This document shows positions 1 through 40,744 of a stretch of DNA of 40,744 nucleotides, piece after piece. The DNA is from Candidatus Aenigmatarchaeota archaeon (lineage in GTDB: Archaea > Aenigmatarchaeota > Aenigmatarchaeia > CG10238-14): assembly GCA_017610225.1 (NCBI GenBank), contig JAFCCM010000011.1, forward strand, positions 1-40,744, read 5' to 3'. The notes under the pieces were generated by a model. It was not told where the DNA came from and did not search any database. It saw only the letters and a program-made list of their open reading frames with translations. How positions within the stretch are numbered: position 1 is the first letter of the stretch; every line of letters starts with the position of its first letter. The position numbers and the translations under genes are program-made.

Positions 1-173
1 ATTTCTTTCCATATTTTTAAAAGACCATTACCAGTTTCTATTTTATATCCAAATAAAGTCAAATCCATTTTTGTTTTTTGATATTCCTCAATTAACGGAA
101 ATAATTCTCTCAATCTCTAAGATGTTTTAATTTTTTGTCCGATCTGAATGTTTTTACCAAGCTTAAAAGTCAT
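1..173 (-). pseudogene. Small ORF with in-frame amber codon, incomplete at window edge
   Basis: A strong Shine-Dalgarno site (AAGGAGG) sits about 7 bases before the ATG at 173. The frame reads MTFKLGKNIQIGQKIKTS, meets TAG at 119-117, then stays open to the window edge (RLRELFPLIEEYQKTK and onward). The protein-like sequence on both sides of the TAG suggests one gene broken by a point mutation, or a readthrough stop. No family is recognised. A 24-codon frame (237-163, starting MRRWDEKLKKGDG) overlaps its start and may be a leader, but it has no clear ribosome site. Confidence 0.4.
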
Positions 174-250
174 GTCCCTTCCTCCTTTTTAATTTCATTC
201 CATCTCCTTTTTTTAATTTTTCATCCCATCGTCTCATTTGACCAGTGGAC

Positions 251-445
251 TTATTCCTTCCTCCTTGTCAACCAAGTCCCACCATAACCATTTACAGTTT
301 TTGAGTATTCTGGCGGTGAGTCCTTCATATTCTCTTTCATCCTTTTTGTAAACCTTCGGCAAGTTCTTTTTTCAAAGTACCTTTTTAGCCATTTGCCGAT
401 TGTCCAGTCTGTTTTTTGTTGTTTATACCCTTTTTTAGCTTTCAT
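251..445 (-). CDS. Small basic hypothetical protein (64 aa)
   Basis: The ATG is preceded by AAAGGAGAAACT, a good ribosome site. The product is very basic (MKAKKGYKQQKTDWTIGKW at the N-terminus, many Lys and Arg throughout), with no membrane segment or metal motif. It could bind nucleic acid, but that is only a guess from charge. Its start overlaps the stop of the upstream gene (442-636) in an ATGA arrangement, so it is co-transcribed and probably translationally coupled within the leftward operon. No homologue is recognised. Confidence 0.7.
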   Translation of the reverse strand: MKAKKGYKQQKTDWTIGKWLKRYFEKRTCRRFTKRMKENMKDSPPEYSKTVNGYGGTWLTRRKE

Positions 446-636
446 AGTTTCTCCTTTAATTTCCTATTCCTCAACTTCCATTTTGGAAACTCCGTATGAG
501 GCAACTCCAGCCTAATCGCTACATCTGGGTAAATTGTGCTGTCCTGGTAAAACTTGTCAAAATACCTGTGATGGTGTAAGACAAGTACGACAAACAAGAT
601 ACAGAATAGGATTATAGCTATGTTTATTTTAATCAT
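442..636 (-). CDS. Small single-pass membrane protein (64 aa)
   Basis: The N-terminus (MIKINIAIILFCILFVVLV) is one hydrophobic segment of about 18 residues with no obvious signal-peptidase site. A polar, basic tail of about 45 residues follows. This is the layout of an anchored inner-membrane protein with a soluble tail. It overlaps the next leftward gene by four bases and the upstream gene by eight, as in tightly packed phage operons. The function is unknown. Such proteins in early phage operons can modify the host envelope or exclude other phages, but nothing here shows that. Confidence 0.65.
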   Translation of the reverse strand: MIKINIAIILFCILFVVLVLHHHRYFDKFYQDSTIYPDVAIRLELPHTEFPKWKLRNRKLKEKL

Positions 637-832
637 CTATAATCTCCTGAATATTTTTCAAAACTTTAACAGCCTTTTCAAAATCTGAAAAAGGAAAAGC
701 TTCACACCAAGACTGAATTTTGGAAAGTTTCTCTTCGGCTCGCACTAATCGATTTTTATAAAAACAGACATCACATACTTTATATTCCGGGTCTATGTTT
801 ATAGCGTAACTTCCACATTTACATTGCTCCAT
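629..832 (-). CDS. Small Cys-rich hypothetical protein (67 aa)
   Basis: I place the start at the ATG at 832 (MEQCKCGSYAINIDPEY) because CAGGAGAG lies six to eight bases before it. A longer frame from 856 lacks a ribosome site. The N-terminal half has CKCG and CDVC pairs about 18 residues apart, which would form one four-cysteine zinc knuckle. The C-terminal half is predicted helical and charged. It sits in the leftward operon, overlapping its neighbours by a few bases. The function is unknown; zinc-mediated protein or nucleic-acid binding is inferred. Confidence 0.65.
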   Translation of the reverse strand: MEQCKCGSYAINIDPEYKVCDVCFYKNRLVRAEEKLSKIQSWCEAFPFSDFEKAVKVLKNIQEIIDD

Positions 833-1046
833 TGTTCTCTCCTGGATTTTTTTCATTCCGTTTTAAACAAACCGGGCAGCAATCTTCTGGAATTACCATG
901 AGGGGTGTAAACTGCATAGATGTTCCCGTATATTCTCCCTTAACCCATTTACAATCGGGATCATATTGAGCGCCACATAATTTACAGATTACAAGATTTC
1001 CAGCTACTGAAGACGATCTTGTCGGTATTGGTGTTGCCATTCCCAT
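819..1046 (-). CDS. Small zinc-ribbon-like hypothetical protein (75 aa)
   Basis: The chosen start (MGMATPIPTRSSSVAG, 1046) follows AAAAGGAGAGAAATAGTT. The frame is open upstream to 1118, but that part has no ribosome site and reads as non-coding. Two CxxC pairs (CKLCGAQYDP and CCPVC, about 35 residues apart) fit a zinc ribbon with a long insert. The C-terminus is polar. The gene overlaps the next leftward gene by 14 bases. The family is not recognised. Confidence 0.65.
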   Translation of the reverse strand: MGMATPIPTRSSSVAGNLVICKLCGAQYDPDCKWVKGEYTGTSMQFTPLMVIPEDCCPVCLKRNEKNPGENNGAM

Positions 1047-1160
1047 AACTATTTCTCTCCTTTTTAAAAATTTAATGCCCCTGCAATCAACTTTTCTCCC
1101 CTTTCGGTAGTTAATCATGATTTAGTAACGGCTATCATGTGACTAGCTACAGGAGCAAGT

Positions 1161-1475
1161 TTAACTAATATTTTTAAAATACCAAAAGGCACATTTCTCT
1201 TTATAGCATTCTCTATTTGTTGCCTCACACATATTATTTATTGTAGTCCAGGGACAATTGTATTTTATTGCATTAAAGCTATCGTTATCTTTTTTATCTT
1301 CCTTTTGTTGAAGATCATATTGATCACTGGCTTCTTTCCATCCATCCATAAAATACTCAAATCGTAATTTAAAATTATACGAATCCTTTTTGTATTTGCA
1401 GTAGTGTTCTGGATTAGCACCTGGCATAAAAGCCTTTCTGCCATCCTTTCTGTTTCTTGCTGGTATTACAGACAT
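1161..1475 (-). CDS. Hypothetical protein with ribosome-modulation-factor-like N-terminal motif (104 aa)
   Basis: GAAGGAGAAACAAA precedes the ATG. Residues about 10-52 follow the spacing of ribosome modulation factor (RMF): a basic start, A..PG, then C.Y, then F..GWKEA. In RMF this region forms the two helices that bind 16S rRNA and hibernate ribosomes. The C-terminal half adds several cysteines (CPW, MCEA, REC, EKC) that could bind metal and are not part of RMF. The similarity is a short pattern seen by eye, so the link is tentative. It is an isolated leftward gene between the helicase and the small Cys-rich genes. Confidence 0.55.
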   Translation of the reverse strand: MSVIPARNRKDGRKAFMPGANPEHYCKYKKDSYNFKLRFEYFMDGWKEASDQYDLQQKEDKKDNDSFNAIKYNCPWTTINNMCEATNRECYKEKCAFWYFKNIS

Positions 1476-1552
1476 TTTGTTTCTCCTTCAGTTTCTCTTC
1501 CAACAATATCAAGTCATCCATAAACCAGATATTGCATAAGGTTCATACATAT

Positions 1553-2791
1553 TTACCCCCAATAGTTATAAATTATAAATAACTTTTCTTTTGCTCTTGT
1601 AGCAGCTGTATATAACCATCTTGCGTAATCTTGATCTGTTTGATATTGATTTCGCTGTTCGAAAAGTACTACCTTTTGCCATTCTGATCCTTGACTCTTA
1701 TGAACTGTGCAGGCATAACCAAAATCAAACATATCAATATCCTTTTGATCATGCCTTTTCATATCTTTTGCAAATGTTCTTTTAAAATCAATTTCCATTT
1801 CTTCATTATAATTATCTTTTCCAAAAGAACTTCTAATTGCAAGACTTGAATGTAAATCATCATCAAATCCATCCATTCTCATTGTTAGATCATAAAGCTT
1901 TTTACTTACTGGATAAACCCAAACTAAAGTACCTAATTGACCATTTTTAATTCCAGAGTTATGATTATTTTTTAAACATATAACTCTTTCATCAGGATAA
2001 GGATTATGTAATGTATAACCCAATTTATCTCGAATTTTCTTATTTAAACCAACACGAGTCTTATTAAATCCACATAATTGAATAATATTTTTTTTCTCTT
2101 CTGACCAATTAATTTTATCATATATCTTTTTAGTTTGTGGGTTATTCCAATCTAATTTAAAAACATGTTCATTAAAAATACCTGGTTTAATATAACCATA
2201 TCTTCTAATGTCTATAGTTAGTTTAATAATAGGGTTATCAAGTGCTTGTCTATGTATTTCATTTAATTTAAGATCAGCATTTTCTAATAAATCAAATTTA
2301 GGACCAATAGGAGGTAATTGTCCATGATCACCACATACAATTATTGGAATTCCATAATGAGTTAAATCCATCCATAATTCTTTAGTGATCATAGATCCTT
2401 CATCAACAATAATTAAATCTATCTCTAACTCTTTTTTTAAATCCCATCCAACGAGAATTTTTTTACCATTTTTTCTTTTATATATTGGAGTATACAATAA
2501 ACCATGAATAGTTCCAATATAATCATAATCTCTTGCTGAATGGTTTTCTTGAAGTTTATTTTCTAATACAAAAGCAGCTTTTCCAGTAAATGCGCAAAAA
2601 GCTATCTTATGTGCTCCTTGTTTACCAAGATCATGATTAAATCGAATACTAGAAGCAATTTCAGTCATTAATGTAGTTTTACCCGTACCGGCATATCCCA
2701 CAACTTTTATAACATTATCTCTATTAGTTGCATATCTATACCATTCCAATACTTCGCTTTGAATCATTTGCTGCTCTTCTGTTAAATCCAT
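1553..2791 (-). CDS. Dda-like SF1B DNA helicase
   Basis: This 412-residue protein carries the helicase motifs in order. They are Walker A GYAGTGKT (residues 32-39), Walker B IIVDEGSM, motif III CGDHGQLPPIG, the UvrD/RecD-type motif CTVHKSQGSEW and motif VI LYTAATRAKEKL. Length and motif spacing match phage T4 Dda (439 aa), a 5'-3' helicase acting in origin initiation and in clearing bound proteins ahead of the fork. GTGAGGAATAAAT gives a modest ribosome site. It is the largest gene of the leftward operon and begins about 570 bases from the first rightward gene, next to the putative origin. The helicase call is firm; the Dda subfamily is inferred from order and length. Confidence 0.9.
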   Translation of the reverse strand: MDLTEEQQMIQSEVLEWYRYATNRDNVIKVVGYAGTGKTTLMTEIASSIRFNHDLGKQGAHKIAFCAFTGKAAFVLENKLQENHSARDYDYIGTIHGLLYTPIYKRKNGKKILVGWDLKKELEIDLIIVDEGSMITKELWMDLTHYGIPIIVCGDHGQLPPIGPKFDLLENADLKLNEIHRQALDNPIIKLTIDIRRYGYIKPGIFNEHVFKLDWNNPQTKKIYDKINWSEEKKNIIQLCGFNKTRVGLNKKIRDKLGYTLHNPYPDERVICLKNNHNSGIKNGQLGTLVWVYPVSKKLYDLTMRMDGFDDDLHSSLAIRSSFGKDNYNEEMEIDFKRTFAKDMKRHDQKDIDMFDFGYACTVHKSQGSEWQKVVLFEQRNQYQTDQDYARWLYTAATRAKEKLFIIYNYWG

Positions 2792-2866
2792 ATTTATTCC
2801 TCACCCCCAAGTCTATAAAAAATATTTGATTTTCGATTATATCGAAGATTTCCTTCTTTAATACAA

Positions 2867-3024
2867 TTAATATGTACCCGGAAGCACCTCTGTATTTAAA
2901 TCTTTTTGGGTGCCATCAATTGAAGAATTTGTCGAATTATAAAAATACTAATTCTGCTATAATAAATATTATAGCAGAAATACCTATCCAGCTTAATTTA
3001 TTAACATTAATGATTTTTAAATCT
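2867..3024 (-). pseudogene. Possible decayed small membrane protein
   Basis: Leftward of the 59-aa membrane gene, one frame reads VNKLSWIGISAIIFIIAELV, a membrane-helix-like stretch, and then stops. The next frame continues NSTNSSIDGTQKDLNTEV and ends at 2867. A one-base change in the T run near 2940 would join them. No ATG fits the first frame, although GGAG lies upstream. It could be a broken gene for a short anchored periplasmic protein, or chance in AT-rich DNA. The hairpin at 2952-2979 overlaps it. Confidence 0.25.
2952..2979. repeat. Perfect 12-bp inverted repeat, 4-base loop
   Basis: TTCTGCTATAAT and its exact reverse complement ATTATAGCAGAA flank the loop AAAT. It lies between the helicase start and the 59-aa leftward gene. 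It could be a transcript-processing hairpin, a weak terminator for the leftward unit (ATTAGTATTTTT follows on that strand) or a protein-binding palindrome at the putative origin. Confidence 0.55.
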
Positions 3025-3025
3025 C

Positions 3026-3205
3026 CTATTTAAAAATCATTAATCCAATTCGAACTAAACCATATATCCAAGGAATAATTAAAATAAAAACTATCCCTAT
3101 AAAAATACAAAATATTGATGCCGTGATTTTTAAATCATCCAATCCTGCTGGAGATAGATCAATTTTATTTTGCCATCCAAATAACTTTAAAACTTTTCCG
3201 ACCAT
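3026..3205 (-). CDS. Small membrane protein (59 aa)
   Basis: The reading frame runs from ATG at 3205 to TAG at 3026, with AAAGGAGTTTATC before the start. The first 30 residues are polar (MVGKVLKLFGWQNKIDLSPA at the N-terminus). A hydrophobic segment (SIFCIFIGIVFILIIPWIYG) then forms one membrane helix and a short tail ends the protein. It is the first gene of the leftward unit, so its promoter must lie in 3206-3359. The function is unknown. Confidence 0.65.
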   Translation of the reverse strand: MVGKVLKLFGWQNKIDLSPAGLDDLKITASIFCIFIGIVFILIIPWIYGLVRIGLMIFK

Positions 3206-3359
3206 GATAAACTCCTTTTTTTATTTGTTCTTATTTTACAAATTAGTTTCTTTATATAGTTATTAATATATATAGAATCAAATTTTATTATTTGGGAAAC
3301 TTTTTTTATTTTATGTAACATATGTTAAAATAGAAATAGTGATTTAAAAGGAGAATTAA
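3206..3359. promoter_or_regulatory. Divergent intergenic region with likely promoters in both directions
   Basis: Transcription diverges here: leftward from 3205 and rightward from 3360. The DNA is almost pure A+T, with TATATAG and ATATATATAG tracts near 3255-3275. AACATATGTTAAAATAG (about 3316-3332) resembles the recurrent phage motif GAACATATTATAAATA and lies about 28 bases before the rightward ATG. The rightward gene has AAAGGAG as its ribosome site. Exact promoter positions are inferred. Confidence 0.45.
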
Positions 3360-4400
3360 ATGATAATATTGAGTGAGGTGGGAATTAATAGACATTTATT
3401 TCCTATGATTCCAAAACGGGGCAAAATCCCTAAAAATGGAAGATCTATTGAAAATATTATTGAAAGAAGAAATAGACAAGGTAAAGTAATATTTAAAGCT
3501 ACTTCAGATTCTAAATGGAATAAAAGATGTTATATATTTATGGATTGGTTATCATCTAAAATTAGATCTAATTTTAATTTAAAAATATTAACAGTAAATC
3601 CAGGATTAGGAATAATTAAAAGATTAGATGATCCAAGACTACAAGATATGTATTTATTAAATAGACATGATCTAATTCATGAAATAATTATAGGTGTAAA
3701 TAACCCTTTATCAGCACAAGGATCTTTGGGTAATGTATATAGATATAGTTTAGCAGTTTTATATAAAGAAGTTGCTAAAGATTTAAAATGGCAAAAAAAT
3801 GATGTTAAAATGATTATTAAAATAATTAGCAATTGTAAATTTATAACTGAATATAAATTTCAAACTATTAAACCAAATACTGCTAAAACTGGCGAATTTG
3901 TACATTCGTATAAATCATATGATTTTGAACCAATATTTAATGTTGAAATTAATGATAAAGAAGCTGAAATTAATTTTAATACTGGCTATAGTATTTGTTT
4001 TTTACATAATATTTTTACTGGGGCATATGAAACAATTAATGATAATGATGATTTATATAGACTATCTGAAAATACTCAATTTCTATATAGACAAATATTT
4101 TTTACATACGGAGTCTTACCTAAAGTTTATTTAAGAATGGATCGTGCTTTTAGATTTTTAAATATAACTACTGAAAATTCAACAAATAAAAAAAAATTAT
4201 TTAAAAAAATTATAAACGAACTTTCAACGGTAAATAGGATCCAATTAAAAAGAAAAGTTAATGATGAATGTTATGAATTTTCACTTGGTATAAAGAAAAA
4301 AGAGAATAAAATCATACCATTAACATCAGAACTTGAAAGACAACTACAGAAATTTCAAAATAATTGGGATTCATATAAGGAAGGAAATGGAATATTTTAG
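3360..4400 (+). CDS. Putative replication initiator (Rep-like) protein
   Basis: This 346-residue protein is basic overall, and I do not recognise a family by sequence. Residues about 230-330 look like a winged-helix DNA-binding unit: an RQIFFTYG helix, a loop, RMDRAFRFLNI, then a basic helix KKKLFKKIINELSTV. The strongest clue is position. Its last codon and TAG stop lie inside the first of five 18-bp direct repeats, at the point where gene orientation switches and beside a Dda-like helicase. Iteron-plus-Rep is the standard plasmid origin layout, so an initiator that binds its own downstream iterons is inferred. A repressor autoregulating this region is the main alternative. The ribosome site is AAAAGGAGAATTAA. 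Confidence 0.5.
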   Translation: MIILSEVGINRHLFPMIPKRGKIPKNGRSIENIIERRNRQGKVIFKATSDSKWNKRCYIFMDWLSSKIRSNFNLKILTVNPGLGIIKRLDDPRLQDMYLLNRHDLIHEIIIGVNNPLSAQGSLGNVYRYSLAVLYKEVAKDLKWQKNDVKMIIKIISNCKFITEYKFQTIKPNTAKTGEFVHSYKSYDFEPIFNVEINDKEAEINFNTGYSICFLHNIFTGAYETINDNDDLYRLSENTQFLYRQIFFTYGVLPKVYLRMDRAFRFLNITTENSTNKKKLFKKIINELSTVNRIQLKRKVNDECYEFSLGIKKKENKIIPLTSELERQLQKFQNNWDSYKEGNGIF

Positions 4401-4515
4401 GAACTAATTAAAGATTTTTTAGGAACTAATTAAAGACAATTTTAATTTTAGGAACTAATTAAACAATTTTAGGAACTAATTAAAGATATGAGCTACTTTT
4501 TAGGAACTAATTAAA
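4395..4515 (+). repeat. Five iteron-like direct repeats TTTTAGGAACTAATTAAA
   Basis: Exact copies of the 18-bp unit start at 4395, 4417, 4446, 4467 and 4498. Start-to-start spacings are 22, 29, 21 and 31 bp, close to two or three helical turns, so sites bound by one protein would roughly face the same side of the DNA. Copy 1 includes the stop codon of the preceding gene. Identical copies in the same orientation with phased spacing are typical of replication-initiator iterons. They could instead be operators. Confidence 0.85.
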
Positions 4516-4672
4516 ATGGTATTTGAAATTAAATAATAAAATCAATAAGTTAAAACATAAAATTGTGTTTAAGACCTTATTATTAAGACCTTAATAAGAG
4601 AATACATAAAATATGACATTAAATTAAGGTTAAAATCAATATTTAGATTATTAATGAAAAAGGAGTTAAGCT
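4516..4672. other. AT-rich stretch after the iterons, with an 11-bp direct repeat
   Basis: No gene is supported here. The stretch is nearly all A+T, as expected of a DNA-unwinding element beside iterons. TTAAGACCTTA occurs twice, at 4569-4579 and 4583-4593, 14 bp apart. No DnaA-box consensus (TTATCCACA) is seen. The 3' end carries AAAAAGGAG, the ribosome site of the 26-codon ORF at 4673. Confidence 0.45.
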
Positions 4673-4753
4673 ATGTACACAGTCACCCCACGAGTACTTA
4701 CGCCTGATGGCGTGTTACTAGTTCTTTCAAGAGTGGCTAAGTCTATTAAATAA
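4673..4753 (+). CDS. Possible 26-aa leader peptide or microprotein
   Basis: ATG at 4673 follows AAAAAGGAGTTAAG at good spacing and reads MYTVTPRVLTPDGVLLVLSR, ending VAKSIK before TAA. Base composition is clearly more G+C-rich than the surroundings, which supports selection on the sequence. It may be a leader controlling the large gene at 4821 or an independent microprotein. No homologue is known to me. Confidence 0.4.
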   Translation: MYTVTPRVLTPDGVLLVLSRVAKSIK

Positions 4754-4820
4754 AATCAGGTAACATATAAAAGAGTAAATAGAGCATTTAGAATAACTAT
4801 TAAGAAAGGAAATTTCAAAA

Positions 4821-6911
4821 ATGAATTATGAAGATTTAAAATGGATTAACCAGTCTTTGTATTCGTACAAAGATAAACAATTTGAAACAAACGGATACCT
4901 GGATATTTCAGTGAGTATTAATACTACAGATGATATAAATTTTAGTCAACCTAAACTAATTTTTAATTTAGATAATCAAGGACAAAAAAGAAATGTTAGA
5001 TTATCTTACCCTAATGTGGTAGATTTATTAAAAGCATTTAATGAAATGGCTAAAGGGCTAAATGAAGTATTTCAAAGACAAGAGACAGGCGCTATAACAA
5101 GAAGATATAATAACAACAAGGATTTTGTATTTGAATTTCAAATGTATAATGGAGAACCAGTAGTAAGGTTATTTATTAGTCACAATGAGTCAGATAAAGG
5201 TAAAATAATATTTCCATTTTATCCTGAATATGAAACTATAGGTCAGCTATTAAGATTATTTAAAGAAAACTTTATTAAATTTTCAATAGATTTACCTTCT
5301 AGATATCTTGCTAGTATTAGTGTTAATAGACTCTTAGAAACAACTAATTTACTTAAAACATTACCTAGTCAATTAGTTCCTATTCGACCAGAGAGTTATC
5401 CTTCACCGCATCCAGTATATGACCTAGATAGAAGAGTAGAGATAGAACCATCAATCAACGCAGCTAGCTCCGAAAATATAAAGTACACAGGTACGCATTG
5501 TGCTATTTGTGGAGAAGATCAATTTGATACCAGAAGTGGAATAACTTGTAAAAATGGACATGGTGGAGCAGATAGTTTAGATGATGATGAAGGTAATGAA
5601 CCACCTAATAATAGTGAGTTCGAACAATTTGCTGCTGAGGAAGAACCTAAAGTTAGAATTCCTGAGTTAGAAAGTGATGCATTAGAACCAAAGGATGCCA
5701 TCTCACAAGAGTATAAGAGTCCATTTATAGAGCATACATTGAAGAATAATATCCTTAATTTGCAAGAAATGTTATACGCATTATTCACTAATAATAACCC
5801 TTTAAGAACCATTATGAACACAATATATAATGGTGAAGGTTATACACTTTTACCTGGTATAAGTGTGAATGATTTAAAGTCTGTAATGTATATATCTAAT
5901 CTTTATTTTAAAATGAACTTCCAAAGTTATATCCAAAATCAAACTGGATTTCCAAGTGCTATACCTGTTGTTAAATATAATGGAAGTAGTGATGATAGAA
6001 CGACTATTGAATTAAGTTATGACTTAATGATGATTAGTGCATATCTAAAATTATATAGAAATAGAATGGAAGCTATTAACTCTGACCCTTACTCTAATGG
6101 AGCATTAGTACATTTCTCTTTTAGATGTTTCCTTGATGTAGCAACTTATAGTTATTTAAGCGGAAAGAATTCAGAAGCTATTAAGAATACAATAGTATCA
6201 AGATTTAAATATTTTAGAGAAACTGGTTTCTTTGATAATTTTGATAAAAATTTAGAAGGTGAAAATCAGAAAGTTATTTATGAACAAGAGATTGGAGAAT
6301 TTATTGATAAAGTATTTGATAATGTAGTAGAATCAGATAATATTAACATAAGACATTTTAATGCTCATGATACTGGTTCTGTAAAATTACCACCTGAGAA
6401 TAATTTTAATTTAGAACAAATAACAAATGACATTGTGAAATATGAGATTAAAACATTATTTGGACAAAGAATTGAAGATTTAACAAATGATGAAGAAATT
6501 ATTTTGTTATTTAATAAAAAATTAAAGAAAAAATATAAACCAACTGATCATAGACCAGACCCTAGAAAACATGAAACTCATGTTTTAAGGTTTGTTAAAT
6601 TAAAAGCTAATGAGTTACAAGAATCTATTAGAGATAATTTTATAGAATATATTAAAGAAGTTAGTGATGGTGATGTTTATGATTATTTTAATGATAACTT
6701 TAAATTAGAAGAGTTACCAGAAATAATTTTACAAGCTGTTTATACTTGGGAAAAACATTCTCAAACTAAAACAAAATATACAGATTATGTAGTAGATATA
6801 GAAAATTGTATTAGTAAAGATCTAATTATTTCAAAATTAAAAACATTAGATAATGAAGAAGTAGAAGAAGCTGGTGATTGGTCTAACGCATTTGAAGATA
6901 TTGAATTATAA
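4821..6911 (+). CDS. Large uncharacterised phage protein with central zinc motif (696 aa)
   Basis: Not recognised as a family. Residues 1-170 are beta-rich with regularly spaced strands (KLIFNLDNQ, FVFEFQMYN, VVRLFISHN) and then helices. A zinc motif follows with C227, C230, C243 and H247. An acidic, Pro-rich, probably disordered linker spans about 250-300. The rest, to 696, is helical and charged, with an acidic tail. It is the first long gene after the putative origin. That position and the strand-rich N-terminal domain allow a DNA-replication or ssDNA-binding role, but a virion-assembly role is equally possible. AAGAAAGGAAATTTC precedes the ATG. Confidence 0.8.
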   Translation: MNYEDLKWINQSLYSYKDKQFETNGYLDISVSINTTDDINFSQPKLIFNLDNQGQKRNVRLSYPNVVDLLKAFNEMAKGLNEVFQRQETGAITRRYNNNKDFVFEFQMYNGEPVVRLFISHNESDKGKIIFPFYPEYETIGQLLRLFKENFIKFSIDLPSRYLASISVNRLLETTNLLKTLPSQLVPIRPESYPSPHPVYDLDRRVEIEPSINAASSENIKYTGTHCAICGEDQFDTRSGITCKNGHGGADSLDDDEGNEPPNNSEFEQFAAEEEPKVRIPELESDALEPKDAISQEYKSPFIEHTLKNNILNLQEMLYALFTNNNPLRTIMNTIYNGEGYTLLPGISVNDLKSVMYISNLYFKMNFQSYIQNQTGFPSAIPVVKYNGSSDDRTTIELSYDLMMISAYLKLYRNRMEAINSDPYSNGALVHFSFRCFLDVATYSYLSGKNSEAIKNTIVSRFKYFRETGFFDNFDKNLEGENQKVIYEQEIGEFIDKVFDNVVESDNINIRHFNAHDTGSVKLPPENNFNLEQITNDIVKYEIKTLFGQRIEDLTNDEEIILLFNKKLKKKYKPTDHRPDPRKHETHVLRFVKLKANELQESIRDNFIEYIKEVSDGDVYDYFNDNFKLEELPEIILQAVYTWEKHSQTKTKYTDYVVDIENCISKDLIISKLKTLDNEEVEEAGDWSNAFEDIEL

Positions 6912-6928
6912 AAGAAAGGAAAATTGAA

Positions 6929-7552
6929 ATGTCATTAACACTTGGAAAACTATTTGATAGAAATTATACCATGAGAATCCCATTTTTGGATGGATATTAT
7001 AACATTGGAACATTTTTTAATAAGAGATCAACAAATCTTTTGTTTAGTGTTGAACCTGAATTTGATAATACCCCAACCAAACATGGTATTAAAATTAATA
7101 TGTTTAAAAATTTAAAGTCATCTAAATTTACTGAAACATTTTTAAATCTTCATAATTTTAGAAAAAATACTTTAGATATTATGAATCAATTTGAAAATAT
7201 TAAAGATGATTATTCATATGAGATTGGATTTATTTTAAATGAAACTTTAAAACTATCTAAGGTTGAGATTAATGGAAAATATCTTTATGATGTATTAAAT
7301 TTATATGGATTTACTATGACTTCTTATAATGGTGAGTTTATTTTTATTATAGCAGAAAGACAAAATATACTAAAGAAACTTGGAAAGAAAATGGTCCGCA
7401 CGACGGGAATACAAATTTCGACTAGTAATGCTCTTGGATTATTAAATGAATTTCATCAAGAATCTAAAGATTGTGGTAAAGAAGGATTACACCCAAAAAT
7501 AATAATTCCATCTGATGAAAAAGAAATTATAACATTAGATGATTTAGAATAA
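6929..7552 (+). CDS. Uncharacterised phage protein (207 aa)
   Basis: It starts 17 bases after the 696-aa gene with an AAAGGAAAATT ribosome site, so the two form a unit. The sequence mixes strands and helices (MSLTLGKLFDRNYTMRIPF at the start; an FIFIIAERQNILKKLGKKM segment near residue 130) and ends in an acidic tail (IITLDDLE). Acidic tails are common in phage replication and recombination proteins, but no motif supports a function. A homing endonuclease sits immediately downstream, which often marks a conserved phage gene nearby. Confidence 0.75.
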   Translation: MSLTLGKLFDRNYTMRIPFLDGYYNIGTFFNKRSTNLLFSVEPEFDNTPTKHGIKINMFKNLKSSKFTETFLNLHNFRKNTLDIMNQFENIKDDYSYEIGFILNETLKLSKVEINGKYLYDVLNLYGFTMTSYNGEFIFIIAERQNILKKLGKKMVRTTGIQISTSNALGLLNEFHQESKDCGKEGLHPKIIIPSDEKEIITLDDLE

Positions 7553-7567
7553 TTGGAGATTTTATAA

Positions 7568-8737
7568 ATGAATAATAAACATCACCTTTGTGATTATGGT
7601 TGTAGGAAACCAGCGAAGTATCAATTCAAAAATGGTAGGTGGTGTTGTAGTAAAAGTCATCAACAATGTTCTGTAAATAGAAAAAAAACAAGTAATTCAT
7701 TAAATGGACATATAGTTTCTAAAAATACATGTAAAAAAATTAGTAAATCAAATACAGGAAAAAAACATTCTAAAGAAACTAAAGAAAAAATATCAAATTC
7801 TTTAAAAGGATTTAAACATTCTAAAGAAACTAAACAAAAAATGTCTGAAAAAATTCCTTGGAATAAAGGTAAGATAAATATTTATTCCAAAGAAACATTA
7901 CATAAAATGAGTGAAAATAATAGAGGCAGAACTCCTTGGAATAAAAATATAAATAATTGTTTTTCAACTTCTTCAATAAAAAAAATGAAGCAATCTTTAA
8001 AAGGGAGAATACCTTGGAATAAAGGTAAAATAAATTGTTTTAAACATAATGAATATACTAAAAAGAAAATGTCAGAATCTCATAAAGGTTTAAATACATG
8101 GAGTAAGGGAACTAAACTTTCTAAAAAAACTAAAAAGAAAATGAGAGGTAAAACTCCATGGAATAAAGGTATTAGATTATCAATTCTTGAAATACAAACT
8201 AGATATCCAACTTTTTCTAAAATTGAAGAAATGTTATATACAAAAAATAAAGATATACAAGTACATTGTAAAAACCATAAATGTAAAAATTCAAGAGAAA
8301 AAGGTGGTTGGTTTACTCCAACTCATAATCAATATCATGATAGAATAAATGCTTTAGAAAAAGATGATGGAAATCAAGCTGCTTATTTTTATTGTTGTGA
8401 TGAATGTAAAATAGAATGCCCTTTATATAATAAAAAAGTTTCTACTCTAATAAAAAATGATAAAATTAGAGCAGGACATATTAAAGAAGAACTATACACA
8501 TTTGAAGAATATCAAACTTTTAGACAACAAGTTTTAAATCGAGAAGATGAAATTTGTGAATACTGTGGAGAAAAAGCTAATCATGTGCATCACTCTCGTC
8601 CACAGAAATTAGAACCAGGTTTTATACTTGATCCTGATTTTGGAGTAGCTTGTTGTGAAAGTTGTCATTATAAATATGGTCATAAAACCGGAACAGAATG
8701 TAGTACTGGAAATTTAGCAAATATGATATGTAGATAG
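7568..8737 (+). CDS. HNH homing endonuclease with NUMOD3 repeats
   Basis: The 389 residues divide into three parts. An N-terminal Cys module (CDYGCRKPAKYQFKNGRWCC, then SKSHQQC) is likely a zinc finger. Residues about 50-210 hold repeated NUMOD3-type DNA-binding motifs (GKKHSKETKEKISNSLKG and similar, about six copies). The C-terminal HNH nuclease has CEYCGEKANHVHHSRPQKLE and CCESCHYKYGH, with the HH pair and four Cys. It shares both terminal modules with the genes at 18609 and 25040 and the remnant at 37436, differing mainly in NUMOD3 number. It is free-standing between two conserved phage genes. Expected activity is site-specific DNA cleavage that spreads its own gene. Confidence 0.9.
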   Translation: MNNKHHLCDYGCRKPAKYQFKNGRWCCSKSHQQCSVNRKKTSNSLNGHIVSKNTCKKISKSNTGKKHSKETKEKISNSLKGFKHSKETKQKMSEKIPWNKGKINIYSKETLHKMSENNRGRTPWNKNINNCFSTSSIKKMKQSLKGRIPWNKGKINCFKHNEYTKKKMSESHKGLNTWSKGTKLSKKTKKKMRGKTPWNKGIRLSILEIQTRYPTFSKIEEMLYTKNKDIQVHCKNHKCKNSREKGGWFTPTHNQYHDRINALEKDDGNQAAYFYCCDECKIECPLYNKKVSTLIKNDKIRAGHIKEELYTFEEYQTFRQQVLNREDEICEYCGEKANHVHHSRPQKLEPGFILDPDFGVACCESCHYKYGHKTGTECSTGNLANMICR

Positions 8738-8747
8738 GAGATAAAAT

Positions 8748-10238
8748 ATGCCAACAGAAACAGATCAATATCATCAACAATTTATACATAATGTATTTGG
8801 TTGTTTTATAGAAAATACTTTAGAATATTTTGCTGATTATTTATATCCAAGATTCCAACATCAAGTTGTTGGCACGTATGATAAAGCTGTAGAATATATA
8901 ACTAAACAAGAACATTATGGTAGAGAGGGAGATAAACCAAATCTTCCTGCACTTATTCTTAACCCTACTGGTGATTTTGATTTAGATGATGCTCAATCTC
9001 TTGCAAAACAATTATGGAGATTTCCTCATTTAGCACCTCATCTAGCACAACAATTATTTATGCCAATATATCAAGATAATAATGTTGAAGTTAATGTTGC
9101 ATTTACTAGATTAAAAGGTGAGATAGAATTATTAGCTTTATTACCTTCTTTTTATGAATATTTTGATTTAAAAATATTCATAATCCAGCATTTTGGCGGA
9201 CAAGGAAGACCAATTGAACCAATGTATTTTAATGATTTTATTATTTTACCAGATGAATTAGTTAATTATCAATATTCAAATGATGCAACTGGTGAATCAT
9301 ATAAATTAGATTGGAAGAACAATGGAGCTTATGAATTTTTAGTAGAAACAACTAATAAAAATGAACTAGTAGTTCCAGGAAAATTAAAACCTAGATATAC
9401 TTTAAGAGGAATGTCAGATGGATCAACTAGATATGGTGGAATGGATGATGTTGCTAATTGGAGATTAAGTTGTATTGTTGAATATGAAATTGAGATTCCT
9501 ACGTTTCTTCTTCTTAAAACGGATTATATATTAGAAAATATAGATTTTAATTTAAGGTTTGGTTCTGCATATTCAAAATATGCAGATTATAATTTACCAG
9601 TAAATGAAATTACTATACAAAGACATTGGGATTCTGGAATGCAGGAATCCACTAATACTATAATAAATACAACGGTTGAAGATAATCCAGATGTAATGAA
9701 TGATCTAAATTCTAATACAAATACTAGTAGTATTGATGATCCTTCTATTGAGGGTAGTGGTGAAACTAATTATGACTATCAAGGATTACCACCAGAATCT
9801 TTATGTGATACAGAAAAAATAAGTAGAGAATTAATATTTAAAACTAGATATTTCCATGAAGTAACTCAAGAACAATCTGATTCAACATCAGATGTGATTA
9901 TAATATTACCAGAACTTATTTTTGATCCAACATTAATAAAAGTACAAAGTAAATATGGTTTAATGGATTATGGAGATGATTATTTATTAGAAAATGGCGG
10001 ACAGGATTTAAAAATTATAGTTGATAATGTAAATCTTAAAAAAGGTGATTTCATTGAAATATTTATATATGAAACTCCTTATGCACAACCTAATCCGTTA
10101 TTCTTATGTGCTGGTTCTTCTGTAATATCAACAACTGATGAAACACCTGAACGAGCTTCTATTGAAGTTAAATGGGCATTAACTAGTAATGCAATTTGTA
10201 AAACAAACGTATATGTACCTATGATTTTAGTGGAGTAA
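8748..10238 (+). CDS. Probable virion structural protein (496 aa)
   Basis: There is no signal peptide, membrane helix or catalytic motif. The N-terminal 170 residues mix helices and strands (WRFPHLAPHLAQQLFMPIYQ). Next come a beta-rich middle, a low-complexity Asn/Ser/Thr/Asp linker near residues 300-345 and a beta-rich C-terminal domain (DVIIILPELIFDP, FIEIFIYETPY). Long beta-rich proteins with a flexible linker are usual in tail, neck or baseplate components, so a structural role is inferred. AGGAGATAAAAT precedes the ATG. The next gene starts five bases after its stop. Confidence 0.65.
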   Translation: MPTETDQYHQQFIHNVFGCFIENTLEYFADYLYPRFQHQVVGTYDKAVEYITKQEHYGREGDKPNLPALILNPTGDFDLDDAQSLAKQLWRFPHLAPHLAQQLFMPIYQDNNVEVNVAFTRLKGEIELLALLPSFYEYFDLKIFIIQHFGGQGRPIEPMYFNDFIILPDELVNYQYSNDATGESYKLDWKNNGAYEFLVETTNKNELVVPGKLKPRYTLRGMSDGSTRYGGMDDVANWRLSCIVEYEIEIPTFLLLKTDYILENIDFNLRFGSAYSKYADYNLPVNEITIQRHWDSGMQESTNTIINTTVEDNPDVMNDLNSNTNTSSIDDPSIEGSGETNYDYQGLPPESLCDTEKISRELIFKTRYFHEVTQEQSDSTSDVIIILPELIFDPTLIKVQSKYGLMDYGDDYLLENGGQDLKIIVDNVNLKKGDFIEIFIYETPYAQPNPLFLCAGSSVISTTDETPERASIEVKWALTSNAICKTNVYVPMILVE

Positions 10239-10242
10239 TATT

Positions 10243-10539
10243 ATGAGTGAAGAAAAAGAATTTATACATTTTTGTGATAATCCGAATTGTCCAAATTATG
10301 ATTTAGAATTAAACGATGAAAGACATTACCATGATGACCATGTTATAATAGGTGCTATATGTGGTATATTAAAAACATATCCATATAAAGTTAAAAAAGT
10401 TATACCAATAATACAATTATGTTATTTTATATTTAGAACAACATTACATGCAGTAGTTGAAAAAACATTTTATTTTTGTGATATATGTCATGGCGCAATA
10501 CAATTTAAGGAAATTAATTATGACCAATTTAATAAGTAA
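10243..10539 (+). CDS. Small zinc-ribbon-like protein (98 aa)
   Basis: CDNPNCPNY near the N-terminus and CDICHGAIQF near the C-terminus give four cysteines able to bind one zinc, separated by about 65 residues. Between them is a hydrophobic stretch (VIPIIQLCYFIFRTTLHAVV) that could be a membrane-associated helix. GGAGTAATATT is the ribosome site. Its 3' end overlaps the Nudix gene start by 20 bases, so the two are probably coupled. The function is unknown. Confidence 0.65.
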   Translation: MSEEKEFIHFCDNPNCPNYDLELNDERHYHDDHVIIGAICGILKTYPYKVKKVIPIIQLCYFIFRTTLHAVVEKTFYFCDICHGAIQFKEINYDQFNK

Positions 10540-11065
10540 TTATTTAGAACAAATATATAATACAGATAAGGTTACTAAAAAAGTTAATGTTTCCGGTGGT
10601 ATTATATTTAAAGAACAACCTGGAGAAAAACCAGCACTACTACTTATACAAAGATCTGCTGATGATCATTGGCCTGGATATTTTGAATTTCCAAGGGGCA
10701 AGTGTGATTTTGGGAACAATGAAGGTTTGATTCATTGTTTAAAAAGAGAAGTAAAAGAAGAGACTGGGTTAGATATTATTCCGTTGAAATATATTGATAA
10801 ATTTTCTTATACTGCTGACAAAGGAACTAGACTTTCAACACAACATAATTTTTTATGTAAAATGAAAAATCCTAATCAGGAAATTAAATTATCTAAAGAG
10901 CATCAAAGGTATCAATGGATAACAACGCCAGGCGAAGCTGAACTAACTGTACTCCCAGAAATGAAAAAATCTATATTAAAAGCATTTGAAATGGTTGATC
11001 CAGATACACAGATAGTTAATTATCCAGAAAATGATTTTACCAATAGTGTAAATATAGAGGAATAA
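10520..11065 (+). CDS. Nudix hydrolase
   Basis: I choose ATG 10520 (MTNLISNYLEQIYN) because AAGGAAATTAATT precedes it; the longer frame lacks a ribosome site. The product has 181 residues. The Nudix box is clear: E, seven residues, then REVKEETGL, preceded by FPRGKCDFGNNE, where the first Gly is two residues farther from the Glu than in the usual GX5E. The W-P-G-Y-F-E-F-P-R-G lead-in resembles Ap4A/nucleotide pyrophosphohydrolases of the MutT/NudH type. Likely substrates are dinucleoside polyphosphates, (d)NTPs or capped RNA ends; the sequence does not decide. A 20-base overlap links it to the zinc-ribbon gene. Confidence 0.85.
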   Translation: MTNLISNYLEQIYNTDKVTKKVNVSGGIIFKEQPGEKPALLLIQRSADDHWPGYFEFPRGKCDFGNNEGLIHCLKREVKEETGLDIIPLKYIDKFSYTADKGTRLSTQHNFLCKMKNPNQEIKLSKEHQRYQWITTPGEAELTVLPEMKKSILKAFEMVDPDTQIVNYPENDFTNSVNIEE

Positions 11066-11067
11066 TC

Positions 11068-11319
11068 ATGAATCTTCAAGAAAAAATAAAATTGTCAGAA
11101 GATCTAACTGATTTATATTTAGATGAAGTTGGAGCAATGGCTATAAATACTGCTTTGAATGCAGTTAATACAGTACAAGGAGTTGCTCACGATGCTGAAA
11201 GATTAAAAAAATGGGCATCAGAGAAAATAGAAAAAAGAAGAAAGATATTAGCGAAAAAGAAGAAAGAAAAAGCTTTGAGAAAAAGAAAAAAAGGACTCTT
11301 TAATAAAATTAAATGGTAA
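11068..11319 (+). CDS. Small helical protein with highly basic C-terminus (83 aa)
   Basis: It begins two bases after the Nudix stop with GAGGAATAATC as its ribosome site. The N-terminal half is an amphipathic helix (LQEKIKLSEDLTDLYLDEVG). The C-terminal 40 residues are dominated by Lys and Arg (KIEKRRKILAKKKKEKALRK), which suggests nucleic-acid binding or a packaged core protein. With the Lys-rich gene downstream it forms a pair of basic proteins. The function is not established. Confidence 0.65.
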   Translation: MNLQEKIKLSEDLTDLYLDEVGAMAINTALNAVNTVQGVAHDAERLKKWASEKIEKRRKILAKKKKEKALRKRKKGLFNKIKW

Positions 11320-11337
11320 AAAATAGGAGTTAATGTT

Positions 11338-11910
11338 ATGGACAAAATTAAAGCTGCACAACAACTAGCAGAAAAATTACTTGATGAAGCTTGCATATGC
11401 CAGGTTGGTGGTGATAAAGGTGCATTAAAAGATGAGCCAGAATCAATTAAAAAATCTGAAGAAGATCTTAAAAAAGCTGTTAAAATGAAACAAGAAGCTA
11501 AAATTTCATCAATGGTTGATAAGATTAGTACTTATTTAGGTGAAAGCCCAACTGATGCACAAATAGCTAAAATAAGACTTGGTGTAGAAAGAAATGATAG
11601 AAATTTAAAATTGGGAAATAAGATGGATCCCAAAGCTAAAGCTAATGCTAAAAAACGTAAAGAATCAATTAAAGAAGCTGACCAAGTTAAAATAGCTCAA
11701 CAAAAAGATACTTTACTTGATAACAATGATAGAATTGTTAAAGATAAAGTTGATAAAGAAACTTGTTTAGATCCAGTTCCTACAGTTGAATCAGGAGTTC
11801 TTACTGGGGTTCAAAAATGGGGTAAACAAATTATGGATAGAAAAAGAAAAAAAGGTTTAAAAATAACACAAAAAAAAGATGAAGCTTTAAAGAAAGTTAT
11901 GAAAGGTTAA
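11338..11910 (+). CDS. Lys-rich helical protein (190 aa)
   Basis: This is a charged, almost entirely helical sequence with Lys-Ala-Glu-rich stretches (KKSEEDLKKAVKMKQEAKIS; KMDPKAKANAKKRKESIKEA). It has no catalytic motif or membrane segment. AGGAGTTAATGTT precedes the start. Composition and position after another basic protein suggest an internal virion, scaffold or DNA-associated protein; this is inference only. The glycosyltransferase gene follows after about 20 bases. Confidence 0.65.
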   Translation: MDKIKAAQQLAEKLLDEACICQVGGDKGALKDEPESIKKSEEDLKKAVKMKQEAKISSMVDKISTYLGESPTDAQIAKIRLGVERNDRNLKLGNKMDPKAKANAKKRKESIKEADQVKIAQQKDTLLDNNDRIVKDKVDKETCLDPVPTVESGVLTGVQKWGKQIMDRKRKKGLKITQKKDEALKKVMKG

Positions 11911-11930
11911 TATTTAAAAAAGGTGAATAT

Positions 11931-13232
11931 GTGAAACAATTTAATTTTGAACAAAAATTAGTAAACAACAAACCAATATCAAAACATGATATAAAAAAGT
12001 TAGGTTTATCTAATGTATTTAATAGTATAGTAAATACATTAGATGAACTTAGAAATAAAAAATTTAATATGGTTATAGTAGATTGTGTTAATAATGCTCC
12101 ATTTACACAAGATAAGTTTAAAAAACAAATATTAAAAAAGAAACAAAAATATATAATGAGTTTTAATGTATATCAACAATTATGGTATGATATATATAGA
12201 AAGAAAAAAATTCTAAAACCTGCTGGTCCAAAATTTAATAACCTCTATAGACCATATATAGGACAAGATCTTACAAATAAAACTCTATTAGTGTCCCGGA
12301 CAGGTGGTTTAGGTGACCTTTTATTTATTCAACCAAATCTTATTTATTTAAAAGAAAAATATCCAACATGTACTATTAAATTTGCCTGTGGCCCACAATA
12401 TCATGATATGATTAAGTATTGGAATTGTGTTGATAAGGTATTAGATTTACCCCATACTTTTAATCATTTTCTACAAGCTGATTACCATGCTTATTTTGAA
12501 GGTGTTATAGAAAGGTGTTTAGAAGCTCATACTAAAAATGCTTATAATTTATTTTCAAGATGGTTAGGTTTATATTTGCCTGATGATAAATTAATTCCTG
12601 TTCAAACACCAACCCCATTAAAGACAGCAATATGTAAAAGATTTTTAAAAGATCATAATATTGAAAAAAACAAATTATTATTATTTCAAATAAAAGCTTC
12701 TTCACCTATTAGAACTCCAAGACCAGGCATTTGGAAAGATTTAATGTTAAAATTAATTGATAAAGGATATCAAATTGTTATAACTGATAGTCCTCTCTCT
12801 TCTCCAAAGATAGAGTTATTTAGACAATTAGTTGGATCTAATCAGGTTTATAATTTTGCAACATTCTCTGAAACAATAGATTATACTATTGCTATGGCTG
12901 CTCTTGCTAAATGTTGTGTATCACCAGATTCATCATTAATACACATTTCAACAAGTGTTGGTACACCAGTTTTTGGTTTATATGGACCATTTCCAGGTGA
13001 AATTAGATTAACAACTTATGATAAAGTTGATTGGATAAATGCTAAAAAAGAATGTGCACCTTGCTTTCAACATGGTTCAAACCCATGTAAACACTCAACT
13101 AATGGGCATTCTAATTGTTATGATAATATAGATATTAATGAATGTGTAACTAAAATAGAGAAATTAATAAAAGAAAGTATACATCAAGATATGGACAAAG
13201 AAGCATTAATTAAACATTGTAAAATAGTTTAG
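11931..13232 (+). CDS. GT9-family (ADP-heptose:LPS heptosyltransferase-like) glycosyltransferase
   Basis: The GTG start at 11931 follows AAAAAAGGTGAATAT. The 433 residues begin with a basic N-terminal extension of about 115 residues of unknown role. The GT9 core follows: LLVSRTGGLGDLLFIQPNL (the GGLGD loop contacting the acceptor or nucleotide) and LKEKYPTCTIKFACG. Near the C-terminus lies the family signature DSSLIHISTSVGTPVFGLYG. The closing Cys cluster (ECAPCF, PCKH, NCYD, NEC) also matches GT9 relatives. Family members transfer heptose from ADP-heptose to lipid A core sugars. With HldE at 32636 this implies phage-directed heptose transfer, perhaps to host surface or virion. Confidence 0.85.
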   Translation: MKQFNFEQKLVNNKPISKHDIKKLGLSNVFNSIVNTLDELRNKKFNMVIVDCVNNAPFTQDKFKKQILKKKQKYIMSFNVYQQLWYDIYRKKKILKPAGPKFNNLYRPYIGQDLTNKTLLVSRTGGLGDLLFIQPNLIYLKEKYPTCTIKFACGPQYHDMIKYWNCVDKVLDLPHTFNHFLQADYHAYFEGVIERCLEAHTKNAYNLFSRWLGLYLPDDKLIPVQTPTPLKTAICKRFLKDHNIEKNKLLLFQIKASSPIRTPRPGIWKDLMLKLIDKGYQIVITDSPLSSPKIELFRQLVGSNQVYNFATFSETIDYTIAMAALAKCCVSPDSSLIHISTSVGTPVFGLYGPFPGEIRLTTYDKVDWINAKKECAPCFQHGSNPCKHSTNGHSNCYDNIDINECVTKIEKLIKESIHQDMDKEALIKHCKIV

Positions 13233-13372
13233 CGCATGAAGGTTATACTCATGAAAATGAAATACTAATAAGATTTGTTGAAATAATTAATGAACAAGAT
13301 AAAGAAGGTAAAATCTAAGATAGATTTGAAGGTGAGCTTATTTTATTTGGAAGTTTAAAATATCCATCATAG
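13232..13372 (+). pseudogene. Remnant of a small ORF with in-frame TAA and no start
   Basis: One frame reads AHEGYTHENEILIRFVEIIN and on to EQDKEGKI, meets TAA at 13316-13318, and resumes in the same frame with DRFEGELILFGSLKYPS before TAG. Both parts look protein-like, and there is no initiator or ribosome site. It is best explained as a gene that lost its 5' end and gained a stop. The rest of this short gap holds nothing else until the ribosome site of the gene at 13401. Confidence 0.35.
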
Positions 13373-13400
13373 AATAGAATTTAAAAAAAGGAATAACAAA

Positions 13401-13613
13401 ATGAATAAAAATCAATGGTTGAAGGATTATGGAAAAAGAATTGAAAATTTAAATTATACAATTCAAGAGTGTATTATGATTGGATTTGCTGATGGAAAAT
13501 TAGATTTAGAAGAAGTAATGAAATTATTTAGAGGGTGTATTGTAGAAATAAAAAACCTTCAAAACCAAGTTGAATCATTAAAAGAATCTTTAAGGAACAC
13601 AAATGAAAAATAA
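13401..13613 (+). CDS. Small helical protein (70 aa)
   Basis: AAAAAAAGGAATAAC precedes the ATG. The C-terminal half (VEIKNLQNQVESLKESLRNT) has heptad-like Leu and Val spacing suggesting a short coiled coil, so it may oligomerise. It overlaps the next gene by 11 bases. The family and function are unknown. Confidence 0.6.
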   Translation: MNKNQWLKDYGKRIENLNYTIQECIMIGFADGKLDLEEVMKLFRGCIVEIKNLQNQVESLKESLRNTNEK

Positions 13614-14034
13614 AAGTTTAACATTAACAGTTAAATCAAAAGATATTGAAATCATAGAAGAAAAAGATAATATTACAGTTCATATAAATAATGATATTGT
13701 TTTAAATATAATTATGGAAGGGGGTGGAATGATTCACTCTAAAGGTGATTTTTTTATTGTTTCGGAAGGTGAGTTAGGATTAATGTCTTTTGGTAATCCC
13801 TTAACTCTTGATTCAGTTAATAGTGTAATTCATCAAAATTATAGAGAATCAAAACTATTAAAAGATTTACCTGAATCAATTGAATATAAGAAAAAATGCG
13901 ATGAAGAAAATCAAAAAAATATTGAGTTTGTTATAACTCAAGAAAGATTTAATAGACTGTTAAAAGATAGAGTTACAATATTAGAAAATAAAATAGAAGA
14001 AATTGGTGATATTTTAAAAAAATTATGTGGATAA
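13603..14034 (+). CDS. Hypothetical protein, beta N-terminus with C-terminal coiled coil (143 aa)
   Basis: The first 75 residues are strand-rich (SLTLTVKSKDIEIIEEKDNI, VHINNDIVLNIIMEGGGMIH). The last 50 are helical with coiled-coil spacing (RLLKDRVTILENKIEEIGDI). It overlaps the preceding 70-aa gene and is followed within three bases by a zinc-finger gene, forming a three-gene unit. A structural or accessory role is possible; nothing in the sequence settles it. Confidence 0.6.
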   Translation: MKNKSLTLTVKSKDIEIIEEKDNITVHINNDIVLNIIMEGGGMIHSKGDFFIVSEGELGLMSFGNPLTLDSVNSVIHQNYRESKLLKDLPESIEYKKKCDEENQKNIEFVITQERFNRLLKDRVTILENKIEEIGDILKKLCG

Positions 14035-14037
14035 ATT

Positions 14038-14277
14038 ATGAAAAAAATAATATATGAAAAAATTTCTATGCCAAAAGTAAAATATATTAAATGTGATTTT
14101 TGTAAGAAAAAATATGATCCAAAAATAGAAATATTTGAAACTCAAGAAATGATTAATATTCGTCATAATTGTGGTTATGATTCTATTTTTGGTGATGGTA
14201 AATTTATTGAATTAGACATTTGTCAACATTGTTTTAAAAAAATAATGTTGACAAATTTAGAAAATAAAATATGTTAA
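14038..14277 (+). CDS. Small zinc-finger-like protein (79 aa)
   Basis: CDFCKKKYDP and, about 45 residues later, DICQHCFKKIM supply two CxxC pairs. A further Cys/His region (RHNCGYDSIFGDGKF) lies between. The pattern matches many small phage zinc-ribbon proteins of unknown role. It starts three bases after the previous stop, and its own stop is followed by the AAGGAGG ribosome site of the PAAR gene. Confidence 0.65.
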   Translation: MKKIIYEKISMPKVKYIKCDFCKKKYDPKIEIFETQEMINIRHNCGYDSIFGDGKFIELDICQHCFKKIMLTNLENKIC

Positions 14278-14292
14278 AAAAAGGAGGTTATT

Positions 14293-14584
14293 ATGCCTGG
14301 TGTAGCTCGTAAAGACGATGTTTGCACAGGTCATTGACGGATGTTTTCCCTCAAGACCTAATACTAATTGGAGTCCAGATACCTTTGTAAATGGGCGAAA
14401 TGTTCATAGACAAGGTGATTCATGGGCTTCTCATTGTTGAGGCACCCCATGCCATGGCGGGTCCTTGGCAAGCGGTTCATCAACACATTACACAAATGGC
14501 AAAGAAACTGGAAGGTGTGGTGATCCCATTAGCTGTGGTTCTTCCGTAGCATCTTGTTCTGGTGATACATTTGTTGGGAATTAG
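14293..14584 (+). pseudogene. PAAR-domain tail-spike tip gene with a frameshift and an in-frame UGA
   Basis: AAGGAGG precedes an ATG that reads MPGVARKDDVCTGH and hits TGA at 14335. One frame over, PAAR sequence continues: DGCFPSRPNTNWSPDTFVNG, then NVHRQGDSWASHC, TGA at 14438, GTPCHGGSLASGSSTHYTNG, and a C-terminal GDPISCGSSVASCSGDTFVG. Spacing matches phage PAAR proteins, which form the metal-binding conical tip of the tail spike in contractile-tail phages. The first stop is TGA followed by C, the context of +1 frameshifting in bacterial prfB; slipping one base would restore the protein. The second TGA falls where relatives, from memory, have Cys. Decay, sequencing error or recoding are all possible. 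The segment is more G+C-rich than its neighbours. Confidence 0.7.
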
Positions 14585-14653
14585 ATAGTAAATTTAAAAA
14601 ACCACGAGATGGGTCTGGATTCACAACTTGAACTCTAAGATAAGGATAAACTT

Positions 14654-14914
14654 ATGTATAATATGGGTAATACTCATAAACCTGATTTAAAAAGATTTGC
14701 AGACTTACCAGATATTAAAGAAGGAACTAAATTAAATTTTAGTGAATATAATATTACTCAAACAGAATTATTATGTTGGCTAGATAATAATACAAAAGTT
14801 AAACATGTATTAAAATATACTGAAGAAACTGATTATTATATCTTTTTTAAAAGTGAAAATGAATATAAAAAATTAAGTGAATTTTTAGAAACAAAATATA
14901 TTAAAGCTGTATAG
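14654..14914 (+). CDS. Small hypothetical protein (86 aa)
   Basis: AAGGATAAACTT precedes the ATG. The sequence (MYNMGNTHKPDLKRFADLPD at the start; YYIFFKSENEYKKLSEFLET near the end) suggests a small alpha/beta fold with no cysteine cluster or membrane segment. No family is recognised. The roughly 70 bases between it and the PAAR gene contain nothing I can identify. Confidence 0.55.
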   Translation: MYNMGNTHKPDLKRFADLPDIKEGTKLNFSEYNITQTELLCWLDNNTKVKHVLKYTEETDYYIFFKSENEYKKLSEFLETKYIKAV

Positions 14915-14925
14915 GAAAATTAATA

Positions 14926-15023
14926 ATGATGTTAAATCAAATAGATAAATCATTTAAACATGGAAAAATTTTAAAATTGGAAATTTTTGTGTTATAGAAG
15001 AAGATGTAATCATTGGAGGATAG
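14926..15023 (+). pseudogene. Remnant of a hexapeptide-repeat acyltransferase (5' end)
   Basis: AGGAAAATTAATA precedes ATG ATG. The initial frame reads MMLNQIDKSFKHGK and soon stops. Shifted by one base, the sequence continues KNFKIGNFCVIEEDVIIGG before TAG. The joined text matches the opening coil of left-handed beta-helix sugar acyltransferases (HGKNFKIGNFCVIEEDVIIG type). The remaining 150 or so residues are absent, so this is a truncated, frameshifted relic. It suggests a sugar-modification gene once lay here. Confidence 0.5.
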
Positions 15024-15029
15024 AAAAAA

Positions 15030-15458
15030 ATGAATGATAAATTAAAAAAGACTATGGAATTTTTTAGTGTTCCATGGAAATTAATAGTTGCAATAGGTAT
15101 AATAGTTAGTTTATTTGTTGGTTTATATACGATAGATAACAGGTTCGCAAAATCTAGTCAATTAGTAGCTTTAGCTTCAGAAGTGGATGAAGATATGAAA
15201 GGTAAATTTTTATTAGCAGAAGCTCAATCTGTAAAAACATTTCAAGTCTTTCAAATACAGCAAATAACAATGAATAAAGCTATTCAATTACAAATCTTAC
15301 ATATTCAAAAAGACTCTCTTGACAAAGAGTATTGGAGTTTAAAAAGTGCAATTAGAAAAAATCCTGGTGATTTAGAGTTACAGGAAGATTTTTCTGATGT
15401 TAAAATTCAAAGACAACTAATCAAAGAAAGAATAGACAAAAAAATTCTTGAAAAATAA
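15030..15458 (+). CDS. Membrane-anchored coiled-coil protein (142 aa)
   Basis: GGAGGATAGAAAAAA is the ribosome site. Residues 17-36 (KLIVAIGIIVSLFVGLYTID) form one membrane helix with a short basic cytoplasmic start, so the rest should face the periplasm. That part is an extended helix (AQSVKTFQVFQIQQITMNKA; DVKIQRQLIKERIDKKILEK), likely coiled coil. The layout resembles phage inner-membrane spanins and other lysis accessory proteins, but no spanin partner or lysis gene is visible nearby, so the lysis link is speculative. Confidence 0.65.
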   Translation: MNDKLKKTMEFFSVPWKLIVAIGIIVSLFVGLYTIDNRFAKSSQLVALASEVDEDMKGKFLLAEAQSVKTFQVFQIQQITMNKAIQLQILHIQKDSLDKEYWSLKSAIRKNPGDLELQEDFSDVKIQRQLIKERIDKKILEK

Positions 15459-15540
15459 CTAGATAGATTTTATACTCGTACCCATTAATTAATATATTTA
15501 GTAAATTATTTTTAAACTGAAAAAGAAAAAGGTAAAAATT

Positions 15541-16221
15541 ATGTCTGAACCTAAAAATCCTGATACAATTATCATAAAAAATAAGATGTATCCACAAGGA
15601 TTAACAGAGGGACAGGTTTGGAAATACTACCAAGACTATAAAGGTGTTATATTAAATAATACCAGAGGTCGTGATCTAATGTTTGCTATTATGGTTGAAC
15701 TTAATAAACCCATTATGAAAAGACGAGGAACGGGATTTGAGGTTATTCAGCTAAGTAATAATAACTATGATACAATAATGACAGGTAGAACAGTTACTAT
15801 TTATCCAACAATGAGAGCATATGAAGACTTTTGTGTTATTGATATAGATATTGATAATTGGGTTAAAGCTCAAGAAGTAACATTTTATATTTATGATATT
15901 ATGGAAAAAGCAGATTTTGTAATGAATTTAAAAATTCTATATACAGGTAAAAATTCTTTTCATATTCATTGTAAATTAAGAAATAAATATCCTATTAATA
16001 AACTTAAAATGATTCTCTTAGATCATATTCAAAGAAATCAAACACAAGAATTTACTACTCAACATAAAAGATCTGCTTGGAAACCTAATATAGATTTATC
16101 ATCAATGAAATATAAAGGAGCATATATATCAGAAGGATCTCTTTCTATATGGGGATTGAAATGTATGCAAGTTCCTATTAATAAATTAAAATCTTTTAAA
16201 CAATGGATGGCGAAAATATAA
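15541..16221 (+). CDS. Stand-alone AEP polymerase/primase of the LigD-Pol type
   Basis: The 226 residues follow the order of the bacterial LigD polymerase domain. The N-terminal YPQGLTEGQVWKYY matches the P..lTKgdv..YY opening. The metal-binding DID lies at 101-103 in YEDFCVIDIDID, and the TGKNSFHIH motif at 135-143 corresponds to the SGKRGLHV loop. A third Asp at 185 (PNIDLSSM) is followed by AYISEGSLSIWG, like the YSvR.rpga.vs segment. This archaeo-eukaryotic primase superfamily makes primers or fills gaps, often using ribonucleotides. There is no ligase, nuclease or Ku partner in the window. It may prime phage DNA or repair breaks. AAAAAGGTAAAAATT precedes the ATG. Confidence 0.75.
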   Translation: MSEPKNPDTIIIKNKMYPQGLTEGQVWKYYQDYKGVILNNTRGRDLMFAIMVELNKPIMKRRGTGFEVIQLSNNNYDTIMTGRTVTIYPTMRAYEDFCVIDIDIDNWVKAQEVTFYIYDIMEKADFVMNLKILYTGKNSFHIHCKLRNKYPINKLKMILLDHIQRNQTQEFTTQHKRSAWKPNIDLSSMKYKGAYISEGSLSIWGLKCMQVPINKLKSFKQWMAKI

Positions 16222-16231
16222 AGTTTTGGAC

Positions 16232-16271
16232 AAAAAATAAAGCAGTTAAATTAATAACCACTTTATTTTTT
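16232..16271. terminator. Bidirectional Rho-independent terminator
   Basis: AAAAAATAAAG (16232-16242) pairs with CTTTATTTTTT (16261-16271), and GTTA/TAAC extends the hairpin inside. The A run on the left and T run on the right make it work in both directions. It sits exactly between the convergent genes ending at 16221 (+) and 16275 (-). Confidence 0.8.
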
Positions 16272-16274
16272 AAA

Positions 16275-16547
16275 TTATTTAATATAAAAATCTTTAATTA
16301 ACATAAAACACTCGATAATATCTTCTGGCATTTCCCCAGATTTTTTTTTAAATTTCTTTTTTATAAAAATTTGAAAAAGTTTAATCAAACCAATTTGAAT
16401 TGAATAAGTTAGGATTATTGAAAAAAGAAATAAAGTCATTAGCCCCCAATGGCCTGAAAACCCTACAATTAAACTCAAACAGAATCCAATTACTACTGAT
16501 ACATACCAGGACAAATTGTTTAGTATTTTTTCTATTTTATCCCACAT
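16275..16547 (-). CDS. Two-helix membrane protein on the opposite strand (90 aa)
   Basis: The start is the ATG at 16547 (MWDKIEKILNNLSWYVSVVI) because AAAAGGAGGCCATTT precedes it; the longer frame has no ribosome site. Two hydrophobic segments (WYVSVVIGFCLSLIVGFSGH and LMTLFLFSIILTYSIQIGLI) are joined by a tight turn. A basic, then acidic C-terminal tail follows. It is the only leftward gene in the right 37 kb and has its own terminator, so it behaves as an independently expressed cargo gene. Holin-like topology is possible, but superinfection exclusion or anti-host functions fit equally well. Confidence 0.7.
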   Translation of the reverse strand: MWDKIEKILNNLSWYVSVVIGFCLSLIVGFSGHWGLMTLFLFSIILTYSIQIGLIKLFQIFIKKKFKKKSGEMPEDIIECFMLIKDFYIK

Positions 16548-16667
16548 AAATGGCCTCCTTTTAATTTTAAAAATTAGCAAACTATCCATCTATCTTACCA
16601 AATAATATATATAGTAGATTAAACTTTAATGGATTCGTAAATTTTAGGAACATTTTTTTTCAAATGA

Positions 16668-16683
16668 GAACATATTATAAATA
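16668..16683 (+). promoter_or_regulatory. Phage promoter motif GAACATATTATAAATA
   Basis: This is an exact match to the recurrent 16-bp motif, 30 bases before the QueC-like start and after the convergent terminator. The ATTATAAATA part resembles the T4 late promoter core TATAAATA. The upstream GAACAT part is also conserved here, so recognition probably extends beyond that core. Confidence 0.6.
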
Positions 16684-16712
16684 CATAAATTAAAGCTAAA
16701 GGAGAATATAGA

Positions 16713-17264
16713 ATGTATGATTTAGTAATTTTATATAGCGGAGGTAGTGACTCTCGTATTATGTTAGAAATGGCATTGGAACTTGATCTTAAACCTTATT
16801 GTATTATGATTGATTATGGTCAATTAAATATAGAAGAATTGAAGTTTGCAAAGAATCATTTAGAAAAAGCAGGAATTGATAGTCAAACTGTAAAAATTAG
16901 TGGTTTGGATATTAATAGTGGTTTAACTGGTGATGGTGTTAAAAATAAATTTGAAAAAGTTCATTCCCATCATGTTCCTGGGAGAAATACAATGTTTCTC
17001 AGTATAGCATTTAGTATAGCAGAAAGTAAAAATATAGCTATAATTTGGATAGGGTCAGATTGGTCAGATGTTTTAAATTTATTTCCTGATTGTTGCCAAG
17101 AATATATTGTATCAATGAATAATGTTTTTAAAGTAGCTGGTCCAAAACCAATTGAATTACAGGCGCCTCTATCAGGTATTTCAAAAGAAAATATTTTGAA
17201 AATGTTAAAGAAAAAAGGAATTAAAGAAAATGAAATTTATTCCGGGTATGGAGAATTTTCATAA
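16713..17264 (+). CDS. queC-like: QueC-like 7-cyano-7-deazaguanine (preQ0) synthase, short form
   Basis: The PP-loop SGGSDS lies at residues 9-14, followed by IDYGQL, HHVPGRNTMFLSIAFSIAE (about 86-104) and IGSDWSDVLNLFPDC with a following EYIVSMN. These match QueC, which converts 7-carboxy-7-deazaguanine to preQ0 with ATP and ammonia. At 183 residues it is shorter than E. coli QueC (231). It ends soon after APLSGISKENIL, without the C-terminal CxxCxxC zinc site. Activity may therefore differ. PreQ0 feeds queuosine in tRNA or deazaguanine in phage DNA; no QueD, QueE, TGT or DpdA is in the window. The phage tRNA-Asp(GUC) would be a queuosine substrate. Confidence 0.8.
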   Translation: MYDLVILYSGGSDSRIMLEMALELDLKPYCIMIDYGQLNIEELKFAKNHLEKAGIDSQTVKISGLDINSGLTGDGVKNKFEKVHSHHVPGRNTMFLSIAFSIAESKNIAIIWIGSDWSDVLNLFPDCCQEYIVSMNNVFKVAGPKPIELQAPLSGISKENILKMLKKKGIKENEIYSGYGEFS

Positions 17265-17295
17265 TGAAATATGTAAATAAAAAAGGAAACGAATA

Positions 17296-17499
17296 ATGAC
17301 TGGTGCTTATTTAAGAGTAAAAAGAAATGATAAATGGGAAAATGTAGAGGTTGAACATTTAACTAATGAAGAAAGAGAATCTCTTTTAAAAAATGATGGT
17401 AGATTAATACATTGGTTACATCTTGTATGTAATAAACTTTCTGAAATAGAACCTATTTTAGATGATCTTGAGAAAGATGGAATATTAAAACGAGGATGA
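17296..17499 (+). CDS. Small hypothetical protein (67 aa)
   Basis: AAAAAAGGAAACGAATA precedes the ATG. The sequence starts MTGAYLRVKRNDKWENVEVE and ends in a helix (NKLSEIEPILDDLEKDGILK). It is acidic, without cysteines or a membrane segment. It lies between the QueC-like gene and the P-loop kinase and is likely co-transcribed with them. The family is unknown. Confidence 0.6.
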   Translation: MTGAYLRVKRNDKWENVEVEHLTNEERESLLKNDGRLIHWLHLVCNKLSEIEPILDDLEKDGILKRG

Positions 17500-17523
17500 T
17501 ATGGACAATTGAACGGGCGTATT

Positions 17524-18078
17524 ATGAAGTTAAAATATATTATTAATTTATATGGTGGACCAGGAGTTGGCAAAAGCACTGTGGCTGCTGAACTATTTTC
17601 TTTAATGAAAAAAGAAAATTATAATGTTGAATTTGTAACTGAATATGTTAAGGAATTAACATATGAAGGGAGATATAATGTTCTAGATCAAGATCAATTG
17701 TATGTCTTTGCAAAACAACATAGAAAAATATTAAGGTTAAGAAACAAAGTCGATTTTGTTATTTCAGATAGTCCTTTATTATTATCTATAGTATATTCTG
17801 AATTGAACCCTTATAATATTCATGATCATTCAATTTTTGAAAAATTAGTTTTTAATATTAATGAACAATATGAAAATATTGATATTTTATTATTAAGAAA
17901 TGAAGAATATGATTATAAACAGGAAGGTAGATATCAAGATAAAGAAGGTGTTTTATTTGCTGATAAAGCTATAAAGAAAGTTATTGATAGACAATGTAAA
18001 GGTATTATGCATTTATTATCAGATGATAATGTAGTTAATAAAATATTAAAATTTGTGAGAGAACATGAAGAAAAATAA
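17524..18078 (+). CDS. P-loop nucleotide kinase-like protein (AAA_28/deoxynucleoside-kinase-like)
   Basis: Starting at ATG 17524 the protein is 184 residues: MKLKYIINLYGGPGVGKSTV puts Walker A (GGPGVGKST) directly after the first strand. A TTG at 17509 is an alternative start. VISDSPLLLSIVYSE is the D-S-P motif of AAA_28 and NadR-type kinases. LLLRNEEYDYKQEGRYQDKE contains the basic lid. Family members phosphorylate nucleosides or nucleotides. The neighbours (dCMP deaminase, dATP/dGTP diphosphohydrolase, deoxyribosyltransferase) argue for a dNMP or deoxynucleoside substrate. It overlaps the deaminase gene by 14 bases. Confidence 0.7.
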   Translation: MKLKYIINLYGGPGVGKSTVAAELFSLMKKENYNVEFVTEYVKELTYEGRYNVLDQDQLYVFAKQHRKILRLRNKVDFVISDSPLLLSIVYSELNPYNIHDHSIFEKLVFNINEQYENIDILLLRNEEYDYKQEGRYQDKEGVLFADKAIKKVIDRQCKGIMHLLSDDNVVNKILKFVREHEEK

Positions 18079-18607
18079 AAATTGGGATGAATATTATTTA
18101 GGTTTATGTGTAGCTGTTGGTTCTAATTCTAAATGCCATTCAAGACAAATTGGAGCAATCTTAGTTAGAGATAATATTGTTATTTCTACTGGTTACAATG
18201 GACCAGCGAGAGGAATTCCAGAGTGTGTTGAAAGATTATACAATGATCCTATTATGATGTCAGAATGGAACCATAGAGGTATAACTGGTAGTTTGGTTGC
18301 TGAGGCTGTTGAGAAAAAAATATGTCCAAGAAAAGTTTTAGGATTTTCATCTGGAGAAGGTCTTGAGTATTGTTGCGCAGTTCACGCTGAAAAAAATTGT
18401 ATAGTAGCTGCTGCAAGATTAGGTATTGCAACTAAAGGATCTACTCTTTATATGAATGCTAATATATCTCCGTGTACACAATGCTACTCAGCATGTATTA
18501 ATGCTGGTATAAAGGAAATTGTTTTAATTAAAAATAATATATATGATCCATCATTAGAATGGTGTATGAAATATTCTGATATACTAATAAGGGAATTTGA
18601 TATTTAA
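18065..18607 (+). CDS. dCMP deaminase
   Basis: The zinc-dependent deaminase signature is complete: HAEKN with H107 and E109, then PCTQC with C137 and C140. GAILVRDNIVISTGYNGPAR is the conserved N-terminal strand-loop. The length (180 aa) is close to T4 Cd (193 aa). The enzyme makes dUMP for thymidylate synthesis. It overlaps the P-loop kinase and precedes a homing endonuclease by one base, then other nucleotide-pool enzymes, so the cassette balances dNTPs for an AT-rich genome. The insert between the N-terminal strand and HAE, with Cys and His, is typical of phage dCMP deaminases. Confidence 0.9.
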   Translation: MKKNKNWDEYYLGLCVAVGSNSKCHSRQIGAILVRDNIVISTGYNGPARGIPECVERLYNDPIMMSEWNHRGITGSLVAEAVEKKICPRKVLGFSSGEGLEYCCAVHAEKNCIVAAARLGIATKGSTLYMNANISPCTQCYSACINAGIKEIVLIKNNIYDPSLEWCMKYSDILIREFDI

Positions 18608-18608
18608 A

Positions 18609-19562
18609 ATGTTATGTTATTATGGATGCGGACAAAAAGCTATTTACCAATTTAAGAATGGTAAGTGGTGTTGTAGTAAAGTTCCACAACAATGTCCTTA
18701 TCTTTGTAAAAAAAATAGTGAACGACAAAAAAATAACCCTATTGTACCATATAATAAAGGTAAGATTGGTTTATATAAACATTCTAAAATAACCAAGAAA
18801 AAAATGAGTGAAAACAGATCTGGTAAAAAACATCCACTATATGGTAAACATCATTCAAAAGAAACTAAGAAAAAAATTGGATTAGGAAATAAAGGTAAAA
18901 TTATTTCTAAAGAAACAAGAGAAAAACTAAGAATATCTAATACTGGTAAAAAACATTCAATAAAAACAATTCAAAATATAATAAAATGTAATAAAAAAAG
19001 AAAAGGAACTCGTTATTTAACTATTTCTAAAATAAAAGAAAGATATCCTACATTTTCTAAAATTGAAGAAATGAGATATAACCCTAATAAACCAGGTGAA
19101 AAAGAAATACAAGTTCATTGTAAAAATCATTTATGTAAAAATTCAAAAGAACAAAGTGGTTGGTTTGATGTCGGAAAATGGCAACTATCTGATAGAATAA
19201 GAGCTTTAGAATCTATTAACGGAACAGATGGATCATATTTTTATTGTTGTGTTGAATGTAAACAGGAGTGTCCATTATATAGTTTAAGAAGTGATCTTTT
19301 TATCCACAAAGAAAAACTTTATACATATAAAGAATATCAAACCTGGAGAACAACAGTTTTAGAACGAGTTGATTATCTTTGTGAATATTGTGAAGAACCT
19401 GCAACAGATGTTCATCATTCCCGTCCTCAAAAACTTGAACCAGGTTTTGTTTTAGATCCTGATTTCGGAGTAGCTTGTTGTGAAAGTTGTCACTACAAAT
19501 ACGGACATAAAACTGGAACAGAATGTTCTACAGGAAACTTAGCTAATAAGGAGTGTTTATGA
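18609..19562 (+). CDS. HNH homing endonuclease with NUMOD3 repeats
   Basis: I take ATG 18609 (MLCYYGCGQKAIYQFKNGKW) by analogy with the sister gene at 25040. A TTG at 18597 has a closer ribosome site (AAGGGAAT) and cannot be excluded. The N-terminal Cys module, three or four NUMOD3 motifs (GKKHSIKTIQNIIKC and similar) and a C-terminal HNH with CEYCEEPATDVHHSRPQKLE and CCESCHYKYGH are all present. Near-identical C-termini at 7568 and 25040 show recent spread by duplication. It splits the nucleotide cassette between dCMP deaminase and the dATP/dGTP enzyme without disrupting either. Confidence 0.9.
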   Translation: MLCYYGCGQKAIYQFKNGKWCCSKVPQQCPYLCKKNSERQKNNPIVPYNKGKIGLYKHSKITKKKMSENRSGKKHPLYGKHHSKETKKKIGLGNKGKIISKETREKLRISNTGKKHSIKTIQNIIKCNKKRKGTRYLTISKIKERYPTFSKIEEMRYNPNKPGEKEIQVHCKNHLCKNSKEQSGWFDVGKWQLSDRIRALESINGTDGSYFYCCVECKQECPLYSLRSDLFIHKEKLYTYKEYQTWRTTVLERVDYLCEYCEEPATDVHHSRPQKLEPGFVLDPDFGVACCESCHYKYGHKTGTECSTGNLANKECL

Positions 19563-20035
19563 AGCAAAGAAAAATAGGTGAAGAGTTACAAAAAAATCAA
19601 ACAGAAGGTGAAGCTGTAAGATATGATTTTATGAAATTAAGATGGGACTTACTCCCAACTGATGCAATCGAAAAAATTATTGAAATATACACACATGGGT
19701 CTATAAAATATAATGATCATAACTGGCGGAAAGGATTTCATTGGTCCAGATGTATTGGTTCTTTAATGAGACATCTGAATGCTTTTAATAATGGCGAGGA
19801 CATAGACGAAGACTCAGGAGCTTTACATCTAAGTCAAGTAGCTTGGAATGCAATAACTCTTTTATGGTTTCAATTATATGGTAAAGGTACTGATGATAGA
19901 GTTATAACATTTGATAATCCAGAATTAATGATAACATGTAAAGAAGATATTCAAAAACAAATTGATATGTTTTGGAATATATGTGAACAAAAAATGAAGG
20001 AGAAAGAAGATGGTAAGAGTATATCTCGCAGGTAG
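19559..20035 (+). CDS. dATP/dGTP diphosphohydrolase-like protein (DUF5664/MazZ-like)
   Basis: ATG 19559 overlaps the stop of the preceding gene (ATGA) and has AAGGAGTGTTT before it. The protein (158 aa) matches the family pattern R.D..PT.AIEKI..IYTHGSIKYNDHNWRKGFHWSR, then LMRHLNAFNNGEDIDEDSGA, then HLSQVAWNAITL. These E/H/D residues bind metal and pyrophosphate. Family members hydrolyse dATP or dGTP to the monophosphate. Relatives serve 2-aminoadenine synthesis in Z-genome phages, but no PurZ is seen here, so simple purine-pool control is more likely. It overlaps the downstream deoxyribosyltransferase by 26 bases. Confidence 0.8.
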   Translation: MKQRKIGEELQKNQTEGEAVRYDFMKLRWDLLPTDAIEKIIEIYTHGSIKYNDHNWRKGFHWSRCIGSLMRHLNAFNNGEDIDEDSGALHLSQVAWNAITLLWFQLYGKGTDDRVITFDNPELMITCKEDIQKQIDMFWNICEQKMKEKEDGKSISRR

Positions 20036-20414
20036 TATTTGGGAAACTAATTATAGAGAATACACCACAAAAACATTTGGAGATAAACTTCAATTACTTG
20101 ATCCAATAAAAGAGAATGGAGTTAATGTTGATTCAATAAATAATGTAGTTGAAAGATCAAAAGAAAATTGGGAAATTGTTGAATTAGATAAAGAACTGAT
20201 TGATTATTCTGATGTTTTTGTTGCATTTATAAAAGGATGGACAGCAGGTACTTTAATGGAAGTTATGTATGCATATCAAAAACAAAAACCAATATATATA
20301 ATAACTGATCCAAGAGAAGTATTACATCATGATGTTTGGTTATCATATCATACTACCCAGAATTTCTTTAATATTGACGATTGCTTCAACCATATTCTAA
20401 AACAAATAAAATAA
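20010..20414 (+). CDS. Nucleoside 2-deoxyribosyltransferase-like protein
   Basis: The 134 residues begin MVRVYLAGSIW, the YLAGs(i/m) strand-loop of this family. They continue with ELDKELIDYSDVFVAFIKGW and AGTLMEVMYAYQKQKPIYII. There the D..D.....AFI...GT..E...A pattern supplies the conserved Asp and catalytic Glu. These enzymes move deoxyribose between bases or hydrolyse dNMPs, and in phages they recycle host deoxynucleotides. AAGGAGAAAGAAG precedes the ATG inside the previous gene, so the pair is translationally coupled. Substrate cannot be told. Confidence 0.75.
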   Translation: MVRVYLAGSIWETNYREYTTKTFGDKLQLLDPIKENGVNVDSINNVVERSKENWEIVELDKELIDYSDVFVAFIKGWTAGTLMEVMYAYQKQKPIYIITDPREVLHHDVWLSYHTTQNFFNIDDCFNHILKQIK

Positions 20415-20429
20415 TCTTCTATATATATA

Positions 20430-20459
20430 AATATACATAAAGTAAGTAGTTTGTATATT
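20430..20459 (+). terminator. Possible weak terminator hairpin
   Basis: AATATACA and TGTATATT form an 8-bp A/T-only stem around a 14-base loop, followed by AATTTTTATAGG. It ends the nucleotide cassette. Stability is low. TATATATAAATATA just upstream includes TATAAATA, so the region might instead act as a promoter for the gene at 20480. Confidence 0.35.
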
Positions 20460-20479
20460 AATTTTTATAGGAGGATGTT

Positions 20480-20695
20480 ATGAGTAGATTTGGTGATTTA
20501 ATTAGCAAGAATCTTATTTACACTCGTTTTGGTAAAAAATTTAAAAAAATTAACCGTGATGAAATCATTAAAGAAGGTGCAATGCAATCGTGGGAAGATG
20601 GTGAATTGCAACCACTTGGTAATGGAGATGGAAAAACCATTGGTGATATACCATCTTCTTTTTCTAATGAAAGAGATTTTTATAACCCAATTTAG
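20480..20695 (+). CDS. Small hypothetical protein (71 aa)
   Basis: A perfect AGGAGG lies before ATG. The sequence (MSRFGDLISKNLIYTRFGKK at the start; a Gly/Asp-rich middle GNGDGKTIGDIP) has a basic half then an acidic one, and no recognisable fold. It begins about 65 bases after the deoxyribosyltransferase and 13 bases before the CCA-adding enzyme. The very strong ribosome site suggests high expression. Confidence 0.6.
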   Translation: MSRFGDLISKNLIYTRFGKKFKKINRDEIIKEGAMQSWEDGELQPLGNGDGKTIGDIPSSFSNERDFYNPI

Positions 20696-20707
20696 TTAAG
20701 GTGAATT

Positions 20708-22030
20708 ATGGATCATTTAGATATTGTACGAAGATTATGTGACAACAACTGTGATACTTACATTGTAGGTGGTGGAATCAGAGATATGTTATTAGGTAAT
20801 GATCCTGATGATTATGATGTTGTCACTGAGGCTACTCCGGATAAAGTTTTGGAGTTGTTTAAAGATTGTAATGTTAAGCAGGTTGGTAAAAGTTTTGGAG
20901 TTATCTTAGTTGAAGGTTATGAAGTTGCGACCTTTAGATATGATAGATATAAAGACTCCAAATGTATTGTATCTTTTGCAGATACTATTCATGAAGATTT
21001 AAATCGAAGAGATTTGACAGTTAATGCCATGGCATTTTGTGAATTAACTGGAGATTTAATTGATGATCATGGTGGAAGATCGGATCTTGAAAAAAGGATT
21101 ATTAAATTTGTTGGTGATCCTTATGAACGAATTACAGAAGATCCATGCAGAATTCTTAGAGCTTGTAGGTTTTTAGCTAAGATTGATGGAACTTTTGATC
21201 TTGATACTTTTCAAGCTTTAAATAGATCAGTAGTTTGGTATGAAAGATTAAAATATGTTGCTCCAGAAAGAATTAGATTAGAAATTCTTAAAGCAATGAA
21301 GACTCCAAATGCTTCTATATTTTTTGAAGCGCTTCATAGTATTGGAGCACTTGAACATATTTTTCCAAGTTTAGATGTTTGTTGGAAGCATGAACATGGA
21401 TCTCATCATAAAGAAAATATATTTGAACATTGTATGTATGCCGGAGATGCAATTACTACTGATGATCCTATTCTTAAATTAACTGGATATCTTCATGATG
21501 TTGGTAAACCACCTTCTTTTAAAGACGGTAAATTTATAATGCATGAAGTTGTCGGAAGGGATTTAATCCAAGATGAATTAAGAAAACTTACTTTTTCATC
21601 AGATGAAATCTATAGAATTTGTGGTTTGGTTAGATTACATATGAATTCTATTCAAAAAATGACTCCAAAAGCAATTAGAAAGTTGCTTAAAAAGTTTGAT
21701 GAAAAAGGAGTTATCATTGATGACTTTATGGTCTTAAGAAAAGCTGATAGAAAAGCAAACATTGCAAGAACAGATTTCACAGAAGAAGAATGGATTGCAA
21801 TGGAAAATCAATTAAGACAAGAATTTGTTGAAGAAAGACCTTTTAATATTCACAGTCTCGCATTTAAAGGAGGAGATATTATTAAAGAGTTTAGTTTAGA
21901 ACCAGGGCCAATTATTGGAAAACTTCAAAGATTGATGTTAGATCATATTATTGATGTTGGTCAAGAGTATAATACTTATGAGGATTTAGAAGTTTTTGTA
22001 GATAGAGCTTTGCAACTTAAACTTGTTTAA
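20708..22030 (+). CDS. cca: CCA-adding enzyme / tRNA nucleotidyltransferase with HD domain
   Basis: At 440 residues this is a full-length class II enzyme. IVGGGIRDMLLGNDPDDYDV gives the GGGxRD loop (21-26) and metal-binding D35 and D37. RRDLTVNAMAF and the ERITEDPCRILRACRF segment bind and select CTP and ATP. The HD phosphohydrolase domain begins near residue 230 (YLHDVGKPPSF). It adds or repairs the 3' CCA of tRNAs. The phage tRNAs already encode CCA, so repair of damaged or nuclease-trimmed tRNA ends is the more likely use. It is followed by a strong terminator and a nucleotidyltransferase of another family. Confidence 0.92.
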   Translation: MDHLDIVRRLCDNNCDTYIVGGGIRDMLLGNDPDDYDVVTEATPDKVLELFKDCNVKQVGKSFGVILVEGYEVATFRYDRYKDSKCIVSFADTIHEDLNRRDLTVNAMAFCELTGDLIDDHGGRSDLEKRIIKFVGDPYERITEDPCRILRACRFLAKIDGTFDLDTFQALNRSVVWYERLKYVAPERIRLEILKAMKTPNASIFFEALHSIGALEHIFPSLDVCWKHEHGSHHKENIFEHCMYAGDAITTDDPILKLTGYLHDVGKPPSFKDGKFIMHEVVGRDLIQDELRKLTFSSDEIYRICGLVRLHMNSIQKMTPKAIRKLLKKFDEKGVIIDDFMVLRKADRKANIARTDFTEEEWIAMENQLRQEFVEERPFNIHSLAFKGGDIIKEFSLEPGPIIGKLQRLMLDHIIDVGQEYNTYEDLEVFVDRALQLKLV

Positions 22031-22069
22031 AAAAATGTCCTTTAATTAATTTTAAGGGACATTTTTTTT
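22030..22069 (+). terminator. Rho-independent terminator after the CCA-adding enzyme
   Basis: AAAAAATGTCC pairs with GGACATTTTTT around an AT-rich loop (TTTAATTAATTTTAAG), and a T run follows. The stem starts at the last base of the stop codon. A promoter motif lies 21 bases downstream, so transcription units are separated here. Confidence 0.85.
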
Positions 22070-22089
22070 GTCAATTTTTTATACATATG

Positions 22090-22105
22090 GAACATATTAT
22101 AAATA
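22090..22105 (+). promoter_or_regulatory. Phage promoter motif GAACATATTATAAATA
   Basis: Exact copy of the motif, 21 bases after the terminator hairpin and 22 bases before the ATG at 22127. The terminator-promoter pairing is the strongest evidence that the motif starts transcription. Confidence 0.65.
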
Positions 22106-22126
22106 AATACGAAAGGAAAAAGTGAA

Positions 22127-23197
22127 ATGAGCATTGTAGATAAACTAACTAGTCGAGGTTTAATAACCCCGCCACCTCACCTAAAAACTAATATACATTT
22201 TGAAGTTATGATGGGATCTATTGCTTATGGTTGTAGTAATGATGCTTCTGATTGTGATGTATATGGATTTAGTATTCCTCCAAAAGATATTATCTTTCCA
22301 CACCTTAGTGGATATATAATTGGATTTGGAAGACAACCTAAAAAGTTTGAACAATACCAACAACACCACGTCAAGGATGAAACATTTAATAAAGAATATG
22401 ATATTACTATTTATAACATTATAAAATATTTTCAATTAGTTATGAATAATAATCCAAATATGATTGATTCTTTATTTGTGCCAAGAAGATGTATTTTACA
22501 TTCAACTCAAGTTGGTGAACATGTTAGAGAAAATCGTAGGTTATTTCTTACTAAGAAATCTTTTCACTCCTTTAAGGGTTATGCATATTCTCAATTAAAT
22601 AAAGCTAAAAATAAAAATATTCATCATTTTATTAAACTATGTAAAGAAATGAATATTGATTATCATATTTCAATGGAAGATTTTGAAGATAATTCTTTAA
22701 ATTTTAATGTTTCTGATAATCAAAGATTTAGATCTTTATATTCTAAAGTTTATCAATCTGGGCAACCAACTAAGCGTATGGATGGTATAGCTAAACATGG
22801 TTATGATGTTAAGTTTGCTTATCATATTGTAAGACTACTAAATGAAGTAGAGCAAATTTTAGTTGAGCATGATTTAGATATTCAAAGAAATAGAGAGCAA
22901 TTAAAATCTATTAGACGTGGAGATTGGACTCTTGAACAAATTGAAAAATATTTTGAAGAAAAAGAATTAGAATTAGAAAAAATTTATTCTATTAGTACAT
23001 TAAGACATTCACCAGATGAAGAAGGTATTAAAAAACTTCTAATGGAATGTCTTGAAATGCATTATGGTAGTTTAGAAAAATGTATTGTGCAACCAAATAA
23101 AGTGATTGAAGCTTTAAAATATATTGAGCAAATTGCTTCTGATACTTTAAAGAAACAAGAAACTTTTAATGAAAGTATGAACATATCTAAAAGGTGA
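22127..23197 (+). CDS. Predicted nucleotidyltransferase (DNA polymerase beta superfamily, COG3541-like)
   Basis: The 356-residue protein has the minimal nucleotidyltransferase signature early: G30-S31 followed by D42 and D44, in MMGSIAYGCSNDASDCDVYG, the GS...DxD layout of Pol-beta-fold enzymes. The order of the following segments (YDITIYNIIKYFQLVMNNNP, MIDSLFVPRRC, FKGYAYSQLNK) matches the COG3541 family of phages and bacteria. The biochemical reaction of that family is not settled; nucleotide addition to RNA ends is plausible. It follows the CCA-adding enzyme but has its own promoter motif and the ribosome site GAAAGGAAAAAG. Confidence 0.8.
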   Translation: MSIVDKLTSRGLITPPPHLKTNIHFEVMMGSIAYGCSNDASDCDVYGFSIPPKDIIFPHLSGYIIGFGRQPKKFEQYQQHHVKDETFNKEYDITIYNIIKYFQLVMNNNPNMIDSLFVPRRCILHSTQVGEHVRENRRLFLTKKSFHSFKGYAYSQLNKAKNKNIHHFIKLCKEMNIDYHISMEDFEDNSLNFNVSDNQRFRSLYSKVYQSGQPTKRMDGIAKHGYDVKFAYHIVRLLNEVEQILVEHDLDIQRNREQLKSIRRGDWTLEQIEKYFEEKELELEKIYSISTLRHSPDEEGIKKLLMECLEMHYGSLEKCIVQPNKVIEALKYIEQIASDTLKKQETFNESMNISKR

Positions 23198-23200
23198 AAA

Positions 23201-23872
23201 ATGAATAAATATAATGGGACTGAAGAAGAAAAAATGAAAAAAGTATCTAATAAAAAAGAATTAATTAAAAACAGTAAAATTATTAGAGAAGAATTTATAG
23301 AAGTTGCTAAATTAAGAGATCAATTAGAAATTTTAAAAGAGGATAATGTGGATAAATTTGAGACTCACGTGAGAAAAATTGGGAAACAAACCAAAGGAGA
23401 ATTTTTAGGAATGGAAAAAGAAACAACTAGCGAACAAATGAAAAATATGGGACAAGACGCAAATGCAGGGTTGGCAAGAGATGATAGTTCAACATCGACA
23501 AGACTACTTGACAAGCATTTTTCCCCACTAATTTGTAGAAAATATCAGATGGAAGGATGGCCACTTTTCATTGGAATTATTTCTGATGCAAATTTAAATG
23601 ATCTAGATAAAATTGTTTATAAAATAACAGATGAAGCTAAGGAATTAGGATTTCTAAATGGAAATATTCAAGATATAAGAAATTATTGTGGATTTTTAAA
23701 TGATAGAATTGTAAAGTGGTTAGATGGAATGAAGCGAGGTTGTGCAGAAGGTGTAATGGTTTGTTATTATTGCGACAAAATGTGGACATCTGCAGCTTTT
23801 GGAGATTTGATGGTGCATGAAAAATGTGTTGCAGAATTCTATCATATTGTTAATACTCTTCCTCATATTTAA
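23201..23872 (+). CDS. Hypothetical protein with C-terminal zinc knuckle (223 aa)
   Basis: It starts three bases after the nucleotidyltransferase with AAAGGTGAAAA as ribosome site, so the two are co-expressed. The first 70 residues are a charged helix. The middle is alpha/beta, and the end carries VCYYCDKMWTSAAFGDLMVH followed by EKC, a C..C...H..C treble-clef-like metal site. An accessory or targeting role for the adjacent nucleotidyltransferase can be proposed from gene order. The family is unknown. Confidence 0.65.
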   Translation: MNKYNGTEEEKMKKVSNKKELIKNSKIIREEFIEVAKLRDQLEILKEDNVDKFETHVRKIGKQTKGEFLGMEKETTSEQMKNMGQDANAGLARDDSSTSTRLLDKHFSPLICRKYQMEGWPLFIGIISDANLNDLDKIVYKITDEAKELGFLNGNIQDIRNYCGFLNDRIVKWLDGMKRGCAEGVMVCYYCDKMWTSAAFGDLMVHEKCVAEFYHIVNTLPHI

Positions 23873-23907
23873 TTTTTTAATTTCATACTAGCATTCTTTA
23901 TGAATAA

Positions 23908-23923
23908 GAATATATTATAAAAC
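23908..23923 (+). promoter_or_regulatory. Variant phage promoter motif GAATATATTATAAAAC
   Basis: Three mismatches to the 16-bp motif. It lies 16 bases before the ATG of the frameshifted endonuclease at 23939, so a short leader would result. An imperfect inverted repeat (catactagcattc and gagtgttagtatg) flanks it, with one arm ending at the start codon. Confidence 0.45.
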
Positions 23924-23938
23924 ATAAGGAGTGTTAGT

Positions 23939-24830
23939 ATGAATAAAGAAAATTTACCATTATGTAAATGTGGGTGTGGAAAAAAAGTTACTAAAAAAAC
24001 TAATAAATATCTATGGGGGTCATAATAGAACTCCATTTACAAAAGAAACACGACAAAAATTAAGAGATGCAAATCTTGGCATTACTTTAGAAATGCGTCA
24101 TGGAAAAGAAAAATCAGATGAAATAAAAAAGAAAATTGGTGAAACAAGTAAAGGCAGAATACCATGGTCAAAAGGAAAAACTTGGGAAGAAACTTATGGA
24201 AAAGAAAAAGCTGATGAATTAAGAAAAACTATTGGCGATAAACATAAAATAAATCCTATTTTTAAAAATAGAACTGGAAAAAATAATCCATATTATAAAG
24301 GTCATAAAGATTCTTTATTTTCTCATTTTTCTTCTAAAATAAAAGAAGATGAAAATAGAGAAAATAAAAATGGTAAAATTGAAGTTAAATGTAGTTATTG
24401 TGGAAAATGGTTTGTTCCATCTCCTATTGAATTAGATAATAGAATTGGTGCGGTTAAAAGAAATAATGGCATTGGTGGAAATTTTTATTGCTCCAATGAA
24501 TGTAAAGAATTATGTCCAGATTTCTATCAAGTTTTATGGCCAAAAAATTATAAACCATATGATAGTATTAATAACGTAATTGAGGTTGATCCAAATCTAA
24601 GAAAATTAGTTTTTGAAAGAGATGATTGGAAATGTCAAAAATGTAATTCAACAACTAGTTTGGAATGTCATCATATTGATCCAGTAGCATTAGAACCATT
24701 ATTTGCTAATGATATAGATTCATGCATTACTTTTTGTAAAGAGTGTCATAAATGGACTCATATGAATATAGATGGTTGTGGTTATAATCAAATTAGAGAA
24801 GAAAAACAAAAAAGAAATCAAGGATGTTAA
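23939..24830 (+). pseudogene. HNH homing endonuclease with a single-base frameshift
   Basis: AAGGAGTGTTAGT precedes ATG 23939. Frame 1 reads MNKENLPLCKCGCGKKVTKK and then TNKYLWGS before a stop. The remaining protein is in the next frame (GHNRTPFTKETRQKLRDANL onward), joined if one G of the GGGGG run at 24014-24018 is removed. The downstream part has NUMOD-like motifs (KGRIPWSKGKTWEETYGKEK) and a C-terminal HNH with CQKCNSTTSLECHHIDPVAL and FCKECHKWTH. Either the gene is inactivated, the run is a sequencing error, or ribosomes slip there. Its Cys module and HNH differ from the 7568/18609/25040 group. Confidence 0.8.
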
Positions 24831-24832
24831 AG

Positions 24833-25027
24833 ATGCCTTCTAAACCTTTTGATGTAACAATTTATAATATTGGTGCCTGTAGGTATTGTGATTCTATAAA
24901 TGTTTGTAACAAAAAACCAAGAGTAGGGTTATTTAGACAAGAGTGTGTCGTGCCCTGCTCTATTGGTAAACATCGTAGACCACCTCCACCACCTCCACCT
25001 CCACCAAAAAGAATAATAAGACATTAA
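24833..25027 (+). CDS. Small Cys-rich protein with a nine-proline run (64 aa)
   Basis: The start is ATG 24833 (MPSKPFDVTIYNIGACRYCD), with AAGGATG upstream. A frame from 24824 leaves no room for a ribosome site. CRYCDSINVC and ECVVPC give five cysteines able to bind metal. The C-terminus has RR, nine consecutive prolines, then KRIIRH. Poly-proline flanked by basic residues is unusual in a bacterial virus. It could be a rigid spacer, and it would stall ribosomes unless EF-P acts. It lies between two endonuclease genes. Confidence 0.6.
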   Translation: MPSKPFDVTIYNIGACRYCDSINVCNKKPRVGLFRQECVVPCSIGKHRRPPPPPPPPPKRIIRH

Positions 25028-25039
25028 AGGAGTGACATT

Positions 25040-25792
25040 ATGTTATGTGAGTATGGATGTGGACAAAAAGCTACTTATCAATTTAAGAATGGTAAATGGT
25101 GTTGTAGCAAAAGTCATAATAAATGCCCTTTTATGATAAATATACAATCTTTAAATAAAATTGGAAAAAATAATCCATTTTATAATAAAAAACATTCAAT
25201 AAAAAATAAAGAAAATTATCATAAAAATATGTTAGGAAATAATCATAAAAAATTAATAACTATTTCTGAAATTAAAAAGAAATATCCAACATTTGCTAAA
25301 GTTGAAGAAATGAGATATAACCCTGATATTCAAGAAGAAATACAAGTACGTTGTAAAAATCACTTATGTAAAAACTCTAAAGAACAAGGTGGTTGGTTTA
25401 CCCCAACATATTATCAACGGTATGAAAGAATAAATGATATAGAACATATTGATGGTAATGGTGGTTCTTATATGTATTGTTGTGATGAATGTAAACAAGA
25501 ATGTCCTTTATTTAATTTAAGAGGCGACCCTAATAAAATTAAAAAAGAACAATTATATACATCAGAGGAATATCAAACGTTTAGACAACAAGTTTTAAAA
25601 CGAGAAGCTTATATTTGTGAATATTGTGAACAACGAGCTACACATGTACATCATTCACGCCCTCAGAAATTAGAACCAGGTTTTGTACTTGATCCTGATT
25701 TCGGAGTAGCTTGTTGTGAAAGTTGTCATTATAAATATGGGCATAAAGATGAATGTTCTACAGGAAATTTAGCAAACATAGTATGTGTTTAA
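25040..25792 (+). CDS. HNH homing endonuclease, short form
   Basis: AAAGGAGTGACATT precedes the ATG. The N-terminal module (MLCEYGCGQKATYQFKNGKW, then CCSK and CP) and the C-terminal HNH (CEYCEQRATHVHHSRPQKLE; CCESCHYKYGH) match the genes at 7568 and 18609. The NUMOD3 region between them shrinks to about one degenerate motif (NNPFYNKKHSIKNKENYHKN), giving 250 residues instead of 318-389. Loss of DNA-recognition repeats may have changed target specificity. The remnant at 37436 is most like this copy. Confidence 0.88.
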   Translation: MLCEYGCGQKATYQFKNGKWCCSKSHNKCPFMINIQSLNKIGKNNPFYNKKHSIKNKENYHKNMLGNNHKKLITISEIKKKYPTFAKVEEMRYNPDIQEEIQVRCKNHLCKNSKEQGGWFTPTYYQRYERINDIEHIDGNGGSYMYCCDECKQECPLFNLRGDPNKIKKEQLYTSEEYQTFRQQVLKREAYICEYCEQRATHVHHSRPQKLEPGFVLDPDFGVACCESCHYKYGHKDECSTGNLANIVCV

Positions 25793-25804
25793 AAGGAGTT
25801 AGAG

Positions 25805-26524
25805 ATGAATGACAAAGATATAATTAAAAAAATTAAAGATTATATGAACATGCATCCACCAGCCGCAGCAGAAATGGGAGAATGGGATGATATTGATAAA
25901 GAAAATAAAGTTAAATATCCTATTCGTTATTGGATAGAAAATACATTAATAGCTAATTGTTGGTGGCCAATAACTAGAAGATATGATAGTATTATATCTT
26001 ATATAAGATTTGGATTCTTTGAAAAACTTTATCTAATTGATACTAAACTTCCTCATAATTATCAAGAAGTTGACACAAGACTATTGTATGGTATGTTTGC
26101 TCTTTTAGTTGATTTTGTAGAAATTGAAAAAGCTTGGATGCAAGCAATATTTAATGAAAATTATAAAAGACCATGGTGGAAATTAAATAGTCGTTTTAGA
26201 GAAAGAGAAATGGGACTTAAATATCTCGATTGGGAAATAACTTTAATTAATGATGAACATAGCAACCTTCAAGGTATCAATGCTAAAATCATTAAAGAAT
26301 TATATTTGTGGTGGGTTGATATGCGCCCTTCTAGAATGGATCCTTATGATTTAATGGATGATCTTCCTAAAAGAGAAGGTAATCTATCTGAATGGATAAA
26401 TAAAAAAGACCCAGAAAGAGATAAAATTTATAAACAAATTAATAATCTTGAAAAAGATTATTTTAATGAAGATACTAAAATGATGGAAAAGCTTATTAGT
26501 GTAAGAGGATCTTTGTGGACATGA
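25805..26524 (+). CDS. Conserved-looking uncharacterised phage protein (239 aa)
   Basis: Aromatic-rich and mainly helical, with notable Trp clusters (IANCWWPITRRYDSIISYI; KRPWWKLNSRF; LYLWWVDMRPSRMDPYDLMD). There is no catalytic or metal motif and no full membrane helix. AAAGGAGTTAGAG precedes the ATG. Its stop overlaps the next start (ATGA), linking it to a CxxC protein. It is dense in invariant-looking residues, which suggests a conserved structural or enzymatic role I do not recognise. Confidence 0.7.
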   Translation: MNDKDIIKKIKDYMNMHPPAAAEMGEWDDIDKENKVKYPIRYWIENTLIANCWWPITRRYDSIISYIRFGFFEKLYLIDTKLPHNYQEVDTRLLYGMFALLVDFVEIEKAWMQAIFNENYKRPWWKLNSRFREREMGLKYLDWEITLINDEHSNLQGINAKIIKELYLWWVDMRPSRMDPYDLMDDLPKREGNLSEWINKKDPERDKIYKQINNLEKDYFNEDTKMMEKLISVRGSLWT

Positions 26525-26712
26525 AATTAAACCCAGGTGAAATTAAATGTGATAACTGTGATGGATCTGGTGAAAATTACGATCCTGAGTTTGTTAAAAT
26601 ATGGGGAATTACCGATTGTCCAAAATGTTGGGGTGAAGGAAAATTAAGTTGGGTTGATAATTTAGTTGGGATAAGAGATCCTTATTTAGAATCAAAAGAA
26701 GGTGTGATATGA
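26521..26712 (+). CDS. Small DnaJ-type CxxCxGxG zinc protein (63 aa)
   Basis: MKLNPGEIKCDNCDGSGENY begins the protein. CDNCDGSGE and CPKCWGEGK are two CxxCxGxG-type knuckles about 20 residues apart, like half of the DnaJ zinc domain. ATG 26521 overlaps the upstream stop by the ATGA arrangement, so translation is coupled. The C-terminus is short and acidic. Many phages encode such single-knuckle proteins and their role is unknown. Confidence 0.65.
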   Translation: MKLNPGEIKCDNCDGSGENYDPEFVKIWGITDCPKCWGEGKLSWVDNLVGIRDPYLESKEGVI

Positions 26713-26771
26713 ATTTAAAACCGGGTGAAATTAAATGTGATAAATGTTTAGGTTTATGCAGTTTCAAATAG
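26709..26771 (+). pseudogene. Truncated tandem copy of the CxxC protein gene
   Basis: ATG 26709 overlaps the previous stop by four bases and reads MNLKPGEIKCDKCLGLCSFK before TAG. The first 13 residues closely match the start of the gene at 26521 (MKLNPGEIKCDNC), so this is a partial tandem duplication that lost the rest of the domain. It may still be translated as a 20-residue peptide. Confidence 0.55.
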
Positions 26772-26795
26772 TACACCATTATAGGAGAAATAAGA

Positions 26796-27095
26796 ATGTG
26801 GAATAATAGTTTAGTTGATAGATTAGAAACTACTAAAAATATGATTCAAGAAGGAATTGATTTAATAAAAGAAACTCCTTCAAAAGCAGTTATAGTAGAT
26901 CTAATTCATGCTTTAAAAGAAATTGATGGTAATTATAAATATGAATGTGAAGAAATTGATGAACAAACAGGGGCTGAATATAATGGAAAACCATTGTATG
27001 AAATTGGAATGAACTCTGAATTTTATATAGGTGGGTTGACTTGGCATAAGATTAGTTTGTTATTGAGAGCGTTAGATGATAACACAAAAGAATAG
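26796..27095 (+). CDS. Small acidic hypothetical protein (99 aa)
   Basis: The sequence starts MWNNSLVDRLETTKNMIQEG and is helical at both ends (LVDRLETTKNMIQEGIDLIK; WHKISLLLRALDDNTKE). The middle is rich in Glu, Tyr and Asp. TATAGGAGAAATAAGA precedes the ATG. The gene ends exactly at the first base of a promoter motif that leads into the tRNA region. No family is recognised. Confidence 0.6.
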   Translation: MWNNSLVDRLETTKNMIQEGIDLIKETPSKAVIVDLIHALKEIDGNYKYECEEIDEQTGAEYNGKPLYEIGMNSEFYIGGLTWHKISLLLRALDDNTKE

Positions 27096-27110
27096 AACAT
27101 ATTATAAATC
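27095..27110 (+). promoter_or_regulatory. Phage promoter motif GAACATATTATAAATC
   Basis: Fifteen of sixteen bases match the motif. The tRNA-Trp gene starts six bases after it, so transcription may begin at or just before the mature 5' end. This is a plausible dedicated tRNA-cluster promoter. Confidence 0.6.
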
Positions 27111-27116
27111 TTATAT

Positions 27117-27188
27117 GGGTCGTAGGCCATGGTGACCAAACAGCCTCCAAAACTGCAGGACCGAGTTCAATTCTTGGGCGGCCCGCCA
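27117..27188 (+). tRNA. tRNA-Trp (CCA)
   Basis: Acceptor GGGTCGT pairs with GCGGCCC with two G-T wobbles. G is the discriminator and the CCA end is encoded. The anticodon loop CTCCAAA gives anticodon CCA. The T-arm CCGAG-TTCAATT-CTTGG is canonical. The anticodon stem has a C-A mismatch next to the loop and the outermost pair is also A-C. The D-arm is short (about 13 bases) and poorly paired. The tRNA may be functional but atypical. Confidence 0.8.
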
Positions 27189-27207
27189 ACTTTTTTATAG
27201 GAATATT

Positions 27208-27705
27208 ATGGGAAGAGAACAAACAGAAAAAACTAGAATAAAACTTAGTATTGCTAATGGTGGTACTGGTAAAGTTAAATCTAAAAATTCTGGTTATTGT
27301 TTGTTCTGTAATAAATCTATATCTAAAATTAATAAATATTGTTCGATATATTGTCAGCAAGATTTTCAATATAATCAAAAAGTTAAACAATGGTTAAACG
27401 GCGAAATTAGTGGTACTATTAAAGGTGGACATGCTAGTTTTATTAGAAGATATTTATTTGAAAAATATAATAATAAATGTTCTAGATGTGGTTGGAAAGA
27501 AATAAATTTACATAATAAATTTAAATTTCCAATTCTGGAAGTAGAACACATTGATGGAAGATTATATAATAATAATCCTGACAATGTAACTTTATTATGT
27601 CCAAACTGCAAAACTCTTACTTCAACATATAAAAATAATAACAATGAAAGATATATGGAAAAGTATTATATGAAAGTTGGAGATAGAAAACTTATAGTCC
27701 AATAG
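27208..27705 (+). CDS. HNH endonuclease (165 aa) in the tRNA cluster
   Basis: Residues 32-55 contain a Cys module (YCLFCNKSISKINKYCSIYC). A basic linker follows, then an HNH domain CSRCGWKE...LEVEHIDGRLYNNNPDNVT ending LLCPNCKTL. It belongs to the compact HNH_3/HNH_5-like group, distinct from the NUMOD3 endonucleases of this phage. A TATAGGAATATT ribosome site precedes the ATG. It lies directly after tRNA-Trp and is followed by the tail of a second copy. Mobile HNH genes often sit beside phage tRNA genes. Confidence 0.8.
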   Translation: MGREQTEKTRIKLSIANGGTGKVKSKNSGYCLFCNKSISKINKYCSIYCQQDFQYNQKVKQWLNGEISGTIKGGHASFIRRYLFEKYNNKCSRCGWKEINLHNKFKFPILEVEHIDGRLYNNNPDNVTLLCPNCKTLTSTYKNNNNERYMEKYYMKVGDRKLIVQ

Positions 27706-27824
27706 TTTTATTATGTCATAACTGTCAAGCACTTACCCCAGCATATAAAGGAAATGGTAAAAGAACATATATGAAAAAATACTATATTAAAGATAAATAT
27801 GGTAAAATAATTAGGGGAAGTTAA
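27705..27824 (+). pseudogene. 3' remnant of a second HNH endonuclease
   Basis: This start-less frame reads VLLCHNCQALTPAYKGNGKR and TYMKKYYIKDKYGKIIRGS. It parallels the C-terminus of the gene just upstream (LLCPNCKTLTSTYKNNN...RYMEKYYMKV). It overlaps that gene's stop and ends six bases before tRNA-Ile. Either a tandem duplication collapsed or one HNH gene replaced the 5' part of another. Confidence 0.6.
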
Positions 27825-27830
27825 ATATAT

Positions 27831-27904
27831 AGTCCGGTACTTCAATGGTAGAAGAGACGACCTATAATCGTCCAATGATGGTTCAATTCCATCTCGGACT
27901 ACCA
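27831..27904 (+). tRNA. tRNA-Ile (UAU), with unusual C33
   Basis: Acceptor AGTCCGG/TCGGACT, D-stem CTTC/GAAG, anticodon stem GACGA/TCGTC and T-arm GATGG-TTCAATT-CCATC are all paired. CCA is encoded after discriminator A. The seven-base anticodon loop is CCTATAA, which puts TAT at 34-36 and reads AUA, a very common codon in this AT-rich genome. Position 33, almost always U, is C here. Bacteria usually read AUA with a lysidine-modified CAU tRNA, so a UAU tRNA avoids that need. Confidence 0.8.
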
Positions 27905-27932
27905 ACTAATAATAAAATAAATAGGTGAAGAA

Positions 27933-28229
27933 ATGAATGATCGAACAAAACAAGATGCAATACCAAAAGTTCAACAACCAAGTTTATCAGAAATCATAGT
28001 AAATAATTTAAATGAAATTACTGATACTTCTACAAACATTGCTAATCAATTAGGTGATTTAGAAAGATATATATTTGGAAATAAACCATGTGATAAAGGT
28101 TCAGCTATATCTTCAGATGATCAAATAGAATCTTGGGAAAATGAAGTATTAAGAAAATTTGTTTATATTAAACAAATTATTGAAGACCAACAAGTAACTC
28201 TTGAAGCTATTTCAAAATTTCATAAATAA
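27933..28229 (+). CDS. Small hypothetical protein (98 aa)
   Basis: ATAGGTGAAGAA precedes the ATG. The start MNDRTKQDAIPKVQQPSLSE and the helix EIIVNNLNEITDTSTNIANQ suggest a coiled-coil oligomer. The middle (YIFGNKPCDKGSAISSDDQI) contains a short loop with one Cys. It lies between tRNA-Ile and tRNA-Gln within the tRNA cluster. The family is not recognised. Confidence 0.55.
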   Translation: MNDRTKQDAIPKVQQPSLSEIIVNNLNEITDTSTNIANQLGDLERYIFGNKPCDKGSAISSDDQIESWENEVLRKFVYIKQIIEDQQVTLEAISKFHK

Positions 28230-28239
28230 ACAAATTAAT

Positions 28240-28314
28240 AGGGGATTAGTTTAATCGGTAAAACACCAGGTTTTGATCCTGACGTCGAAAGTTCAAATCT
28301 TTCATCCTCTGCCA
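28240..28314 (+). tRNA. tRNA-Gln (UUG)
   Basis: Acceptor AGGGGAT/ATCCTCT (one G-T wobble), D-stem GTTT/AAAC, anticodon stem CCAGG/CCTGA with a G-A end, loop TTTTGAT giving anticodon TTG, T-arm GAAAG-TTCAAAT-CTTTC, and encoded CCA. It reads CAA, the favoured Gln codon of the phage. Eleven bases separate it from the gene before. Confidence 0.85.
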
Positions 28315-28328
28315 GAATAAGGAGTTAT

Positions 28329-28802
28329 ATGTATATTTGTGAATGTGGTCGAGAATTTACTTTAAAACGTGCTTTGAGCTATCATAAAAAGTATTGTGGT
28401 AATTATAAAGAATTTCTTGATGGTGGTTATAAATGTAAAATAGGTTTTGATGGAAATATAGTTTATATTCATAGAGAAGTTATGGAACAAAAACTAGGTC
28501 GTAAATTAAAACCTGGTGAATTAGTACATCATGAAGATAAATTAAATAATGATCCTAATAATTTAGAGGTATCTGATAAATCTAATCATGCTAAATATCA
28601 TTATAAACCCATTAATATGACTAATTGGAATCATACTATTGGTGAAAAAGTCGGTACATCAATTCTCAAAAAACAACAAGTTATTAATATAAAAAAAATG
28701 ATTATTGAAGGAAAAACAAATAATTATATAACTTCGAAATTTAATGTTCATTGTTCTACAATATCAGATATTAAAAATAACAGAACTTGGAAAAATCTAT
28801 AA
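28329..28802 (+). CDS. HNH_3-type homing endonuclease (157 aa)
   Basis: An N-terminal C2H2-like finger (CECGREFTLKRALSYHKKYC) precedes the HNH_3 nuclease core: IHREVMEQKLGRKLKPGELV, HHEDKLNNDPNNLEVSD and KSNHAKYH, containing the catalytic HH and the Asn/His. A C-terminal helix-turn-helix (INIKKMIIEGKTNNYITSKF; STISDIKNNRTWKNL) resembles NUMOD1/IENR DNA-binding repeats. The ribosome site is AAGGAGTTAT. It follows tRNA-Gln by 14 bases, another tRNA-associated free-standing endonuclease. Confidence 0.88.
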   Translation: MYICECGREFTLKRALSYHKKYCGNYKEFLDGGYKCKIGFDGNIVYIHREVMEQKLGRKLKPGELVHHEDKLNNDPNNLEVSDKSNHAKYHYKPINMTNWNHTIGEKVGTSILKKQQVINIKKMIIEGKTNNYITSKFNVHCSTISDIKNNRTWKNL

Positions 28803-28819
28803 AATAAAAGAAAATTCAT

Positions 28820-29052
28820 ATGCCTAAAAACTATATAGAAGTTTTTCCTGTCGGACCCATGTTAAATTAGGTGGAGATATTGATGCTATGATAGGTGCAA
28901 TATCAATTAGAGGATTGGATAATTCTATAGCATATGAATGTCAATGGATTATTAAAGAAGGTGTTAAAACTCAATGGGTTGACGAGATAATGGTCAAACC
29001 GCAGAAAGAAGTAGAAAAAAATAAAATAGGATTTAATAACAAGGAGATATAA
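28820..29052 (+). pseudogene. Frameshifted small phage protein gene
   Basis: ATG 28820 reads MPKNYIEVFPVGP then stops. In another frame the text continues THVKLGGDIDAMIGAISIRG, then NSIAYECQWIIKEGVKTQWV and a Lys-rich tail to TAA at 29052. The joined protein (about 77 aa) matches a small phage family of the type G..V.LGGDI.A.I.AISIRG...YECQW. One base is missing near GGACCC at about 28850. Loss of function or a consensus error in the C run are both possible. Confidence 0.6.
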
Positions 29053-29053
29053 A

Positions 29054-29563
29054 GTGGAAAGGGTTATACTTTTAAATAGTGATTATAGCTTTCTGAATAC
29101 TATTAACTGGAAAAAAGCTATGAGATTACTTGCTAAAGGAAAAGTTGAGGTTTTAAAAGCAACCGAAAAGATCCTTCAAAGCGCTGATAGAACCTGGGAA
29201 CTTTATATACCAAAAGTTATACGTCTTGTTAAGTTAGTTAGATCTGTTTATAAAACAAGAGTTCCTTATAGTAAAAAAAATATTATTTATAGAGATAAAT
29301 ATACTTGTCAATATTGTGGTGCTAAAGAAAAGAAAATGACAATTGATCATGTTGTTCCAAGTTCAAGAGGTGGTAAATCTACTTTCGAGAATTGTGTTGC
29401 ATCATGTAAACCTTGTAATAATTTAAAGAATGACAAAACTCCAAGAGAAGCAGGGATGTCACTAAAAAGACAACCTTTTCAACCAACCATTATGGAGTTT
29501 ATTACTATTAAAATGAAACTAATGGGAATTGATAAAATCTTAAAAGAATTATGGGAGGATTAA
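29054..29563 (+). CDS. HNH endonuclease of the bacterial COG1403 type (169 aa)
   Basis: The GTG start follows AAGGAGATATAAA. The N-terminal half (MERVILLNSDYSFLNTINWK, KAMRLLAKGKVEVL) is the LN.sy..l....w..A..ll..GK.evl module typical of this widespread group. The HNH core is CQYCGAKEKKMTIDHVVPSS with RGGKSTFENCVASCKPCNNL after it. Members occur in bacteria and phages as stand-alone nucleases, some near terminases. Unlike the other endonucleases here it has no NUMOD repeats, so it may have a virus function rather than simple mobility. Confidence 0.85.
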   Translation: MERVILLNSDYSFLNTINWKKAMRLLAKGKVEVLKATEKILQSADRTWELYIPKVIRLVKLVRSVYKTRVPYSKKNIIYRDKYTCQYCGAKEKKMTIDHVVPSSRGGKSTFENCVASCKPCNNLKNDKTPREAGMSLKRQPFQPTIMEFITIKMKLMGIDKILKELWED

Positions 29564-29595
29564 TTATAAGAGGTAAAGAAAAAGGAATCTAAAAA

Positions 29596-29970
29596 ATGAA
29601 ATTTGAATTGAATTTTTTGCCAGATGTACCAACAGTGAATGGTCGAATCTATGAATTTGAAGATTTAAAAGAAATACTATCTAAAACTGATATTCCAGTA
29701 ACATCATTTCCTTGTAAAAATATGGCAGTTGATTTAAAAGAAATAATTGGTTTTGCAAATATATCTAAATTTACAAAAGATAAAGTTGAGTTTTATATTA
29801 GACCAATACAAAAAGATATGTTAGATGCTATTGTATCTAAAAAATTAACTATTAATGCTATAGGTGAAGTAACAAGAGTTGATATAAAAGATGATTGTGG
29901 ATTAATAACTAAAACAAAAAAAGTTGTTAAAGATCTTAAATTGTTTCATTTATTTGCAGCAATTGAATAA
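29596..29970 (+). CDS. Uncharacterised phage protein (124 aa)
   Basis: AAAAGGAATCTAAAAA precedes the ATG. MKFELNFLPDVPTVNGRIYE starts an alpha/beta protein with alternating strands and helices (VDLKEIIGFANISKFTKDKV; LTINAIGEVTRVDIKDDCGL). The VNGRIY phrase recalls the NGRIY of phage prohead proteases, but the catalytic His and Ser contexts are not evident. A head-assembly link is therefore weak. It lies immediately upstream of tRNA-Ser. Confidence 0.6.
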   Translation: MKFELNFLPDVPTVNGRIYEFEDLKEILSKTDIPVTSFPCKNMAVDLKEIIGFANISKFTKDKVEFYIRPIQKDMLDAIVSKKLTINAIGEVTRVDIKDDCGLITKTKKVVKDLKLFHLFAAIE

Positions 29971-29977
29971 TTTAAAT

Positions 29978-30064
29978 GGAGAGTACCGCTGAATGGTCGG
30001 CAACACGGTTTGAACCCGTGGGCGTGTTAATAGCATGGGCGTTCGATTCGTCTATTCTCCGCCA
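29978..30064 (+). tRNA. tRNA-Ser (UGA)
   Basis: Acceptor GGAGAGT/ATTCTCC, discriminator G and encoded CCA. The anticodon stem CACGG/CCGTG surrounds loop TTTGAAC, anticodon TGA (codons UCA and wobble). The long variable arm (GGCGTGTTAATAGCATGGGC region) is diagnostic of class II tRNAs. The T-loop TTCGATT is canonical. Seven bases separate it from the previous stop. Confidence 0.88.
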
Positions 30065-30094
30065 CAAATTTTTTAAAAATAAACAGGAGAAATA

Positions 30095-30484
30095 ATGAAA
30101 GATTCAAAAGAAGCAGAAGAAAACATAATTAAAAATAATTTTATAGATCTATCACAATTTCAAACAAACTCAAATAAAATTTTACCAAGAAAAGATGAAG
30201 TTGAGGTTGGAATACATTTCGATATGTCAGCTATGAGTAAAGAACAACTCGATAAACTATTTCAAGCTGAACAATTATTAAGAGATATTGGTGTATCTTT
30301 TGATACAGGTGCTGGTGGTGGTGAAAGAGATTGGGAATGGGATTGGAGTTTAACTGGTCCTGTACATGTTACATTTAGAAGAATGGTAAAAGACAATCCA
30401 AAAAATAGATATATTAGATCTTTCTTACCAAAAGAAGATTTTCCTGATTCTGATTGTGGAGTAGAATTAGCAGATAATAAATAA
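30095..30484 (+). CDS. Uncharacterised phage protein with Gly/Trp motif (129 aa)
   Basis: CAGGAGAAATA precedes the ATG. The conserved-looking core is LFQAEQLLRDIGVSFDTGAG followed by GGERDWEWDWSLTGPVHVTF, in which Gly, Asp and Trp residues are probably structural or substrate-binding. I have a general memory of this FDTG.GG..RDWEWDWSL.G..V pattern in many phages as a conserved hypothetical. No enzyme activity can be inferred. It lies between tRNA-Ser and a frameshifted gene. Confidence 0.65.
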   Translation: MKDSKEAEENIIKNNFIDLSQFQTNSNKILPRKDEVEVGIHFDMSAMSKEQLDKLFQAEQLLRDIGVSFDTGAGGGERDWEWDWSLTGPVHVTFRRMVKDNPKNRYIRSFLPKEDFPDSDCGVELADNK

Positions 30485-30502
30485 AAAGTGTATAGGTGAA
30501 TT

Positions 30503-30915
30503 ATGACTGACATAGCGAAAGAATTTATTAAGAAAATATTTAATACAAATAGTAATCAATCAACTATTAATATTAATGGAACAACAATTAAAACAAATTC
30601 AAAAGGTAAAATACTTAATCCAAATAAAGTATTAAAACCCCATGAGTTGATATTGAAGAAACAATAGTAAAAAATAAAATTAAATTAAAAGCTCTTAAAA
30701 GTATAACTGATAAAGATTTGAGTAAAGCTTTTGGAGATTTAAATGTTGATGAATATATTTCTTCAATAATGACGTTGAAAGTAGTACAATCAATTAAGAA
30801 TCAAAGTCATCGTATTGTAGCAGAAGCATTAGAAGATCTTGAAGATAATTATGAGATCAAAAGAGCTATTTATGCTAATGTTATTGCTAAAATAAAAGAT
30901 GCATTTAAAATATAA
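30503..30915 (+). pseudogene. Frameshifted hypothetical gene
   Basis: ATG 30503 (after TATAGGTGAATT) reads MTDIAKEFIKKIFNTNSNQS and on to KVLKPH, where the frame breaks. One frame over the text continues VDIEETIVKNKIKLKALKSI and runs to TAA at 30915 (ending IYANVIAKIKDAFKI). Adding one base near the CCCC at 30636-30639 would give a protein of about 137 residues, helical in its second half. The second half has an internal TTG but no ribosome site, so the break is either real inactivation or an error in the C run. Confidence 0.6.
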
Positions 30916-30926
30916 GGAGTAATAAT

Positions 30927-31088
30927 ATGTTTTGGTTAATCGGTGTAGCAACAACATATATTGGAATAGGATGTCTACTTGCATGGGGTCTTTCAGCAGC
31001 AGGTGGAGAAAAATGGACTTTTACTAAGGAATCAATTCCTTTTATTATAACATGGCCAAAGTTAGTTTATGCAATGTTAGTTAAATAA
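30927..31088 (+). CDS. Small membrane protein (53 aa)
   Basis: AAGGAGTAATA precedes the ATG. MFWLIGVATTYIGIGCLLAW is an N-terminal membrane helix. A short polar loop (SAAGGEKWTFTKESIPF) leads to a second hydrophobic stretch (IITWPKLVYAMLV). It resembles the small membrane proteins common upstream of phage RNA genes, and the tmRNA begins nine bases after its stop. The function is unknown. Confidence 0.6.
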   Translation: MFWLIGVATTYIGIGCLLAWGLSAAGGEKWTFTKESIPFIITWPKLVYAMLVK

Positions 31089-31096
31089 AAAAATAT

Positions 31097-31470
31097 GGGG
31101 GTGCTAGGTTTCGACAGAGACAGGAAGTTTATATTGCGTTTCGTGAATGATTAAACCACGTTAAAAATAATCATATAAATACAACTACAGACAATTTCGC
31201 AGATGATTACGACCTAACAATAGCAGCGTAATCCGTGCTACTTAGTTATATCTCTGGATTAAGATAGGGCGTCGACTTAAGAGATGTAGAATTATAATAC
31301 TAAGTTTAATAAACTGGGGGTTTATAATTTGAAATATATCCTAAAATTATATTCTGATAATATCCTAGATACATTGGTAGTCAGTCTTAAAATTGTAATA
31401 TGTATCTATAAACGTAGACGTATATTTGGAACGTACTTTGGACGTGATTTCAATATCACCACCTCCACCA
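31097..31470 (+). ncRNA. ssrA: Phage-encoded tmRNA
   Basis: The 5' end GGGGGTGCTAGGTTTCGACA has the conserved tmRNA D-loop-like GGTTTCGACAG. It pairs with CACCTCC at the 3' end, which continues ACCA (31467-31470). A T-arm-like GTGATTTCAATATCAC precedes it. Inside, one frame reads TDNFADDYDLTIAA and stops at TAA (31230-31232), a plausible proteolysis tag ending in IAA. TAATCC and GGATTA form the helix usually found around the tag stop codon. The resume codon is uncertain, and the upstream frame continues with NT codons. tmRNA with SmpB frees stalled ribosomes; no smpB is in the window, so host SmpB is presumably used. Confidence 0.9.
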
Positions 31471-31492
31471 CTTACTAATAAAGGTAATTTAC

Positions 31493-31723
31493 ATGGCTGA
31501 AAGATATCATAACTACTATAGAGTAACCTGGCACGCATCTGGAATGCACGGACCTGTAACTACTAAACAACAAATGTTAAATGAAATTGAATTATCTTTA
31601 ATGCATTTGGGACAGGATAATTCAATTTCAATTAGTATAGATCAATTTCAAATGACTAAGGATCAATTTAAAAATAGAGAAGACGAATTAAGAAATTATG
31701 GTTATGAAGGAACAATACAATAA
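31493..31723 (+). CDS. Small hypothetical protein between tmRNA and tRNA-Leu (76 aa)
   Basis: AAAGGTAATTTAC precedes the ATG. MAERYHNYYRVTWHASGMHG starts an alpha/beta sequence with a later helix (TTKQQMLNEIELSLMHLGQD). It has no resemblance to SmpB despite its position after the tmRNA. The stop is three bases before the tRNA-Leu 5' end, so the RNAs and this mRNA are probably processed from one transcript. Confidence 0.6.
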   Translation: MAERYHNYYRVTWHASGMHGPVTTKQQMLNEIELSLMHLGQDNSISISIDQFQMTKDQFKNREDELRNYGYEGTIQ

Positions 31724-31726
31724 TAT

Positions 31727-31811
31727 GGACGAGTGTTGGAACTGGAATACATCACAGATTTAAATCCTGTGGCCGAAAGGATTGAGGGTTCGACTCCCTT
31801 CTCGTCCACCA
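31727..31811 (+). tRNA. tRNA-Leu (UAA)
   Basis: Acceptor GGACGAG/CTCGTCC, discriminator A and encoded CCA. The anticodon loop TTTAAAT gives anticodon TAA, reading UUA, the dominant Leu codon in this genome. The anticodon stem ACAGA/CCTGT has an A-C mismatch next to the loop. A long variable arm (GTGGCCGAAAGGATT) is as expected for Leu. The T-arm GAGGG-TTCGACT-CCCTT is good. Confidence 0.88.
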
Positions 31812-31839
31812 CATTATTAAAAAGCGAACAGGTGAAAAT

Positions 31840-32145
31840 ATGTTACAAAAAGAATTAGCTGAAAAATTGAAAGACATGAAATTTAGTTGTTTTAAAAACC
31901 TATTCTTTCAAGAGGAATGGTATATATCAAACATAATAAAGCTAATCAAATGGGGATCTAACCGCGTTATAAGACAACAAGGTTTCAGAGTCTTACCTAT
32001 ATCTCAAGAATTAAAACCTATCAAACAATGGGATAGAATAACAGATCCTAACTTCATAATAAACGAATCAATGTACATATCCCAACCAAAAGGTCAATCA
32101 GTTATAGTAGTTCATATAGGAGAATTACCAGATGGAGCAATGTGA
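31840..32145 (+). CDS. Small hypothetical protein (101 aa)
   Basis: AACAGGTGAAAAT precedes the ATG. MLQKELAEKLKDMKFSCFKN begins a basic, mixed alpha/beta protein with aromatic residues (FFQEEWYISNIIKLIKWGSN) and a hydrophobic C-terminal strand (QSVIVVHIGELPDGAM). It overlaps the next small zinc gene by 14 bases. No family is recognised. Confidence 0.55.
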   Translation: MLQKELAEKLKDMKFSCFKNLFFQEEWYISNIIKLIKWGSNRVIRQQGFRVLPISQELKPIKQWDRITDPNFIINESMYISQPKGQSVIVVHIGELPDGAM

Positions 32146-32296
32146 TTGTAAAAAAAAGAAAAATATTGCATATTATGAATATATTATAATTGATAAACTT
32201 ATGGATTTTACAGATTATGATCACTATACTTTAGAACCAAAATATTGTCCATTTTGTGGAAAAAAAAGAAAAAAGGATAATCATGAAACCAATTAG
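32132..32296 (+). CDS. Small zinc-ribbon protein (54 aa)
   Basis: ATG 32132 lies inside the previous gene with TAGGAGAATTACCAG before it. The protein begins MEQCDCKKKKNIAYYEYIII and ends with KYCPFCGKKRKKDNHETN. The CDC and CPFC pairs make a compact zinc ribbon. It overlaps the downstream gene start by 14 bases. Three consecutive overlapping genes suggest translational coupling. The function is unknown. Confidence 0.55.
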   Translation: MEQCDCKKKKNIAYYEYIIIDKLMDFTDYDHYTLEPKYCPFCGKKRKKDNHETN

Positions 32297-32639
32297 ATGT
32301 ATTGTATGTAGAACTGAATTTGATAATGATGAACTTATAGAAAACAAAGGTTGTCCTGTATGTGGTTATCAGGGACTTACCATGTTGACTAATGGAGATA
32401 TCAATGTAAATATTAATTGGTTTGAACTTAGACTTATATGTATGTGGGCTGAATCATTAGTATTGCAAGTGGGTGATACTCATAGTTTAAATGCTTTTTA
32501 TGCAGTAGCTAATGAATTGAAAAAACAAATTCCAGATGCAGGAAAGATAACAATGTTTAACAGAGCACCAGAAACCAATAACGGATCAGACTTTTATTTA
32601 GATGATTCAAATGCACCTGATGGGACACTATACAATTGA
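32283..32639 (+). CDS. Zinc-ribbon-containing hypothetical protein (118 aa)
   Basis: I choose ATG 32283 (MKPIRCIVCRTEFDNDELIE) because AAAGGATAATC precedes it; a frame from 32256 is open but has no ribosome site. CIVC and CPVCGYQG give an N-terminal zinc ribbon. The rest is helical (NWFELRLICMWAESLVLQVG), then an acidic tail. Its stop overlaps the first bases of the HldE gene, so it may belong to the same operon, though nothing links it to sugars. Confidence 0.6.
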   Translation: MKPIRCIVCRTEFDNDELIENKGCPVCGYQGLTMLTNGDINVNINWFELRLICMWAESLVLQVGDTHSLNAFYAVANELKKQIPDAGKITMFNRAPETNNGSDFYLDDSNAPDGTLYN

Positions 32640-34036
32640 AAACTAATAAAGTACTTGTAATCGGGGATATAATCCTTGACAAATATATCAAAGGCACCGT
32701 TTTTAGAATTTCTCCAGAAGCTCCTATACCTATTATAAAAATAGAAAATAAAGAATATGCATTAGGTGGAGCTTCAAATGTAGCAAATAATTTAGCATCA
32801 TTAGAATGTGATGTTACAATTATTGGTAATATTGGTAAAGATAAAGCGGCCAAAAAAATAAACCATTTACTTAAAATAAATAATATACAATCCAACATAG
32901 TTTATAGTCATAATTATAAAACAATAGTTAAAACTAGAGTTATTGGAAATAATCAACAAATAGTAAGGCTTGATTATAATGATGATAACCAACCAACAGA
33001 AGATAGTATTATAGATATGATAAAAACTTTTCAATCTATAATAGATTTATTTGATGTAGTAGTATTATCAGATTATAATAAAGGTGTTTGCCATCCAATA
33101 TTATGTGAGAAGGTTATTGAAATATGTAATAAAAAAGATATACCAGTTATAGTTGATCCAAAAGGAAGTGATTGGGATAAGTATAAAAAATCTTATATGA
33201 TTACTCCAAATTTAAAAGAAATTTCAAAATTAATCAGAATTAATATTAAAAATAATAATTCTGATATTGAAAAAAATTTAATAGGAATATGTAAACAACT
33301 TGAAGTTAAATATCTTTTAACAACCAGAGGAAAAAAAGGAATATCTTTAAGTCACAATGGCGGAATTATACATATACCTTCTAAAAAAATAGATGTATTT
33401 GATGTAACTGGAGCAGGAGATACATTTATAGCAACTATTGCAGCTTTTCTTAATAAAAAAAATATATATGATGTAGTTCAATTAGCCAATAAAGCAGCTG
33501 GAATTGTAGTATCAAAAGTAGGAACATCAACTATAACATTAGATGAAATAAACAATAATCCAATTAGTAATAAAATAATGACTTTAGAAACCTTAATAGA
33601 TCAGACTAAAGTTTGGAAAAAAAATAAGGAATCTATAGTCTTTACTAATGGATGTTTTGATTTAATTCATAAAGGACATAGTTATTTAATAAATAAATCA
33701 TCTGAATTTGGCGATCATTTAATAGTAGCTATAAATTCAGATAATTCAGTTCAAAAATTAAAAGGTAACGATAGACCATTTAACAATGAATATGATAGAG
33801 CATTTGTTATAGCTTCAATTAGCAACGTTGATGCAGTAATAATATTTAATGAAGATACTCCAGAAGAACTTTTAAAAATAATTAGACCAACTACATTAGT
33901 TAAGGGTGGAGACTATATTAAAATAGAAGTTGTTGGAAGAGAGTATGCTGATAATGTTGAAATAGTAGATTTTTTAAATGGTTTTTCAACATCTAAAATA
34001 ATTAGAAGGATCGAGAAAAATGAAAAAAGTAATTAA
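32636..34036 (+). CDS. hldE: Bifunctional heptose-7-phosphate kinase / heptose-1-phosphate adenylyltransferase
   Basis: The 466 residues cover both domains of HldE (E. coli 477 aa). The N-terminal PfkB/ribokinase domain has GDIILDKYIKG, the SPEAPIP and GGASNVANNLASL motifs and catalytic TGAGDTF (258-264). The C-terminal nucleotidyltransferase has FTNGCFDLIHKGH (336-348), INSDNSVQKLKG and the final VKGGDY and FSTSKII. It makes ADP-heptose from heptose-7-phosphate together with a separate phosphatase. Start is TTG 32636, overlapping the previous stop; no ATG fits before the first strand. A complete HldE in a phage, with a GT9 transferase elsewhere, implies a dedicated ADP-heptose supply. Confidence 0.92.
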   Translation: MKTNKVLVIGDIILDKYIKGTVFRISPEAPIPIIKIENKEYALGGASNVANNLASLECDVTIIGNIGKDKAAKKINHLLKINNIQSNIVYSHNYKTIVKTRVIGNNQQIVRLDYNDDNQPTEDSIIDMIKTFQSIIDLFDVVVLSDYNKGVCHPILCEKVIEICNKKDIPVIVDPKGSDWDKYKKSYMITPNLKEISKLIRINIKNNNSDIEKNLIGICKQLEVKYLLTTRGKKGISLSHNGGIIHIPSKKIDVFDVTGAGDTFIATIAAFLNKKNIYDVVQLANKAAGIVVSKVGTSTITLDEINNNPISNKIMTLETLIDQTKVWKKNKESIVFTNGCFDLIHKGHSYLINKSSEFGDHLIVAINSDNSVQKLKGNDRPFNNEYDRAFVIASISNVDAVIIFNEDTPEELLKIIRPTTLVKGGDYIKIEVVGREYADNVEIVDFLNGFSTSKIIRRIEKNEKSN

Positions 34037-34364
34037 AACTTGGGGATGGGAACATTGGTTTGCTAATAATAATAAGTATTGTGGAAAATTAATTTTTATT
34101 GAATTTGATAAATGGTCTTCTAAGGGTGCTTTTCATCATCATGATATTAAGGATGAAACTTTTTTTATTTTAGAGGGTAGTTTAATATTAGAATACATAG
34201 AAAATAATTTAATTAAAGAAAAGATTTTAAATGTTTATGATTCTTTTAGACTCAAACCAAGAATTAAACATAGATTTAAAACAAATACAACAACAGGTTG
34301 TTTATTTACTGAAACTTCTACCACACATTATGATGATGATTCTTACAGAGAGTTTATACAATGA
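34020..34364 (+). CDS. Cupin-fold protein, sugar isomerase/epimerase-like (114 aa)
   Basis: The cupin metal motif is visible: FHHHDIKDETFFILEGSL supplies two His and a Glu, and KPRIKHRFK supplies the later His. TSTTHYDDDSYREF near the C-terminus recalls small cupins of the lyxose-isomerase or mannose-6-phosphate-isomerase-like type. The start overlaps the HldE end by 17 bases and its own stop overlaps the next start (ATGA), so it belongs to the heptose cassette. A role in preparing the sugar-phosphate precursor is inferred. Confidence 0.75.
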   Translation: MKKVIKTWGWEHWFANNNKYCGKLIFIEFDKWSSKGAFHHHDIKDETFFILEGSLILEYIENNLIKEKILNVYDSFRLKPRIKHRFKTNTTTGCLFTETSTTHYDDDSYREFIQ

Positions 34365-34663
34365 TATATTGCATTGATATAGATGGTACTATTTGTAGTA
34401 AAACAACCAATCAAGAATATTATAAAGCTAAACCGTATAAAGAAATAATAAAAAAAATAAATAAATTATATGGTGAAGGTCATACAATTAAAATATTCAC
34501 TGCTCGTGGTATGGAAAGTAAAAAAGATTTTCAAGAAATAACTTATAAACAATTAATTAAATGGGGTGTTAATTTTCATATGTTGATTATGGGTAAACCA
34601 AACGCTAATTTTTATATTGATGATAAAGGTTATACTCCAGAACAATTTATGAATCAGTTATGA
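34361..34663 (+). CDS. Small HAD-superfamily phosphatase (100 aa)
   Basis: MIYCIDIDGTICSKT carries the HAD nucleophile motif DIDGT. IKIFTARGMES is motif II, with Thr. K78 or nearby (MGKPNANFYIDDKGY) and the IDD pair complete motifs III and IV. It lacks a cap domain, like small capsule/LPS phosphatases. Its position after HldE and a cupin makes a heptose-bisphosphate or related sugar-phosphate phosphatase (the GmhB step) likely. It is half the size of GmhB, so the activity is unproved. It overlaps both neighbours by four bases. Confidence 0.75.
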   Translation: MIYCIDIDGTICSKTTNQEYYKAKPYKEIIKKINKLYGEGHTIKIFTARGMESKKDFQEITYKQLIKWGVNFHMLIMGKPNANFYIDDKGYTPEQFMNQL

Positions 34664-35292
34664 AAAAAATAGTAGCAATAGGTAGTGCTGTTATAAAGAC
34701 TGCTAAAAAAGAATTAAGCGAATATATTAAAAATGGTCATGTTGAAATGTTAATTCATAGTGGCGGATCTATATTTCATGATATTCAACAAGCTATTGAA
34801 CCTGATTTAGAAGGACATTCATACCCATTAGATGATCTTATAGAAGATTATTCTTGTAATAAAGAAGCTAGTATATATACTTGGGAAGCTATTGAATATG
34901 GTAAAGCACCAGAAAATACAATAACCAATCTTTGTTATCAAATGGATATACCAATATTAATATTTACTGGATTAGGATGTGATTTTTGGCATTTATTTTC
35001 AGACCCTGATCAATGGGCTGATTATGGTAGATACTCGTATTTTTATTTTAAAAGATTAGTTAGAAGGTTTAAAGATCCATTTCATTATATTTGTATGGGG
35101 TCAGCAGTAATTCATCCAGAAGTATTTACTAAAGCAATAGCAGCAGCTAAAAATAAAGACTTTACTTCTGATGTTGTTGATTTTAAAGATATGTATAGAC
35201 TAAGAACATATGTAGCGAAATATGGAACATATTATCAAATGACTCATAAAGAGTTTTTAGGAGGTTTAAATGCCTTATATAGAAGAAAATGA
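34660..35292 (+). CDS. Deoxyhypusine-synthase-like family protein (210 aa)
   Basis: MKKIVAIGSAVIKTAKKELS opens the protein, then VEMLIHSGGSIFHDIQQAIE, resembling the NGG..iHDfE.AL segment of bacterial deoxyhypusine-synthase-like proteins. PILIFTGLGCDFWHLFSDPD is followed near residue 145 by HYICMGSAVIHPEVFTKAIA, like the family's GSAV.LPEVFLKA. These proteins share an NAD-binding fold, and many lie in sugar or LPS clusters with unknown activity. The gene overlaps the HAD gene by four bases, making it the fourth member of the heptose cassette, which argues for carbohydrate chemistry rather than hypusine. The family is assigned by eye. Confidence 0.55.
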   Translation: MKKIVAIGSAVIKTAKKELSEYIKNGHVEMLIHSGGSIFHDIQQAIEPDLEGHSYPLDDLIEDYSCNKEASIYTWEAIEYGKAPENTITNLCYQMDIPILIFTGLGCDFWHLFSDPDQWADYGRYSYFYFKRLVRRFKDPFHYICMGSAVIHPEVFTKAIAAAKNKDFTSDVVDFKDMYRLRTYVAKYGTYYQMTHKEFLGGLNALYRRK

Positions 35293-35509
35293 TAGAGAAT
35301 CTTTAGAATCCTTACCTCCTCTAAACCCAGGAGAATTAAATTATAAAATAACAAAAACGTGTATCGAATATTTAGAGGCTGAAGGTAAATGCTATAAAAC
35401 GATAAATGAAATTATTGGCGCGTTAGAATGTGCTAAAATTGAATTTTATCGTAGAGTTGCAGTTCCTTATGAGAAAACAAAAATTGAAGAAAATGGCGAC
35501 GTATACTAA
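35270..35509 (+). CDS. Conserved phage protein, DUF6899-like (79 aa)
   Basis: TTAGGAGGTTTAA precedes the [16 protein letters not shown] and the C-terminal half ([36 protein letters not shown]) match a very widely conserved small phage family (N.VIGVLECAKLEFYRR...PYE..K...NGDVY). Its function is unknown. It overlaps the sugar cassette by 23 bases and the downstream GGQ gene by one (TAATG), so all are transcribed together. The extreme conservation of the tail suggests an essential interaction. Confidence 0.85.
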
Positions 35510-35928
35510 TGAGAAAACATTTATTTTCAGTAACAAAAAAAGATTTTGAAGTCCAAACCTTTAGAGCAGGTGGTAAAGGTGGTCAACATCAAAATAAAAC
35601 AGATTCAGCGGTTCGTATAATTCATAGAGAATCAGGCGGTGTTGGACTAAGCCGCAATGATAGAAGCCAATATAGAAATAAAAAATTAGCATTACAAAGA
35701 CTTGCTAAATCTAAAAAATTTAAATTATGGATTCAAAGAAAAGTACATGAAATTGAAGTAGGAGAGACTATTGAGACACAAGTAGAACAAACTATGAAAC
35801 CAAAAAATTTAAAAATTGAATTTAGAGAAAATAATAAATGGATAGTAGAGGAAGCAGCAGTTGAGGGTAATGTTATTGCTGATGAACAGATTGATGAAGA
35901 ATGCAGTGATACAGTAAATTTGAGATAA
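35509..35928 (+). CDS. GGQ-domain release-factor-like protein (139 aa)
   Basis: [20 protein letters not shown] places the catalytic GGQ at residues 24-26, the motif that triggers peptidyl-tRNA hydrolysis on the ribosome. [20 protein letters not shown] follows the class I release factor/PrfH pattern (ERSQ..NK..AL). There is no stop-codon-recognition domain. At 139 residues with a charged tail it has the size of ArfB or PrfH-type rescue factors rather than RF1/RF2. It probably releases peptides from stalled ribosomes or damaged ones. With the tmRNA 4 kb upstream, the phage appears to carry two separate rescue activities. A strong terminator follows. Confidence 0.85.
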
Positions 35929-35949
35929 AGTGTTATTAAGTGAGTTTAT

Positions 35950-35985
35950 AAAAAGTGGGGGATTTAGATTTTCCCACTTTTTTTT
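35950..35985 (+). terminator. Rho-independent terminator after the GGQ gene
   Basis: AAAAAGTGGG and CCCACTTTTT form a 10-bp stem around GGATTTAGATTTT, followed by TTT. It closes the long HldE-to-GGQ unit. A promoter motif follows 82 bases later. Confidence 0.9.
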
Positions 35986-36066
35986 GTTTATTTTTTCTGA
36001 GTATGAATCTTAAAATAAGAATGAAACTATAAAAACTCTTCTCTAAGATAGTAATTCTAAGTTATT

Positions 36067-36082
36067 GAACATATTATAAATA
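36067..36082 (+). promoter_or_regulatory. Phage promoter motif GAACATATTATAAATA
   Basis: Exact 16-bp copy after the strong terminator and 41 bases before the ATG of the metallophosphoesterase at 36123. Again it pairs with a terminator, supporting a promoter role. Confidence 0.65.
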
Positions 36083-36122
36083 TTAATTATTGGTTACTAA
36101 TTTATTATAATAGAGAGGATAT

Positions 36123-37430
36123 ATGGATATAACGATTCAAATACCAGAAGAAGTATCTCAAATTTTAGAAGGTGAAGGTACTAACAAACAAAAAACTGCT
36201 AGATTACAAATGTTAGATTATTCAGGATATCAAATAAAATACTATTTAAAAGTTTGGAGTGAGAAAGACAAAGCTAAAAAATTAGAATCAGAAGATGATG
36301 TTAAAATTAAATCTGAATTTAAAAATAATAAAGGAGCTATTGAAGTAAATTCATTAACAATAACAACAGTTGAGCAAGCTCTTGAGATTGCTCAAATAGA
36401 TCTTAAGGTTTGGGAACTTGACAGATCAATTGTTAATTCATGGCAAGTAACAATGAAAGTTAATGAAGTACCAGTACAAAGAACTAATTATCAAGTTAAG
36501 ATAACATTAAAAACAAAAGTTAAAAATACAACAGAAGAAACATTAAAAGAATTTATTAAAAAACTCCCATTAAACAATACAGTATATCCAAAACTTCCAA
36601 CTAAACCTAAAGCTGATTTAATGCTTGAAATTGGTTTAATAGACCATCATTTTGGCATGTTAGCATGGTCAAAAGAAACACTATCAGATTATGATTTAAA
36701 GATAGCGGAAGTGTTATATGTTGAAGCAGCAAAGAAAGTTATTGATAGGATAAAGAATCCAGAACAAATATCAAAAATAGTAATTCCAATTGGTCATGAT
36801 TTTTTTCATATCAATGATCAAACCAATCAAACTCCAAGAGCTAAACATCTATTAGATGTTGATGGTCGTCTTCCAAAAGTTTATTCAACAGGCAAAAAAG
36901 CAGCAATTGATGTTATTGACTATTGTAGAAAAATTGCACCTGTAGATATATTGTACGTGTCTGGAAATCACGATCCCCAAATATCGTATTTTTTATGTGA
37001 TACAATACAAGCTTGGTTTAGAAATTGTCCTGATGTTTCTGTTGATATGAAAGATGGAATAGTTAATCCAACAGCTCGTAAATATAGACTATGGGGTAAA
37101 TCACTTGTAGGTTTTTCTCATGGTTTAGATGAAGCTGAAAAAGATCTTCCTTTAATTATGGCTGCTGAGGTTCCACAATATTGGGCAAAATCTATTTATA
37201 GAGAAGTACATATCGGTCATTATCATAAAAGTAAATCAAAATGGTTTAGTGGTGGAGAAACTTACTCACCAGTAGTTGTAAGAACTCTTCCTTGTTTGTC
37301 GGCAAGTGATTCGTACAGTTATGCACACGGATGGCTAGCGAAAGGAACTCAGATGATAGAATCATATCTATGGGATAAAAATTATGGGATGATTAGTTAC
37401 CATACAGTTAAAGCAGAAGAGTTAATGTAA
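36123..37430 (+). CDS. Calcineurin-like metallophosphoesterase with N-terminal extension (435 aa)
   Basis: The C-terminal domain has the metal motifs in order. They are IDHHFG (D174, H176), IGHDFFH near 224, SGNHDPQ (281-284), FSHG and GHYHK. The first residue pairs are slightly altered from the textbook DxH and GDxxD. The 165-residue N-terminal part is charged and includes a helix-turn-helix-like segment (KTARLQMLDYSGYQIKYYLK) and a basic beta region. This architecture is common in large phages, and its substrate (nucleic acid or nucleotide) is unknown. The ribosome site is AGAGAGGATAT, with a promoter motif upstream. Confidence 0.85.
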   Translation: MDITIQIPEEVSQILEGEGTNKQKTARLQMLDYSGYQIKYYLKVWSEKDKAKKLESEDDVKIKSEFKNNKGAIEVNSLTITTVEQALEIAQIDLKVWELDRSIVNSWQVTMKVNEVPVQRTNYQVKITLKTKVKNTTEETLKEFIKKLPLNNTVYPKLPTKPKADLMLEIGLIDHHFGMLAWSKETLSDYDLKIAEVLYVEAAKKVIDRIKNPEQISKIVIPIGHDFFHINDQTNQTPRAKHLLDVDGRLPKVYSTGKKAAIDVIDYCRKIAPVDILYVSGNHDPQISYFLCDTIQAWFRNCPDVSVDMKDGIVNPTARKYRLWGKSLVGFSHGLDEAEKDLPLIMAAEVPQYWAKSIYREVHIGHYHKSKSKWFSGGETYSPVVVRTLPCLSASDSYSYAHGWLAKGTQMIESYLWDKNYGMISYHTVKAEELM

Positions 37431-37435
37431 TGTAA

Positions 37436-37749
37436 TTATGTGAATATGGATGTGGACAAAAAGCTACTTACCAATTTAAAAATGGTAAATGATGTTGTAA
37501 TAATATAACTTTAAAATGTCCAAATATGATTAAAAGAACAATATAATGAAGAATATCAAATTTTTAGACAACATGTATTAAAACGAGAAAATTATTTATG
37601 TGAATATTATGATTCTAAAGCAAAACATGTTCATCATTCAAGAACCAGGTTTTGTCTTAGATCTTGATTTTGGAGTAGCTTGTTATGAAAGTTGTCATTA
37701 TAAATATGAATGTTCAACTGGAAAGTTGGCAAGTATAATTTGTAAATAA
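37436..37749 (+). pseudogene. Decayed HNH homing endonuclease
   Basis: The text LCEYGCGQKATYQFKNGK is followed by TGA where relatives have Trp, then CC. A break is followed by EEYQIFRQHVLKRENYLCEY and HVHHSR, a gap where PQKLE should be, then PGFVLDLDFGVACYESCHYK and TGKLASIICK. The middle NUMOD region is deleted, a zinc Cys is changed to Tyr, and there are several frame breaks. It is clearly a dead copy of the 25040 type, left behind after the metallophosphoesterase. Confidence 0.85.
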
Positions 37750-37761
37750 AAGGGAGATCAT

Positions 37762-38061
37762 ATGTCAGACCTCAAAGAAATTTTGTTAGATGATTATTAT
37801 GATTTCCCTGTTTTTAAAATTATTAAAATAAAAGATCAATATGGTTCTCTATGTGATCAACATGAATACCCAAATCCAAAAATAGGAAAGATTTATAGAA
37901 ATCCTACTGTCAATATAGTATCATCTAAAACAACAACCATAACAACAATTATAGGAATCGAAACCAAAAAGGTTTCATATTTTGAATATGCTTTTTCTCC
38001 TGAAATAAAACGATTGCATATTGAAGAGAGTAGAATATTAGTTATAAAGGAAAATAAATGA
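37762..38061 (+). CDS. Small hypothetical protein (99 aa)
   Basis: AAAGGGAGATCAT precedes the ATG. MSDLKEILLDDYYDFPVFKI begins a beta-rich sequence with a Thr-rich middle (VNIVSSKTTTITTIIGIETK) and a charged C-terminus. There is no metal motif or membrane helix. Its stop overlaps the next start by four bases (ATGA). No family is recognised. Confidence 0.6.
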   Translation: MSDLKEILLDDYYDFPVFKIIKIKDQYGSLCDQHEYPNPKIGKIYRNPTVNIVSSKTTTITTIIGIETKKVSYFEYAFSPEIKRLHIEESRILVIKENK

Positions 38062-38789
38062 TATTATTTAAATATACAAAAAATACTTATATTTTAAAAG
38101 AAATAAATCACCAAATAAATTTAGAACATTTAAATTTATTAATTAATAAAATTTTAAAAAATAGAAATGAATTGGATAATAAAGCTAAAGTTAATAGAGC
38201 AATACGCTATCTAAATTTTGTTGTAATTGGTGGATATGCTAGTATAACTGAAGATATTTTACTTGAATTAATTAAACAATTTTTAAATGAATATAATATA
38301 AAGTTTGAATATAAATTAACACCAATTTTACCAGAAGAATTATTAAAAATTAAAAAAGTATTACCTGTAACAAGTTTTAGAAAAGGTGAACAATGTGGTG
38401 GTGTCACTGCTGATACATCTTCAATAGAACCCGGAGTAGAACCTTTATGTAAAGCAATTAGTTTATATAATGGAATAGAAACATTTTCTTCATGTGAAGG
38501 TCATATAAATAATAATAATGGTACTTTTTATATATTATTTACTCATAATAGTAAAAAAGATTTAGATGCATTTACTTTAGCTTTATGGGAGAGTTTAGAA
38601 AAAGTTTATGAAAAATTTCCTAAGACCCCAAGGATTTTACTTATGTTTGATTTTGGACATTGGCCGCATTTAAAATGTACATATTTTGAAATAAGAATTT
38701 TTTATAAAGAATTTGAACAAGATTTAGTTTTTGAATCTATGAAATATTTATCTGATTTATTAAAAGAATATAATGCTAAAACAACTTAG
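38058..38789 (+). CDS. Uncharacterised protein with a TYW3-like SCxGH motif (243 aa)
   Basis: The N-terminal 110 residues are helical and unrecognised. Residues about 115-170 read GVTADTSSIEPGVEPLCKAI then LYNGIETFSSCEGHINNNNG and TFYILFTHNS. The G(I/L)xTxxSCxGH....Y..F arrangement is typical of small phage and bacterial proteins related to the TYW3 fold. Cys and His may be catalytic or bind metal. The function is unknown; tRNA modification would fit this phage's translation theme but is speculative. It overlaps the genes on both sides. Confidence 0.6.
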   Translation: MILFKYTKNTYILKEINHQINLEHLNLLINKILKNRNELDNKAKVNRAIRYLNFVVIGGYASITEDILLELIKQFLNEYNIKFEYKLTPILPEELLKIKKVLPVTSFRKGEQCGGVTADTSSIEPGVEPLCKAISLYNGIETFSSCEGHINNNNGTFYILFTHNSKKDLDAFTLALWESLEKVYEKFPKTPRILLMFDFGHWPHLKCTYFEIRIFYKEFEQDLVFESMKYLSDLLKEYNAKTT

Positions 38790-39096
38790 TAAGCATAAAT
38801 CAAATAAAAAACGTTATCAATCTTTTTCTAAGTTAATAGATGATACAGATTGGTCATTTCTTAGAAAAAAATTAATGAATAAATGGATGTGCAAACCAGA
38901 TTGGTGCTGTCTTAAACTTAGAAGATATCTTGGTCGTTTAGAATATACTGATTTAACTAAATTAAAAATAGTAACTACATATTTATCTAGTTCTGGGTTT
39001 AGAGCTGGTGCTATTAATTATCCATGTGTTGTTAGACTCAAACAAGAAGTATTTAATGAAGTAAAAAATAGGAAGAATAAAGGTGTATGGTCATGA
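38773..39096 (+). CDS. Small basic hypothetical protein (107 aa)
   Basis: It starts inside the previous gene (17-base overlap). MLKQLSKHKSNKKRYQSFSK begins a strongly basic protein with a Trp/Cys cluster (LMNKWMCKPDWCCLKLRRYL). This could be a small metal site or a nucleic-acid-binding surface. The ribosome site is weak (AAAGAATATA), so expression probably depends on coupling. Its stop overlaps the next start. Confidence 0.55.
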   Translation: MLKQLSKHKSNKKRYQSFSKLIDDTDWSFLRKKLMNKWMCKPDWCCLKLRRYLGRLEYTDLTKLKIVTTYLSSSGFRAGAINYPCVVRLKQEVFNEVKNRKNKGVWS

Positions 39097-39311
39097 AAAT
39101 AAATAATTCAAGCGGAGAAGATCTTGGTGAATTTTTTAGAACTACACATATTAAATTTTATGGTTCTGGTCTTAAAGAAAAAGGACATTTATTTGAAGAT
39201 GGTAATGTTGGAGATGCTATTTTAGGTTTGGCAATAATAGAAGCTTCAAAAAATATTAAAGATGGATTGTTAGAACTAGCAGATGCTTTAATCCAAAAGC
39301 ATAGTTTATAA
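39093..39311 (+). CDS. Small hypothetical protein (72 aa)
   Basis: I choose ATG 39093 (MKINNSSGEDLGEFFRTTHI) rather than 39087, because AAAGGTG is then at proper spacing and the start overlaps the upstream stop as ATGA. The sequence is mixed, with a C-terminal helix (LGLAIIEASKNIKDGLLELA). It is the last gene of the unit that ends at the strong hairpin at 39346. Confidence 0.6.
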   Translation: MKINNSSGEDLGEFFRTTHIKFYGSGLKEKGHLFEDGNVGDAILGLAIIEASKNIKDGLLELADALIQKHSL

Positions 39312-39345
39312 TATATGTAGTAAAATTGTTAATAATGGAAATTAG

Positions 39346-39407
39346 AAATACCCCATATATAACTCATAAAGAGGTCTTATGGGTCATATATGAGGTATTT
39401 TATTTTT
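39346..39407 (+). terminator. Long-stem Rho-independent terminator
   Basis: AAATACC pairs with GGTATTT, CATATAT with ATATATG, and CATAA with TTATG inside one extended hairpin, followed by TATTTTTA. It is the longest terminator hairpin in the window and ends the unit that starts at 36067. Confidence 0.85.
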
Positions 39408-39452
39408 AAGAAACAAACTGTTTAAATAATGAGTTAGTTTCATAATTAATTA

Positions 39453-39469
39453 GAACATATATTAAAATA
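39453..39469 (+). promoter_or_regulatory. Variant phage promoter motif GAACATATATTAAAATA
   Basis: It resembles the recurrent motif with a small insertion in the AT part. It lies 46 bases after the terminator and 22 bases before the ATG at 39491. The conserved GAACATAT is intact. Confidence 0.45.
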
Positions 39470-39490
39470 ATCACTTCAGGAGTGTAAAAA

Positions 39491-39616
39491 ATGGCAACGA
39501 ATAATTATTATAAGAAACATAGTAATACATTTGGTCCAGATTTTACCGCCAATATGACGCCTAGTTATATTAGTAATCCTGAAAACGATAATCATATTCC
39601 GCACAGAAGGCACTAA
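39491..39616 (+). CDS. Small protein (41 aa)
   Basis: CAGGAGTGTAAAAA precedes the ATG. It begins MATNNYYKKHSNTFGPDFTA and ends NPENDNHIPHRRH, polar and probably unstructured. The strong ribosome site, own promoter-like motif and position after a terminator support a real microprotein of unknown role. Confidence 0.5.
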   Translation: MATNNYYKKHSNTFGPDFTANMTPSYISNPENDNHIPHRRH

Positions 39617-39649
39617 GCATTTAATCGCTATCCTTCTTTGGAATTTAAA

Positions 39650-39680
39650 AAGAGGGAATAAGCTCAGACACAACCCTCTT
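39650..39680. other. 7-bp inverted repeat upstream of tRNA-Asp
   Basis: AAGAGGG and CCCTCTT flank a 17-base loop. An A-rich run, not a T run, follows on the plus strand, so it does not look like a rightward terminator. It may be an RNA-processing structure before the tRNA or an undefined regulatory hairpin. Confidence 0.35.
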
Positions 39681-39723
39681 AATAACAAAACAAAAAAAAA
39701 TTACATGAGCACGAGTTTATTCC

Positions 39724-39800
39724 GGTGCTATGATGTATTGGTGGCATATAACACTGTCAATGTTATTGAGTTTGGGGTTCGATTCCCCCTAGCACCGCCA
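39724..39800 (+). tRNA. tRNA-Asp (GUC)
   Basis: Acceptor GGTGCTA/TAGCACC, discriminator G and encoded CCA. D-stem ATGT/ATAT, anticodon stem TAACA/TGTTA with loop CTGTCAA (anticodon GTC), and T-arm GGGG-TTCGATT-CCCC. G34 of a GUN anticodon is the site of queuosine, relevant to the QueC-like gene at 16713. Confidence 0.92.
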
Positions 39801-39816
39801 TTTTTATATTTATATA

Positions 39817-39832
39817 GAACATATTATAAAAA
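39817..39832 (+). promoter_or_regulatory. Phage promoter motif GAACATATTATAAAAA
   Basis: Fifteen of sixteen bases match the motif. It lies after tRNA-Asp and only nine bases before the endonuclease ATG at 39842, so transcription would begin at or very near the start codon, or the site serves as a ribosome-site region (AAAAAGGATATA). Confidence 0.5.
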
Positions 39833-39841
39833 GGATATAAT

Positions 39842-40744
39842 ATGGATTTATGTGATTATGGATGTGGACAAGAAGCTAAACATTTTTTTAAGAATGGTAA
39901 AAAATGCTGTTCTAAAAATCATGGAGCTTGTCCAACTAGAAAAAAAAGTTATATTCCAAAGACCAGTAAGAGATATAAAAAAATTAAATGTAATTATTGT
40001 AATAAAGAAGTATCAACACTTTTAATTAAGAGACATGAAGATGCTTGTATATTAAATCCAATTAATTTTAAATATTGTTTATATTGTAATAAATTGATTA
40101 TTAGTAAAGAATCAACTAAATTTTGTTCAAGAAGATGTGCTGGATTTTATAATTCTCCAGGAAGAAAACATACAGAAGAAACAAAAGATAAAATAAGACA
40201 ATCTATTAAAAGAGTTTATCCTACTCATTTAACAATAAAAAGATGGTTTGAATATGAATGTGTCATATGTAAGAAAAAATGGAAAATATTACAACCCGAT
40301 ATATATTCTAAATATACAAGACAAACATGTTCTAAAAAATGCTATCATAAAAGATTAAGTGAAGTTTCTATTGAATCTGGTTGTGGTGGTTATAGAGAAA
40401 AATCAACCAGAGCTAAATCTGGACATTATAAAGGAATTTTTTGTGCTAATAGTTATGAATTAATTTTTGTAGCATATCATTTAGATATAGGTTCAAACCT
40501 AAAAAGATGTGATTTAATAATACCATATGTATATAAAGAAAAAACTCATAATTATCACCCTGATTTTTTTATAAATGATAAGATATATGAGATGAAAGGT
40601 TTTCATACTGAAGTTGTAGATATTAAAACTCAAGCGGCTATTAATGCTGGCTATGAAATAGAAGTTTTATATTTAGAAGAATTAAAACCAATGTTAGATT
40701 ATTTAAAAGAAAAATATAAATTTAAAAATATTTTAGAAATGTAC
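39842..40744 (+). CDS. Probable homing endonuclease with PD-(D/E)XK-like nuclease domain (incomplete at window end)
   Basis: The frame is open for 301 codons to the last base. It starts MDLCDYGCGQEAKHFFKNGK with CCSKNHGACP, the same N-terminal Cys module as the HNH genes at 7568, 18609 and 25040. More zinc pairs follow (CNYCNK; YCLYCNK with FCSRRC; CVICKKKW with TCSKKC), with one NUMOD3-like motif (GRKHTEETKDKIRQSIKR) among them. The C-terminal part has no HNH. Instead YHPDFFINDKIYEMKGFHTE shows P-D, then E-x-K after 10 residues, the active-site pattern of PD-(D/E)XK nucleases, as in group I-type EDxHD and Vsr-like homing enzymes. The nuclease domain appears to have been exchanged onto a shared targeting module. 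Confidence 0.7.
   Translation, partial: MDLCDYGCGQEAKHFFKNGKKCCSKNHGACPTRKKSYIPKTSKRYKKIKCNYCNKEVSTLLIKRHEDACILNPINFKYCLYCNKLIISKESTKFCSRRCAGFYNSPGRKHTEETKDKIRQSIKRVYPTHLTIKRWFEYECVICKKKWKILQPDIYSKYTRQTCSKKCYHKRLSEVSIESGCGGYREKSTRAKSGHYKGIFCANSYELIFVAYHLDIGSNLKRCDLIIPYVYKEKTHNYHPDFFINDKIYEMKGFHTEVVDIKTQAAINAGYEIEVLYLEELKPMLDYLKEKYKFKNILEMY

Follow-up and report, generated by a model that had tools for sequence, protein, structure and literature searches.

Background

The locus described here raises the question of whether a large phage may start replication in the manner of a plasmid, from an origin at which an initiator protein encoded alongside binds an array of direct repeats (iterons) and opens the adjoining DNA. 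Phage iterons are in themselves already known, from the O gene of lambda, from P1, from the PLE satellites and as the oriE repeats of T4, the model among large phages, which starts replication from R-loops and recombination and whose oriE iterons are without a proven role (PMC3016281; this and the other papers cited by PMC number are represented here by excerpts). A search of open-licence PMC text for a jumbo phage with iterons or an initiator protein found no papers.

A preliminary description of the 40,744-nucleotide stretch that we analysed, hereafter the window, proposed such an origin at the end of an unrecognised 346-codon gene, which we call rep. In the present work we follow up that proposal and consider it probable that the locus is the replication origin of a large phage with its own tandem winged-helix initiator. 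Judged from the sequence, what appears to be new is the combination of an initiator family for which the libraries searched gave no sequence kin, a single array at the end of the gene, a large phage with T4-type head genes and an iteron specificity that has diverged between two relatives.

Results

A phased repeat array begins at the stop codon of rep

The features of the locus, in window coordinates, are as follows.

1553..2791, minus strand: Dda-like SF1 helicase, 412 aa; divergent neighbour, 81% identical in the relative described below
3026..3205, minus strand: hydrophobic 59-aa ORF separating helicase and rep; the relative has a counterpart, also of 59 aa, in the same place
3360..4400, plus strand: rep, encoding a 346-aa protein predicted to be a replication initiator of tandem winged-helix type; assigned to no sequence family
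4395..4412, plus strand: iteron 1, holding the rep stop codon
4417..4434, plus strand: iteron 2, exact repeat
4446..4463, plus strand: iteron 3, exact repeat
4467..4484, plus strand: iteron 4, exact repeat
4498..4515, plus strand: iteron 5, exact repeat
4511..4660, no strand: candidate DNA unwinding element (DUE), 84% AT; duplex weakness at the 99.6th percentile
4569..4596, plus strand: two tandem 14-bp repeats, TTAAGACCTTA(T/A)TA, within the AT-rich stretch
4619..4820, plus strand: conserved non-coding stretch, single copy; 82% (4619-4664) and 79% (4665-4820) identical in the relative
4821..6911, plus strand: 696-aa gene that follows the origin region; shares 73% identity with its counterpart in the relative

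The five identical 18-bp direct repeats with 21-31 bp phasing of the preliminary description are borne out: TTTTAGGAACTAATTAAA occurs in five exact copies, starting at 4395, 4417, 4446, 4467 and 4498, with start-to-start spacings of 22, 29, 21 and 31 bp. The first copy does contain the stop codon of the 346-aa gene (TAG, 4398-4400), its overlap with the ORF being 6 bp only. No sixth copy was found elsewhere in the window, even with up to three mismatches allowed, and AT-rich shuffles searched at the same tolerance held 0.76 matches on average, with five or more in one of 100. Clustering of exact 14-mers, counting those with three or more letters, gave five copies within 150 bp in the real window and never more than two in 40 first-order Markov resamplings. 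The core AGGAACTAAT has one extra inverted copy at 5372, within the 696-aa gene, and with one mismatch occurs at five other window positions. Upstream of rep, a search for an inverted half-iteron operator found a single 10-bp core at 3242, with one mismatch; in the region upstream of the relative's rep, no such core was found as an inverted half-iteron. No DnaA box (TTATCCACA) is present in 2500-5000 at up to one mismatch.

Transcription diverges just upstream of rep, as had been noted, with the 59-aa ORF and the helicase ORF both on the minus strand, and the neighbouring ORF is indeed a Dda-like helicase (PHROG_325, E 1.3e-84). The corresponding stretch of the relative (L001) holds between helicase and rep an intact 204-aa ORF, lytic-transglycosylase-like by eye (9008-9622), of whose start apparently only a broken remnant is left on the minus strand of the window at about 2820-3010.

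The array is followed by weak duplex

The very AT-rich DNA with an extra 11-bp repeat that had been read downstream of the array is likewise present, the repeat TTAAGACCTTA lying at 4569 and 4583. Ranked by nearest-neighbour energy against all 150-bp stretches, the AT-rich DNA beside the iterons reaches the percentile given above in the window and the 99.0th in the relative, and it is a candidate unwinding element by sequence and calculated energy only. Its tandem 14-bp repeats may be the counterpart of the 13-mers that occur in plasmid DUEs (PMC4980987), by analogy; the 11-bp repeats are not kept as such in the relative, which has one copy with two mismatches.

The counterpart of the conserved non-coding stretch, at L001 11240-11446, is also single copy. 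An Rfam search of the window's stretch gave no match, and a hairpin in this leader that seemed by eye to covary was rejected, its RNA fold being no better than that of shuffles. A 26-codon ORF in the window's stretch is, by eye, not kept in L001.

Rep is predicted to be a tandem winged-helix initiator

The structure check suggested in the preliminary description came out in its favour: the 346-aa protein is predicted to adopt the tandem winged-helix fold seen in plasmid initiators and in RctB. The top rows of the fold comparison are initiators whose matches span domains, and the fold of RctB domains 2-3 is matched; lambda O is absent from the list. Profile searches of Pfam-A with 16 members of the Rep family gave no match to PF01051 (Rep_3) or any other family at E ≤ 1, and a profile search of solved chains, RctB among them, gave none at E ≤ 10. 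By tblastn, Rep found nothing in phages at E ≤ 0.01 and nothing in plasmids at E ≤ 10, and two scans of genome contigs returned no relative of Rep or of its 207-aa neighbour. An hhalign comparison of the Rep family with seven plasmid Reps (Prob 99.2, score 141) was discarded as uninformative, because column-shuffled and reversed decoys score nearly as high (99.0-99.1, 130-136). On the structural model, Rep is predicted to represent a tandem winged-helix initiator family, one for which no sequence kin turned up in the libraries searched.

A relative shares the layout and differs in the repeat core

One relative had readable DNA beside the rep homologue, the 202,719-bp IMG/VR contig IMGVR_UViG_3300035390_000014 (G001), which encodes relatives of Rep and of the 696-aa and 207-aa proteins. 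Viral scans with these three proteins and the helicase as queries reached G001 as sole relative, apart from a helicase in L028 that is 32% identical; megablast of window 1-25000 against phages gave no match. The window and G001 share 40 reciprocal best pairs with a median identity of 70.2%. G001 carries T4-type portal and Gp23 capsid genes, a family A DNA polymerase, a clamp loader, topoisomerase II, a UvsX-like protein, an RNA polymerase beta-subunit-like protein and a DnaB_C gene. No TerL was found with phrog_2 or PF17289, so the contig may be incomplete or its terminase gene divergent.

In G001, rep is a plus-strand gene at 76365-77387; upstream of it the Dda-like helicase lies on the minus strand, and the 696-aa homologue follows downstream. 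Its array (77383-77509) comprises one inverted and four direct copies of TTACAATATCGTTAAA, which has a single further match, with two mismatches, in the rest of the contig. The inverted copy and three of the four direct copies read TTTTACAATATCGTTAAA; the third direct copy differs at one base of the T run. The direct repeats are spaced 22, 21 and 31 bp, against 22, 29, 21 and 31 in the window, 21 and 31 bp being about two and three helical turns. In both phages the stop codon of rep lies in the first repeat unit, inverted in G001, and the strongest weak-duplex stretch near the array starts at the array end. The repeats sought beside homologues of the gene were therefore found in this one relative, as a phased array in the same place next to weak duplex. 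Three properties of Rep_3 initiators are seen here: the tandem winged-helix fold as a prediction, near-helically phased direct repeats close to rep in window and relative alike, and, by sequence and calculated energy, AT-rich DNA of the unwinding-element kind beside the iterons.

A generic search for the repeat pattern matched seven stretches: one in G001, two, with repeats spaced 32 bp, from one contig, and one in L025, while L023, L024 and L026 were inspected for the motif only. At L025 5345-5408 (IMG/VR), three 18-bp repeats TTTTAATAGGTTGTTAAA with 23-bp spacing lie beside a 324-aa ORF (5583-6557), possibly another phage iteron origin. L020, an AT-rich IMG/VR phage contig, has tandem 32-bp repeat units in a gene-poor stretch at 8343-8424.

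GC skew is consistent with an origin

A skew turning point had been anticipated near 3.2-4.6 kb. The cumulative GC-skew minimum of the window does lie at 3239, and that of G001 at 76,234, 131 bp before rep. The G001 maximum is at 176,444, half a circle away with arms of 100,210 and 102,509 if the contig is circular, which is assumed here, an exact end repeat being absent. The signal is confounded, however, by gene orientation, since gene strand splits almost perfectly at the skew turning points and fourfold sites carry little skew (coding-strand values of -0.10 in the right arm and +0.03 in the left); the change is thus not independent evidence, and we rejected it as support for an origin, with which it is consistent. 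Third-position skew is 0.000 (189 G, 189 C) in counter-oriented genes, which are few, lie mostly at 195-202 kb and were picked after the fact, against 0.33 and 0.27 in co-oriented genes, which hints weakly at an arm effect. Skew patterns of this kind are common in huge phages, with about 30% bidirectional (PMC7162821).

With a winged-helix fold predicted, a skew change present and repeats beside the homologue, none of the three outcomes named beforehand as speaking against the origin was obtained.

Discussion

A proposed mechanism

We propose that Rep would bind the five helically phased repeats beginning at its own stop codon and, once bound, would melt the AT-rich stretch beside them (4516-4660). 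The phage replisome would load at the melted stretch, and forks would leave both ways, each into one of the divergent gene arms. On the model of iteron plasmids (PMC4980987), a helicase would be loaded on the single strand after opening; the relative has a DnaB_C gene, and a Dda-like helicase is the neighbour in both phages. With its stop codon placed inside the array, rep could also have the end of its transcript influenced by bound Rep. As to the coupling of replication to rep expression put forward in the preliminary description, what the sequence shows is the placing of the stop codon in a repeat unit in both phages.

Other explanations of the array

It is rather unlikely, in our estimation, that the downstream array serves copy control or autoregulation, as incA does in P1, and that the true origin lies elsewhere. 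The geometry is that of P1, in whose annotation nine 19-bp RepA iterons come after repA and the closest of them abuts its 3' end. P1, however, has further iterons upstream at oriR, whereas no second array exists in the window or the 202-kb relative, and here a weak-duplex stretch adjoins the array in both phages. Nor do we think it at all likely that the protein is a tandem winged-helix transcription regulator on repeated operators, the locus being a switch at divergent promoters: the gene does sit at the divergence point and a common fold shows no function, but the repeats lie downstream of the gene, outside its promoter region, the top fold-level rows are domain-spanning initiators, and the arrangement of repeats and weak duplex is kept in both phages. 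A centromere-like partition site with the protein as its adaptor seems very improbable; centromeres too are marked by iterated sites beside a small DNA-binding protein, but the relative has no ParA or ParB profile match. That the repeats act in the rep mRNA, as a terminator of transcription or some other RNA element at its 3' end, is barely credible: in G001 the inverted first copy is able to pair with a direct one (RNA fold z -4.37), but the window array folds no better than shuffles (z 0.20), so RNA folding is not a shared feature.

A plasmid-like state finds no positive evidence

Returning to the origin, the preliminary description further suggested that it might allow a plasmid-like state or Rep-regulated copy control. 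Profile searches of the 202-kb relative found no ParA (PF13614), ParB (PF02195), tyrosine integrase (PF00589) or Rep_3 (PF01051), in a contig that is possibly incomplete, the window's own phage being represented by only 40.7 kb. The first suggestion thus has no positive evidence, and copy control is not supported either, given the same partition and integrase negatives. RepA serves a plasmid prophage in P1 (annotation) and in mycobacteriophage Miko, where removal of repA left lytic properties apparently unaltered (PMC7157519), and so, by analogy, a persistent state might be a further role of Rep; the lack of partition and integrase matches in the relative argues against this, though not decisively.

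Divergence of the predicted initiator and its sites

The repeat units of the window and G001 agree at their ends, TTTTA and TTAAA, and at two inner positions, and differ at six core positions. At the nucleotide level the helicase genes of the two are 80.5% identical and the stretch 2830-3359 is 67% identical; the figure falls to 63% for rep, 58% across the repeats and 59% across the AT-rich DNA. It rises again in the two non-coding stretches that come next (82% and 79%), and the genes for the 696-aa and 207-aa proteins are 79.5% and 87.5% identical. Rep protein identity is third lowest among the 40 pairs and lowest among window proteins of more than 223 aa. The initiator and its repeat sites thus seem to have changed faster than most surrounding genes, a pattern that fits exchange, or fast co-divergence, of the two. 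Homologue P0002 looks mosaic in a sequence comparison of five of the 16 family members: its first 22 alignment columns, which are more conserved than the rest in general, match P0007 and P0008 at 20 of 22 and P0001 at 16 of 22, and its remainder is 46%, 45% and 90% identical to P0007, P0008 and P0001, respectively.

From this identity pattern we infer, tentatively, a reading that is possible if speculative: the block of rep, iterons and AT-rich stretch may be an exchangeable origin-specificity cassette by which co-infecting relatives have different Rep/iteron specificities. Such differences would avoid initiator titration and leave no shared target for origin-cutting nucleases or origin-borrowing satellites. 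If true, large phages of the T4 capsid lineage would show incompatibility of the plasmid kind, and there would be a model for the unexplained oriE iterons of T4.

Comparison with known systems

The locus resembles Rep_3 iteron plasmids (F RepE/ori2, R6K pi/gamma, pPS10) in its predicted tandem winged-helix initiator, in phased iterons of the 18-22 bp class and in an AT-rich stretch with short repeats beside them (compare the DUE 13-mers of PMC4980987). It differs in that the protein belongs to a phage and has no Pfam Rep_3 match, in that DnaA boxes were not found in 2500-5000, and in its setting, a large phage with (in the relative) its own polymerase, clamp loader, topoisomerase and DnaB_C gene. 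RctB of Vibrio chromosome II has further domains. It is 7% identical to the phage Rep and is not a phage protein.

P1 RepA with its incA/incC iterons is phage-borne and, by annotation, has an array starting at the repA 3' end; unlike the present locus, P1 is a temperate plasmid prophage annotated with a second array and origin upstream, Dam sites, a DnaA site and parA/parB. Lambda O and ori-lambda also combine a phage initiator with iterons that lie by an AT-rich tract and overlap their own gene (PMC7466680), but the lambda iterons lie in mid-O, whereas here only the stop codon falls within a repeat. T4 oriE has evenly spaced direct repeats near a strand switch, and it is there that the loss of Dda shows most clearly (PMC3016281); the relative carries the T4-type head genes, and a Dda-like gene is the divergent neighbour here. 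The oriE repeats, however, are of 12 nt with no proven link to oriE activity, and the excerpts of PMC3016281 describe no comparable initiator. The PLE satellite of phage ICP1 uses a Rep and iterons during phage infection, and an iteron change there escapes an origin-cutting nuclease (PMC7145576, PMC8263062); its initiator is of the RepA_N fold family, its iterons are semi-palindromic and of about 30 bp, and it is a satellite rather than a phage.

A phage group with T4-type head genes carries an apparently complete initiator-plus-iteron origin, and the initiator seems to have changed in step with its binding sites. The locus offers a concrete protein with a 121-bp target and an origin coordinate for read-depth mapping; if confirmed, it would add a plasmid-type origin with protein initiation to those of large phages, and would give annotation a new Rep family.

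Other genes of the window

Several other genes were seen in passing. A tmRNA at 31097-31470 (Rfam RF00023, 95.6 bits; not reported by ARAGORN) and a 139-aa RF-1-domain protein with a GGQ motif at 35509-35928 (PF00472) are possible as two ribosome-rescue tools in one phage. An HldE-like PfkB plus cytidylyltransferase protein (32636-34036) and a family 9 (heptosyltransferase) glycosyltransferase (11931-13232), each with a close counterpart in G001, suggest a possible phage-borne ADP-heptose pathway. The window further encodes a CCA-adding-enzyme-like protein (PolyA_pol and HD; 20708-22030), QueC (16713-17264) and six tRNA genes. Four related ORFs are of homing-endonuclease type (7568-8737, 18597-19562, 23970-24830 and 25040-25792), the first having NUMOD3 repeats and an HNH match and the other three being assigned through similarity to the same G001 ORFs.
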